A stretch of DNA of 45,069 bases, from the IMG/VR virus record IMGVR_UViG_3300027974_002293, positions 1 to 45,069 of that record; one strand, given 5' to 3'. This document shows, piece after piece, positions 1 through 45,069 of the stretch. Position 1 is the first letter of the stretch. The number at the start of each line of letters is the position of its first letter. The notes beneath the pieces were generated by a model that was not told the DNA's origin, did no database searches, and worked only from the letters and a program-made list of their open reading frames with translations. This DNA is from a virus. Both the position numbers and the translations under genes were made by a program.

Positions 1-2375
1 TAGGATTAGGTGACTTAAGCCAACCTAATTCTTCAATATTTGAAATCAATAACTTGTTAAGCTTAGCTAACACTGGGTACCCATATTTTGGTGTGGTAGA
101 AACATCTCCTTTGGGATTTGGTCTAACTTATGACATAACAAATGACCCTTACTACCTTACAATAAATGGCGGTCAAGTAGCATATGATGGAACAATTTTG
201 CAAACTACAACTCAGAAAATTCCATTGCGAAAAGAATGGTCAAAAGACTATTCTAACACCTTTGTTGGTTCAGATGGATATAAATATGGAATAACTATCG
301 GTTTACCATTTGATGAAGTTCAAAAGGCTAAGCAATTTTATTTCACAACTGTTTCTCAAAACACAAATGCTAATTCAACTATTCTATATGTAAACGATAC
401 CCTTGTTGCTCAAAATCTTGGCTTTCCAATTCAAGGAGTTGTTGGCAATACAGTAATTACTTTTTCCGGTGTGAATGAAGATGGAACTGCTCTTATCATA
501 GATCCTTCTTATTATAATGGAAGTGCATTTGGCAAATTAGCTACTGCAGTTTTTGTAAATACGACGATTACTTTTATCTTTCAGCCAAAACTTAAATATA
601 TAACTGGGTTTCCTGTCGAAGAGCCATTAGAATACATTACTGGCTTTAAATATTTTCCACCACTGCCTCAAAGTTGGTTACCTGTTGCAAAAGTGTTGTG
701 TAAAAACCCTGAAAATCCATTGGTAATATCTTCAGGAACAGGTTTCACAAGAACAGCTGTAGATATGCCTACATCAACATCTTCTGACCCTATTTTAGGC
801 ACTGCAGATGACAATAACCTTATTATTCAAAGCTGCAATGATACTTTGAGCATCTTACAAAATTATAAATCAAATGATTATTTAAATATTTTAGTCAATG
901 GGATTTTCAATTATATAAATTTCACCGCAAATAGTAGTGGATTGACTTTAAGGCAATTACTAGCTACACAACCATTTAGACCAAATGAATATTATTCAAA
1001 AGGACTATCAAGCAGTGGATTAGAAAGATTCGAGTTTCCATACAATTTTGCAAAAGCTTATTATCAATCTAGTGGGCAAGATCTCCAGCACACATTTGCT
1101 ATTTTCAGAGGAGAATTGAATACTTATAGTTCAGCAATTGGGAGCACAATAAACTTTAGCGCAGTTGGACTTACAAATACAACCTATAATTGCTCAAACT
1201 ACATTTCATCTTTACATAGTGGAACTCAAATTTATGGCATTTCTGCTGTCTATAATATAACGGGCAATGAATATGTAGAGAGTAGCAATACATATACCAA
1301 TTTAATTTCTTCTAATACTACAACTACTAATTATTTGGTTGAGTTAAACTGGACAGGGACAGCTATTTCTAACGTCTTATTTTATAACGTTTACAAAAAG
1401 CCAAGACTTACAGATGAGCTTTACGAAAGAAAAATTACTAATGTAGATGAAATTCAATATCCGCCATACAATACAATTCCTACATATGCAGACGACACTA
1501 GTTTGTCTTTAGTAAATGGTCTGAACGCATTTTTATTCCAAGCTCCAGAAGATGCATACGTTGGTGGTGTGACTGTCAAACTATTATATGAAGCTGGTAG
1601 TCAAACTAATGGAATAGGAACTACAGGATTGTCAGTTTCAATTTATTCCGCTACTGGTTCAACACCAACATATAACGGAATGCTTTCAAGCCAAGCGACC
1701 TTAAGATATTCAGATATAGTACAAGGCACAAATACTTACACATTGAAATTTGATTCTGGAGTAAACATTACAGAAGATTCATTCTATTATGTTATGATAA
1801 ACAAACCAGAATCTTTCTCTACTGCATTAGGTTCTACTTCTTTATATATTAGAGCTAAAAGTGGTGTAAGTGGAGTCGCTAGAACATCTATAGACAACGC
1901 CGGGTCTTGGACAGGCACAGGTGGTTCACTTTGGTTTGAAGCAAGAGGTTATTTAGATAATGGCAATATTGCTGGAGAAATAGTAAGAAAAGGCGTGACT
2001 CTTACAAATAGAGTATCTTTTGAACCAAGAAGACTTTCAGTATTTGTTCCTCCAGTAGATGATTTGTCAACCTCAGCAATTAGATTGAATGGTTCAGCTA
2101 CAGGAATTGCAACAACTACAGATACCTCAATCAAGAATGATTTAATTGTTTATGTTACTGCTAGAAATGGTGACTTTGGCGAAATAAAAACTTTATCAGC
2201 GACTGTGCCACAAGGTACTTCAAGAAATACAAGATTCAATTTAGGATTGGAAACAGACATATTTGATCATGTTTTAGATGTTTATGTAGTGCCTGGGACA
2301 AATCTCAACAGAGAGAATAACGGCCCAATAATTTGGGATATTTATGACCTTATAACAGTAGAAACTGTTCCATAA
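1..2375 (+). CDS. Phage tail fibre/baseplate-like structural protein, 5' partial
   Basis: The reading frame is open to the left edge: codons from base 3 read in frame into a TTG at 54, so the start lies outside the window and the TTG is not a real start. The visible ~790 residues are rich in Ser, Thr, Asn, Gly and Tyr, typical of beta-rich virion proteins. Around residues 400-480 there is a fibronectin-III-like stretch with Tyr/Asn-rich strands ending in a VYKKP segment. Around 510-640 a jelly-roll-like region follows. I see no signal peptide or catalytic motif. It sits 5 bp before a tail-tube-like gene on the same strand, which supports a tail or baseplate role. The exact role is inferred. 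Confidence 0.6.
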   Translation, partial: GLGDLSQPNSSIFEINNLLSLANTGYPYFGVVETSPLGFGLTYDITNDPYYLTINGGQVAYDGTILQTTTQKIPLRKEWSKDYSNTFVGSDGYKYGITIGLPFDEVQKAKQFYFTTVSQNTNANSTILYVNDTLVAQNLGFPIQGVVGNTVITFSGVNEDGTALIIDPSYYNGSAFGKLATAVFVNTTITFIFQPKLKYITGFPVEEPLEYITGFKYFPPLPQSWLPVAKVLCKNPENPLVISSGTGFTRTAVDMPTSTSSDPILGTADDNNLIIQSCNDTLSILQNYKSNDYLNILVNGIFNYINFTANSSGLTLRQLLATQPFRPNEYYSKGLSSSGLERFEFPYNFAKAYYQSSGQDLQHTFAIFRGELNTYSSAIGSTINFSAVGLTNTTYNCSNYISSLHSGTQIYGISAVYNITGNEYVESSNTYTNLISSNTTTTNYLVELNWTGTAISNVLFYNVYKKPRLTDELYERKITNVDEIQYPPYNTIPTYADDTSLSLVNGLNAFLFQAPEDAYVGGVTVKLLYEAGSQTNGIGTTGLSVSIYSATGSTPTYNGMLSSQATLRYSDIVQGTNTYTLKFDSGVNITEDSFYYVMINKPESFSTALGSTSLYIRAKSGVSGVARTSIDNAGSWTGTGGSLWFEARGYLDNGNIAGEIVRKGVTLTNRVSFEPRRLSVFVPPVDDLSTSAIRLNGSATGIATTTDTSIKNDLIVYVTARNGDFGEIKTLSATVPQGTSRNTRFNLGLETDIFDHVLDVYVVPGTNLNRENNGPIIWDIYDLITVETVP

Positions 2376-2380
2376 TATTT

Positions 2381-3829
2381 ATGAGAAAACAAAACAATAA
2401 TGTCAGAGCTTTTGCCGACGTTACGCTTAGTCCTACTGGTATTGCTACATCAGAATCAGTAGCAACTCAACACGTCTACAAAGAATCCTATGAAAACCTT
2501 CAAAGTTTAATTTCGTTTCCAGCTTACGAAATAGGCTCTTTTGATCTGATAGTCATATCTAAAGATTATGGTGAAGATCCAGATTATAATCTTAATTTTA
2601 ACAACATTGATAAAAATTATATTTTTTCTGTCGAGAACTTTACAATTGGAAAAAACCAAACAATTGGCACTGACAGATTTGCTGGAGAAGGTATCAATCC
2701 TCAAACTTTTTCCATTGGACATATTGATAACACTGTAACTATGAGATTCCCATTTAGAGTTGATTCTTGGGGCTATATGGATTTTTCTTTAGCAGCATTT
2801 TTTGATTACTGTATGCAAGCTAAATATGGTTCTCCTACTTCAGTTTTAGGAAGGTTTTCTTCGACTAATTCAGCAGTAGTTGGCTCAGGCACAACTGTTC
2901 TTTATGTGGACAATGTTGCAGAATTTTTGCCTTTGACATTACCTTTTTCAGCAAACATAAAGAATGACGACACTGAAGCAGCTATAAATGTTCAAGTTAC
3001 TGGTATTTCTAAAGCAAATAAAACATTAACTTTATCATCGGGAGCAGGGTCAACATTCAACAGAGATTCTAGTTACATAGCATCTTATGTAAGAAATTAT
3101 TCAAAAGAATCTACTTTCAATTTGTTTTCAGTGAAACAGGGTCTTTTATTTGGATGTATGGTTGATAAGTTTTCTATAAACTTTACTCCTGGAGAAACAG
3201 TCAATGTTGATATTGAACTTAAAGTTTTAGGAGTAGACAGAAAATATCAAACAAGTATTTACAATCAATTTGAAACTATTGTTCAAAAATACTTACAAAA
3301 AAAACCTAGCTACTTATTGAATGGGTACAGCCTTCAAGTAAGTAAAAACACTCCTGACTATGGTTACTTTGGTTTAGGGACAATAAGTGATAGCAAAGTG
3401 TTTCAGGGTTTTCAAAAAAGCAAATTAGATAGTATCTTCGTAGACAGCATTTCGTTATCAATTGAGAACTCTCTTACACCTGTCTACACTATGAATTCTA
3501 AATCATCATCTTCCGTCAAGAATAAAATGAAGAACTTGTTACCTTTTGCTTACTATAGTGAAGGAAGAAAAATTTCTGGCACACTTACATATACTGGACC
3601 TATGAAACCTTATCTGATGGCAGAATTCTTGAGTGGTCCATCAAGCTTAAATAATGGTGGTATAAGTTTCAATATGGGGCCAGTAAAGCTTGATTTACCA
3701 GAAGTTGTTTGGACTGCTCAATCACAAGAACATAGCGCTGAACAATATCAAAAAAATACAGTAAATTTTCAAGTTGTTACTCAAAATTATAATCAAGATT
3801 ACACTCTTGAATCAACAGGAAATTATTGA
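2381..3829 (+). CDS. Tail tube-like structural protein (482 aa)
   Basis: Starts at an ATG 5 bp after the previous stop. It shows a layout reminiscent of phage tail tube proteins: a segment around residues 255-285 (LFGCMVDKFSINF, then a GETVNVDIELKVLG strand pair) and a later repeat of the idea near 350-410 (SISLSIENSLTPVY, then EGRKISGTLTYTG). Both halves look like all-beta tube domains. The family link rests on these motif patterns only; no search was run. The next-but-one gene (441 aa) shows the same order of motifs. An alternative is a baseplate or tail terminator component. The stop overlaps the next start (TGATG). Confidence 0.5.
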   Translation: MRKQNNNVRAFADVTLSPTGIATSESVATQHVYKESYENLQSLISFPAYEIGSFDLIVISKDYGEDPDYNLNFNNIDKNYIFSVENFTIGKNQTIGTDRFAGEGINPQTFSIGHIDNTVTMRFPFRVDSWGYMDFSLAAFFDYCMQAKYGSPTSVLGRFSSTNSAVVGSGTTVLYVDNVAEFLPLTLPFSANIKNDDTEAAINVQVTGISKANKTLTLSSGAGSTFNRDSSYIASYVRNYSKESTFNLFSVKQGLLFGCMVDKFSINFTPGETVNVDIELKVLGVDRKYQTSIYNQFETIVQKYLQKKPSYLLNGYSLQVSKNTPDYGYFGLGTISDSKVFQGFQKSKLDSIFVDSISLSIENSLTPVYTMNSKSSSSVKNKMKNLLPFAYYSEGRKISGTLTYTGPMKPYLMAEFLSGPSSLNNGGISFNMGPVKLDLPEVVWTAQSQEHSAEQYQKNTVNFQVVTQNYNQDYTLESTGNY

Positions 3830-4239
3830 TGAGTATTTTCGTAGATGCCAGTAAAAGATTCGAATTAAAACTTAAGTGTGACATTATCAAAGATCCAAAT
3901 AATGAAATTATTTGTTACAAAATACATCAAAACGGAGAGACTGATATTTCTTGCGATGTAAAGGCAAGAAGTTTTAGTGAAATGTCACATATTATTGAAG
4001 AATCTACAATTATAAATTCAGTAACAGGTAATCCTTTACTGAGAACTTCTGTCTTGTGCAAGATGATAGTTTACACTTTTTTTTCTAGCATACGAATAAC
4101 TTCAAAAGTATTAATTGATGACGAGTTGAAAGAACAAACAGAAGTGCATTATCCTGATATCAATAATGTTAATTATATAAGATACGAATTAGTCAAAGCT
4201 TTAGCTAAAAAATGGTTGGAGCTTACAGGCGGAAAGTAA
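3829..4239 (+). CDS. Small tail-region protein of unknown function (136 aa)
   Basis: The ATG at 3829 overlaps the previous stop (TGATG); a TTG one codon upstream is less likely. The protein is about 136 aa with no membrane segment or recognisable motif and is predicted mixed alpha/beta. It lies between the two tail-tube-like genes and is translationally coupled to them, so a tail-assembly or tail-completion role is plausible from position alone. I do not recognise the family. Confidence 0.6.
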   Translation: MSIFVDASKRFELKLKCDIIKDPNNEIICYKIHQNGETDISCDVKARSFSEMSHIIEESTIINSVTGNPLLRTSVLCKMIVYTFFSSIRITSKVLIDDELKEQTEVHYPDINNVNYIRYELVKALAKKWLELTGGK

Positions 4240-4240
4240 A

Positions 4241-5566
4241 TTGCCAAACTATGTTTCAAATGTAATTAATAATACTCCAGCAGCTTCACACAATATTTAT
4301 TTATCAGATTTATTGAATAAATTTGATCCATTAGTTAATAATGTTGTTCCAGCTTTTCAAATGAAGTTATCCTATGGTGGGCATAGAGTTAACAAAGCTT
4401 CTAATGGCTCGAGAGCTTACATTTGGGACTTATATAGATTAGGATATTCTGCATCTAATAATAATAGAGAATTTGGTTTTTTTTCAAGATTTCCAATCAT
4501 ATCAGATCCAATGTTCAGTGATCCTGGAAATTTACTTGGAGCTCAAACTAATTACCATCCACTTTATTGTTCTCAATATACTGATAATGCAGGCTCTTCT
4601 ATATACGCACAATTAAAAAACTTTACCAAATTAGGAATTACAAACGTTCCTGTTTTTTCAAATCAAAAATTTACAGCAAATTTATCATTTAGCCCACTTT
4701 TCTCTACTTCAAGAAATGTACAGTATCCCGCTGAAGCTTTAATTTATAAAGCTACAGTAATACCTTTCTATCCTATTATTTGTGCTTCTTCAATTCCAAC
4801 TCACAGAACTTTTGGCCCAGCATTTGTAAGTAGATTTAGCATTAGTGTTGACGGTACTGATTCTCTCGGAGATGTACAAATACAAGTTAGTTTAGTTGGA
4901 GGCAAGTCGATGATTTCTCCAACAAACTTGCCTGCATACAAACCGTTTCAAAATCCAGAATTAAGAACTCCGATGGTCGATTTGTATGGAAACAATTTAC
5001 CTGAAACTAATTTTATTTTGCAAAATATAGGTCTACCCTCATCACCATTTTCGAATTATTATAGACCTACAAACTTATCAGATTGTTTTTTTGATGCTTC
5101 TAGATTTCACTTAAATTATGGTTCTTTTGTAAACTTTGTCCGAAATAGCAAAAATGTAAATTTCAGATTGATAAATATGACTTTAAATGTTGAACAAAAT
5201 ATAAGTTTTGATTTTACTATGCCAGGTGGAGATCTTCTAGGAACAGGATCACCACCAGTTTATTTTGGAGATGTAGTTGGGCCAAGATTTGCTCATTTAG
5301 AAAGCAGAGAAGTAACTGGTTCGATAAAAATTTTCAGCTATGTAAATACAAGTATAATTAACAAAAATACAACCTCATTAGCTATGGCATTTGGTCCAGT
5401 TTATTTTTACACAATAAAAAATGTAGATTGGTCAAATCCAGAAATAAGCATCAATCCTTCTGGTGGATATACTCACGAATACAATTTTATTGCAAGATTT
5501 GGAGAATTTACTACATTTTACAATTCTAATAATAATAGGCAGGTTTCGGAATTTTGGATACAATGA
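4241..5566 (+). CDS. Second tail tube-like structural protein (441 aa)
   Basis: The start is a TTG at 4241 preceded by GGAAAG at 4231-4236; no ATG precedes the conserved N-terminal region. The protein is beta-rich. It repeats the motif order of the 482-aa protein: FVSRFSISVDGTDSLGDVQI followed by a Gly pair near residues 190-220, then a MTLNVEQNISFDF strand near 310 and SREVTGSIKIF near 355. This suggests divergent duplicates. It could be a second tube protein, a tube initiator or a tail terminator. Its stop overlaps the next start (ATGA at 5563). Confidence 0.5.
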   Translation: MPNYVSNVINNTPAASHNIYLSDLLNKFDPLVNNVVPAFQMKLSYGGHRVNKASNGSRAYIWDLYRLGYSASNNNREFGFFSRFPIISDPMFSDPGNLLGAQTNYHPLYCSQYTDNAGSSIYAQLKNFTKLGITNVPVFSNQKFTANLSFSPLFSTSRNVQYPAEALIYKATVIPFYPIICASSIPTHRTFGPAFVSRFSISVDGTDSLGDVQIQVSLVGGKSMISPTNLPAYKPFQNPELRTPMVDLYGNNLPETNFILQNIGLPSSPFSNYYRPTNLSDCFFDASRFHLNYGSFVNFVRNSKNVNFRLINMTLNVEQNISFDFTMPGGDLLGTGSPPVYFGDVVGPRFAHLESREVTGSIKIFSYVNTSIINKNTTSLAMAFGPVYFYTIKNVDWSNPEISINPSGGYTHEYNFIARFGEFTTFYNSNNNRQVSEFWIQ

Positions 5567-6150
5567 AAGAATTTATCGATTTTTATAATACAGTAAAGTC
5601 TAATTACGTGCATATCTTAGAAGTTGATCCTGTAAAATTTATAATCAAAGAAATTACTTGGAAAGATGGCTTACTAATAGATGCCAAGTCTTTTAGAAAA
5701 AAAGATAATATAGTATACCAAAATACAGAGTTTGAAAAAAGAGAAATCTTGAATATAGCTATCTTGGGTGCTTTTGATACTCAGGATAGTAAAATGTACT
5801 ATCCTGAATTTAAAAGTTCATTAATCGATTTATTAGACCACACAATTGTTGAAAAACTTTGGGTCGAGTACCAAAAACATCTTTATCTTTCTGCAGATGA
5901 AGCAAACTTTTACTACATAGCAGCTAAAAAGTATTTCAATCCTAATGATCATGAAACATATCCAGTGCCACCAATAGTAGTTGAAATTGACTATATGCTT
6001 AGAGGCTTGGTATCATTCAGCAAAGAAGAATTTTCAAATCTTAGTATGAAAGAATTTGAAACAATGCAACTTATTTTAGCTACTAAAAATGAATCTAAGC
6101 AAAAGTCTCTTGCTGATATTGATATTGATCTAGAGAAAGAACTTAAGTAA
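5563..6150 (+). CDS. Tail-region protein, possible assembly chaperone (195 aa)
   Basis: The ATG at 5563 forms an ATGA overlap with the previous stop, so it is preferred to a TTG at 5554. The protein is charged and mainly helical in its second half (LWVEYQKHLYLSADEANFYY near residue 105, then a Lys/Glu-rich C-terminus). A soluble helical protein just after tube genes is the usual position of tail assembly chaperones, but this is position-based inference. I see no slippery frameshift site. The 3' end overlaps by 21 bp the 3' end of the convergent glycosyltransferase gene. Confidence 0.5.
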   Translation: MKEFIDFYNTVKSNYVHILEVDPVKFIIKEITWKDGLLIDAKSFRKKDNIVYQNTEFEKREILNIAILGAFDTQDSKMYYPEFKSSLIDLLDHTIVEKLWVEYQKHLYLSADEANFYYIAAKKYFNPNDHETYPVPPIVVEIDYMLRGLVSFSKEEFSNLSMKEFETMQLILATKNESKQKSLADIDIDLEKELK

Positions 6151-6936
6151 ATCAGAACTTTCTTCTTTACGAATTTTATCAGCCACAGGAGTTCTATCCC
6201 ATTGGTGAAAAACGTAATACTCTTCATCATTAGTACTTAGTACTTTCTTGTCATTATATTTGACTTGAACATTGTTTCTCTTGATAGCTTCTCCAGTTGC
6301 GCAAAAATTATCAACGTTTGGATTTGTAATTAATACTTTTGGATTCATAGCATAATATTGAGACAAATACCCCATAACTTGTTGGTCCTGAACTAAATAC
6401 TTAGCTACTCTGTTTGTATTAGAGAAAAGCATCAAACAATGATTTACAAAATGCTCAATTTTTCCAGCAAACATTCCACCACTTAGTACTAAATTATCAA
6501 GATAAGATTCATTGTGTGATCTTAGCAATGGACGATATGAATTTTCCCACATACTATTGCAATCGTTTTCAAGAATTTTCATTCCTTCTGCAACAAGAAA
6601 TAAATTGTATTGCGGTCTTGACATCATAAACTCAAATGGGTCTCTTTGAAAAATAACATCTCTCAAATCTGTATTCATAACATATTCAAATTGGTCTTGT
6701 TTGTCAGATAGCCAATCATAAAATGCCATATATCCAGTATATAAGTTTTCTTCAGTTTCAATAATATAATCAAAGTATTTTTTCAATTTCTCAATATTGT
6801 AAGGGCTAACTGATTTTACAAAAATTGCTTTTTTGAATGACTTAAACTTTGAAATAGACTCTAAAAATAAATCACCATCTCTTGAGTCTAAGCATTTGTC
6901 TCCAAAAGAATAGTTTATAAGTAAATTTTTTTTCAT
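6130..6936 (-). CDS. Putative GT-A type glycosyltransferase (268 aa)
   Basis: The start at 6936 (MKKNLL) makes an ATGA overlap with the upstream gene; a longer start would run well into that gene. The key motif is YVMNTDLRDVIFQRDPF near residues 85-101: a hydrophobic strand ending in an acidic metal and nucleotide-sugar site (D90, D93) followed by the FQ.DPF signature of nucleotide-diphospho-sugar transferases. LSGGMFAG and DQQVMGYL later in the chain resemble acceptor and base-handling segments. It is probably cytoplasmic, with no membrane segment. As the last gene of the leftward operon, it likely transfers the sugar made by its neighbours. Donor and acceptor are unknown. Confidence 0.7.
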   Translation of the reverse strand: MKKNLLINYSFGDKCLDSRDGDLFLESISKFKSFKKAIFVKSVSPYNIEKLKKYFDYIIETEENLYTGYMAFYDWLSDKQDQFEYVMNTDLRDVIFQRDPFEFMMSRPQYNLFLVAEGMKILENDCNSMWENSYRPLLRSHNESYLDNLVLSGGMFAGKIEHFVNHCLMLFSNTNRVAKYLVQDQQVMGYLSQYYAMNPKVLITNPNVDNFCATGEAIKRNNVQVKYNDKKVLSTNDEEYYVFHQWDRTPVADKIRKEESSDLLKFFL

Positions 6937-7766
6937 AAGTTTGTCTCCAATTTGATTTTTTTGTAACACTCTTCTATACCAGAAATGAGTCCTTTGAGGG
7001 ATATATTCATTTTGTGCAAATCATACTTGCCTATATATGAATTCTTAAGCTCAGTGTTATCAAGGTCTATTTCAACTTTATGTTTGTCTAAATTGTTGAT
7101 AATCTGTGCAATATCATATAGGGTGTACTTTTGTTGATAACTGCAATTACAATCTTTTTGAGGATTTTCTGATTCTATGTAATGTTTGATAATTTGCATA
7201 AAATCATCAAAAAACATAAAGTCCATATATCTATTGTCAAAAACACTAATATTTTCATTATTGATATATCTTAAGATGTTGCCTTTAATCATCCGTGTCT
7301 TGAGTTCATTGTAATTGAAGATATTGAATATTCTAATGTTGTAAAACTTATCACAAAAATATCCTGATTTTGCAATTAAGTTTTTGCTAATTCCATATGG
7401 ATCAAGTGGAAGTGAAGATAAATAATTTGAACTTTCATTCATTTGAAAAGCTCTGTCTAATTCAGCTCCAGAACCAAAAGATATATATTTACCATAATGT
7501 TTTTCATTTCTTAGAATATTGAAATGCATAGAAAGATTAGTGTGGACATATTCTGGTAAATCTTCTGATAATCTGCTGCCACCTTTTATCGCAGTGTGAA
7601 ATACTACGTCAAAATATTTATCTTTGAAAAAATTATCAACTTGTTCAGCATTTGTAACTTCTAAATTTTGTCTTGTAGTTAAGGTCAAGTTGTAATCGTT
7701 CTTTAAGTTTTCTGCAATGTTTGAAGCAATATATCCATTAGCCCCTGTAATCAAAATAGATTTCAT
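6933..7766 (-). CDS. NAD-dependent epimerase/dehydratase, extended SDR (277 aa)
   Basis: The ATG at 7766 (MKSILITGANGYIAS) overlaps the upstream TAA by one base; six codons of longer frame are discarded. The N-terminal Rossmann motif GANGYIA binds NAD(P). A Ser/Gly segment (SFGSGAE) and YGISK supply the SDR catalytic Tyr and Lys. GGSRLSEDLPEYVHTNL resembles the region following the cofactor site in GDP-fucose-synthase-like reductases. Expected to epimerise, dehydrate or reduce a nucleotide sugar. It lies between the TPP enzyme and the glycosyltransferase. The substrate cannot be told. Confidence 0.75.
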   Translation of the reverse strand: MKSILITGANGYIASNIAENLKNDYNLTLTTRQNLEVTNAEQVDNFFKDKYFDVVFHTAIKGGSRLSEDLPEYVHTNLSMHFNILRNEKHYGKYISFGSGAELDRAFQMNESSNYLSSLPLDPYGISKNLIAKSGYFCDKFYNIRIFNIFNYNELKTRMIKGNILRYINNENISVFDNRYMDFMFFDDFMQIIKHYIESENPQKDCNCSYQQKYTLYDIAQIINNLDKHKVEIDLDNTELKNSYIGKYDLHKMNISLKGLISGIEECYKKIKLETNL

Positions 7767-9493
7767 TACCAGTTTTCCGACCAAGAAATATTTTCAAGCA
7801 AGCCTGGAATAAAGTTTCCATTTTCATCTAAACGAGCAATTACTTTAGGTTCATGAACTTCGTCAGGATGAGTCATAACTTCACAAATAGCAGGACCGTC
7901 TATTTGAAAAAATTGTTGTAACTTTTCATCTATTTCATCATTGTTATAAACTCTAATGAACGGAAGATTGTATACATCTGCAACTTTTTCATAATCAGGG
8001 AATGTAACTCCACTGTTCCTATCAGCTGCAACTAATCTACCATTGAAGAAAATATTTTGTGTAATCTTCATAGAGAGATATCCGTCGTTGTTAATAAGTA
8101 ATATCTTTAATGGCAAATTATTGTGTCTAACTGTCTGAAGCTCGTGGACATTCAAGTGAAGACTTCCATCACCTTCCATACAAAGAATATTATGGTGTGT
8201 CGCAGCTCCCACAGCACATGGCAATCCATATCCAAGCGGAGCACCACCAGTATTTGTTATTAATCTTTGCCCATCTTTAAGCTTACATACTTGCATAGTT
8301 ACAACATTTGCAGAACCATCACTGGTTACAATATGATAATCGGATGGAATGTGATTGTTGAGTTTTTCAACTAATGCATACACAGAAGCTACGTCTTTCA
8401 TATTCCTGTGTCTGTCTAAAACTACAGGTGCCTTGAAAGTATCGCAATGCTTTAGCCATGAATTAGATGCTGGTGTGATATTTTTTGAATTTAATTCTTT
8501 TAAAAATTCTTTTGCATCAGCAAGAACTTTAATATTTGGGAAAATAGTTGGCTTGTCAAGTTCCGCTGCGTCAATATCTACAACAATTCTTTTTGCATTT
8601 TTAGCAAAGTTTTTAAAATTGTATCCAATTTGTCTTACATACAATCTACTGCCAATAGAAAGCATCAAGTCACATTCATTTAGTAACTTATTTGCACACA
8701 TTTGAGCATGTGTCCCAAATCTTCCATAGTATGATTGGTAAGATTCATTTACTAAATCATTGCCATTTACAGCTGTAATTACTGGTATTTGAGTTTTTTC
8801 TAAGAGAGCGAATAGTTCGTCTACTCCTCCACTCAACCTAATTCCATTACCTAATACAAACAATGGTTTTTGAGCAGAATTAATAGCTTCTACAACCCTG
8901 TCAATCAATTCTGAATCAATCTTCAATGGTTCGGGTATATCAAAACCCTCAAGCTCTTCAGGTTCAATTTGCACAGTTTGTACATCCAAAGGAATATCTA
9001 CCCAAACTGGCCCTGGTCTCCCAGATGTAGCTAAATAACACGCCTTTTCAAGTTCATACCTAATTCTTAAAGGATCGTTGACTTGGACAGCATATTTTGT
9101 CATCGTTTTGACAGTTTCAATAATATTGAATTCTTGGTCACCTAATTGCCTTAAGGGTAAACCTGTAAAATTAGTACTCATAGGTCTATTGACTTGCCCA
9201 CTAAGATTCAACACAGGAATAGAATCTAGCCAGCTGCATAAAGTACCTGTCAGGGCATTTGTGCCTCCAGGGCCAGATGTCAATAAACAAACTCCAAGTT
9301 TGTTGTTCATTCTTGCGTAGCCTTCAGCAGCTAATGCAGAAGCTTGCTCGTGATGGTTTGCAATAAAATTTACACCTTCTGCATTTCCCAAAGAATCAAG
9401 CAAGTGCATACAACCCGCACCACATAATGTAAAAATTGTGTCTACATTATAAGTGTCTCTTAAAAACTTAATTACATAATCAGATAACTTCAT
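7766..9493 (-). CDS. Acetolactate synthase-like TPP-dependent enzyme (575 aa)
   Basis: Full-length three-domain member of the acetolactate synthase/pyruvate decarboxylase family. Visible features: the pyrimidine-domain Glu that activates TPP (E49 in HHEQASALAAEGYAR), the SGPGGTNALTG loop, a central Rossmann-like domain, and the C-terminal TPP-diphosphate motif GDGS...NN (MEGDGSLHLNVHELQ to INNDGYLSM). Such enzymes decarboxylate pyruvate or another 2-keto acid and transfer the C2 unit. In sugar clusters YerE-type homologues add a two-carbon branch to 3,6-dideoxy-4-keto sugars. A 3-deoxysugar PLP enzyme is encoded in the opposite operon, which makes this plausible but unproven. Overlaps the upstream cyclase gene by 14 nt. 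Confidence 0.85.
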   Translation of the reverse strand: MKLSDYVIKFLRDTYNVDTIFTLCGAGCMHLLDSLGNAEGVNFIANHHEQASALAAEGYARMNNKLGVCLLTSGPGGTNALTGTLCSWLDSIPVLNLSGQVNRPMSTNFTGLPLRQLGDQEFNIIETVKTMTKYAVQVNDPLRIRYELEKACYLATSGRPGPVWVDIPLDVQTVQIEPEELEGFDIPEPLKIDSELIDRVVEAINSAQKPLFVLGNGIRLSGGVDELFALLEKTQIPVITAVNGNDLVNESYQSYYGRFGTHAQMCANKLLNECDLMLSIGSRLYVRQIGYNFKNFAKNAKRIVVDIDAAELDKPTIFPNIKVLADAKEFLKELNSKNITPASNSWLKHCDTFKAPVVLDRHRNMKDVASVYALVEKLNNHIPSDYHIVTSDGSANVVTMQVCKLKDGQRLITNTGGAPLGYGLPCAVGAATHHNILCMEGDGSLHLNVHELQTVRHNNLPLKILLINNDGYLSMKITQNIFFNGRLVAADRNSGVTFPDYEKVADVYNLPFIRVYNNDEIDEKLQQFFQIDGPAICEVMTHPDEVHEPKVIARLDENGNFIPGLLENISWSENW

Positions 9494-10514
9494 AAACGTT
9501 TTCCAGTGCCTCTTTAATTATAGAATAATCTTCAATTTTTTGAATTAATGGTTGGTTATCTTTAATTAGCACCATGTTAACACAGCCAGTATTTTTCTTA
9601 TCTGACATGACACATTCCATAAGGCTTTCATAATCAAACCATTCTTGATTAAAAGATACTGTATTTTCTAGAAGTTTTTTGACAATATTTAATGTTGCAG
9701 AATAATCTTTGTAATTGTAGTTATAAAATAGTTCACTTACCCTCAAGGCTACAAGACATCCAATTGCCACTGCATATCCATGCGATAACTTGTACTTTGA
9801 GGTAATTTCTAAAGCATGACCAAATGTATGACCAAAGTTCAGAAATTTACGTTCTTTTTTATCAAACTCATCAATCTCTAAAACAGAAATTTTATAATTA
9901 AGACTTTCATAAATGTGATGCAGAACATTTTTATTTTCAGAAATCAAATCAATGACTTTTGATTCTTGAATTTTATTTCTTAAGATATCAAACTTCATTA
10001 ATTCGCCTAAACCACTACAAAAGTTTTCTTTACTTAAGCCATCAAGCCATTCTTCACAAATAAGAATTTCACACGGAGGATAAAATGTACCAAGAATATT
10101 TTTTCTTGACCCATAATTGATAGAAGTTTTACCACCAATACAACTATCAATTTGAGAAAGCAATGTTGTTGGAACTAAATAATATTCAATGCCTCTACAA
10201 TAAACAGAAGCACAAAAGCCCACTGCATCTTGTAAAACTCCACCACCAATAACTACAAGCTTAGTTTGCGTATTGACTTTTTTTTCAGCAAATTTATCAA
10301 ATATTTTTTCTAGACCACGCCATGATTTTAAGTCTTCATTTGTGTCTGTAACTATGAGATCACCTAATCCAAATTCAGGAAAACAGTGAGCAACATTTTT
10401 GTCAACTACTGCAAGATGATAATCTTCTCCAATGAGTTTATATATTTCGCTCAAGCTTACAAAATTTACAGAATAATCTTTGATTTTTGATTTGACATTT
10501 ATTTGGCTGTACAT
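9480..10514 (-). CDS. 3-dehydroquinate synthase-like sugar-phosphate cyclase (344 aa)
   Basis: Clear AroB-superfamily motifs in order: GGGVLQDAVGFCASVYCRG (NAD site), TTLLSQIDSCIGGKTSIN, KNILGTFYPP, GLGELMKFDIL (metal Glu and Lys), LNFGHTFGHALE (metal His) and HGYAVAIGC. In AroB the last block is HGEAV; here Tyr replaces that Glu. Family members cyclise DAHP (shikimate pathway) or sugar phosphates such as sedoheptulose 7-phosphate or glucose 6-phosphate. With an aldolase, SDR and TPP enzyme as neighbours and no other shikimate genes, a cyclitol or unusual-sugar role is more likely than aromatic amino acid synthesis. The substrate is not determinable here. Confidence 0.8.
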   Translation of the reverse strand: MYSQINVKSKIKDYSVNFVSLSEIYKLIGEDYHLAVVDKNVAHCFPEFGLGDLIVTDTNEDLKSWRGLEKIFDKFAEKKVNTQTKLVVIGGGVLQDAVGFCASVYCRGIEYYLVPTTLLSQIDSCIGGKTSINYGSRKNILGTFYPPCEILICEEWLDGLSKENFCSGLGELMKFDILRNKIQESKVIDLISENKNVLHHIYESLNYKISVLEIDEFDKKERKFLNFGHTFGHALEITSKYKLSHGYAVAIGCLVALRVSELFYNYNYKDYSATLNIVKKLLENTVSFNQEWFDYESLMECVMSDKKNTGCVNMVLIKDNQPLIQKIEDYSIIKEALENVYEVI

Positions 10515-11137
10515 GAATAACCACCATCTATAACTATATTTTGTCCTGATATATATGAATTTTGCACTGTCAAAAAATATACTAAATCTGCAACTTCTTT
10601 TGTATATCCCAATCTACCAAGTGGAATTTTACTTCTTAAATTCTTCAAATCTTCTTCTGTATTATTTTGAAAAGTCATATCAGTGATGAAAAATCCAGGA
10701 GACACAGTATTTGCCAAAATATTATAAGTACCATATTCAGCAGTTATAGCTTTTGTAAGAGAGTGTAAGGCATTTTTACTAGCACTATATGAGGATCTTC
10801 CAGGTTTTGCATAATCTACCCATACGCTTCCAATATTTACAACCCTGCCATAATTTTGTTTTTTCATATAAGGTAAGCAAAGTTTGAATAATCTCAAAGG
10901 TGAGAAATAATTTACTGTCATCATTTCTTCATATTTCTCACCTTCAAATATAGAGTCTATTATGTTAATTCCAGCATTATTTATCAAGATATCAATTTTG
11001 TCTGGAATAAAAGAAAAGGCTTGAGATAAATCAAGTTCTTCACGAGTTGGAGCAATAACTTCGTGACCATTTTTTTTGAAAATTTCAGAAATATCACTGC
11101 CTATGCCTCTTGACCCACCAGTGATAAGTATTTTCAT
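10499..11137 (-). CDS. Classical SDR oxidoreductase (212 aa)
   Basis: Short-chain dehydrogenase with all classical motifs: TGGSRGIG cofactor loop near the N-terminus, NNAG, YSASK catalytic Tyr/Lys with a preceding Ser (NIGS), and PGFF after strand 6. The length (212 aa) is slightly short for the family (about 250). It probably reduces or oxidises a keto sugar or cyclitol from its neighbours. The start makes an ATGA overlap with the aldolase gene, and the 3' end overlaps the start of the cyclase gene by 16 nt, so the operon is translationally coupled. Confidence 0.85.
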   Translation of the reverse strand: MKILITGGSRGIGSDISEIFKKNGHEVIAPTREELDLSQAFSFIPDKIDILINNAGINIIDSIFEGEKYEEMMTVNYFSPLRLFKLCLPYMKKQNYGRVVNIGSVWVDYAKPGRSSYSASKNALHSLTKAITAEYGTYNILANTVSPGFFITDMTFQNNTEEDLKNLRSKIPLGRLGYTKEVADLVYFLTVQNSYISGQNIVIDGGYSCTAK

Positions 11138-11934
11138 AGTTCTGAAGCAGCTTGATTGATCCTAAATTGTATCATTTTAATTCTATTTTCATCTTGCAGT
11201 GAAAGTTTCTGATACAACTCCATTTTGTTAGTAAGCCATTCATATTCAAACATTTGAGCTTTAAAAAGAGCTCTTGATAAATTTTTCAACGCAACAGATG
11301 GATCAAAAATTGCATATCTTGTTTCAAATTTGTCTAAAAGTTTTTGTGAATGTAGTTTTTTCAAAAAATCTAAAGACTCAATAGATACAGCTCCGCCAAT
11401 ACAAGCCTTGGCACCTAATTTCTTTGTTCTTTCAAAAACGTCATGAGCAATTTGGTAAACTTCTTCAGAATTTACAAAAGTTCTATCCTTTTTCATAGAA
11501 GATACTAAGTCAACTCTTCCCAATGTAACACCATATAATGATTCTGCAGCTTTTTGAGAAAGAATTTTATCAATGTTTGCAACAGCTGTTTGTGTTTCTA
11601 TATTTACGTTCAATTGCAATGAATTTACTACTTCTGATGGCAGATTATTATGAATGGCATTTATGAATTTAGTTAGCCCAAATTCAGACTCAACCATTGG
11701 AGCCACTAAACCCTTAACTCCAATTACCATTGAATCTTTAATATCTCTAATTGCTTCTGGACCACCAATTTTTAATGTGACTTTTGTATTAGATTGATTG
11801 CAAATTTCTTTCAACCTTAAGACTTCGTTAAAAGTTGCACCCTCATCTTCAAAACTTGTTTTAATCCCAACTAGCCCATAGTTTTCAACTAAATCTGTAA
11901 GGATATTTACGCACTTGAATTCTCTGTTGTTCAT
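11134..11934 (-). CDS. HpcH/HpaI aldolase/citrate lyase family protein (266 aa)
   Basis: TIM-barrel aldolase signatures: KIGGPEA, GVKGLVAPMVESEFGL (metal-ligand Glu region), NIETQTAVANIDKIL and VTLGRVDLVSSM (metal Asp region). The family cleaves or forms C-C bonds between pyruvate or another 2-keto acid and an aldehyde, using a divalent metal. In this operon it may build or trim the carbon skeleton handled by the cyclase and TPP enzyme. The start follows the RmlB-like stop by 9 bp. The substrate is unknown. Confidence 0.75.
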   Translation of the reverse strand: MNNREFKCVNILTDLVENYGLVGIKTSFEDEGATFNEVLRLKEICNQSNTKVTLKIGGPEAIRDIKDSMVIGVKGLVAPMVESEFGLTKFINAIHNNLPSEVVNSLQLNVNIETQTAVANIDKILSQKAAESLYGVTLGRVDLVSSMKKDRTFVNSEEVYQIAHDVFERTKKLGAKACIGGAVSIESLDFLKKLHSQKLLDKFETRYAIFDPSVALKNLSRALFKAQMFEYEWLTNKMELYQKLSLQDENRIKMIQFRINQAASEL

Positions 11935-11943
11935 AGTTTTATT

Positions 11944-12894
11944 TTACCAAATGAATTTATTTTTGTAATAATTGACTATGTTTAAAATCTCATTGTCAAA
12001 ATTTACTTGTGGAGACCAACCTAAATTTTTAAGTTTAGAATCATCAATTGCATATCTGACATCTTGCCCTGGTCTCATAACGTCATAAGAGATATAATCA
12101 TCATAGTTTACAGAAGATTCAAAGTATGCATCTATAATTTTTTTAATTGTATCAATATTCGATTGTTCAAAACCTCCGGCTACATTGTAAATCTCATTAG
12201 ACTTACCTTTCTCTATAATTGCAATTATTGCTGATGCAGTATCACTTGCATGTAACCAATTACGTATAGGAGTTCCGTGATTGTGTAATGGGATTTTTCT
12301 TTTCAAAGTTAAAAACTTACAAGCTTTAGGGATAAGTTTTTCAACATATTGACCAATACCGTAATTGTTAGTTGGTCTGACAATATTGTAATTTAGATCG
12401 AAAGTTCTAGCCCAAGCCACAATTAACATATCTGCAGAAGCTTTAGTTGCAGAGTAAGGATTGCTTGGTTTCAATAAGTCAGTTTCTTTATGACTCCCAT
12501 CAACCACATCTCCGTATACTTCGTCAGTGCTGAAGTGAATAAATCTTGGTATTACATATCCTTCTGTTTTGTAATTTTTAAGAAGCTCTAAAATATTGTG
12601 AACACCTGTAATGTTTGAGTGTAAAAAAACATCACTTTTACGTATTGAGTTATCTACGTGAGTTTCTGCAGCAGTATTTATAAAAACATCACAATCAACT
12701 AATCTTTTTATATCGCAAATATCAGTTTTCTCAAATTTGAATTTTGGATTACAGAAAAAATCATCCAAAACACTTACATCAGAAGCATAAGTACAGCTAT
12801 CGATGCCATAAACATACCAGCCTTTGTCTAAACAAGCCTTAGTAATATATCTGCCTATAAAACCTAAGCATCCAGTTATATAAACGATTTTCAT
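11944..12894 (-). CDS. RmlB-like NDP-sugar 4,6-dehydratase (316 aa)
   Basis: First gene of the leftward operon. Extended SDR with the Rossmann motif GCLGFIG, AAETHVDNSI, the dehydratase-type FSTDEVYGD (Thr-Asp-Glu triad that performs C4 oxidation and C6 dehydration), YSATK catalytic Tyr/Lys, RPTNNYGIGQYVEKLIP and the C-terminal RPGQDVRYAID. These are the hallmarks of dTDP-glucose 4,6-dehydratases, though 316 aa is shorter than the usual ~355. It would supply a 4-keto-6-deoxy sugar, the entry point to deoxy and branched sugars. The nucleotide could be dTDP, CDP, GDP or UDP. Confidence 0.85.
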   Translation of the reverse strand: MKIVYITGCLGFIGRYITKACLDKGWYVYGIDSCTYASDVSVLDDFFCNPKFKFEKTDICDIKRLVDCDVFINTAAETHVDNSIRKSDVFLHSNITGVHNILELLKNYKTEGYVIPRFIHFSTDEVYGDVVDGSHKETDLLKPSNPYSATKASADMLIVAWARTFDLNYNIVRPTNNYGIGQYVEKLIPKACKFLTLKRKIPLHNHGTPIRNWLHASDTASAIIAIIEKGKSNEIYNVAGGFEQSNIDTIKKIIDAYFESSVNYDDYISYDVMRPGQDVRYAIDDSKLKNLGWSPQVNFDNEILNIVNYYKNKFIW

Positions 12895-12901
12895 TTAAAA
12901 T

Positions 12902-12907
12902 ATTATA
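12902..12907 (-). promoter_or_regulatory. -10-like TATAAT promoter of leftward sugar operon
   Basis: On the minus strand the sequence reads CGTATAATATTTTAAATG. TATAAT ends 7 nt before the ATG of the RmlB-like gene, so transcription should begin almost on the start codon. There is no -35 hexamer and no Shine-Dalgarno. It is back-to-back with a matching promoter on the other strand. Confidence 0.6.
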
Positions 12908-12919
12908 CGTTATAAGCGG

Positions 12920-12925
12920 TATAAT
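12920..12925 (+). promoter_or_regulatory. -10-like TATAAT promoter of rightward sugar operon
   Basis: The plus strand reads CGGTATAATAAGTTTATG. The hexamer ends 6 nt before the ATG at 12932, which places the predicted +1 on or beside the A of the start codon. No -35 match is visible 17 nt upstream and no ribosome-binding site is present. Confidence 0.6.
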
Positions 12926-12931
12926 AAGTTT

Positions 12932-13333
12932 ATGAATCGCAAATATCTCCCAACTCTTTCCGAATTGATTGATAGGCTTTCGATTGTTCAACTAAAAGAA
13001 GTTTTTATTTCAGAACATAAAGCCGAATATGCTAAAGAAATATCAGATATTCTCCATGATATTCAAGAACATATTGATGAAAATAATGCAGAAATTACAG
13101 CTGAAGTAATCCGAGCAGTAGTTGTCTTGTCACAGATGAATTTGCATATTTGGCACAATGAAACAAATTACCGCAAGGGAATCAAGGATGGAAATAATCT
13201 TGAATTGACTCACGGCTTGAATGGAATTAGAAACACGGCAAAAAATAAAATTCAAGAAGTAGTTGGTGGACGAAAAGACTACAAAATTGACTGTTTAGCT
13301 GCTGATTTTAAGGACTGGGAGATAAGCTGGTGA
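12932..13333 (+). CDS. Conserved helical protein of unknown function (133 aa)
   Basis: First gene of the rightward operon, expressed from the TATAAT promoter just upstream. It has an N-terminal PTLSELIDRLSIVQLKEVF, a central IWHNETNYRKG segment and a C-terminal LTHGLNGIRNTAKNKIQE then KIDCLAADFKDWEISW. I recall this motif layout from small uncharacterised phage and bacterial proteins near sugar genes, but I know no assigned function. It is soluble and mostly helical. The stop overlaps the next start (GTGA). Confidence 0.65.
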   Translation: MNRKYLPTLSELIDRLSIVQLKEVFISEHKAEYAKEISDILHDIQEHIDENNAEITAEVIRAVVVLSQMNLHIWHNETNYRKGIKDGNNLELTHGLNGIRNTAKNKIQEVVGGRKDYKIDCLAADFKDWEISW

Positions 13334-14343
13334 ACAGACGTAAGGCTTTGTTGATTTACAGTAGATGGCAATACGGTGGACCTCCTGTGCTGTCTAATTT
13401 TGTAAATAATCTGACTGGCTCATATGAATATTTTTCTGCTGATAAGCCTGAATATGAAATTGAAAATGTTTATATTGGTCCTGAACCTGGTGAAATAAGC
13501 ACAACAAAAGAATTGTCAGAAATTTTACTTACAAAAGATTATGACATAGCTGTTGTAAGCGAACTTGAAGATTGTGTCATTGATATAGATGTTGCAAAAA
13601 AAATTGGAAAAAAGTTATTTCTTTTAAATTGGGATTGCAATGTGAATATTTCTTCTCATTTAGAAACAAACTTTAGACTATTTTTGAAAAAACCTATAAA
13701 TATTTCTTTTTTGAGAACTAAACATTCTTTGTGGGAATTGTCGCAATATTGCAATGTGCTCAATATGGATTATGGATATGGAGAAATGTATCCAAATATT
13801 TATTGTTTTTCTACCCCGCAAGATGAAAGAATTTTCAAGAAAACTCCTGAGTCTGAAAAAGAATATGATGTTTTATTTTGCGGCTCACTTCATATGCAAG
13901 AAAGAAATTCAATATTAAGTAAACTAATAAATTCTGGAGTAAACGTAAAGATTTCTGGAGGAAGATGGCCAGCAGAAAATACGATACAGAATTTTGAAGA
14001 TTATGCAAAAGAATTTGGCAAAGCTAAAATTTCTTTAAATTTTGCAGCTAGCCCTTATTGTAGATATTCACGTAAGGGAAGAGTTTTAGAGTCCCTATCT
14101 ACAGGATCGTTATGTATTTCAACATATCCAGACATTTTTAAGTCAAGGCTTGGAACTTGGTTTGAGGTAGATAAACATTTTGCTGAATTCAATTTAGATA
14201 ATTGTGTTGATGTTGTAAATTACTATATCAATAATCAGACAGAAAGAAGAAGAATTGCTGATTCAGGTTATGAGCATTGGAAGAAAACTTGTTCAGCTGA
14301 TGTGTTTTGGCCAAAGCTTTTTGAAATTGCAGGTGTATTATGA
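13330..14343 (+). CDS. CgeB-like GT-B glycosyltransferase (337 aa)
   Basis: GTG start overlapping the previous stop. Two Rossmann-like halves: the N-terminal part with KLFLLNWDCNVNISS and SQYCNVLNMD, and the C-terminal part with the donor-binding pattern YDVLFCGSLHMQERNSIL, KISLNFA and GRVLESLSTGSLCIS (Glu of the E(x)7E-like donor site). This resembles CgeB/GT1-like glycosyltransferases. It is clearly paralogous to the 330-aa protein two genes on, sharing the KLF..WD, LRT or PCS, ELS.YCNV and N.Y..S.P.D.RI landmarks. No membrane segment is visible. The sugar transferred is unknown. Confidence 0.7.
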   Translation: MNRRKALLIYSRWQYGGPPVLSNFVNNLTGSYEYFSADKPEYEIENVYIGPEPGEISTTKELSEILLTKDYDIAVVSELEDCVIDIDVAKKIGKKLFLLNWDCNVNISSHLETNFRLFLKKPINISFLRTKHSLWELSQYCNVLNMDYGYGEMYPNIYCFSTPQDERIFKKTPESEKEYDVLFCGSLHMQERNSILSKLINSGVNVKISGGRWPAENTIQNFEDYAKEFGKAKISLNFAASPYCRYSRKGRVLESLSTGSLCISTYPDIFKSRLGTWFEVDKHFAEFNLDNCVDVVNYYINNQTERRRIADSGYEHWKKTCSADVFWPKLFEIAGVL

Positions 14344-15281
14344 TGGAAAAAGTTCTTATAACGGGTGGTGCTGGTTACCTTGGATCTGTGTTGACTGAAG
14401 TGCTACTTTTGAAAGGCTACGCAGTAACAGTTTTAGACAGCCTGGTTTACAAACAACTATCATTAACTTCTTTTTGCTACAATAAGAATTTTAATTTAGT
14501 CGTTGGAGATGTACGAGATACAAAACTTCTTACAAGTCTGGTAGAAACTCATGACATCATCATTCCATTAGCTGCAATTGTAGGGATGCCTGCTTGTAAA
14601 AAAGATCCAGAACTTACTGTAGCTGTAAATTATCAACAAATTAAAAACATTATTGAGATAATTCAGCCAAGTCAGAAATTGTTAGTTCCTAATACAAACT
14701 CTCAATATGGAAGTTCTGAAACAATTATCACAGAAGAAAGTCCTTTTAATCCACTGTCTCTATATGCTCAAACAAAATGTGATGCAGAAAAGCGTGTTTT
14801 AGAATCTGGTAATGGTATTTCTTTAAGACTTGCTACAGTCTTCGGTGTTTCATATAGACAAAGAATGGATTTACTTGTAAATGATTTTGTTTACCGAGCA
14901 TTTACAGATGAATTTTTAGTTTTATTTGAATCACATTTCTTACGAAATTATGTTCACGTAAGAGACGTTGCTAAAGCATTTGTTCATCTTATTGAGAACT
15001 ACCATTCGCTAAATTTCAATGCCTATAATGTTGGTCTTACTTCAGCAAATATGTCAAAGCTTCAATTGGCTCAAAAAATCAAAGAATATGTTCCAAATTT
15101 AGTCATCATTGAAGAGCAATTCAAGGAAGATTTTGATAAGAGAAATTATGTCGTATCAAATGAAAAACTTGAAAAGACTGGATGGCATTGTGACTTCTCT
15201 TTAGATTCAGGTATTGAAGAATTACTTTCTGCTTACAAGATGATTTCTAACTACAAGAATAAGGATTTCACAAATCTTTAA
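14340..15281 (+). CDS. NAD-dependent epimerase/dehydratase (313 aa)
   Basis: Starts ATGATG, overlapping the previous stop. Extended SDR with GGAGYLGS, an LAAIVGMPACKKDP segment, the NTNSQYG equivalent of the Ser/Thr catalytic stretch, YAQTK (Tyr/Lys), RLATVFG and FLRNYVHVRDVAKAF. This is the GalE-like nucleotide-sugar epimerase layout. It sits between two paralogous glycosyltransferases, suggesting a sugar-specific epimerase/transferase pair. Confidence 0.8.
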   Translation: MMEKVLITGGAGYLGSVLTEVLLLKGYAVTVLDSLVYKQLSLTSFCYNKNFNLVVGDVRDTKLLTSLVETHDIIIPLAAIVGMPACKKDPELTVAVNYQQIKNIIEIIQPSQKLLVPNTNSQYGSSETIITEESPFNPLSLYAQTKCDAEKRVLESGNGISLRLATVFGVSYRQRMDLLVNDFVYRAFTDEFLVLFESHFLRNYVHVRDVAKAFVHLIENYHSLNFNAYNVGLTSANMSKLQLAQKIKEYVPNLVIIEEQFKEDFDKRNYVVSNEKLEKTGWHCDFSLDSGIEELLSAYKMISNYKNKDFTNL

Positions 15282-16273
15282 TGAAAGTTTTATTTGTTTA
15301 CAATCCCTGGAACACACGAAGGCCTAATGAGTCATCTTATGATATGAAGCTTAAAGGGAGTTTTGAAGCAGCTTTTGGTGAGACAAACGAGCATACATAT
15401 GAAGTTTTGCATTATGGTTTCGAAAATGATGTCATAAGAGATAATAAAACTCTCAATGAAGAAATATTGAAAAGAGATTTTGATGCAGTTTTTGTAAGTG
15501 AAGAGATGCAATTTCACATTACAAAAGAGACAGCAAAAAAACTTGGTAAAAAGCTTTTCAATATGCTTTGGGATACTTGGATTTCTATATCTTCTAGTCC
15601 AGAAATAAACTTACGAATTGCTCTTAAACAACCTAAAATTTGGGGAGAACATTATAACCCTTGCTCTATGAAAGAATTATCTGAATATTGCAATGTAATT
15701 GTATCTGATACTGCATATGGGAAAATAGACACTAACATTTATGCAATGTCATCCCCATATGATACTAGAATTTATTACCCAAATTTTGATGAAGAAAAAA
15801 GTATAGATATTTCTCACAATGGTAATATGTATATTCCAGAAAGAATTGAATTTGCAAAAATATTTCACAATGCTGGAGTTGATATTGACTATGGCTCTAA
15901 AGCTAAGGGATATCTAACTAACTCTGACTATGCAAAAATTCATCGTTCTGCTAAAATATCATTGTGCTATACAAATTCAATATTTGGCCCAAATCATAAA
16001 CAAAGAAAAGGAAGAATTGACGAAATCGCAGCTTGTGGCGGTTTTATGTTAATGACTAATCCTGAAGTAATGAAATGGAGAAATAATTATTGGTTTAAGG
16101 ATGGCGTACATTATGTTTCAATGGATCAGAGTAATTGTGTTGATAAAGTAAAATATTATCTTTCTAATGCTGATGAAAGATCAAGAATTAGTAAGAATTT
16201 TTATGATGAGTGGAATACAAAATATTCACCAAGACCATATTGGGAAAAACTTTTTTCATTTATAAAGGATTAA
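15281..16273 (+). CDS. CgeB-like GT-B glycosyltransferase, paralogue (330 aa)
   Basis: TAATG overlap with the upstream epimerase. The layout matches the 337-aa glycosyltransferase: KLFNMLWDTWISISS, ELSEYCNVIVSD, NIYAMSSPYDTRIYYP, then a C-terminal half with SHNGNMYIPERIEFA, AKISLCYTNSIFG and KGRIDEIAACGGFML, the donor-site equivalent. Probable cytoplasmic glycosyltransferase with a different donor or acceptor from its paralogue. Followed after 6 bp by another NAD-dependent epimerase gene. Confidence 0.7.
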   Translation: MKVLFVYNPWNTRRPNESSYDMKLKGSFEAAFGETNEHTYEVLHYGFENDVIRDNKTLNEEILKRDFDAVFVSEEMQFHITKETAKKLGKKLFNMLWDTWISISSSPEINLRIALKQPKIWGEHYNPCSMKELSEYCNVIVSDTAYGKIDTNIYAMSSPYDTRIYYPNFDEEKSIDISHNGNMYIPERIEFAKIFHNAGVDIDYGSKAKGYLTNSDYAKIHRSAKISLCYTNSIFGPNHKQRKGRIDEIAACGGFMLMTNPEVMKWRNNYWFKDGVHYVSMDQSNCVDKVKYYLSNADERSRISKNFYDEWNTKYSPRPYWEKLFSFIKD

Positions 16274-16279
16274 TTTTTA

Positions 16280-17251
16280 ATGTTTGAAGGCAAAAACGTT
16301 CTTATCACAGGTGGAGCTGGAATGATTGGAAGAGCTCTAACTGAAAAGTTGATAAATCTAAAAGCAAATATTACAATAGCTGATCTACATTTTCCACTTG
16401 ATTTAGAAAATAAAGTAAATTTTGTAAATAAGGACTTGAGATACTTACATAATTGTGAAGAAATTTGTCAAGGACAAGATTTTATTTTTAACTGCATTGG
16501 CGTAAAAGGTTCTCCTCAAGTATGTGCTTCACAGCCAGCAGATTTTATGGTACCAATGCTTCAATTCAACACAAATATGATGGAAGCTGCAAGAAGAGCT
16601 AATGTTCAGTGGTATTTATATACAAGCTCAGTAGGCGTTTATTCTCCTGCTGAAATCTTTTATGAAGATGATGTATGGTCAACTTTTCCATCTCCTAATG
16701 ACAGATTTGCTGGGTGGGCAAAAAGAATGGGAGAATTGCAAGCTGAAGCATATTCAATCCAATATGGTTGGAATAAAGTTTCAATTGTCAGACCTGCAAA
16801 TGTCTATGGAAAATTCGATAATTTCAATCCTGTAAATTCTATGGTGATTCCTTCACTTATTAGAAAAGTTCAAGAAAATGAAACTTTAGAAGTTTGGGGT
16901 GACGGTTCTCCAATTAGAGATTTTATTTTTGCTGATGATGTTGCTGAAGGTATGATTACCTGTGTTGAAAATAAAATCACAGAACCAATTAATTTAGGTT
17001 CTGGTTCTGGTTATTCAATAAAGCAAATTGTTGACTTAGTGATAAAAGCTTCTAATAAAAACCCAAACGTAGAATGGCTTACTGACAAACCTTCTGGTGA
17101 CAAAATTAGAATACTTAGTTCAACAAGAGCTAATTCACACGGTGTATTTCCAAAGACTAATTTGGAAAATGGTATCAAGATAGTTACAGATTGGTTTGTT
17201 GAAAATAAGCAAGACATAGACAAAAAATATAATGTTTTTGTGAACCATTGA
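16280..17251 (+). CDS. NAD-dependent epimerase-like protein lacking the catalytic Tyr (323 aa)
   Basis: Extended SDR with GGAGMIGR, NCIGVKGSPQVC, LYTSSVGVYSP, RPANVYGKFDNF and WGDGSPIRDFIFADDVAEG, closest in feel to GDP-fucose synthase/UDP-sugar epimerases. The YGWAK active-site block reads AGWAK (near residues 151-155): Ala replaces the catalytic Tyr while Lys is kept. This was confirmed from the codons GCT GGG TGG GCA AAA. The protein may use another base, or be a non-catalytic partner of the next protein, which has the opposite change. Confidence 0.75.
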   Translation: MFEGKNVLITGGAGMIGRALTEKLINLKANITIADLHFPLDLENKVNFVNKDLRYLHNCEEICQGQDFIFNCIGVKGSPQVCASQPADFMVPMLQFNTNMMEAARRANVQWYLYTSSVGVYSPAEIFYEDDVWSTFPSPNDRFAGWAKRMGELQAEAYSIQYGWNKVSIVRPANVYGKFDNFNPVNSMVIPSLIRKVQENETLEVWGDGSPIRDFIFADDVAEGMITCVENKITEPINLGSGSGYSIKQIVDLVIKASNKNPNVEWLTDKPSGDKIRILSSTRANSHGVFPKTNLENGIKIVTDWFVENKQDIDKKYNVFVNH

Positions 17252-17259
17252 GGATTTGT

Positions 17260-18213
17260 ATGAATTACTTTGAAAATAAAAAAATAGTTGTTACTGGAGG
17301 CAGTGGTTTTCTGGGAAGCAATTATATTGAGGGTTTACTCAAAAAAGGTGCAAGCGTCAAAACAAATACGCATAAGCGTTCTTTGCAAGTAAATGCTGAA
17401 AATCTCACGGTGCTTGAAAACTGTGATTTGACCCAATTAGATCATTGTATTGAATTAGTTGATGGGGCAGATTATGTAATTCATAGCGCAGGTAACATTG
17501 CACATCCTAGTACTGTAGCAACAGACATCCAAATATCTATTCAAAACATCAATGTTCTTGGAAATGTTTTAGATGCATGTAACAAATGTTCAGTTAAAAA
17601 ATTCTTAGACCTCAATAGTTCAACTGGATATCCTGATAGAAGATTACCAATTACAGAAGAAGAATTTTGGGAAGATGAGCCTTACGTTTCTTATTTTGGG
17701 TATGGATGGATGAGACGTTATAGAGAAAAGCTAATGGAGCATGTATCAAGATTCTCCAAAACCGAAATCTTAGTAACAAGAGGTACTGCGATTTTTGGCC
17801 CTTATGACAATTTTAACATTAAGACTTGCCATGTAGTACCAGCTCTGATTAATAGAGTCTTATCTGATGAAAATCCATTTATTGCTTGGGGTAGTCCAGA
17901 TGTAGTAAGAGATTTTTTGTTTGTAGAGGATGTTGTAAACGCTTCTTTGCTTGTTCTTGAAAAAGGCGTACCTATGAGACCCTATAATGTTGGGGCTGGC
18001 AAAGCAATTACTATCGGAGAAATTCTGGATGTCATATTGAAAACCACCAAAAAGTCACCAGAAATTATATGGGATAATTCTAAGCCTACTACAATTCCTT
18101 TTAGAATGGTTAGCACAGAAAGAATTACAAATGAGTTGGGATTTTATCCAGAATACACATTTGAACAAGGCATTGAAAAAACTGTGGAATGGTACAAAAA
18201 AGTTTATAAATGA
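17260..18213 (+). CDS. NAD-dependent epimerase/dehydratase with YxxxR (317 aa)
   Basis: ATG at 17260 with GAGG 6-10 bases upstream is preferred to a TTG at 17248 that overlaps the previous stop. Extended SDR: GGSGFLGSNYIEG, HSAGNIAHPS, NSSTGYPD, GTAIFGPYDNFN, WGSPDVVRDFLFVEDVVNA and YNVGAGKAITI. The active-site block is YGWMR: the Tyr is present but Arg stands where Lys is expected. It is similar in layout to the 323-aa protein just upstream and probably arose from the same ancestor. Likely acts on a nucleotide sugar. Confidence 0.75.
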   Translation: MNYFENKKIVVTGGSGFLGSNYIEGLLKKGASVKTNTHKRSLQVNAENLTVLENCDLTQLDHCIELVDGADYVIHSAGNIAHPSTVATDIQISIQNINVLGNVLDACNKCSVKKFLDLNSSTGYPDRRLPITEEEFWEDEPYVSYFGYGWMRRYREKLMEHVSRFSKTEILVTRGTAIFGPYDNFNIKTCHVVPALINRVLSDENPFIAWGSPDVVRDFLFVEDVVNASLLVLEKGVPMRPYNVGAGKAITIGEILDVILKTTKKSPEIIWDNSKPTTIPFRMVSTERITNELGFYPEYTFEQGIEKTVEWYKKVYK

Positions 18214-18908
18214 TGAAGCAATTTTTAGTAACTGGAGTATCTGGAGGTTTGGGTAAATATTTATTTGATAATTTACCTGATTGCTCTGGGCTGCACAGAA
18301 CAAATTTTGATGAAGTAAGTTCAGAATCTTACGATACTATAATTCACTGTGCCTACAATAAAGAAAATATAATTACTGATTACAAGCAGTATATTGAAGA
18401 TAATATTTTTTTATTGCAAAAAGTTAAAAAAATTAAACATAAAAAATTTGTTTATATATCATCAATTGATGTTTATAATGAGCAGAAAAACAATTACTCA
18501 TTATTTAAAATGTTTGCTGAATCTCTCTTAAATAGTGATGACTTAATTTTACGTCTTTCTTGTTTATTAGGTAAAACTTCAAAACCAAATCACGTTTCTA
18601 AAATAATTTCTAATGTTGAATATATAAGTCTTGAAGAAAATTCAACTTTCAATTACACACTTTATTCTGAGCTTTTAAGTTTTTTTTCTGAAAACCTACA
18701 TATCAATAAAATTGGAATTTGTGATTTTGTTGCAAATGATTTTGTGTACTTAAAAGATGTCATCAGCTTTGCTAAATCTGATACCAAGACTGGGCAATAT
18801 TGCTATAACTCAAAATATCAATTTGTAAATCCTATATACTTAGATCATCCAGAGTATAATAAAAGCTCTTTAGAAAAATTAAATCTCTTTATTAACAATC
18901 CTGAGTAA
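18210..18908 (+). CDS. Short NAD(P)-binding SDR-like protein (232 aa)
   Basis: Starts ATGATG, overlapping the preceding stop. The N-terminal FLVTGVSGGLGKYL is a Rossmann cofactor loop. IIHCAYNKEN, VYISSIDVYNE and YSLFK (Tyr/Lys) follow the extended-SDR order. It is shorter than its neighbours (232 versus about 315), with a reduced substrate domain. Probably a 4-keto-sugar reductase or similar. Last gene before an internal promoter at 18931. Confidence 0.65.
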   Translation: MMKQFLVTGVSGGLGKYLFDNLPDCSGLHRTNFDEVSSESYDTIIHCAYNKENIITDYKQYIEDNIFLLQKVKKIKHKKFVYISSIDVYNEQKNNYSLFKMFAESLLNSDDLILRLSCLLGKTSKPNHVSKIISNVEYISLEENSTFNYTLYSELLSFFSENLHINKIGICDFVANDFVYLKDVISFAKSDTKTGQYCYNSKYQFVNPIYLDHPEYNKSSLEKLNLFINNPE

Positions 18909-18930
18909 TTACAAAAAACAATTTCCACGG

Positions 18931-18938
18931 TATAAATG
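18931..18938 (+). promoter_or_regulatory. TATAAATG late-type promoter within sugar operon
   Basis: CGGTATAAATGTATTGATG: the TATAAA block ends 7 nt before the ATG at 18944, in the only sizeable gap of the rightward operon. It has the same CGG prefix and spacing as the 12920 and 33899 sites and no -35. It probably drives the TPP enzyme to methyltransferase segment independently. Confidence 0.5.
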
Positions 18939-18943
18939 TATTG

Positions 18944-19549
18944 ATGGAAAAATACTTACCTGAAGACCTAATTGCATTTGAAACAGATATTGCAAATTGT
19001 TTCAATGAAGGCATTATCAAAGCACCCGTTCATTTATATGATGGCAATGAAGAACAAATCATAAAAGTTTTTCAAGATGTATCAGAAGATGATTGGGTTT
19101 TTTGCACTTGGCGTTCACATTATCAATGTTTGTTGAAAGGTGTGCCAAAAGAACAAGTGAAAACCGATATTTTAAATGGTAAATCTATAACTTTATGCTA
19201 TCCTGAACACAAAGTTTATTCTTCTGCTATTGTAACAGGAAGTATTCCAATTGCTACAGGGGTAGCTTTAGATATAAAGCGTAAAAATCAAAATAACAAA
19301 GTATGGTGTTTTGTTGGAGATATGTCTTCTGAAACTGGTGTTTTTTTTGAAAACTGGAAATACGCAGTTAATCACGACTTACCAATTACTTACGTAATTG
19401 AAGACAACAATAAATCAGTTTGTTCAGAAACTCGTAAGGTGTGGAATTGTGATAAGTTATTTTTTGAAAACGAAAATAGAAAAATAATTTACTACTCATA
19501 CACTTCTAAATATCCTCACGCTGGGGCTGGAAAAAGGATTCAATTTTAA
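18944..19549 (+). CDS. TPP-dependent E1-alpha/transketolase N-domain subunit (201 aa)
   Basis: ATG at 18944, not the TTG one codon earlier. It has the diphosphate-binding half of a TPP enzyme: TGSIPIATGVALD, then GDMSSETGVFFENWKYAVN (GDG-type Mg/TPP motif, with Met for the usual second Gly) and VIEDNNKS. This matches E1-alpha or the transketolase N-domain. At 201 aa it is well below the usual ~320 aa, keeping only the TPP core. It overlaps the beta-subunit gene (TAATG), so the two should form one active site. Expected to decarboxylate or transfer a C2 unit on a keto substrate. Confidence 0.75.
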   Translation: MEKYLPEDLIAFETDIANCFNEGIIKAPVHLYDGNEEQIIKVFQDVSEDDWVFCTWRSHYQCLLKGVPKEQVKTDILNGKSITLCYPEHKVYSSAIVTGSIPIATGVALDIKRKNQNNKVWCFVGDMSSETGVFFENWKYAVNHDLPITYVIEDNNKSVCSETRKVWNCDKLFFENENRKIIYYSYTSKYPHAGAGKRIQF

Positions 19550-20085
19550 TGAAATACTTTGATGAACTTAAAAGATCAATGGAATGGCTTGCTGAAAAAG
19601 AAGATACTTTATTTTTAGGCCAAGCTGTTGAGTATCCAGGCACAGCACTTACAAATACTATTGCAAATGTAGACAAAAGTAAGTTGCTAGAAATGCCAGT
19701 AAACGAAGAAATGCAAATGGGTATGACTTTAGGTATGGCGTTAAATGGTAGTGTTCCTGTATCTTTTTTCCCAAGATGGAATTTTCTTATATTAGCAGCC
19801 AATCAACTAGTAAATCACATCGATAAAATAAATATAATGTCAGATGGTGGATATAAGCCAAAAATCATTATCAGAACAGCTATAGGTTCACAAAGACCAT
19901 TGCATCCTCAACACCAACATATTTCCGATTTTACTGCAGGTTTTAAGGCTCTTTGTGATTATGTTGATATAATTAGACTGGAAGAACCACATCAAGTTTT
20001 TAATGCTTATAAATATGCCTATGAAAGAACAGATAATAGGCCAACATTATTGGTAGAATGGGGAGATTTTTACAGTGAAAAATAA
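19549..20085 (+). CDS. TPP-dependent E1-beta/transketolase pyrimidine-domain subunit (178 aa)
   Basis: Partner of the preceding gene. PVNEEMQMGMTLGMALNG carries the conserved Glu that activates the TPP aminopyrimidine. LAANQLVNHIDKIN and RTAIGSQRPLHPQHQH follow as in E1-beta chains. The C-terminal transketolase domain is absent (178 aa versus about 325), so this is a minimal heterodimeric TPP enzyme. The stop lies inside the next gene, whose GTG start overlaps by 11 nt. Confidence 0.75.
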   Translation: MKYFDELKRSMEWLAEKEDTLFLGQAVEYPGTALTNTIANVDKSKLLEMPVNEEMQMGMTLGMALNGSVPVSFFPRWNFLILAANQLVNHIDKINIMSDGGYKPKIIIRTAIGSQRPLHPQHQHISDFTAGFKALCDYVDIIRLEEPHQVFNAYKYAYERTDNRPTLLVEWGDFYSEK

Positions 20086-21250
20086 CTTATCTCATCCTCT
20101 TATGAATGACAATATTGATAGAGAAGATATTAATTCTGTAATTGATTTCTTGTCAGGTGAAAATATCCCCAAGCTTACAAATGGACCTAAAGTTGTTGAA
20201 TTTGAAAACGCTTGGGGCAACTGGCTTGGAACTAAATATAATCTTTTTGTAAATTCAGGAGCTTCAGCAAATGAGTTAACTATGCTGGCAATTGCTCATA
20301 TGATAGGTGAGGGAGAAATTATTGTCCCACCTCTTACTTGGATTTCTGACATTTCTTCAGTCTTATTCGCAGGGCATAAATTAGTTTTTGTGGATGTAAA
20401 TTTCACAAATCTTTCTTTTGATATAGACAAGCTTAAAGCAGCAATTACACCAAACACTAAAGCAATTTTCTTAACTCATGTTCTTGGAATTAACGCTATC
20501 ACAAAAGAACTCTTAGAAATTTGTGAAAAAAATAATATTCTGCTAATCGAAGATGTATGCGAATCTCACGGTACAACTTATCAAGGATGCAAAGTTGGTA
20601 ATTTTGGATTCGCAAGTAATTTTAGTTTTTATTTTGCACATCATATGTCAACAATTGAAGGTGGCATGATATCCACTAACAATTTTGAATTTTATCAAGT
20701 TTGTCGTGCATTAAGATCTCATGGTATGGTTAGAGAAATGACAAGTTCAGCTATGAAAAACTCTGTCATTGAAGCTAATCCAGACTTAAATCCTGATTTT
20801 ATTTTCTTGCGTCCAGCTCATAATTTTAGAAGCACTGAAATCAATGCTGTCATTGGCTTATCACAGTTACCAAAGCTTGATGATAAAAATCAAGAAAGAA
20901 TAGATAATTTTGATTTATTTATATCAAATTTAAATTCTGAAAAGTATCATATCGCAATTAACACTGAAGGCAATTGTAACTATGCTTTTATAGTGATTCT
21001 GAAAGAGCCAAATTTTGATAAACGAAATGCTCTGGAAAATAAACTTGCTGAAAATGGAATTGAGTTTAGAAGAGGACTGTCTGGTGGTGGCAATCAAATG
21101 AGACAGCCTTTTTTCAAATCTATTTATCAAGACTTTTCTGATTATCCAGTTATTGAGCATGTGCATAATTTTTCTTGGTATATTGGAAACTACCCAGGTC
21201 TGGAAAAAGAAAAGATTAATTTTTTACTTGAGATTTTAAATAGTGACTAA
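20075..21250 (+). CDS. DegT/DnrJ-type PLP enzyme with active-site His; probable NDP-4-keto-6-deoxysugar 3-dehydratase (391 aa)
   Basis: GTG start with GGGGAG upstream. Fold type I PLP enzyme of the DegT/DnrJ/EryC1/StrS family: NSGASANE (phosphate site), VPPLTWISD, IEDVCESHG (Asp that pairs with the PLP ring nitrogen) and SFYFAHHMSTIEGGM. Aminotransferases of this family have Lys at the first His (H189). A His there, in an HH...EGG block, is the known signature of the 3-dehydratases E1/RfbH/AscC and ColD, which remove the C3 hydroxyl with PMP or PLP. It should therefore make a 3,6-dideoxy-4-keto sugar. No obvious iron-sulfur Cys cluster was seen, favouring a ColD-like reaction. Confidence 0.8.
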   Translation: MKNNLSHPLMNDNIDREDINSVIDFLSGENIPKLTNGPKVVEFENAWGNWLGTKYNLFVNSGASANELTMLAIAHMIGEGEIIVPPLTWISDISSVLFAGHKLVFVDVNFTNLSFDIDKLKAAITPNTKAIFLTHVLGINAITKELLEICEKNNILLIEDVCESHGTTYQGCKVGNFGFASNFSFYFAHHMSTIEGGMISTNNFEFYQVCRALRSHGMVREMTSSAMKNSVIEANPDLNPDFIFLRPAHNFRSTEINAVIGLSQLPKLDDKNQERIDNFDLFISNLNSEKYHIAINTEGNCNYAFIVILKEPNFDKRNALENKLAENGIEFRRGLSGGGNQMRQPFFKSIYQDFSDYPVIEHVHNFSWYIGNYPGLEKEKINFLLEILNSD

Positions 21251-21252
21251 AA

Positions 21253-22023
21253 ATGAAAAAAAATTACAGTAATATTAAGATATTAGTCATAGGCGATTCT
21301 TGCACAGATGTTTTTGTGTATGGTAATGCCTTTAGATTAGCACCCGAAGGCCCAGTACCCGTATTCAATCCGGAATCTGAAAAACAGAATGGGGGAATGG
21401 CTTTAAATGTCAAGCATAATATCGAAGCAATTGGGGCAAATGCAACACTCTTGACTCAAAATGAAGACATATTCAAAACAAGATATGTTGACTCAAGAAC
21501 AAATAGTCTTTTACTACGTGTAGATACTAATGACACAGCCACTAGAATAAGTAGAGATGTTATTCAAAGCATCACTAATAACACATATTTAGATGTTGTA
21601 TATGATGCAATCATTATTAGTGATTATTGCAAAGGTTTTTTGACAGAAGAAGATATTGATGAAATTTCACTTAATAATTTTAACATTTTTTTAGATACAA
21701 AAAAAATACTAGGTGATTGGTGCAAATACGTTACTTTTATAAAAATTAACTTTTCAGAGTTTGAGCGAACCAAACATACAATTGATAAATTAGATATTTC
21801 TGAAAAACTTATAATAACTAAGTCTGACGATGGTTGTGATTATCAAGGTGAAAATTTTCCAGTAGAAAAAGTGAATATCAAAGATGTTTCCGGAGCTGGT
21901 GATACATTTATTTCTGGGCTTGTATGTGAATATGTCAATTCTTATTCTGTAAAAAATGCGATATTGTTTGCTCAAGAATGTGCCACTAAAGTTGTTCAAA
22001 AAAAGGGAGTTTGTACTATATGA
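21253..22023 (+). CDS. PfkB-family kinase, HldE kinase-domain-like (256 aa)
   Basis: Ribokinase-fold kinase. The N-terminal GDSCTDVFVYGNAFRLAPEG followed by PVPVF and NGGMALNVKHNIEAIGA closely parallels the heptose-7-phosphate kinase domain of HldE. DVSGAGDTFISGL is the PfkB signature holding the catalytic Asp and anion hole. It is about 50 aa shorter than typical HldE kinase domains, and no cytidylyltransferase domain is attached. Probably phosphorylates a heptose or related sugar for activation. It overlaps the next gene through ATGA. Confidence 0.8.
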   Translation: MKKNYSNIKILVIGDSCTDVFVYGNAFRLAPEGPVPVFNPESEKQNGGMALNVKHNIEAIGANATLLTQNEDIFKTRYVDSRTNSLLLRVDTNDTATRISRDVIQSITNNTYLDVVYDAIIISDYCKGFLTEEDIDEISLNNFNIFLDTKKILGDWCKYVTFIKINFSEFERTKHTIDKLDISEKLIITKSDDGCDYQGENFPVEKVNIKDVSGAGDTFISGLVCEYVNSYSVKNAILFAQECATKVVQKKGVCTI

Positions 22024-22310
22024 TTATGAAAGAATATTACGCTATGTATTTGACACTTCACCAAAATAAAGTTTGTAGAAGACTTCACGTACTTGGCCAA
22101 ATCATGACTTTATTGTGGATTGCCGGATGTTTGAATTATGGCTATTTTTGGTTTTTGTTATTGACGCCATTTATTGTTTATCCTTTTGCTTGGAGCGGAC
22201 ACTATTTTTTTGAAAAGAATCAACCAGCAGCATTTAAAGATCCAGTCAAGGCTAAAATTAGTGATTGGATGATGCTTTTTGATATCTTAAGAGGAAAAAT
22301 AGATTTTTAA
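22020..22310 (+). CDS. Mpo1/DUF962-like membrane oxygenase (96 aa)
   Basis: ATG at 22020 overlaps the kinase stop (ATGA), with GGGAG upstream; a second ATG lies two codons on. The motifs fit DUF962 (yeast Mpo1/YGL010w): YLTLHQNKVCRRLHVLG near the N-terminus and YPFAWSGHYFFEKNQPAAF with SDWMMLFDILRGKI at the C-terminus, separated by two hydrophobic helices. Mpo1 is an Fe(II) dioxygenase in alpha-oxidation of 2-hydroxy fatty acids. The His residues (H-Q-N, R-L-H, S-G-H) are the likely metal ligands. This is unexpected in a phage. It is directly followed by a PhyH-type dioxygenase. Confidence 0.8.
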   Translation: MIMKEYYAMYLTLHQNKVCRRLHVLGQIMTLLWIAGCLNYGYFWFLLLTPFIVYPFAWSGHYFFEKNQPAAFKDPVKAKISDWMMLFDILRGKIDF

Positions 22311-23182
22311 TGTCTAACTTAGATTCTTTGATTAGAAACAATTTAGATTTGCCAATATCTGAAGATGTCTCCATTTATAAGGATGTTGAAAACAGAAAAA
22401 AGTTCACAAACGAAATATGTAAAGTTGTAAACACAGAAATTGATAAAACTTTGCATCCCTATGATAAAGATATACTTGAAGATATCAGAACTAATGGATA
22501 CGCTATAGTTGAAAATTTTATATCTCCAGACGAAATAGAAGAACTCAAGAAGTACATAAGTAATTTTAAGGGTTACCAATTTCATATTCCAAATAGATCC
22601 TTTAACAAAATACCTGAAAAATATTCATCTGATTTAAATTGGAATGTTTGCTCTTATAAAACAAATCACTTATTACATAATCCTTTTTTGCTCAAGCTAA
22701 TGACAAAACCTGATATAATCTCTTTAGTTCAAGAGTATTTAGGCTGTCTTCCAATGATATCGGGCTTAAATATCTGGTGGAATAAATATACAGGACAAGA
22801 GTTTCACACTCAAAAGCTACACAGAGACTATGATGATTTCAAGTTCATAACTATGTTTATTTATCTCACTGATGTAAACACTAAGAACGGTCCTCACGTT
22901 TACTATCCGAAGACCCATAATGGCGAAGAACCATCTACAGAACCAATCGAAATTACAGCAAAAGCAGGCACAGCAATTTTTGGTGACACATATGCTTTAC
23001 ACTATGGAAAACCCCTAGAAGAAGGCGAAAGGCTTATGTTTTGGACAAGATTCTCTTTGCATAAAAATAATAATTTTTACAGAGATGGGTCTGAAGAATA
23101 TATTCAAGAGCCAAGTGTTTTTTTTGATGTTATTGATGACAGTGATATCAATAGACATGTTTTGAGAGCATTTACTAAATAA
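22310..23182 (+). CDS. Phytanoyl-CoA dioxygenase (PhyH)-family Fe(II)/2-oxoglutarate oxygenase (290 aa)
   Basis: Double-stranded beta-helix oxygenase. The N-terminal helix region NGYAIVENFISPDEIEELK is typical of PhyH. The metal site is HRD (in KLHRDYDDFKF) plus a distal His in DTYALHYGKP. The Arg in MFWTRFS would bind 2-oxoglutarate. FIYLTDVNTKNGPHVYYP matches the strand between the ligands. PhyH proteins hydroxylate lipids, amino acids, sugars or small metabolites; the substrate is unknown. It starts on the last base of the DUF962 stop codon (TAATG), which implies coupled translation. Confidence 0.8.
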   Translation: MSNLDSLIRNNLDLPISEDVSIYKDVENRKKFTNEICKVVNTEIDKTLHPYDKDILEDIRTNGYAIVENFISPDEIEELKKYISNFKGYQFHIPNRSFNKIPEKYSSDLNWNVCSYKTNHLLHNPFLLKLMTKPDIISLVQEYLGCLPMISGLNIWWNKYTGQEFHTQKLHRDYDDFKFITMFIYLTDVNTKNGPHVYYPKTHNGEEPSTEPIEITAKAGTAIFGDTYALHYGKPLEEGERLMFWTRFSLHKNNNFYRDGSEEYIQEPSVFFDVIDDSDINRHVLRAFTK

Positions 23183-23191
23183 GGAGAAAAT

Positions 23192-23782
23192 ATGGAAGAA
23201 ATAGATTATCTTAAAGTTAATCCGGAATACGGAGACACAATGATGGATCTTGTTTTTGCTCAAAGAGTTAAAGAAATTATTGATGAGTATAAAATTACAA
23301 CTTGGTTTGAAACTGGAGTTGATGTAGGAACAACAGCATTAACAGTTACAAAAATGGTCGAAAAGTGGATTGGTGTTGAAATTCGTGAAACTTCTTGTGA
23401 AAGAGTAGCTAAAAGATTTTCTGACAATAATGTAACTAATGTTGAAATAATTCAAGGAAACTCTCCTATCGTATTATTGAATAAAATGCATACATTAGAT
23501 GTTGACCATACTATATTTTTTCTGGATGCTCATTGGGGAGCCTACTGGCCACTATTAGATGAAATTGACACAATTTCAAGGGGTAAAGGAATACTCATAA
23601 TGCACGATGTGCAAGTACCAGGTCACCCAGAACTAGGCTATGACCAATATGGTGGAAAAATATTAAATTACGATTATGTCAAGGATGCTCTCGCAAGATG
23701 GAGTCCTACGCACAGAATTGAATATAATTCTGAGACTAAGTATATTCATCCCAGGGGAATAATGTACGCATTTCCAAAATAA
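23192..23782 (+). CDS. SAM-dependent methyltransferase-like protein (196 aa)
   Basis: Good Shine-Dalgarno (AAGGAGAA). TTWFETGVDVGTTALTV is a class I methyltransferase motif I-like Gly loop. WIGVEIRETSCERVAKRF carries the acidic residue that would bind the SAM ribose. HTIFFLDAHWGAYWPLL then IMHDVQVPGHPELG resemble the metal-binding Asp/His region of CmcI/TylF-type O-methyltransferases. It may methylate the sugar product. Last gene of the rightward operon, followed at once by a terminator. Confidence 0.65.
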   Translation: MEEIDYLKVNPEYGDTMMDLVFAQRVKEIIDEYKITTWFETGVDVGTTALTVTKMVEKWIGVEIRETSCERVAKRFSDNNVTNVEIIQGNSPIVLLNKMHTLDVDHTIFFLDAHWGAYWPLLDEIDTISRGKGILIMHDVQVPGHPELGYDQYGGKILNYDYVKDALARWSPTHRIEYNSETKYIHPRGIMYAFPK

Positions 23783-23817
23783 AAAAAGAGGAGTAAAAAA
23801 TACTCCTCTTTTTTTTT
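23781..23817. terminator. Strong bidirectional terminator between sugar operon and capsid operon
   Basis: Perfect 15-bp inverted repeat (stem arms 23781-23795 and 23801-23815, AAAAA loop) with an A-tract on one side and a T-tract on the other. It can end transcription from both the rightward sugar operon and the leftward capsid operon. Confidence 0.9.
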
Positions 23818-23832
23818 GTGACTAGTTTAGAA

Positions 23833-24687
23833 TTAGCTTACGGTAATTCTTGAAACTGCATAGTCATTGATGAGCGCAAAACCGAGCTCTTCGTAAACAA
23901 CCCATCCAAGTCTAAGTCTCTTTGGATCGTCTGCTGGGAGAACAGTAATGTCTTGGCGAACTGGCATTGCACCAACGAATTGGGCAGGAGCAAGAACGTA
24001 AACACTGTTCTTTGGAACCATTGTGGAGACATGGATGTCTGCGGAATAAATATGTCCGTAGAGACCAGTCATAAGGATATCTCTTTGAGTTGCCTCATCG
24101 AAGAATTCCTTACCCCAGTTTCTGATATCCTTGTATCTTTGCGGGTGAAGAACAACCTTAGCGCCGATTAACTCGTGCTCTTCGATGAGGGTCAACGCAA
24201 GGTTGACGTTCTCTGGTTGAAGAGTACCAGAAACGGAGATTGATTGGTCAGTTGGAACACCAGCATTGATGACCTTGAAGACTTCAGTATCTTCTTGTCT
24301 TTGGAGGGAGTCCTTAGCACGGACTTGAGCTCTATCGACGATGTAGAATCTTCTTTGGCGAATCTCATTGAGTCTGATCTGTGGATGAGCAGCCAACTCA
24401 ATGGTTGGAACAAGAAGCTCTTCTGCTTCAACTTCTGCAGCAGGAACAGCACCACGCTTAGGAATAACGTATGACTTTACAGCCACGTCTCTCTCATAGC
24501 GAGCTAAAGCACCTTGTGGGAGCTCATCGACCATAAGAAGCTTACGGCCAATTGCTTGGTACATAAGGGAGGTCTTGATTGGCTCAACCATTGCTTGTGC
24601 AAGTGCTGTGCGTCCCTCTGGAGTCTCAAGAGCCATTGCAATAATGGACTCTCTTTGCTCATTTGTGTTTCTCTTAATCATTGACAT
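23833..24687 (-). CDS. Major capsid protein, HK97-like fold (284 aa)
   Basis: Last gene of the head operon. The N-terminal helical part is followed by beta-rich segments. The C-terminus VVYEELGFALINDYAVSRIT is characteristic of a group of HK97-fold major capsid proteins, and HPQRYKDIRNWGKEFFDEA plus DILMTGLYGHIYSADIHVS resemble P- and A-domain segments. The upstream Shine-Dalgarno (AAAGGAG at 24698-24704) is strong. Base composition is visibly less AT-rich than neighbouring genes, as expected for a very highly expressed protein. The protease/scaffold, portal and decoration candidate lie just upstream. Confidence 0.8.
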   Translation of the reverse strand: MSMIKRNTNEQRESIIAMALETPEGRTALAQAMVEPIKTSLMYQAIGRKLLMVDELPQGALARYERDVAVKSYVIPKRGAVPAAEVEAEELLVPTIELAAHPQIRLNEIRQRRFYIVDRAQVRAKDSLQRQEDTEVFKVINAGVPTDQSISVSGTLQPENVNLALTLIEEHELIGAKVVLHPQRYKDIRNWGKEFFDEATQRDILMTGLYGHIYSADIHVSTMVPKNSVYVLAPAQFVGAMPVRQDITVLPADDPKRLRLGWVVYEELGFALINDYAVSRITVS

Positions 24688-24719
24688 TTGATTTTTTCTC
24701 CTTTAATTTACGCTACTGA

Positions 24720-25373
24720 TTATCTTGCACCAAGTTGGGTGAAGTAAATAAGACCAGCGGCTGAATCGTATGAATCGACTCTACCAACGATGATTCCATC
24801 GGTTCCAACTGCACCTGGGTCTAATTGAACAAGTTTACCTGCACTACCAGAAGCTGCTGCAACGGTAAGAAGGTCACCAATAGCAGGGACCCAAGTACCA
24901 CCGTCAGCGGAAACAGTTGAGGATGCAGTGCCTGACCATCTGTCAGTAACGAATTGACCGCCAGGAGTATTGAAAACTCCAACGCCTCTTCTTGGGCCTT
25001 CATATCCTGAAGAACCTGCAGTTGGGTTTGTAACACCATTGACGTTCTCAGCTAAGAAGTCGCCAATAGCTCTCTTTGATACAACATAGAAACCATTGTT
25101 GTTAGCAACAAAGTTACCTGATGTATCAGTGTAAGAAGAACCAACTGGATCTGCTAAGATCATTGTGTTACCAGTTCTTGCTGTATCATCAGCGGAAAAT
25201 CCAACGAATCTACCTAATTGCTCAGCAACTGTGTCGAATGCACCTGCAGCTCTATAAGCAGCAGCAACATTACCATCAGTTCCGATCATAAGAGCATCGC
25301 CTGCAAGGAATGAAGCGCTTGATGCTGTTGGGTAGTTAGCAACAATTGCAGTATTTAATGCACGAATAGCCAT
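24720..25373 (-). CDS. Putative capsid decoration/stabilisation protein (217 aa)
   Basis: Gly/Ala/Ser/Thr-rich, beta-type protein with no catalytic motif, preceded by AGGAGAAAT. It sits immediately upstream of the major capsid gene and shares its raised GC and codon choice, implying high expression. Segments such as SFLAGDALMIGTDGNVA and the C-terminal DGIIVGRVDSYDSAAGLIYF suggest a small beta-barrel. A capsid-decorating or cementing role is inferred from position, size and composition; a head fibre is an alternative. Confidence 0.55.
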   Translation of the reverse strand: MAIRALNTAIVANYPTASSASFLAGDALMIGTDGNVAAAYRAAGAFDTVAEQLGRFVGFSADDTARTGNTMILADPVGSSYTDTSGNFVANNNGFYVVSKRAIGDFLAENVNGVTNPTAGSSGYEGPRRGVGVFNTPGGQFVTDRWSGTASSTVSADGGTWVPAIGDLLTVAAASGSAGKLVQLDPGAVGTDGIIVGRVDSYDSAAGLIYFTQLGAR

Positions 25374-25406
25374 TTTCTATTTCTCCTAAATTTTTAAGTG
25401 AGGAAA

Positions 25407-27095
25407 CTAATCCTCGAGTTTTGGCATTGTCCAAGTGCCCTTGAGAGCACCTTGGATGTCAAGAGCTGCACTGTTAGAAGCAAAGCTTCCGTGGAATGCA
25501 GGGGATGTAGATACGCCTAAAGTTGAAGCAGTTTTTGTCATTTTTTCTGCAGCAGCAGCAGCGACTCTTTCAGTTGATGTTTGTGCAGACTTGAGTAAAA
25601 GTTTAGTTTGTCTAATCATTGAATCTGCTTTCAAGCCATCATTAAGCATTTGCTCTGCATATGAATCTACTTCGTCAGAAGTGATAATTCCTGCAAGTGC
25701 AAGTTTAGATGCACAACCATAAGATGTTTTGATTCTAGCTAAGTCGAGTGAACTAGCGGCTAATTCTTTTCCAACATCTTGTGTCATTTTATTGACTTCA
25801 ATCGCTGTGTTTTTACCTTGTTGCATAGTCATTGATGCATCACCGATTTGTTTTGTATCAATTGTTGCAGATGCTTTTTCCATATCATGGTCTTTGCCAG
25901 ATTCTTTGTTGGTTGGACAGTCGTTATTTGCACATCTGGTAGAATCTCTTTCCATTTCTTCATCAGACATAGACATTCTTGTACCGCAAGAAGTGCACTC
26001 AACTGTGTTTTTCTTGTCTTTCTCAGCAATTCTGTTGTTACCAGCATTTGCACGAGTGGTCTTGTGTGGCATATTTGGCATTTGAGTTGGAACTTCAAAA
26101 AGATTTGCATCTTCAAGTCCCTCTGATGGATTCTCGAGAGATTCCCAATTAACAACGTACTCTAATGAGCCATCGCCTGAACCTTCAAACTTCATAGGCT
26201 TTGTTACATCTGGAAATTGAAGTGAATCTGGGTTGTTTGTAGGAACTCTTTGCTCAGCCCAGCTTGGGTTTTGCTCTTTGAGTGAGTTGCCTTCGCCACC
26301 CTCAAAACTCATTGAAGGGTAATCGATTTCACCTTCCATATTAACCATATCTTCGTTGTATTTGAATGTGCTGTGCGCTGGATATGCCTCTTCTTCAGCA
26401 GCGAGCTTCATAAGAATTTCTTCTCTTTCTGCTCTTCTTAAAAGGGCTTCTCTTTGTGCCTTGCGCTCAGCTAATGCTTGTTTAGTCATATTTCTAACCT
26501 CATTGCTGTTTTTTGTAAATTTTTCAGTATTTTCATCTTCAATTTCATCTTCATCATCAGAATCCATATCTTCCATGTCATCCATGTCTTCCATTTCATC
26601 TTCTGAAGAATCTAAATCTCCGCCAAGAAGATTATCTAGCGCCTCTTGCACAGCTTTTTGTGCTTGATCAACCATATCAGCGGGAACTTCAATTTCAAAA
26701 GTTGCTACATCGTCACTTTCATCTGCTTCGTCACTGTCTTCCATGTCATCATCTGACATCTCATCATCATCTTCATCAAGTTCTTCTTCATCACTTTCAA
26801 AGTGATGAAATTCCATTTCTTCATCGTCGGATTCATCGTTTGCGAAGTCAACAGTCTCTTTGCCATCCTCTAAATCTAAACCAGCAAGCTTTATTCCGGC
26901 TTGTTTAGCAATATTAGGAAGATACTTTGCTCTGATTGCACTTGCCACAACTACAGCTTCATCATCATTCAATGATGCAGTTCTAGCCATATCATTTGTA
27001 CATTGAACAAAATCTTCTTTGTCTGTTGCTTGAATTTCTGCCAATTTTAAAGCTGCAAATTTAGCATTTTCGGCATTTTTCGAATTTTTATTCAT
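25407..27095 (-). CDS. Acidic scaffold/prohead core-like protein with zinc ribbon (562 aa)
   Basis: Very acidic: residues 76-130 and 160-190 are almost entirely Asp/Glu with Met and Ser, followed by a basic helical stretch (about 204-236) likely to form a coiled coil. A CxxC...C...C ribbon is at C367, C370, C388 and C393. The C-terminal third is Ala/Ser/Thr-rich with KTAS motifs. Position between protease and capsid genes, together with acidic and helical composition, fits an internal scaffold or prohead core protein removed or retained after cleavage. Ribosome-binding site AAGGGAAG. Functional call by inference. Confidence 0.55.
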   Translation of the reverse strand: MNKNSKNAENAKFAALKLAEIQATDKEDFVQCTNDMARTASLNDDEAVVVASAIRAKYLPNIAKQAGIKLAGLDLEDGKETVDFANDESDDEEMEFHHFESDEEELDEDDDEMSDDDMEDSDEADESDDVATFEIEVPADMVDQAQKAVQEALDNLLGGDLDSSEDEMEDMDDMEDMDSDDEDEIEDENTEKFTKNSNEVRNMTKQALAERKAQREALLRRAEREEILMKLAAEEEAYPAHSTFKYNEDMVNMEGEIDYPSMSFEGGEGNSLKEQNPSWAEQRVPTNNPDSLQFPDVTKPMKFEGSGDGSLEYVVNWESLENPSEGLEDANLFEVPTQMPNMPHKTTRANAGNNRIAEKDKKNTVECTSCGTRMSMSDEEMERDSTRCANNDCPTNKESGKDHDMEKASATIDTKQIGDASMTMQQGKNTAIEVNKMTQDVGKELAASSLDLARIKTSYGCASKLALAGIITSDEVDSYAEQMLNDGLKADSMIRQTKLLLKSAQTSTERVAAAAAEKMTKTASTLGVSTSPAFHGSFASNSAALDIQGALKGTWTMPKLED

Positions 27096-27210
27096 TTTAT
27101 TGCTGCTTCCCTTAATAAAATCAAATCTTTTATCAAAGTGTGTTATAAAAGTATTCCTTTATAAACTGATTATTTTTTCTTGATAAATAGGTTTTACACC
27201 TTTTTTATCT

Positions 27211-27240
27211 ATTTACGGGGAGATAAATCTCCCCATAAAT
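27211..27240 (-). terminator. Hairpin after protease/scaffold gene
   Basis: GGGGAGAT AA ATCTCCCC (27217-27234) with flanking ATTTA/TAAAT extending the stem across one mismatch. It lies directly after the stop of the 1379-aa gene. It lacks a clean U-run on the minus strand, so it may be an attenuator or RNA-stabilising hairpin rather than a full terminator. Confidence 0.55.
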
Positions 27241-27241
27241 C

Positions 27242-30200
27242 TTAGTCAATCCAAGTAATTGAGACATCCAATTTTGATGGATCTTTTTTGCTTGTTTTTA
27301 CAGATGTTCTAGAATAGTTTCCACAGCTATGGCAGAAAGTATTATTCTTTACTTTATTTGCTTTTCTATTTCCACAACTTGGACAAATCATACCGACAGG
27401 AAGCATTTTAGATGCTGTTCTGTCAAAGTCAGGCATTGCAGTTTTTAAGTAAACATCTGAATCAACTGTTGCTGAAAGTCTAACCATTGTCTTGATTGAG
27501 TTTGCAACTGTTCCTAAAGCAGGAGGCGCAGGAGAAGCAGCTGGAACCTCAGTTGGAGCTGTTGCTGCACCAAGGCCCATATCAGGTCCTAAACCACCAA
27601 GGTCTTCAGACTCTGGAGATTCTTTACCCTTGTCACCCATAGATATAAGCTCAATTGATTGAAGAATCTTGTATGTTGTTCCGCAGTTTTGACAATCTGC
27701 ATTTGATTCAGAAATATTTACATCATCTGATCCGCAAACTGGGCAAACACTTCCCCAAGGTTTCTTTTCACCTGGCTCTGTCATTGCATCAAGATCTGAT
27801 GTTTCGTTCATTTCTGTACCAGTCATAGCAGAGATTCCTAAATCTCCGCCAATAGGAGCCATAGCGCCTAAATTAGGGTCTACAGGGCCTGCAGCAGGAG
27901 AAGCGGGAGCTGGAGCACCCATAGGAGGAGCTACTTGTGCATATTTAGATAAAACTTCATCTCTTCTATTTTTTCTAGCAATTCTTGCACCTTCAGTCAT
28001 TACTACAGGTAATTCTTCAGCAATTACTTCTGCATCCGCATTTTCTTCGTCAACCTTGAAAGTTTTGGATGACATTGTTGAAACTGTTGCGGTTACATCA
28101 CCATTTTCTGAAACAACTAAATCAGTAAATGAGAAAGTGTTTGGATCTACTGTAAATCCGTGACCTTGAAGAACTTCCATTGCTTTTTGTTTGAATGCTT
28201 CATCAAAGCTATCGTCTCCAGGAGACATTCCGTTCAAATCTTCAGCAACGCACATAAATCTAAGGCAATCTGATTTTGTGTGTGTAACAGTCATTCCAGC
28301 AGTTCTGTCTGCTTCTTGTTTTGCTTCAATAGCTCTTGAAACTAATTTTTCTGCCAAATCGAAATCTTGGCAAAGTCTTTTTGCTGCTAATGCAATTTTG
28401 CGAGTTGGAATATTGAAGTTTGTTGAATAATCAGCAAGCCATCCAATCAAATTATTCTCAATTTTTTCTGCACTGGCAGTCTTGACTCCCCAAAACTCTC
28501 TTCTTGCTCTAGATCTTAATCTACCTTCAGTTGCAGTGGTGGTTTTTGCTCTATCAATTGCTGCCATAAGTTGTTTTTCTGGCATTGAGTCAACGACATC
28601 AACACCTTCACCTGGTGCAGTTCTTGTTTCTTCAGAGGACATTGCCATAGCACTAATTGCAGATTTCAAATCGTCTTTAGAAATTAAGTCACCAGCTCCG
28701 TCTACAGCTGATCTAAGCGCTGATCTGAGTTCTTCATTCTTTGAAGGTTGAGTATCAACATCAAGGCCAGTTTCAGGAGCAGCAGCCCCAGCCATCAAAA
28801 GTTCTGCAATTCTAGTGACACCTTCTTTGGTGATTTCGCCTTCTTCAACAGCAACCGAAAGTGCTTGCGAAAGGTCTTGAGCAGTTACTTCTGAAGTTAC
28901 AGCAGCGCCTAATTGTTTGAGGACAGCTGTGACTGGATTATCAACAGAAGATTGTCCAAAAAATTCTTCTTTCTCAGTATTTGCTGCATCCATTTCTGTA
29001 CCAGCAGCAGCAGTTCCAATCATTTCTGGAAGCATTGGTTCTTCAGATAAAACTTGTGCAACTCTCAAAATTGTCTTTGGAGTTTCAAACGAAGAAACAA
29101 CTGCTTTGCCTAATGCTTCAATTGTCTTGACCATGATAAGTTGTGCAGGAGCACTTCCTTCAGATCTGTGCTTAGAAAGTCTATTTTCTAAAACTTCAGT
29201 TGGAACACCCTTAGTTACTTCATCAACAAGTTCAGTCAGAGATTTTCTAACTTCATCATCCTTGACTCTTCTTCCATAAAGTCCAGCTTTACCAAGTAAA
29301 ATTTCCTTGACAGCTTCGGCACCTTCGCCTGTTCTTTTAGTATCAAGTTGTTGTTCTTTGCCAACAGTAGGAGCACCAGTATTTTTAGTTTTCACACCGT
29401 CTTGTAAATTACTATATGACTCACCAGATCTTACTTCTTCTAAAAGACTTTCTCTGTCGCCATCTCTGTCCTTAACATCAAGTAAAGCTGTTCTGACAAA
29501 TGATGAATAATCTTTTAACAGTTCTGCAGCAACTCTTGTGCCTTGTCCTGATTCCATCATAGAAATTTGATTTTCATTGAGGATAGGTTCCCAAGAAGTT
29601 CTTTTACCATTAGTAAATCCGGTTATCGATCCATCAGTTGAAAGAACAACTCTATTACCCGCACTGTCTTCAACCTTAAAATCGATTGTGACAGCAGCAG
29701 CTAATTTTTTTCTTTGCTCTGATGCAATCTTAGCAAAATGATCCATTTGATTTCTGCTCCCCGCCTCTATAGGCTTGTTTGTTTTTATGTTTTTATTTCT
29801 CTCATTAGCAATTCTAATGACATTTTGAATACTTTGATTGACTTGTTCTACGTTATTCAAATTATTTTTTAAACTCAGAATACTTTGTGCAAAGTTTCCA
29901 AATTTATCAACAGTTTTATGATTTGTACTTGCAAAAACTTCTCTTCTACCATCTTTAGAAGCCCAAACTAAATTATAGTTTGTAGATGCTAATGCAACTC
30001 CACTTCCAATAGGATTTGGATTACTGAAGTTAGTCATATCCATAACTTTTCCAACTGATTCAGTTGGAGAATAATTAGCTAAACCAATTTGTGGGCTTGC
30101 CATTTGTTGCGATGGATTTGGTTGTGCAGCTTGTGGCATACTTTGAGGTTGATTTATTGGCTGTGGTCTTTGACCACTACCAACGTCAACTCCATCGTCG

Positions 30201-31381
30201 ATCATGTCTTGCATAGTAGACTGAAGTTCAGCCATTGACTTAGTGATTTTGCCTACGTGTCCTAAATCAACATTGTCTTTACGTGCAAACATATTCATTA
30301 CAGCAACTTCTAAAAAGTTCAAAGAAAGATTGATAAGATCAAGAATGTTAAGGCCAGATCTTGGATCAATTCCTAAGGCTCCCAAAACTGCTGCAACTGT
30401 TGAATTTTGATTAGCTCCCTGACCAGCTAATAGTTGTCCGCCAACTAATGTGCCTGCTTGTTGTGCAAGTCTGATAGCAACATTGGTAGTTTGATTTGCT
30501 TGTCTCAAACAGCTTTCATATGCTGTTCTTTCATTAATATTTTCAGGGATTTCTTGTAAAGCTAAAACAATATTTGAATTTATTTCATTAGCTTTCTTTT
30601 CTAAATTTGTTGCTGCACTTAAAACGTCATCAACATCATAAATTTCTTGAATTTCACAAGACTCAAAAGCACCATCACCTACACAGCTTAATTCTATAAA
30701 CTTAACTCCATAGTTTTTTTCATAAGCTTTCTTGCCGGTTTCAGGATAAGTCTTGCCTTTATATTTTTTCAAGTGCTCACAATAGTCTCTTTCAGTATAG
30801 GCTTTATTGTTACAAATGGAACAAACGCCCCACTCAACACTTGCACCCATACTTACATCGTGAATAACACCTGTTCTAATATTTCTTGCGATATCAGGAT
30901 ATGCTTCCTCATCTACAAAGAAAGTACAGTAAACACAGTTTTCTTTTTCGTCCCATTCAGCGTAAACAACCATTCCTTTAGCTTGTTCAATATCATCATT
31001 TTTATGATTTGTATATATTGGAACACCTTCGAAAGATTTATATGCTGGGATTTTTTGACCTTTTAATTCAACTTCTTTAAGTAATTCTTCTTTAGAAAAC
31101 AAGTCACCGTTTGCATTAACAACGTCTGCATCAATTGCTCTGGCTCTTACCCAAAGTAATTTAGCACCTTTACGAGCTTGCATTTCTTTAACGATATCAA
31201 AATCTTTGTATTTTTCTAATACTTCTTTAGGATCAGCATAGAGTGATTGTAAACCAATTTTTGCTGCTTCCCTCATATTTGAAGAAGCAGTTTTTATTAA
31301 GTGCTCTCTTGCCGCAACTCTGTCGTTTTCATTAAGAAAACTTTGCACAGTTATAGCACCACCTTTTGCAACTCTATACAT
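27242..31381 (-). CDS. Prohead protease fused to large scaffold-like region with zinc sites (1379 aa)
   Basis: Residues ~70-250 look like a prohead (head maturation) serine protease: YTNHKN (candidate catalytic His126), a KGMVVYAEWDEKE strand pair, IARNIRTGVIHDVSMG (candidate Ser177) and a Cys/His knuckle C187, C190, C201, H203 before FIELSCVGDGAF. The remaining ~1100 residues are low-complexity, helical, Glu/Ala/Pro-rich and scaffold-like, ending in two zinc ribbons (about C1213-C1233 and C1333-C1353). Phage proteases are usually 200-350 aa, so this is an unusually large protease-scaffold fusion. Ribosome-binding site AAAGGAA. It probably cleaves itself and other core proteins during head maturation. 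Confidence 0.65.
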   Translation of the reverse strand: MYRVAKGGAITVQSFLNENDRVAAREHLIKTASSNMREAAKIGLQSLYADPKEVLEKYKDFDIVKEMQARKGAKLLWVRARAIDADVVNANGDLFSKEELLKEVELKGQKIPAYKSFEGVPIYTNHKNDDIEQAKGMVVYAEWDEKENCVYCTFFVDEEAYPDIARNIRTGVIHDVSMGASVEWGVCSICNNKAYTERDYCEHLKKYKGKTYPETGKKAYEKNYGVKFIELSCVGDGAFESCEIQEIYDVDDVLSAATNLEKKANEINSNIVLALQEIPENINERTAYESCLRQANQTTNVAIRLAQQAGTLVGGQLLAGQGANQNSTVAAVLGALGIDPRSGLNILDLINLSLNFLEVAVMNMFARKDNVDLGHVGKITKSMAELQSTMQDMIDDGVDVGSGQRPQPINQPQSMPQAAQPNPSQQMASPQIGLANYSPTESVGKVMDMTNFSNPNPIGSGVALASTNYNLVWASKDGRREVFASTNHKTVDKFGNFAQSILSLKNNLNNVEQVNQSIQNVIRIANERNKNIKTNKPIEAGSRNQMDHFAKIASEQRKKLAAAVTIDFKVEDSAGNRVVLSTDGSITGFTNGKRTSWEPILNENQISMMESGQGTRVAAELLKDYSSFVRTALLDVKDRDGDRESLLEEVRSGESYSNLQDGVKTKNTGAPTVGKEQQLDTKRTGEGAEAVKEILLGKAGLYGRRVKDDEVRKSLTELVDEVTKGVPTEVLENRLSKHRSEGSAPAQLIMVKTIEALGKAVVSSFETPKTILRVAQVLSEEPMLPEMIGTAAAGTEMDAANTEKEEFFGQSSVDNPVTAVLKQLGAAVTSEVTAQDLSQALSVAVEEGEITKEGVTRIAELLMAGAAAPETGLDVDTQPSKNEELRSALRSAVDGAGDLISKDDLKSAISAMAMSSEETRTAPGEGVDVVDSMPEKQLMAAIDRAKTTTATEGRLRSRARREFWGVKTASAEKIENNLIGWLADYSTNFNIPTRKIALAAKRLCQDFDLAEKLVSRAIEAKQEADRTAGMTVTHTKSDCLRFMCVAEDLNGMSPGDDSFDEAFKQKAMEVLQGHGFTVDPNTFSFTDLVVSENGDVTATVSTMSSKTFKVDEENADAEVIAEELPVVMTEGARIARKNRRDEVLSKYAQVAPPMGAPAPASPAAGPVDPNLGAMAPIGGDLGISAMTGTEMNETSDLDAMTEPGEKKPWGSVCPVCGSDDVNISESNADCQNCGTTYKILQSIELISMGDKGKESPESEDLGGLGPDMGLGAATAPTEVPAASPAPPALGTVANSIKTMVRLSATVDSDVYLKTAMPDFDRTASKMLPVGMICPSCGNRKANKVKNNTFCHSCGNYSRTSVKTSKKDPSKLDVSITWID

Positions 31382-31459
31382 ATAAAAATTCCTTTAAAAT
31401 AAAGTTTCTGATACCTGTATTCTAAAAATGTACTCTTTAAACCTTTGATTACTTAAAGC

Positions 31460-31485
31460 TAAACCCGTCGGTTTCGACGGGTTTA
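31460..31485. terminator. Hairpin between portal and protease/scaffold genes
   Basis: Perfect 11-bp stem TAAACCCGTCG with its complement around a GTTT loop, in the 123-bp gap downstream of the portal stop. Short T-rich tails on both sides fit a terminator or attenuator separating portal from protease expression. Confidence 0.7.
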
Positions 31486-31504
31486 TTGTACAGTTTAGTT
31501 AAAA

Positions 31505-33886
31505 TTATAAATATTTTTCACCATCTCCATTTGAACTTTGACCTGTACGTTTTTTAATTGCATTTATCAAGACGTTCAAACAATCTTGAGGATGATCTTG
31601 TAGCTCTTTATCAGTAAATCTAATTATAATCCAACCATTGACTGCTAATTCTGAATCTCTTCTCTTATCTTTAGCAATTTTATCTGGATTGTTGTGCCAA
31701 ATTTCTCCATCTGCTTCAACACCAATTTTCAAGTTTGGAATTGCTCCATCCAATTGATAATCCATTGTTGGACCAGCTGAATATTGAGCATAAAGTGGGA
31801 AAGGCATATTCAATGACATCAATAATCCATATAATTTCTTTTCTAAAGACGTAAACATCTTTGGTTGATTAATGTTTTCTAATTTTTTTGCAATAACCTG
31901 TCTGATAGATTCATTTTTGTTATTTGCATAATGATGCATTTCATTCATAGCATAATTATTCAATGGGTAAGAAAGCGAACCGCCAATAAACGGTGTATCA
32001 ATTACTCCAAAAAGACCATCATACTCAACTGGCAGAGGGCCTAAATTAGCTCTACCAGTAACAGGTTTCAGACTCATTAAGAAAGCTTCGTGAGCTGAAG
32101 ATTTTATTTTCTTACTTGCGGTTCTAATTTTATCTGATTTATTTAAGTCGTCTAGTCTATTTTGATATATACTATTTACAATGTCTGATGCGAGCCTATA
32201 ATTTTCAAGCATAGATTTTGCTGTAGGCGCTGGAGCTTCTGGCATTGGGGCCGGAGGAGCTGCTCCAGCTGGAGAAGCACCAGGAGCTCCACCAACACCA
32301 AGGTCTGGTGCAGGAGGGGCTGCGCCCATGTCTGCACCTCCAGATGCGCCAAACCCTTGACCTGTTACGCCACCACTTTGAAAACTTAATGATATATTTG
32401 GTGTTCCAAAACTTTGGTCGCTCATAAAATTAGCGCCTTGTTCATATCTAAGTCTTTCAATTTCTTGGTCAGAATCAAGACCAAATGCTTCAATCAAGGA
32501 AACATTTGAAATTACACCATTCTGATTTGCTGTTACAAGCATCTGCAATTTGCCAGTGTCGTCTCTTAACTGCAGGTCATCAAATTTAATACGTGGATAA
32601 ACAATTTCTTCTTGCCCACGTTCTCCTTCAATAACAAATCCATTCCATTTTGCAACGGGCATGAAAATATTCATTTCTACCCAGTGAGCAACTTCTCTTC
32701 GGAATGTTTCTAGTCTTTGAGCCATTGCAAGAAGACCAACTTGAGCGTTTCCGTAAGTAGGTCCTTCACCATTCAACAAGGCTTTATTAAGCATGACACC
32801 ATCAAGAATTTCTTGTTCGATAAGTTCAAATTCACCAGTCAAAGGGTGAATTTTTCCAGTTGCACCATACCACTCTAGATCAAAGTTATGGTGAGTAACA
32901 AGAGTTAGGTTTGGATCATTCGCAATTGACGCTAATTCATCTTGAACATTGTCGATGTCTTCTTGAGATGCTGGTCTTGTATCGCTACCAATCTTTACAA
33001 CTTTGATTGGTAAAATAAGGCGTTCAGCAATCATATACTGAGCTTGTCTCAGTTTATCTTTGTATGTCAAAATTGGGAATAATGGTCTTATCATAGAGAT
33101 GCCATAATCTTCCCAAGGATTTGAACCATACTTAAAGTGATGTATGGAAATCTGGTTTAATTTGATAGGATCGCCCTTGAGAATAAGTTTCTTAATTCCG
33201 TCTGGGATAGAATCATAAATATCTTTAGGATGTCTTTCGTTTACAATTCGGATTTCTTCAGCAGACGGTCTGTAAGCATAGCTACCCTGCTGGTCAATCA
33301 TCCCTGGAGTCTTAATTACATTATCAGGGTTTAAAATAGAAATGGATTTCCAAGAAGCTCCATCGTGTTGACATTCTTGATTTTTATCTTCGTCCCAGTT
33401 TGAACCGTGGCAGTGAGGGCAATCAATAGATAACAGAACAAAAGCATCACCTAATAAATGATATACTTTTGAAATTTCAGGAAGCCATTTTTGAAAATTA
33501 AGTTTTTCTACTAATTTTTCAAAATAATCTTTAACGTAAGAAGATGAACATTCTAATTTCCAACCAGAGAATGGATAATTGGTATAGAAGTTAATTGCTG
33601 CAGAAACTTTTGGTTCATTGTTCTTCCACCAGTTTGCCCATAGATACACTTCACGTCGAGCATTTGGGATTTGAAATGAAGATGGAGTAAGGAATGGAGA
33701 ATAGAAGTTAGGAGCAGTTGTGATAGAATTGATACTGGCAGATCTTGTAACACCAGGACCTAATCCTAAGCCAATACGACTACTTGCATATGCTTGTTTT
33801 GATTCTGAAGTGGCTGTACTAGTCGAGCCTGAAACTTGTGTTGCTGCTGTTCTAATAGCAGATGCAAGAGATGTTTTTGTTGCCAT
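31505..33886 (-). CDS. Portal protein with C-terminal DUF559/Vsr-like nuclease domain (793 aa)
   Basis: Residues ~60-560 read as a phage portal: ANWWKNNEPKVSAAINFY, HLLGDAFVLLSID, GSNPWEDYGISMIRPL, DKLRQAQYMIAERLILP and the long helix LLAMAQRLETFRREVAHWVE. A Cys/His cluster (C156, C159, H160, C172, H174) sits in the clip/stem half. After a Pro/Ala/Gly linker, residues ~680-780 form a PD-(D/E)XK nuclease-like domain: YQLDG (D713), VEADGEIW (E724, D726), then DKRRDSELAVNGW and IIRFTDKEL, the DUF559 pattern with key acidic residues intact. One uninterrupted frame. It starts at an ATG just downstream of a TATAAT promoter. Confidence 0.8.
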   Translation of the reverse strand: MATKTSLASAIRTAATQVSGSTSTATSESKQAYASSRIGLGLGPGVTRSASINSITTAPNFYSPFLTPSSFQIPNARREVYLWANWWKNNEPKVSAAINFYTNYPFSGWKLECSSSYVKDYFEKLVEKLNFQKWLPEISKVYHLLGDAFVLLSIDCPHCHGSNWDEDKNQECQHDGASWKSISILNPDNVIKTPGMIDQQGSYAYRPSAEEIRIVNERHPKDIYDSIPDGIKKLILKGDPIKLNQISIHHFKYGSNPWEDYGISMIRPLFPILTYKDKLRQAQYMIAERLILPIKVVKIGSDTRPASQEDIDNVQDELASIANDPNLTLVTHHNFDLEWYGATGKIHPLTGEFELIEQEILDGVMLNKALLNGEGPTYGNAQVGLLAMAQRLETFRREVAHWVEMNIFMPVAKWNGFVIEGERGQEEIVYPRIKFDDLQLRDDTGKLQMLVTANQNGVISNVSLIEAFGLDSDQEIERLRYEQGANFMSDQSFGTPNISLSFQSGGVTGQGFGASGGADMGAAPPAPDLGVGGAPGASPAGAAPPAPMPEAPAPTAKSMLENYRLASDIVNSIYQNRLDDLNKSDKIRTASKKIKSSAHEAFLMSLKPVTGRANLGPLPVEYDGLFGVIDTPFIGGSLSYPLNNYAMNEMHHYANNKNESIRQVIAKKLENINQPKMFTSLEKKLYGLLMSLNMPFPLYAQYSAGPTMDYQLDGAIPNLKIGVEADGEIWHNNPDKIAKDKRRDSELAVNGWIIIRFTDKELQDHPQDCLNVLINAIKKRTGQSSNGDGEKYL

Positions 33887-33893
33887 AACATAT

Positions 33894-33899
33894 ATTATA
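33894..33899 (-). promoter_or_regulatory. -10-like TATAAT promoter of portal gene
   Basis: The minus strand reads CGGTATAATATATGTTATG. The hexamer ends 7 nt before the portal ATG, there is no ribosome-binding site and no -35. It matches the CGGTATAAT sites at 12920 and 18931. Confidence 0.6.
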
Positions 33900-33914
33900 C
33901 CGTTCTATTTTTTA

Positions 33915-34442
33915 TTAGAACCAAGTTTGATTAGATGGAAGTTGTCCGAAGAGTTTTGGATCTTGTTTGCCACTTAATGCTTGTGTATAACCTTCACCAT
34001 TCTTTAAGTGCAAAAATCCTTCACCTTTTTTGTAAGCATTAGAATCTGCTGGACTGACATTATTGTTTTGTTGCCTTGAGCCATCTAAAAGATTTTCAAG
34101 AGTAGTTTCTTCAGGGTTGGAGTGATGTTCAGAATGTCTTCTCGCTTCATTGGATGCTGACTGTGGACCAGTAATAAATTGACCATTATTGTCCATATTC
34201 ATTCTATGAGGTCTCTTTACAAGTAACTCCCAAATTTCTGCCTGCTGCTCTTTTGTCATATGATAATAATCATCGACAGTTTTGTTCATTTTTTTAAGAA
34301 TACCAGGTAGTTCATCGTAAAGACCTTGTGGCTGATTGTCAATATCTTTAACAATGTCAATTCCGGCATTTTGCTCATTAGTAGATTCATTTCTTGAAAA
34401 ATCTACTCCACCGCCAAATGATACGACTTTTCTATACCACAT
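33915..34442 (-). CDS. Head-associated protein of unknown function (175 aa)
   Basis: Begins with an ATG inside the end of the 527-aa gene, so the two are coupled. Hydrophilic, Asn/Gln/His-rich and probably partly disordered, with one helical segment near residues 53-75 (VDDYYHMTKEQQAEIWELL). It contains TTLENLL (113-119), one copy of a short motif repeated in its upstream neighbour. The position just before the portal gene suggests a head or packaging role. I do not recognise the family. Confidence 0.55.
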   Translation of the reverse strand: MWYRKVVSFGGGVDFSRNESTNEQNAGIDIVKDIDNQPQGLYDELPGILKKMNKTVDDYYHMTKEQQAEIWELLVKRPHRMNMDNNGQFITGPQSASNEARRHSEHHSNPEETTLENLLDGSRQQNNNVSPADSNAYKKGEGFLHLKNGEGYTQALSGKQDPKLFGQLPSNQTWF

Positions 34443-36015
34443 CGTCGTATTCTTCTCTTTTAGATTGCATTACATAATCTAAGCCGAGTTCATTTGCAAA
34501 GTTTTTAAGATCGTCTTCAGAAAATTGATGACCCCAATCATCATCATCAGTATCACTCAATAGTTGTTCGATACTTTTGTCATTTTTGTTGTTTTGTCTA
34601 TGGGATTCTAATTCTTCTTCTTTTGAATCTTCGCTAACTTTCTTTGATGCAGATATATTTTTATTGAGTAAATTACTTACTGACTCTTTAGGCTCAGCTT
34701 TATTTTTATTGAGTTCATTTCTATAATTCTTTGGTTCTTTGCTATCAAGCAGTTGTTCAGCGTATGATTTCTCCATTTCGCCTTTTCTTGAATAAAGACC
34801 ATCTTCGAGTTGTTCTTCTCGAGTAGTCTCAGTATCAGAATCTACATCATTGAGTTTTCTTAATAAAGCCTCAAGATAGTCACTACCGCTTTGCTCTTCT
34901 CTAGGTAATTGAGAATCTATAGTTTTCATAGAATCAGATTGAGCTTGCTTTGGTCTTAGAACAGGTTTACTACCTTGCTGATGGCCATAACTTGACTCTT
35001 TTGTCTCAGAAAGTTGTTTTTCTCTAGAGTCTGATTCGTTATGTTTACCTCTAACTTTATTTGCGCCTCTATCAGAATTCTCAAATCTTGCTTCAAAACC
35101 AACTTCACCGTCAGTCAGTTTTTTAGATCTTTCACCTTCAGCAAGATTAAGTAAATTGGCTTCATTATCAGGATGCCTATGGACATCAAGTTTGCCCATA
35201 ACTTGATCATGTGATTGGAAAGCTGTTTTCATCCAGTCAGCATATGCACAAGTCACAGTTCCATCTTTACCAATTCTTGAGTCAATGCAGTTTTCTCTAC
35301 ACTTAGAAATCTCCATTGGTACAGGGCCTTTACCTTGAAGTTTTCCTTTAGGGCATAAAAGATAAGGCTCATTGTCTTGTGTTGATAATGTAGTGTATGC
35401 AACTCTTTTCATTTCAGATGGAGTTATGCTTGAAAATGTCTGTTTTACTTTTTCGGCAACTTCTGATACGGCTTCTTTGTTGCCAGAAAGAACTAAAGTT
35501 CTTGCTTTATCTAAAAATGATTTAGAAATAACATTATCAGCAAATCTATACAAATTATCTAAAGAATTAATGGACTCAATCTGCCAATATCCAGTAGATT
35601 TGTCTTCTTTTTTGTATGCAACTCTTTCAAATTTAACAGCAGAGGATTCTTTGTTTAAAAAACTTTGAAGAGACACGTATGCATATCTTAGAAGATTTCT
35701 TTGTTGTGCTAATTTGATATTATTTAATGTTTTGTATGCGCTATGAACTTTTGATGCTGGTAAAGCAACAATAATTTCAGGTCCACCCATTGACTTAAAG
35801 CTATTTGTTATAGGATCGTCACCAAAATCATCAGCACTTAAAACATGAAAAGGAGAAGAGTGTGGAATTCTTTCTCCATCACCAACATTTGACAAAGTAT
35901 CTTGGAGCATTTGCAACAATCCCATACCGCCAATCTTGGAATTCCCCAAAATTTTCTCAACTTTGTTTGGATCGTGTGTTTCATACTTAGTAGTGATTTT
36001 GTATCCGTGTTCCAT
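34432..36015 (-). CDS. Head-region protein with Cys cluster and repeat-bearing tail (527 aa)
   Basis: Two parts. The N-terminal ~310 residues look folded, with helices around 90-125 and a Cys cluster (C221, C239, C243, C256) likely to bind zinc, followed by WMKTAFQSH. The C-terminal ~215 residues are charged and disordered, holding four copies of a [S/D]-[I/V/Y]-x-x-LL motif (YLEALL, YAEQLL, VSNLL, IEQLL). This resembles an array of docking peptides. Function unknown; position between unknown head genes and the portal suggests head assembly. The stop is TAG, inside the next gene's start region. Confidence 0.55.
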   Translation of the reverse strand: MEHGYKITTKYETHDPNKVEKILGNSKIGGMGLLQMLQDTLSNVGDGERIPHSSPFHVLSADDFGDDPITNSFKSMGGPEIIVALPASKVHSAYKTLNNIKLAQQRNLLRYAYVSLQSFLNKESSAVKFERVAYKKEDKSTGYWQIESINSLDNLYRFADNVISKSFLDKARTLVLSGNKEAVSEVAEKVKQTFSSITPSEMKRVAYTTLSTQDNEPYLLCPKGKLQGKGPVPMEISKCRENCIDSRIGKDGTVTCAYADWMKTAFQSHDQVMGKLDVHRHPDNEANLLNLAEGERSKKLTDGEVGFEARFENSDRGANKVRGKHNESDSREKQLSETKESSYGHQQGSKPVLRPKQAQSDSMKTIDSQLPREEQSGSDYLEALLRKLNDVDSDTETTREEQLEDGLYSRKGEMEKSYAEQLLDSKEPKNYRNELNKNKAEPKESVSNLLNKNISASKKVSEDSKEEELESHRQNNKNDKSIEQLLSDTDDDDWGHQFSEDDLKNFANELGLDYVMQSKREEYDDVV

Positions 36016-36017
36016 AA

Positions 36018-36884
36018 TTAATTTCCTAACCCAAGCATTGACAATTCTTCTTTATCAAATCCTCTGTCAGTTAATGCTTTTTTGATTTCTGCCAATTCTT
36101 CTTTAGCACCCTTTTTATTTGCTGGATCCTTGAAATCACCTTGAGGAGTTGACTTACTGTAATCAAGTAAATCCATCAAGAAACAAGCTCTTAAAATTAA
36201 TTCTGAAGTAGATCTTTTGTGGAAATTTGGAGATTCGTCATAATTCAAAGATGCAGTTTTGACAGCTTCTTTTTTTGAATCTTCTTTTTCGTCTTTATCG
36301 TCATCTTTTTTTAGTTTCCTGTTATAATCTTTGACGATATCTACCGCACGTTCAATTGTTTCTTTATTCCAATACTTAAGCTTGGCAATATATCTTACAA
36401 TATCGTTTTTCTCTACACCGTGATCTAGAAGTTTTCCAACCTTGCCCATCAAAACTCTGAATGGATTTCCACGAGTTTTTTTCTTTTTCTTTTGTGCTGC
36501 TCTTGAATTATTGTACACTTTGTCTTCCTTCTTAGATGTGATATAGAGTTCATATATTTCTCTACCAATATCTTGATAAGTAGGGTCCAATTCACCTGTA
36601 AGTGGGTCTTTAGTTCTAGTTCTTCCACTATTAGAATGCATTAATGCTTTAGATAATTTATCAAGTTTATGTTTAAGATTTTCATCAACAATTCTTACGC
36701 TTACATTTGCAACTTGATCTGCCATTACTTGAAAATCGTCTTTACATGCTAATACTTCTTGCAGTAAAGTTTGCAATTCTGATTCTGTAACGCCTTCAAT
36801 TTGTTCCCCTCCAAGTGGAATATTATTGATTCCATTTGCAGGATTTGATGCTAATGCCGGTCCTTCAGAATTGTTTGGTTCCAT
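36018..36884 (-). CDS. Head-region helical protein of unknown function (288 aa)
   Basis: Hydrophilic, largely helical, Lys/Asp/Glu-rich. A basic stretch (KKKKKTRGNPFRVLMGKV, ~133-150) could touch nucleic acid. A VKTASLNYDE motif near residue 210 is shared with other head proteins here. The C-terminal helix pair KEELAEIKKALTDRGFDKEE resembles small structural helical hairpins. Starts 2 bp after the upstream stop. I do not recognise a family; head assembly is inferred only from the operon. Confidence 0.5.
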   Translation of the reverse strand: MEPNNSEGPALASNPANGINNIPLGGEQIEGVTESELQTLLQEVLACKDDFQVMADQVANVSVRIVDENLKHKLDKLSKALMHSNSGRTRTKDPLTGELDPTYQDIGREIYELYITSKKEDKVYNNSRAAQKKKKKTRGNPFRVLMGKVGKLLDHGVEKNDIVRYIAKLKYWNKETIERAVDIVKDYNRKLKKDDDKDEKEDSKKEAVKTASLNYDESPNFHKRSTSELILRACFLMDLLDYSKSTPQGDFKDPANKKGAKEELAEIKKALTDRGFDKEELSMLGLGN

Positions 36885-36886
36885 TT

Positions 36887-37693
36887 TTATCTTAAGTCTA
36901 AATCAATATTGTTGTAAATGTCAGAAACAGTTTGCGCTCTATTTTTAGATTTTTCTATCATTTGATCTTGAAAATTCTTTTGTATGGAGAGTCTTTCATT
37001 TCTAACACGGTCTTGGTTAGCAATACGCATACTTTCTCTTTGGTCTAAACTTTCAGGATCAATCATTCCAAATGTTGAGTTGAATTCATTATCTGATGAA
37101 GTTCTCAAAATAGAATGAGCTCTGGAATTAACAACATTTGCTTTCTTAATTTTGTTAATGTTTTTCTCTTCCCAAGATTGATGCCTAGATGCTTTAGCTT
37201 CTCTCAATCTTTGTTGTTCTACAACTGCTTGTTCAGTTGTTGATTCTTGGGAATTCAAAAATTCTTTTGAAATTGAAATCATATCAGGATTGAAAATATT
37301 AGAAGATCCTCTGAGCATACAATCCATATATTCCTCAGATGAATATGCCTTCAAACCACTTGTTGTAGTTCTTGCACTTTCACCGTCATCATAAAAAGAA
37401 CCTGATCTCTTAATAGCAGAAAAATCTTGTGCTAAAAGTCTATCTTCTACAGTTTCTTGTCTTAAGTCATTGTAAAGAGATGGGCCGGAAATTTTTTCCC
37501 ATGATTTGCTGAAAGAATTAGCTTCTTTAGTAAATCCTATGTTTTGCTTAGAAATTTTCATTCTATTTTCAGCAGAATTCATTCTCAATTCAGCATATGG
37601 GTCTTCTTCAACTTCAACTTGAGCACCAACAAATTTTTTCTCTAAAAAACTTGGTATATTTTCAATTTCTGATACTTTTTTAAATCTACTCAT
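36887..37693 (-). CDS. Head-region helical protein of unknown function (268 aa)
   Basis: Good Shine-Dalgarno (AAGGATG). Charged, mostly helical and low in Cys. The C-terminal region RESMRIANQDRVRNERLSIQ could form a coiled coil. A HSILRTSSDNEF segment resembles the KTAS-type motif in neighbouring proteins. No membrane segment or catalytic motif. Probably virion or prohead associated by position; function unknown. Confidence 0.5.
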   Translation of the reverse strand: MSRFKKVSEIENIPSFLEKKFVGAQVEVEEDPYAELRMNSAENRMKISKQNIGFTKEANSFSKSWEKISGPSLYNDLRQETVEDRLLAQDFSAIKRSGSFYDDGESARTTTSGLKAYSSEEYMDCMLRGSSNIFNPDMISISKEFLNSQESTTEQAVVEQQRLREAKASRHQSWEEKNINKIKKANVVNSRAHSILRTSSDNEFNSTFGMIDPESLDQRESMRIANQDRVRNERLSIQKNFQDQMIEKSKNRAQTVSDIYNNIDLDLR

Positions 37694-37760
37694 TTTTTCA
37701 TCCTTAATTTATTCAAGAATGTCCCAAGGCCTAAACCTTGGGACTTTTCTTCTTGAGGAA

Positions 37761-38795
37761 TTAATTTTTCTTGTCGTATTTCTTGGTAAATAAGGCGTCG
37801 ATCCAATCTTGGTCGCCATAGCCTAAATCATTTTTCCAATAATCAATGAGTCTTGAATAATCAGCATCAGAAAGTGTTGCTGTCTTAATCATTGATGACG
37901 CTGCAGCAATCTTAGTACTGTGATCGAGCTTTGATGCTAAAACACTTCTGATTTTTGCTGTATTGTCAACCTTTTTAGTAGCAACTTCGCCAATTCTTGC
38001 TTGGATATACTCAACTGGGAAACCCTCTGCAAGAGCCTTTTGTGCAAAAGCTGTTTTCATAGCAGGAGTCATTCCAGAATTTTGAGTCTTTCTAGATGCA
38101 GTCTTAACTGGTTGTGGTTGAACTGATTGCTCTTCAACACTTTGAACAAGTGCTTCTCTGTAAGCTCTTCTTTGTGCTAATCTAACAGACTTTTCTTTTT
38201 CAGAAGCAATTCTTGTTTCAATTTGTGAAGCAAGTCTGATTCTTCTGTCGTGTCTAGCAGCAAGAATAGCACTCTTTAAGTGCTCATCGCCAGCAGCTTC
38301 TGCAGCTTCAACTGCTTCTGCGGAAAGTTGTGAAGGATGGTTGAAGACATATGCTTTCTTAACTTTCTCATCTTTCTTAGGACCTTTTCTCTTCATCGGG
38401 CCCTTTGCATGATCTTCGTGATCTTCTTCTTCTTCGTCTTCGTGATCTTCGTCTTCGTGATCTTCAGATTTGTTTTTCTTGCCTTTCTTGTTCTCTTCAA
38501 GCCACTTAGCTAAGCCAGGATTAAGGCCTTTCTTAGCCATTTTGGTTGAATTGTGATACATAGATTCATCTTCCACATCTTCATTTGCGTAAGAAGAACC
38601 AGCTTCTTGTAACATATCAACCTTTTCTTTGCCAATAGAGTCTAAGAGTGCTTTAAGACCTTTATCTTTGTCTTCCTCACCATTTTCAGCAGCTGCTAAT
38701 CTTTGGTTAAAGTTATCCCAGTCAATTCCTTGAAAAACAAGGTCAGAATCAAGAGGGTCTTCTTGATATCTGTTTGGGAAAATTCTATCTGCCAT
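37761..38795 (-). CDS. Acidic/basic head-region protein with His-Glu-Asp repeats (344 aa)
   Basis: Ribosome-binding site GAGGAG. Residues ~110-130 are a run of EDHED repeats, followed by a basic patch (MKRKGPKKDEKVKK). The centre is an Ala/Arg-rich helix (ARHDRRIRLASQIETRIASE) and the C-terminus carries three [K]TA motifs (VKTAS, MKTAF, IKTAT). The composition resembles prohead core or scaffold proteins that are cleaved on maturation. No known domain recognised. Confidence 0.5.
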   Translation of the reverse strand: MADRIFPNRYQEDPLDSDLVFQGIDWDNFNQRLAAAENGEEDKDKGLKALLDSIGKEKVDMLQEAGSSYANEDVEDESMYHNSTKMAKKGLNPGLAKWLEENKKGKKNKSEDHEDEDHEDEEEEDHEDHAKGPMKRKGPKKDEKVKKAYVFNHPSQLSAEAVEAAEAAGDEHLKSAILAARHDRRIRLASQIETRIASEKEKSVRLAQRRAYREALVQSVEEQSVQPQPVKTASRKTQNSGMTPAMKTAFAQKALAEGFPVEYIQARIGEVATKKVDNTAKIRSVLASKLDHSTKIAAASSMIKTATLSDADYSRLIDYWKNDLGYGDQDWIDALFTKKYDKKN

Positions 38796-38844
38796 AATTT
38801 TGTTTTCTCCTCAAGAAAAAATACATTAAAAAAACTTCTTAAAT

Positions 38845-38864
38845 TTAAAGGGTAATTCCTTTAA
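38845..38864 (-). terminator. Weak hairpin downstream of DUF192 gene
   Basis: TTAAAGG and CCTTTAA form a 7-bp stem with a 6-nt loop, followed on the minus strand by a run of seven T about 10 nt on. It lies just after the TAG of the DUF192 gene and before the 344-aa gene. Weak stem, so tentative. Confidence 0.35.
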
Positions 38865-38869
38865 TGCAT

Positions 38870-39253
38870 CTATTTATTTTCTTTATCTAAAATCAGTTTG
38901 TTGCCCTTCATTATAAGCTTATCGCCTATTTTTATACCCAATTTGTCAAAAGTTCCCTTATTTGCTTCTACAACAAAAATAATCTTTGAACTTTCAGGAT
39001 AAACAGATTTAGGATCATCTGCTTCCATATCTTTAATGTCTCGAATTCTGTACTTATCATCTAAAAAAGCTAATGATAATGGAAAACTAACATTTTTATT
39101 CCAAAAAGAGTAACAGTCAGGATAATCAAACTTGAAAACGACAACTTCGAAGTTTTCTAAAGGCTCCGCAAACATTAAGCCTTTTGTTCGTAATTTGTCA
39201 TTATTTGCTAAAAATCTAATTTCAAATTCATCACGGAATTTGTCTTTAGTGAG
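38870..39253 (-). CDS. DUF192 domain coding region lacking a standard start codon
   Basis: The C-terminal 101 residues (from the Met codon at 39175) match DUF192: SFWNKNVSFPLSLAFLD, RDIKDMEADDPKSV, FVVEANKGTFDKLGIKIGD. The family's N-terminal strand and GLM signature lie upstream of that Met: the 26 codons before it encode FEIRFLAN...LRTKGLMF, ideal for the family. They contain no ATG, GTG or TTG and run straight back, in frame, to the TGA that ends the 163-aa gene. Translation may begin at an ATT (39220), arise by UGA readthrough, or yield only a truncated domain from 39175. DUF192 function is unknown; a virion role is not established. Confidence 0.7.
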   Translation of the reverse strand, partial: LTKDKFRDEFEIRFLANNDKLRTKGLMFAEPLENFEVVVFKFDYPDCYSFWNKNVSFPLSLAFLDDKYRIRDIKDMEADDPKSVYPESSKIIFVVEANKGTFDKLGIKIGDKLIMKGNKLILDKENK

Positions 39254-39745
39254 TCAAGAACCAACTTTCTTAAATTTATTAGCAGAAGCCTTTACACTTC
39301 TTGCAGCTTCTAAATCAAATCTATCTTTAGTTCTTTGTTTTCTAAACTCATTGACATTTTCTGTTGAGAGAAAATGATCTCTAAGAGCTAATTTTGCCCT
39401 ATCTGTCAGTTCTACAGATCTGCCATAGCCTGTTATTAATCCAGCTGTTTTCAATGCAAGCAAATCATTATCAGAAATATTGTTTGGAACACTGCAGACT
39501 TTTCCATCTTTGTTTAAGGCCAATTGAGACGCTGCAGTAACAAGTTCGTCAGTAGAAGCATCTATAGTCCTAAGCATATCAATATATCTAGTGCTCAATT
39601 TAGCTGCTTCTGCCTTTTTAGGTTGTTGGGAAACTCCTAATAGTTGAATTTGGATGTCTGATAATCCAAGTCCTTCCATTGATGGGCCGTCAAATAATTC
39701 TGCGTGTAAATCTAAACTATGTACTGGTTTAATTGGTATTGGCAT
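39254..39745 (-). CDS. Winged-helix-like head-region protein (163 aa)
   Basis: ATG at 39745 follows AAGGAGA and begins MPIPIKPVHSLDLHAEL; a longer start would overlap the previous gene. The middle has a helix-turn-helix/winged-helix-like arrangement (DLLALKTAGLITGYG then VELTDRAKLALRDHFL). The basic C-terminus ends VKASANKFKKVGS. Ends at TGA 39254-39256 in the same frame as the DUF192 region downstream. Function unknown. Confidence 0.55.
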   Translation of the reverse strand: MPIPIKPVHSLDLHAELFDGPSMEGLGLSDIQIQLLGVSQQPKKAEAAKLSTRYIDMLRTIDASTDELVTAASQLALNKDGKVCSVPNNISDNDLLALKTAGLITGYGRSVELTDRAKLALRDHFLSTENVNEFRKQRTKDRFDLEAARSVKASANKFKKVGS

Positions 39746-39755
39746 AATAATCTCC

Positions 39756-40196
39756 TTATCTGTTTGGTAATCTATTTTTCCAAGCATTGCCTTCGTCTAC
39801 ATTTTTCTGATATGTTTCTTCCCAAGTAAAAGATAAAGTATCTCCCGCCATAGATGGGCTTGATGCTAAATTTCCTGGATCGATATATGCTGGACCTGGA
39901 ACACTATCTGGGCCGTGCAATAAGCCTTCAATGTTTGGACCATCTTGCTCTCCACCCAAATCAAAATAATCTCTAACAAATCTATTGGGTTTTATCTTTT
40001 GTCTAAAGTAGTCATTTTCTTTATATTCATCTTCAATTTCTTCATATTCAACAAAATGAACGTGTGGCACCTTAGTTACCGACTGTTGAGGATAGTATTG
40101 AGCAAATTTGTTGAATAATTTGTCAGACTGAGCGAATTTGCCTGATGAATCTAATTTTTCACAAAGGTCCAGCAAAAGTAAAATTTGTTTATTCAT
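39756..40196 (-). CDS. Small head-region protein of unknown function (146 aa)
   Basis: ATG at 40196 (MNKQILLLLDLCEKL) is preferred; the longer frame runs into the previous gene. The N-terminal helix pair LLLDLCEKLDSSGKFAQSD and KLFNKFAQYY looks like a helical hairpin of the kind seen in structural proteins. The rest is acidic and extended, with Gly/Pro (LHGPDSVPGPAYIDPGN). A TAA...ATG junction couples it to the upstream 329-aa gene. Function unknown. Confidence 0.5.
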   Translation of the reverse strand: MNKQILLLLDLCEKLDSSGKFAQSDKLFNKFAQYYPQQSVTKVPHVHFVEYEEIEDEYKENDYFRQKIKPNRFVRDYFDLGGEQDGPNIEGLLHGPDSVPGPAYIDPGNLASSPSMAGDTLSFTWEETYQKNVDEGNAWKNRLPNR

Positions 40197-40197
40197 T

Positions 40198-41187
40198 TTA
40201 AAATGTTGGTCCCATAAATCCACTTAATAATGTGTCATATTGCTCTTCGACACTTGCATCTTCAGTTGGTGTTGGTTTTACAAAATTAAAATAAGAAGAA
40301 GGCATTTTTGGTTGACGTATATTACTTTCAATAGATTGGAATGGGTCTATTTGTTTTAATTCTGCACTTTCTTCACCAGTAAACTTTCTAGGAGTTAAAT
40401 TGACATTTGCATCAGGATTTGGATAAGTCAATAAGGTGTCTTTCAATTGGTATTCTTGATAACCGTCTTGATCTGGTGTATTGACATTTATCAAATCATC
40501 AAAGTATTGTTCTAAATCAGATCCGTGTTCTAACAATGGGGTTTTACCTAACGGTTCATTACTGATTTGTTCTACATCATATCTATTTCTTGGCTCAGCA
40601 TATTCTTCAGTAATTCTATTTCTTCTTTTGATTTGATAGTCTTCTGCTACACGGTTTATGTCATTTTCTGAAATTGCAAAGTGAATTCTTGATGGTTTGT
40701 CTGGATCTTTGTATTCTTCTCCCATAAACTTATAATCTTTTTTGTATTTATGCCTGTCTTCTAAAGACTGTTCCATAGTCATAAGATGCTCAGGTTTAGC
40801 ATTAAAATTTTGTTTTATGTACTGGGGAGAGTTTTTATGTAAATCGTTAGCTGCATTTTCTAAAGACTGTTTGTAATTATGAAGTTGAGCACGAAGTTTA
40901 GCTCTCATTCTTTCTTCAGGGGTTAAATTGTATGGAATTGATTCTTCGTAATGTTTATGTTGTGGAGTAAGACGGCTTTCGATATTTGCATCTCTGCCAT
41001 CAAATTCCATATGGGTTTTACGGAGCAACTTATCAAAATTTGCGTCTTCATCGACATACAAATTTATCTCATGTCCGCCTCTATTGTTACCACCCTTACC
41101 AATAGGACTTTTTCCAGGCATGAATGGAGACACTTGTCCGCCGCCACCAACGCCTCCAAATTGTGCTATACGAATATTTTCAGACAT
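40198..41187 (-). CDS. Hydrophilic head-region protein of unknown function (329 aa)
   Basis: First gene after the terminase. The N-terminal Gly-rich stretch (FGGVGGGGQVSPFMPGKS) is followed by long charged regions rich in Glu, Asn, Arg and Tyr, largely disordered or extended. A C-terminal EEQYDTLLSG is similar to the LL motifs of the 527-aa protein. Probably a virion-associated or head-completion protein by position. A GTATAAAGGATTATAAA sequence 24-39 nt upstream could be a promoter with a normal leader. Confidence 0.5.
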   Translation of the reverse strand: MSENIRIAQFGGVGGGGQVSPFMPGKSPIGKGGNNRGGHEINLYVDEDANFDKLLRKTHMEFDGRDANIESRLTPQHKHYEESIPYNLTPEERMRAKLRAQLHNYKQSLENAANDLHKNSPQYIKQNFNAKPEHLMTMEQSLEDRHKYKKDYKFMGEEYKDPDKPSRIHFAISENDINRVAEDYQIKRRNRITEEYAEPRNRYDVEQISNEPLGKTPLLEHGSDLEQYFDDLINVNTPDQDGYQEYQLKDTLLTYPNPDANVNLTPRKFTGEESAELKQIDPFQSIESNIRQPKMPSSYFNFVKPTPTEDASVEEQYDTLLSGFMGPTF

Positions 41188-41232
41188 AATGATTTTTTCT
41201 TATTTTAAAATTTATAATCCTTTATACTTTAA

Positions 41233-43344
41233 TCATCTTCTGTTCAAATTGACCATTTTTGATTTAGGCAATCTTGCGATAATTTTAGAAGTAAGACATT
41301 CAAAAGAAACTGCGGCAACACAGTCACATATGTCGTCTTTGTAACCAGACAATGCTTCGATATAGTATCTTTTGCCTTTCCATTTTTTTTGCAAGAATAA
41401 AAACTGAGTTTTTGCTTCTTGAACTTCATTTAGTGGTTGTAGTGTATTGTGCATATCTGCGTAACTACCACCTGATAAATCATAGACATCAATCCTGTCA
41501 TCTCTAATTAATTGAGCTAATTCTGTATAGATTTTTTCTTTATATTCTTTATTAAATTGTCTCTCTATAATTGGAACGCCATAACTTTGAAGCTTTATAA
41601 CTGATGATTGTGAATTCCAGTGATCAATTGAAACTTGCTTAAATCTAAATCTACGATGTAAATCAATTACATAGTCTTCAACTTCTTTTTCTTTGACAGG
41701 TTGATTTCTTGTAAGAGGATTCCAAAAATGGATATGATCTATGACAACTCTCTTAAGAGGTGTATGGTCAGGCCCAATAGTCCCATACATTGTCTCTGTA
41801 TGAGCAATGACAAGAGCATAATAGTCAGATGTTCTCGCAGGGTCAATATGGCAAAAATATTCGAAAAGACCGTCTGGCATTTCTTTTCTTTTAACCATAT
41901 TTTGACTTTTGAACATTTTATCTATATCTTCGGACATAAACATAGGGTCTGATGATGAAGCACCAAACTCAGCTCCATATTGCATTTGAAATTCTTGTGG
42001 GTCTTTTCTCTTTTGCCCATCAAGCCATTCTTTATCAATGTTTGGATTAGTAAGCCAAGTAGGAAGTCTCATCACAAGAGTTGTTGGATCTTCCTGTCTA
42101 TTTTCATGCAAGTCATATAGCAATCCAATAGGGCCTTTGGGGTTGGAAAGAAGCATCATTTTGCCATCTTTACCAAATGTAGCTAGTGATGGCTTCAAAT
42201 CATCATAAAGACCGTAGTCAACGCCAGAATCTGGATTATCTCCTGCCATGGCTGCAACTTCGTCCATAATAATAGACCAACAAGTAAGACCAACAAGACC
42301 TGAAGCATTACTACTACCACATCTTAGGACTAATGATCCAGCAAAAGGATTGATTTTATCTTCTGCTCTTCTGACATTTTCTTCCCTATCGTGTTCAGTA
42401 TAAAACCTCATTTCAAGTTCAGTATCTTTACCTATATATGGAGCAAAAAATGGAGAAGCCAGAACTGTCTGTTTGATTTTTGAGAAGATTGCTTTTTTAG
42501 CCTGTTCTTCATTTCTAGCAACGTTCAAGAGTACAATCTCATCAAATTCCATTAGTCCATATCTTGCTTGTGGATGACCCATAGATATTAAACGATATAA
42601 TTCATAAAGAGCCATAGCAGATACAAGGAACGATTTGCCAGAACGTCTCCCCAGTACTAAGACTAATTCTTCAAACTTGTATCTTTTTGTGCATTTTTCT
42701 TGAACTTGCATCCTTAGTTTTGGATCAAATTCCTCAGAATACAATAAATCGTTTTCTGTTTGAAACCCATCTATTATTGGCCTTGATTCTAATACTTCTA
42801 CCTGTCTTTCAGCATCTGGATTAGTTGCTTCTTGACGAGCATATCTATATCTTTCATCTCTTACGTTACTGTCAAGCCTAGAACACTGTAAACAAGGCGA
42901 ATTTACAACGTTAAAAATAGTTTTAAATTGCTTTTCTTGTTCTCTAGCTTTAAAGAAAGCAGTTTCATTTTTATGGACATAATTCCATACGCAACCATTA
43001 CATCCAGAATCTGATTTATCATCTAAAATTGTAAGACTGGTATTTCCTTCCTGACCCATATAAAAACATTTCAAAATTAATTTTTGCCAAGGATAAGGCC
43101 TTAAATTACAAAAATACGGATGCTCAATAAATGTAATAATGTCTACAATTTGGTCAGGATTGAATCTATCTTTTGCAGGTTTGGCAGGAGGTGCAACTTC
43201 TTGTCTTCTTGCTGGAACAATTTCATCAGCAAAATCATTTGCATATTCAGTATCTTTGAAAAGTTCAGTTACAGAATTGGCTTGTTGTAGAAGCTGACTT
43301 CTAAGTTCATTGGAAGACTTGACTACAGGAGTTGGTTTTCTCAT
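41233..43344 (-). CDS. Terminase large subunit (703 aa)
   Basis: DNA-packaging ATPase/nuclease. ATPase: Walker A GRRSGKS (232-238), Walker B IIMDE (358-362), coupling motif LLSN (398-401). RNase H-like nuclease: HIDPARTSDYYALV (D501), VSIDHWN (D574) and DDICDCVAA (D674) give the three acidic metal ligands. The N-terminal domain holds a CxxC...CxxC pair (C115, C118, C151, C154) that could bind zinc. It is longer than many terminases (about 450-650 aa). TAATG overlap with the TerS candidate upstream. Works at the portal vertex to fill the head. Confidence 0.92.
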   Translation of the reverse strand: MRKPTPVVKSSNELRSQLLQQANSVTELFKDTEYANDFADEIVPARRQEVAPPAKPAKDRFNPDQIVDIITFIEHPYFCNLRPYPWQKLILKCFYMGQEGNTSLTILDDKSDSGCNGCVWNYVHKNETAFFKAREQEKQFKTIFNVVNSPCLQCSRLDSNVRDERYRYARQEATNPDAERQVEVLESRPIIDGFQTENDLLYSEEFDPKLRMQVQEKCTKRYKFEELVLVLGRRSGKSFLVSAMALYELYRLISMGHPQARYGLMEFDEIVLLNVARNEEQAKKAIFSKIKQTVLASPFFAPYIGKDTELEMRFYTEHDREENVRRAEDKINPFAGSLVLRCGSSNASGLVGLTCWSIIMDEVAAMAGDNPDSGVDYGLYDDLKPSLATFGKDGKMMLLSNPKGPIGLLYDLHENRQEDPTTLVMRLPTWLTNPNIDKEWLDGQKRKDPQEFQMQYGAEFGASSSDPMFMSEDIDKMFKSQNMVKRKEMPDGLFEYFCHIDPARTSDYYALVIAHTETMYGTIGPDHTPLKRVVIDHIHFWNPLTRNQPVKEKEVEDYVIDLHRRFRFKQVSIDHWNSQSSVIKLQSYGVPIIERQFNKEYKEKIYTELAQLIRDDRIDVYDLSGGSYADMHNTLQPLNEVQEAKTQFLFLQKKWKGKRYYIEALSGYKDDICDCVAAVSFECLTSKIIARLPKSKMVNLNRR

Positions 43345-44024
43345 TAATTGTCTTGTTGAATTTTATTTCTAAGAGCAACAATCTCTTCTCTGATGATTCT
43401 CTTATCGTTTTCATTTTCCATTCTTTCATGCAATGTGGCAAGAATTTCGAAAATATTGATGTTGTAGATTCCTTGATTATCTCTTGAATCTTTGACCATT
43501 AATATTTTGGTGATAAGTTTTTCTACCATTGATGCTCTTTTAAGTTTCATTTCTGAATTTTTTGAGCAATCAATTCCTCTTACATCATCAAGTTCTACAA
43601 GCAAAGCCGTTAGCGCTAAATGATGTTCTCTAAATATCCAAGGAGCAATAAGTTCTTCTCTTTGCTCGTAGTTTTTTAATCCTGATGTGGAAATCTTTTT
43701 TAAATCGCAGTGTTGCTCCATATGGGTATTGATCTGCATCCAGTTTAATTGGGCATCATAATACTCGGCAAAAAATCTTATAACTGCTTGGTTTTTTCTT
43801 CCAGATTCAAGATAAACGTGTTCTAATAAATCACGGAATGGAGATGTGCATAAAGCGCATCTTGGCTCGACAAATTGAGGATAAGAAATATCGCTCATAC
43901 TGTCAGGAGGAAGAGGCTTGAGTGGCTTGTCTGTTTCTTTTAGATCTCTGAAATATCTAGTGGGTTTTTTTGGACCATCATCGGGAACAATCAAAGCGTC
44001 AATTGTTTCTTTATTATCTTCCAT
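43344..44024 (-). CDS. Putative terminase small subunit (226 aa)
   Basis: Immediately upstream of and coupled to the large terminase. After a Pro/Lys-rich leader, residues 56-106 show CALC, then FRDLLEHVYL and AVIRFFAEYYDAQLNWMQI (helix-turn-helix-like), then H101, H105 and C106, a zinc-stabilised DNA-binding layout seen in TerS-like proteins. The C-terminal helices (about 150-220) could oligomerise. It begins under a TATAAT promoter with no leader. Recognition of packaging DNA is inferred from context and motif, not proven. Confidence 0.65.
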   Translation of the reverse strand: MEDNKETIDALIVPDDGPKKPTRYFRDLKETDKPLKPLPPDSMSDISYPQFVEPRCALCTSPFRDLLEHVYLESGRKNQAVIRFFAEYYDAQLNWMQINTHMEQHCDLKKISTSGLKNYEQREELIAPWIFREHHLALTALLVELDDVRGIDCSKNSEMKLKRASMVEKLITKILMVKDSRDNQGIYNINIFEILATLHERMENENDKRIIREEIVALRNKIQQDN

Positions 44025-44030
44025 TTACTC

Positions 44031-44036
44031 ATTATA
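44031..44036 (-). promoter_or_regulatory. -10-like TATAAT promoter of terminase operon
   Basis: The minus strand reads TTGTATAATGAGTAAATG. The hexamer ends 6 nt before the TerS ATG, so the message would be leaderless or nearly so. It lies between the upstream terminator hairpin and the gene. Confidence 0.6.
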
Positions 44037-44039
44037 CAA

Positions 44040-44073
44040 AATAAACAAGCCGCATATTTGCGGCTTGTTTATT
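44040..44073 (-). terminator. Terminator after the 237-aa gene
   Basis: 15-bp stem (44040-44054 with 44059-44073) around a TATT loop with a GC-rich core GCCGCA/TGCGGC. Strong hairpin separating the 237-aa gene from the terminase promoter. Confidence 0.85.
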
Positions 44074-44088
44074 AATTTCAAGATATAA

Positions 44089-44802
44089 CTAATCTGCTAA
44101 AGCTCTTTTAAGCCTTTGATATGGAGAAACTGAATCTGCTGCCTTGACAAGATACTCATCTGCTAGGCCGAAATCAGCGTAGTTCCCTTCGTTAAATTTA
44201 TTGCTTGAAGAAGTTGCTGAAGACAAATCAACTTCAGCTGTGCCTTTTCTCATTGATACAACATACTTATTGTTTGATGCTGTTTTGATTTCTGCATCTT
44301 GTGATTGAGCAATTAAGACATTGTTCAATAAAGTTTCTTCAATGAAAGGCTTGAGGGCAACGTGTAAATTGTCCATGCCAACTCTTGTAGACTTAGCCAT
44401 TTCAGCCCATCTTTGCCATTGAGATAAACCCTTTTCATCTGTCTTAACAATTGAATGTGGTCCAGTGCAAAGTTTCTTGACAAATTCTTTAGCTGACAAT
44501 TTAGTAAGAGTTTTTTCAATTATAGGAGCGCAATCAGAGTACCTAGTAGGAACGACAGAAACTTCAATCGCATCTCTTTGTTTGACTTTTTCAGCAGAGT
44601 CAAATAACTTGGAAGCAACTCTATTAGCAATGTCCAAATCAAAATTGTCGGCTGCAAGTAATTCTACAACTTCGGACTTATCAAAACCTTGATTTTTATA
44701 TTTTTGTGCTTGGCTATTGGCTACAACAAAAACACCATCATGATGTGAGCGTAATTCATTGCGCCAGTTGTAAATCATGTCATTTGAATTGTTTTCAGAC
44801 AT
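44089..44802 (-). CDS. Protein of unknown function upstream of terminase (237 aa)
   Basis: Strong Shine-Dalgarno (AGGGGAAAG). The N-terminal half is helical with two short helix pairs (SEVVELLAADNFDLDIANRV, reminiscent of a UBA- or HTH-like three-helix fold). The centre has LSAKEFVKKLCTGP and LSQWQRWAEMAKS. The C-terminus has EIKTASNNK and VKAADSVSPYQRLKRAL, motifs shared with head proteins. Bracketed by two terminators, so it is its own transcription unit. Function unknown; possibly a head or regulatory protein. Confidence 0.55.
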   Translation of the reverse strand: MSENNSNDMIYNWRNELRSHHDGVFVVANSQAQKYKNQGFDKSEVVELLAADNFDLDIANRVASKLFDSAEKVKQRDAIEVSVVPTRYSDCAPIIEKTLTKLSAKEFVKKLCTGPHSIVKTDEKGLSQWQRWAEMAKSTRVGMDNLHVALKPFIEETLLNNVLIAQSQDAEIKTASNNKYVVSMRKGTAEVDLSSATSSSNKFNEGNYADFGLADEYLVKAADSVSPYQRLKRALAD

Positions 44803-44856
44803 TATCTTTCCCCTAAGATTTTTTTTTGAATTCCACTAAAAAGGACTTAAATAAAT

Positions 44857-44895
44857 AAAACCTCTAGACGTACTTTTAATGTCTCAGAGGTTTTT
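44857..44895 (-). terminator. Terminator after sigma-like gene
   Basis: AAAACCTCT pairs with AGAGGTTTT, with an inner AGAC/GTCT stem and a one-base bulge. T-rich sequence on both sides. Positioned to end transcription of the gene whose 3' end is at 44941. Confidence 0.75.
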
Positions 44896-44940
44896 GTGGA
44901 ACATATTTATATAATACGAGAAATCAAAAAATATATTCCA

Positions 44941-45069
44941 TTAATCGAAAAGAAAGTCTTTACCTAATATATTTTTCATTTGCTCAAGCGCTTTAGACAA
45001 TCTTTTTGAAAATGCTCCTTGAGTAATGCCTAGCTTTTCAGATGCTTCTTTCTGATCCAATTGTTCAAA
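44941..45069 (-). CDS. C-terminal end of sigma-factor region 4-like HTH protein, partial
   Basis: Only the last 42 residues lie in the window; the gene runs off the right edge. The minus-strand frame ends at TAA 44941-44943 and reads FEQLDQKEASEKLGITQGAF, then SKRLSKALEQMKNIL. This is the sigma-70 region 4 helix-turn-helix pattern (LDQKEASEKLGIT as helix-turn, QGAFSKRLSKAL as recognition helix). It could be a phage late sigma factor for the TATAAT sites. A generic HTH protein is the alternative. Confidence 0.6.
   Translation of the reverse strand, partial: FEQLDQKEASEKLGITQGAFSKRLSKALEQMKNILGKDFLFD

Follow-up and report, generated by a model that had tools for sequence, protein, structure and literature searches.

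The window analysed here is a stretch of 45,069 nucleotides of viral DNA, comprising positions 1 to 45,069 of IMG/VR record IMGVR_UViG_3300027974_002293. Its minus strand carries one continuous frame in which a phage portal protein is joined to a C-terminal DUF559/Vsr-like nuclease domain. An initial annotation, made from the sequence alone, had placed this fusion at the correct coordinates and in a single frame without naming the strand, and its reading of the frame as such a fusion is fully supported by profile matches, the AF2 fold and relatives with the same architecture. The gene, its parts and its main neighbors are as follows:

31505..33886, minus strand, whole gene, portal–nuclease fusion of 793 amino acids in a single open frame
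32387..33709, minus strand, portal core (residues ~60–500), with matches to phrog_16240, Portal_Mu, gp14, and YonE (9pha)
32219..32374, minus strand, Pro/Ala/Gly-rich linker (residues ~505–556), evident from its sequence and relaxed constraint
31871..32218, minus strand, variable region (residues ~557–672) leading from the linker to the nuclease, marked by its median dN/dS (see below)
31541..31861, minus strand, DUF559/Vsr-like nuclease domain (residues ~676–782), identified by Pfam, AF2, and Foldseek
27242..31381, minus strand, head-maturation protease (N-terminal) with a long extension, 1379 amino acids, phrog_18299 (3.7e-20)
41233..43344, minus strand, terminase large subunit, phrog_2 (9.6e-29, covering residues 213–677)
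23833..24687, minus strand, major head protein, phrog_2522 (4.8e-68)

The gene order terminase, portal, protease, capsid is common to the relatives with full flanks, and in 21 of the 22 relatives checked the portal is followed downstream by the protease gene. As the initial annotation had claimed, the terminase has its own nuclease residues, the usual acidic positions being kept by eye (in CHIDPA, VSIDHW, and KDDICDC). An Rfam search of the window gave no match, and an intron or RNA element at the portal–nuclease junction was therefore rejected.

Within the portal part, residues 60–421 match the portal family phrog_16240 (1.4e-28) and residues 229–468 match Portal_Mu (29.8 bits against a cut-off of 23.9). 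YonE (9pha), the SPbeta portal solved as a dodecamer, matches the portal profile with an E-value of 4e-6, and gp14 of Bacillus phage G shares 27.8% identity with the portal core. This phage G protein, a member of the phrog_16240 family, resembles the fusion in its homologous portal core and its Gly/Pro-rich C-terminal tail, but it has only 648 amino acids, lacks the nuclease and is followed by a separate gene, gp15. In the phage-G-like L119 (5698–8745), by contrast, the portal and a gp15-like protein that bears a CPxC...H..C motif form one fusion. Searches of the fusion protein with PHROG and Pfam profiles yielded no MuF domain, which sets it apart from the MuF polymorphic toxins. Portals are among the most conserved parts of the virion and normally form a ring of twelve copies, and in tailed phages their C-terminus lies on the interior side of the head; the full-length AF2 model of the fusion (pLDDT 39.5) is too poor for placing the C-terminus.

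In the C-terminal domain, DUF559 (PF04480) covers residues 706–776 with 27.0 bits (cut-off 20.6), or 31.7 bits when the domain is scored by itself, and exceeds its cut-off in all seven large relatives; MTES_1575 matches the same residues (39.5 vs. 38.2, domain alone). An AF2 model built from a 121-residue C-terminal piece and 56 relatives is confident (pLDDT 82.6) and has a helix–three strands–helix–strand–helix core. The restriction-endonuclease core proposed by the initial annotation is thus present, and the alpha-beta-beta-beta-alpha-beta arrangement seen by AF2 and Foldseek, together with the conserved acidic residues, places the domain in the PD-(D/E)XK/REase superfamily. The top PDB match in Foldseek was the catalytic domain of the EDxHD homing endonuclease I-Bth0305I (3r3p; E 3.6e-5, TM-score 0.73–0.77 on the target), NGO0050 (3hrl) reached a TM-score of 0.83, and Vsr (1vsr) and PvuRts1I were further matches; in profile comparisons, 3hrl and 3r3p scored 2.5e-13 and 5.7e-9, respectively. 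NGO0050 shares not only the fold but also the D-(x10)-E-x-D, H, D..R pattern. Unlike the portal domain, however, NGO0050, other DUF559 proteins and the mismatch nuclease Vsr are stand-alone cellular enzymes, with the function of DUF559 mostly unknown, and I-Bth0305I is a mobile-intron endonuclease that is no part of a virion and differs at several active-site positions in the aligned crystallized chain. The resemblance to Vsr is one of fold only, as the Vsr family profile TIGR00632 scored 18.9 bits against a cut-off of 97.85.

The predicted active site is formed by the following residues:

31748..31750, minus strand, D713, predicted metal ligand
31709..31717, minus strand, E724-A-D726, predicted catalytic E-x-D
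31694..31696, minus strand, H731, predicted catalytic residue
31667..31669, minus strand, D740, predicted catalytic residue

D713, E724, and D726, already described as intact, are invariant across 27 relatives, and so are E682, H731, D740, and R743. When bacterial DUF559 proteins are aligned with the portals (56 rows), D713, E724, and D740 are still invariant and E682, D726, H731, and R743 are at least 90% conserved. Judged by these alignments and the model, the C-terminal domain is a DUF559/Vsr-like nuclease fold with a conserved predicted active site. E682, D713, H731, and D740 follow the order of the EDxHD motif, but the aligned I-Bth0305I chain differs at the positions of D713 and H731; PADLOC reports an HEase match for the domain. 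No DNA-binding module was recognized, and the domain profiles stop at the catalytic core. Two DUF559 proteins from archaeal bins (L211 and L235) share the EADGEIWH motif with the portal domain.

Scans for relatives, which pick candidates through short peptide patterns and thus represent a sample of the lineage rather than a census, recovered the fusion from both of its ends. With the portal part only, 76 loci were found in IMG/VR, comprising 65 in-frame fusions, seven genes that run off contig ends and four without the nuclease; the suggestion of the initial annotation to look for other portals with the same C-terminal domain was thereby borne out by 65 of the 69 matches whose portal gene escapes contig ends. 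The four unfused, uninterrupted portal frames belong to L103, phage G, and two phage-G-like relatives (at most 31% identity). With the nuclease only, 72 of 73 loci were fused to portals, the remaining one being the L103 contig. In the relative L103/L183 (L103, 5974–8328) an in-frame TGA lies between linker and nuclease while both parts are otherwise intact, which could reflect a split gene, readthrough or a sequencing error; recoding of TGA is unsupported, as code 4 barely alters the coding coverage. A scan with the second-clade portals gave 12 loci, of which 11 are fused and the last is a partial match in scattered pieces. L251 is likewise partial and scattered, and is a second portal match on the contig of L247.

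The fusion is present in two clades (clade 1, to which the window belongs, and clade 2), between which the portals share ~45% and the nucleases ~32% (28–38%) identity. Contigs that carry it reach 358, 379, and 476 kb, and the lineage is one of phages of 300–480 kb. None of the GenBank/INPHARED phage records covers 80% of the protein, and no portal–nuclease fusion was found in isolate phages, where the listed C-terminal matches are helicases, homing endonucleases, and hypothetical proteins. Contigs of cellular genomes yielded DUF559 proteins only, without a portal nearby. The portal domain is the sole DUF559 match in five of the seven large genomes; the second-clade loci L259 and L260 have an extra DUF559 protein, a 303-amino-acid frame away from the portal.

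Median pairwise dN/dS was lowest in the portal core (0.066) and the nuclease (0.079) and higher in the variable region (0.262) and the linker (0.275); as synonymous sites are near saturation, this order deserves more trust than the figures themselves. In the clade-2 portals checked, the clade-1 profile did not pick up the variable region (residues ~557–672). Distances between portals and between nucleases are closely correlated (Mantel r 0.97, 54 distinct proteins, none of 999 permutations as high), although tests of this kind are inflated when the proteins are related. A tree that also included 41 cellular DUF559 domains places the portal nucleases on one side of a branch with a support of only 78, and separate origins of the fusion need not be assumed. 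A single old fusion, inherited together with the portal, is the simplest reading of these sequence comparisons, and the portal–nuclease fusion of these huge phages is genuine and ancient. The second-clade portal genes L115, L185, L187, L188, L190, L191, and L250 are also interrupted by Hint/LAGLIDADG inteins, which occupy several positions (L185 has two, L191 three, and the 1841-amino-acid frame of L250 at least three insertions), and all retain the C-terminal nuclease.

A short motif recurs at the boundary between linker and nuclease and in other head proteins. As [KR]TAS was first spotted by eye, its enrichment is descriptive and its conservation is the better evidence: it occurs nine times in the 6,765 amino acids of head-module proteins (window 25407–44802; shuffle mean 0.23) and not at all in the 7,907 amino acids of the remaining window proteins (shuffle mean 0.17), and within 179 kb of the closest genome the head module accounts for nine of 13 occurrences (Fisher p 3e-6). 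Two sites are located in the fusion protein between linker and nuclease:

32186..32200, minus strand, candidate maturation site YRLAS (residues 563–567), Y[RK]xAS in 26 of 27 clade-1 relatives
32114..32128, minus strand, candidate maturation site IRTAS (residues 587–591), [RK]xAS in 26 of 27 clade-1 relatives

Both are conserved within a region that otherwise changes fast in clade 1. Further copies of [KR]TA(S) are found near the portal N-terminus and, in both clades, just ahead of the maturation protease domain; the 1379-amino-acid protease protein contains IKTAS (29–33) ahead of this domain, VKTAS (~966), and DRTAS (~1320), of which the first two are conserved. From this distribution, [KR]TA(S) is read as a candidate site at which the head-maturation protease cleaves. 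Cleavage at A/S is also a property of herpesvirus assemblin, which provides a lead. No [KR]TA(S) occurs at the linker–nuclease boundary of clade-2 portals; release by clipping, if real, is therefore not universal.

Because portal C-termini face the head interior, each portal copy would take one nuclease into the prohead on its flexible linker. In clade 1, the head-maturation protease would then probably cut the conserved [RK]xA/S sites just past the linker and free a nuclease-bearing fragment of ~200 amino acids inside the head, which would exit with the genome and cut DNA in the newly infected cell, be it that of the host, a plasmid, or a rival phage. The fusion would in this case act as a fixed-dose loading device. 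We tentatively favor this combination of cargo loading, clade-1 clipping, and ejection with the DNA over its rivals, rating it as plausible at somewhat below an even chance. That the portal is a fixed-stoichiometry carrier whose protease-clipped nuclease is ejected to strike early at the DNA of the host or of rivals is possible, if on the doubtful side.

Among the roles offered by the initial annotation, delivery with the virion fits best, as a prediction. Resolution of branched DNA ahead of the motor, another of these roles, is geometrically unlikely because the portal C-terminus in the head interior puts debranching before the motor out of reach. This, and the presence of RusA-like resolvases in four of the seven large genomes (two of them below cut-off; RuvC was not found in the resolvase search of the fusion-bearing genomes), led us to favor cargo loading. 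The proposed second nuclease at the packaging vertex holds insofar as the nuclease sits on the portal, but in clade 1 the domain may leave the vertex, since a candidate maturation-protease site separates it from the linker.

Delivery would agree with the [KR]TAS excess in head proteins and, by analogy, with the enzyme-domain fusions of portal and MuF proteins that have been interpreted as injected effectors (PMC5512222), among them portals that carry PBECR, 2H, or InPase domains, for which injection was proposed (PMC5512222). MuF proteins adjoin the portal in the head (PMC5576092). Here, too, an enzyme domain is carried on the portal and predicted to be packaged and injected, delivery itself being a prediction; in contrast, the described enzymes are mostly RNA- or nucleotide-directed, with no DUF559/Vsr domain named among them (PMC5512222), and the present domain has a DNase fold and is fixed in its lineage. 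Such fixation under strong constraint argues against delivery, as effectors of that kind are usually variable and prone to loss. The lack of constant self-protection in the seven genomes also argues against it: N6/N4 methyltransferases were found in just two, and thymidylate-synthase-type base modification genes in none. The phage's own DNA might instead be spared through site choice, a requirement for mismatched or modified DNA, or limitation of the metal.

The nuclease could, alternatively, stay on the portal and act on the DNA of the phage itself where the channel opens into the head. Its tasks there might be the trimming or release of ends, headful termination, or the clearing of damaged or joined DNA, either while the head is being filled or ahead of ejection. 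Portal-like constraint without loss in the lineage is what would be expected of such a core packaging function, and in clade 2 the boundary is free of candidate cut sites. A precedent is T4 gp4, a virion-associated nuclease with a TnsA-like REase fold that T4-like phages need for packaging in addition to the terminase, but gp4 is a separate protein of another nuclease family and is not fused to the portal (PMC7824862). We nevertheless consider a portal-bound enzyme rather unlikely: the interior position expected from general portal topology is ill-suited to resolving branches before the DNA reaches the motor, RusA-like resolvases are at hand in the genomes mentioned above, the candidate cut sites of clade 1 would detach the nuclease, and the terminase has its own.

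It is improbable that the 3' end of the portal gene has captured a homing endonuclease, whether one that still spreads its allele by cutting portal genes without the domain or one that persists as a domesticated remnant. The best solved match is indeed a phage homing endonuclease, PADLOC points in the same direction, and the LAGLIDADG inteins in the same portal genes of several relatives identify the gene as a homing target. Homing genes are patchy, however, and EDxHD homing endonucleases are mobile and sporadically distributed, whereas this nuclease is near universal in its clade and co-diverges with the portal; it also lacks an intron and a recognized DNA-binding module, and its constraint is as high as that of the portal. 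Less probable still is that the fold has been retained without catalysis, to bind DNA or play a structural part within the head, which would suit its position inside the head and its strong overall conservation, but the residues kept most widely are those of the active site, common to bacterial DUF559 proteins. An artificial joining of two genes by assembly or frameshift, for which only the in-frame TGA of L103/L183 could speak, is refuted by the same join on dozens of contigs from many samples, including 65 of the 69 portal-only relatives and an identical portal gene on a 358-kb contig, and the assembly chimera at the linker that the initial annotation had considered is likewise ruled out.

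In the literature searched, which covered few subscription papers, neither a DUF559/Vsr domain nor any DNase was described on a portal. Portal–enzyme fusions as such are already known, and what is new is that a nuclease of the DUF559/Vsr-like type joins them. An intact predicted active site under portal-level constraint across phages of 300–480 kb indicates that the domain does something these phages need, and the candidate maturation sites allow a direct test of whether the portal ring serves to load an enzyme into the head.

The remainder of the window encodes, on the minus strand, a complete acetolactate-synthase-like thiamine-pyrophosphate enzyme with all three Pfam domains (7766–9493). 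On the plus strand, positions 13330–23782 hold glycosyltransferases, a DegT aminotransferase, a PhyH dioxygenase, and a methyltransferase, a gene set that suggests sugar or glycan synthesis.
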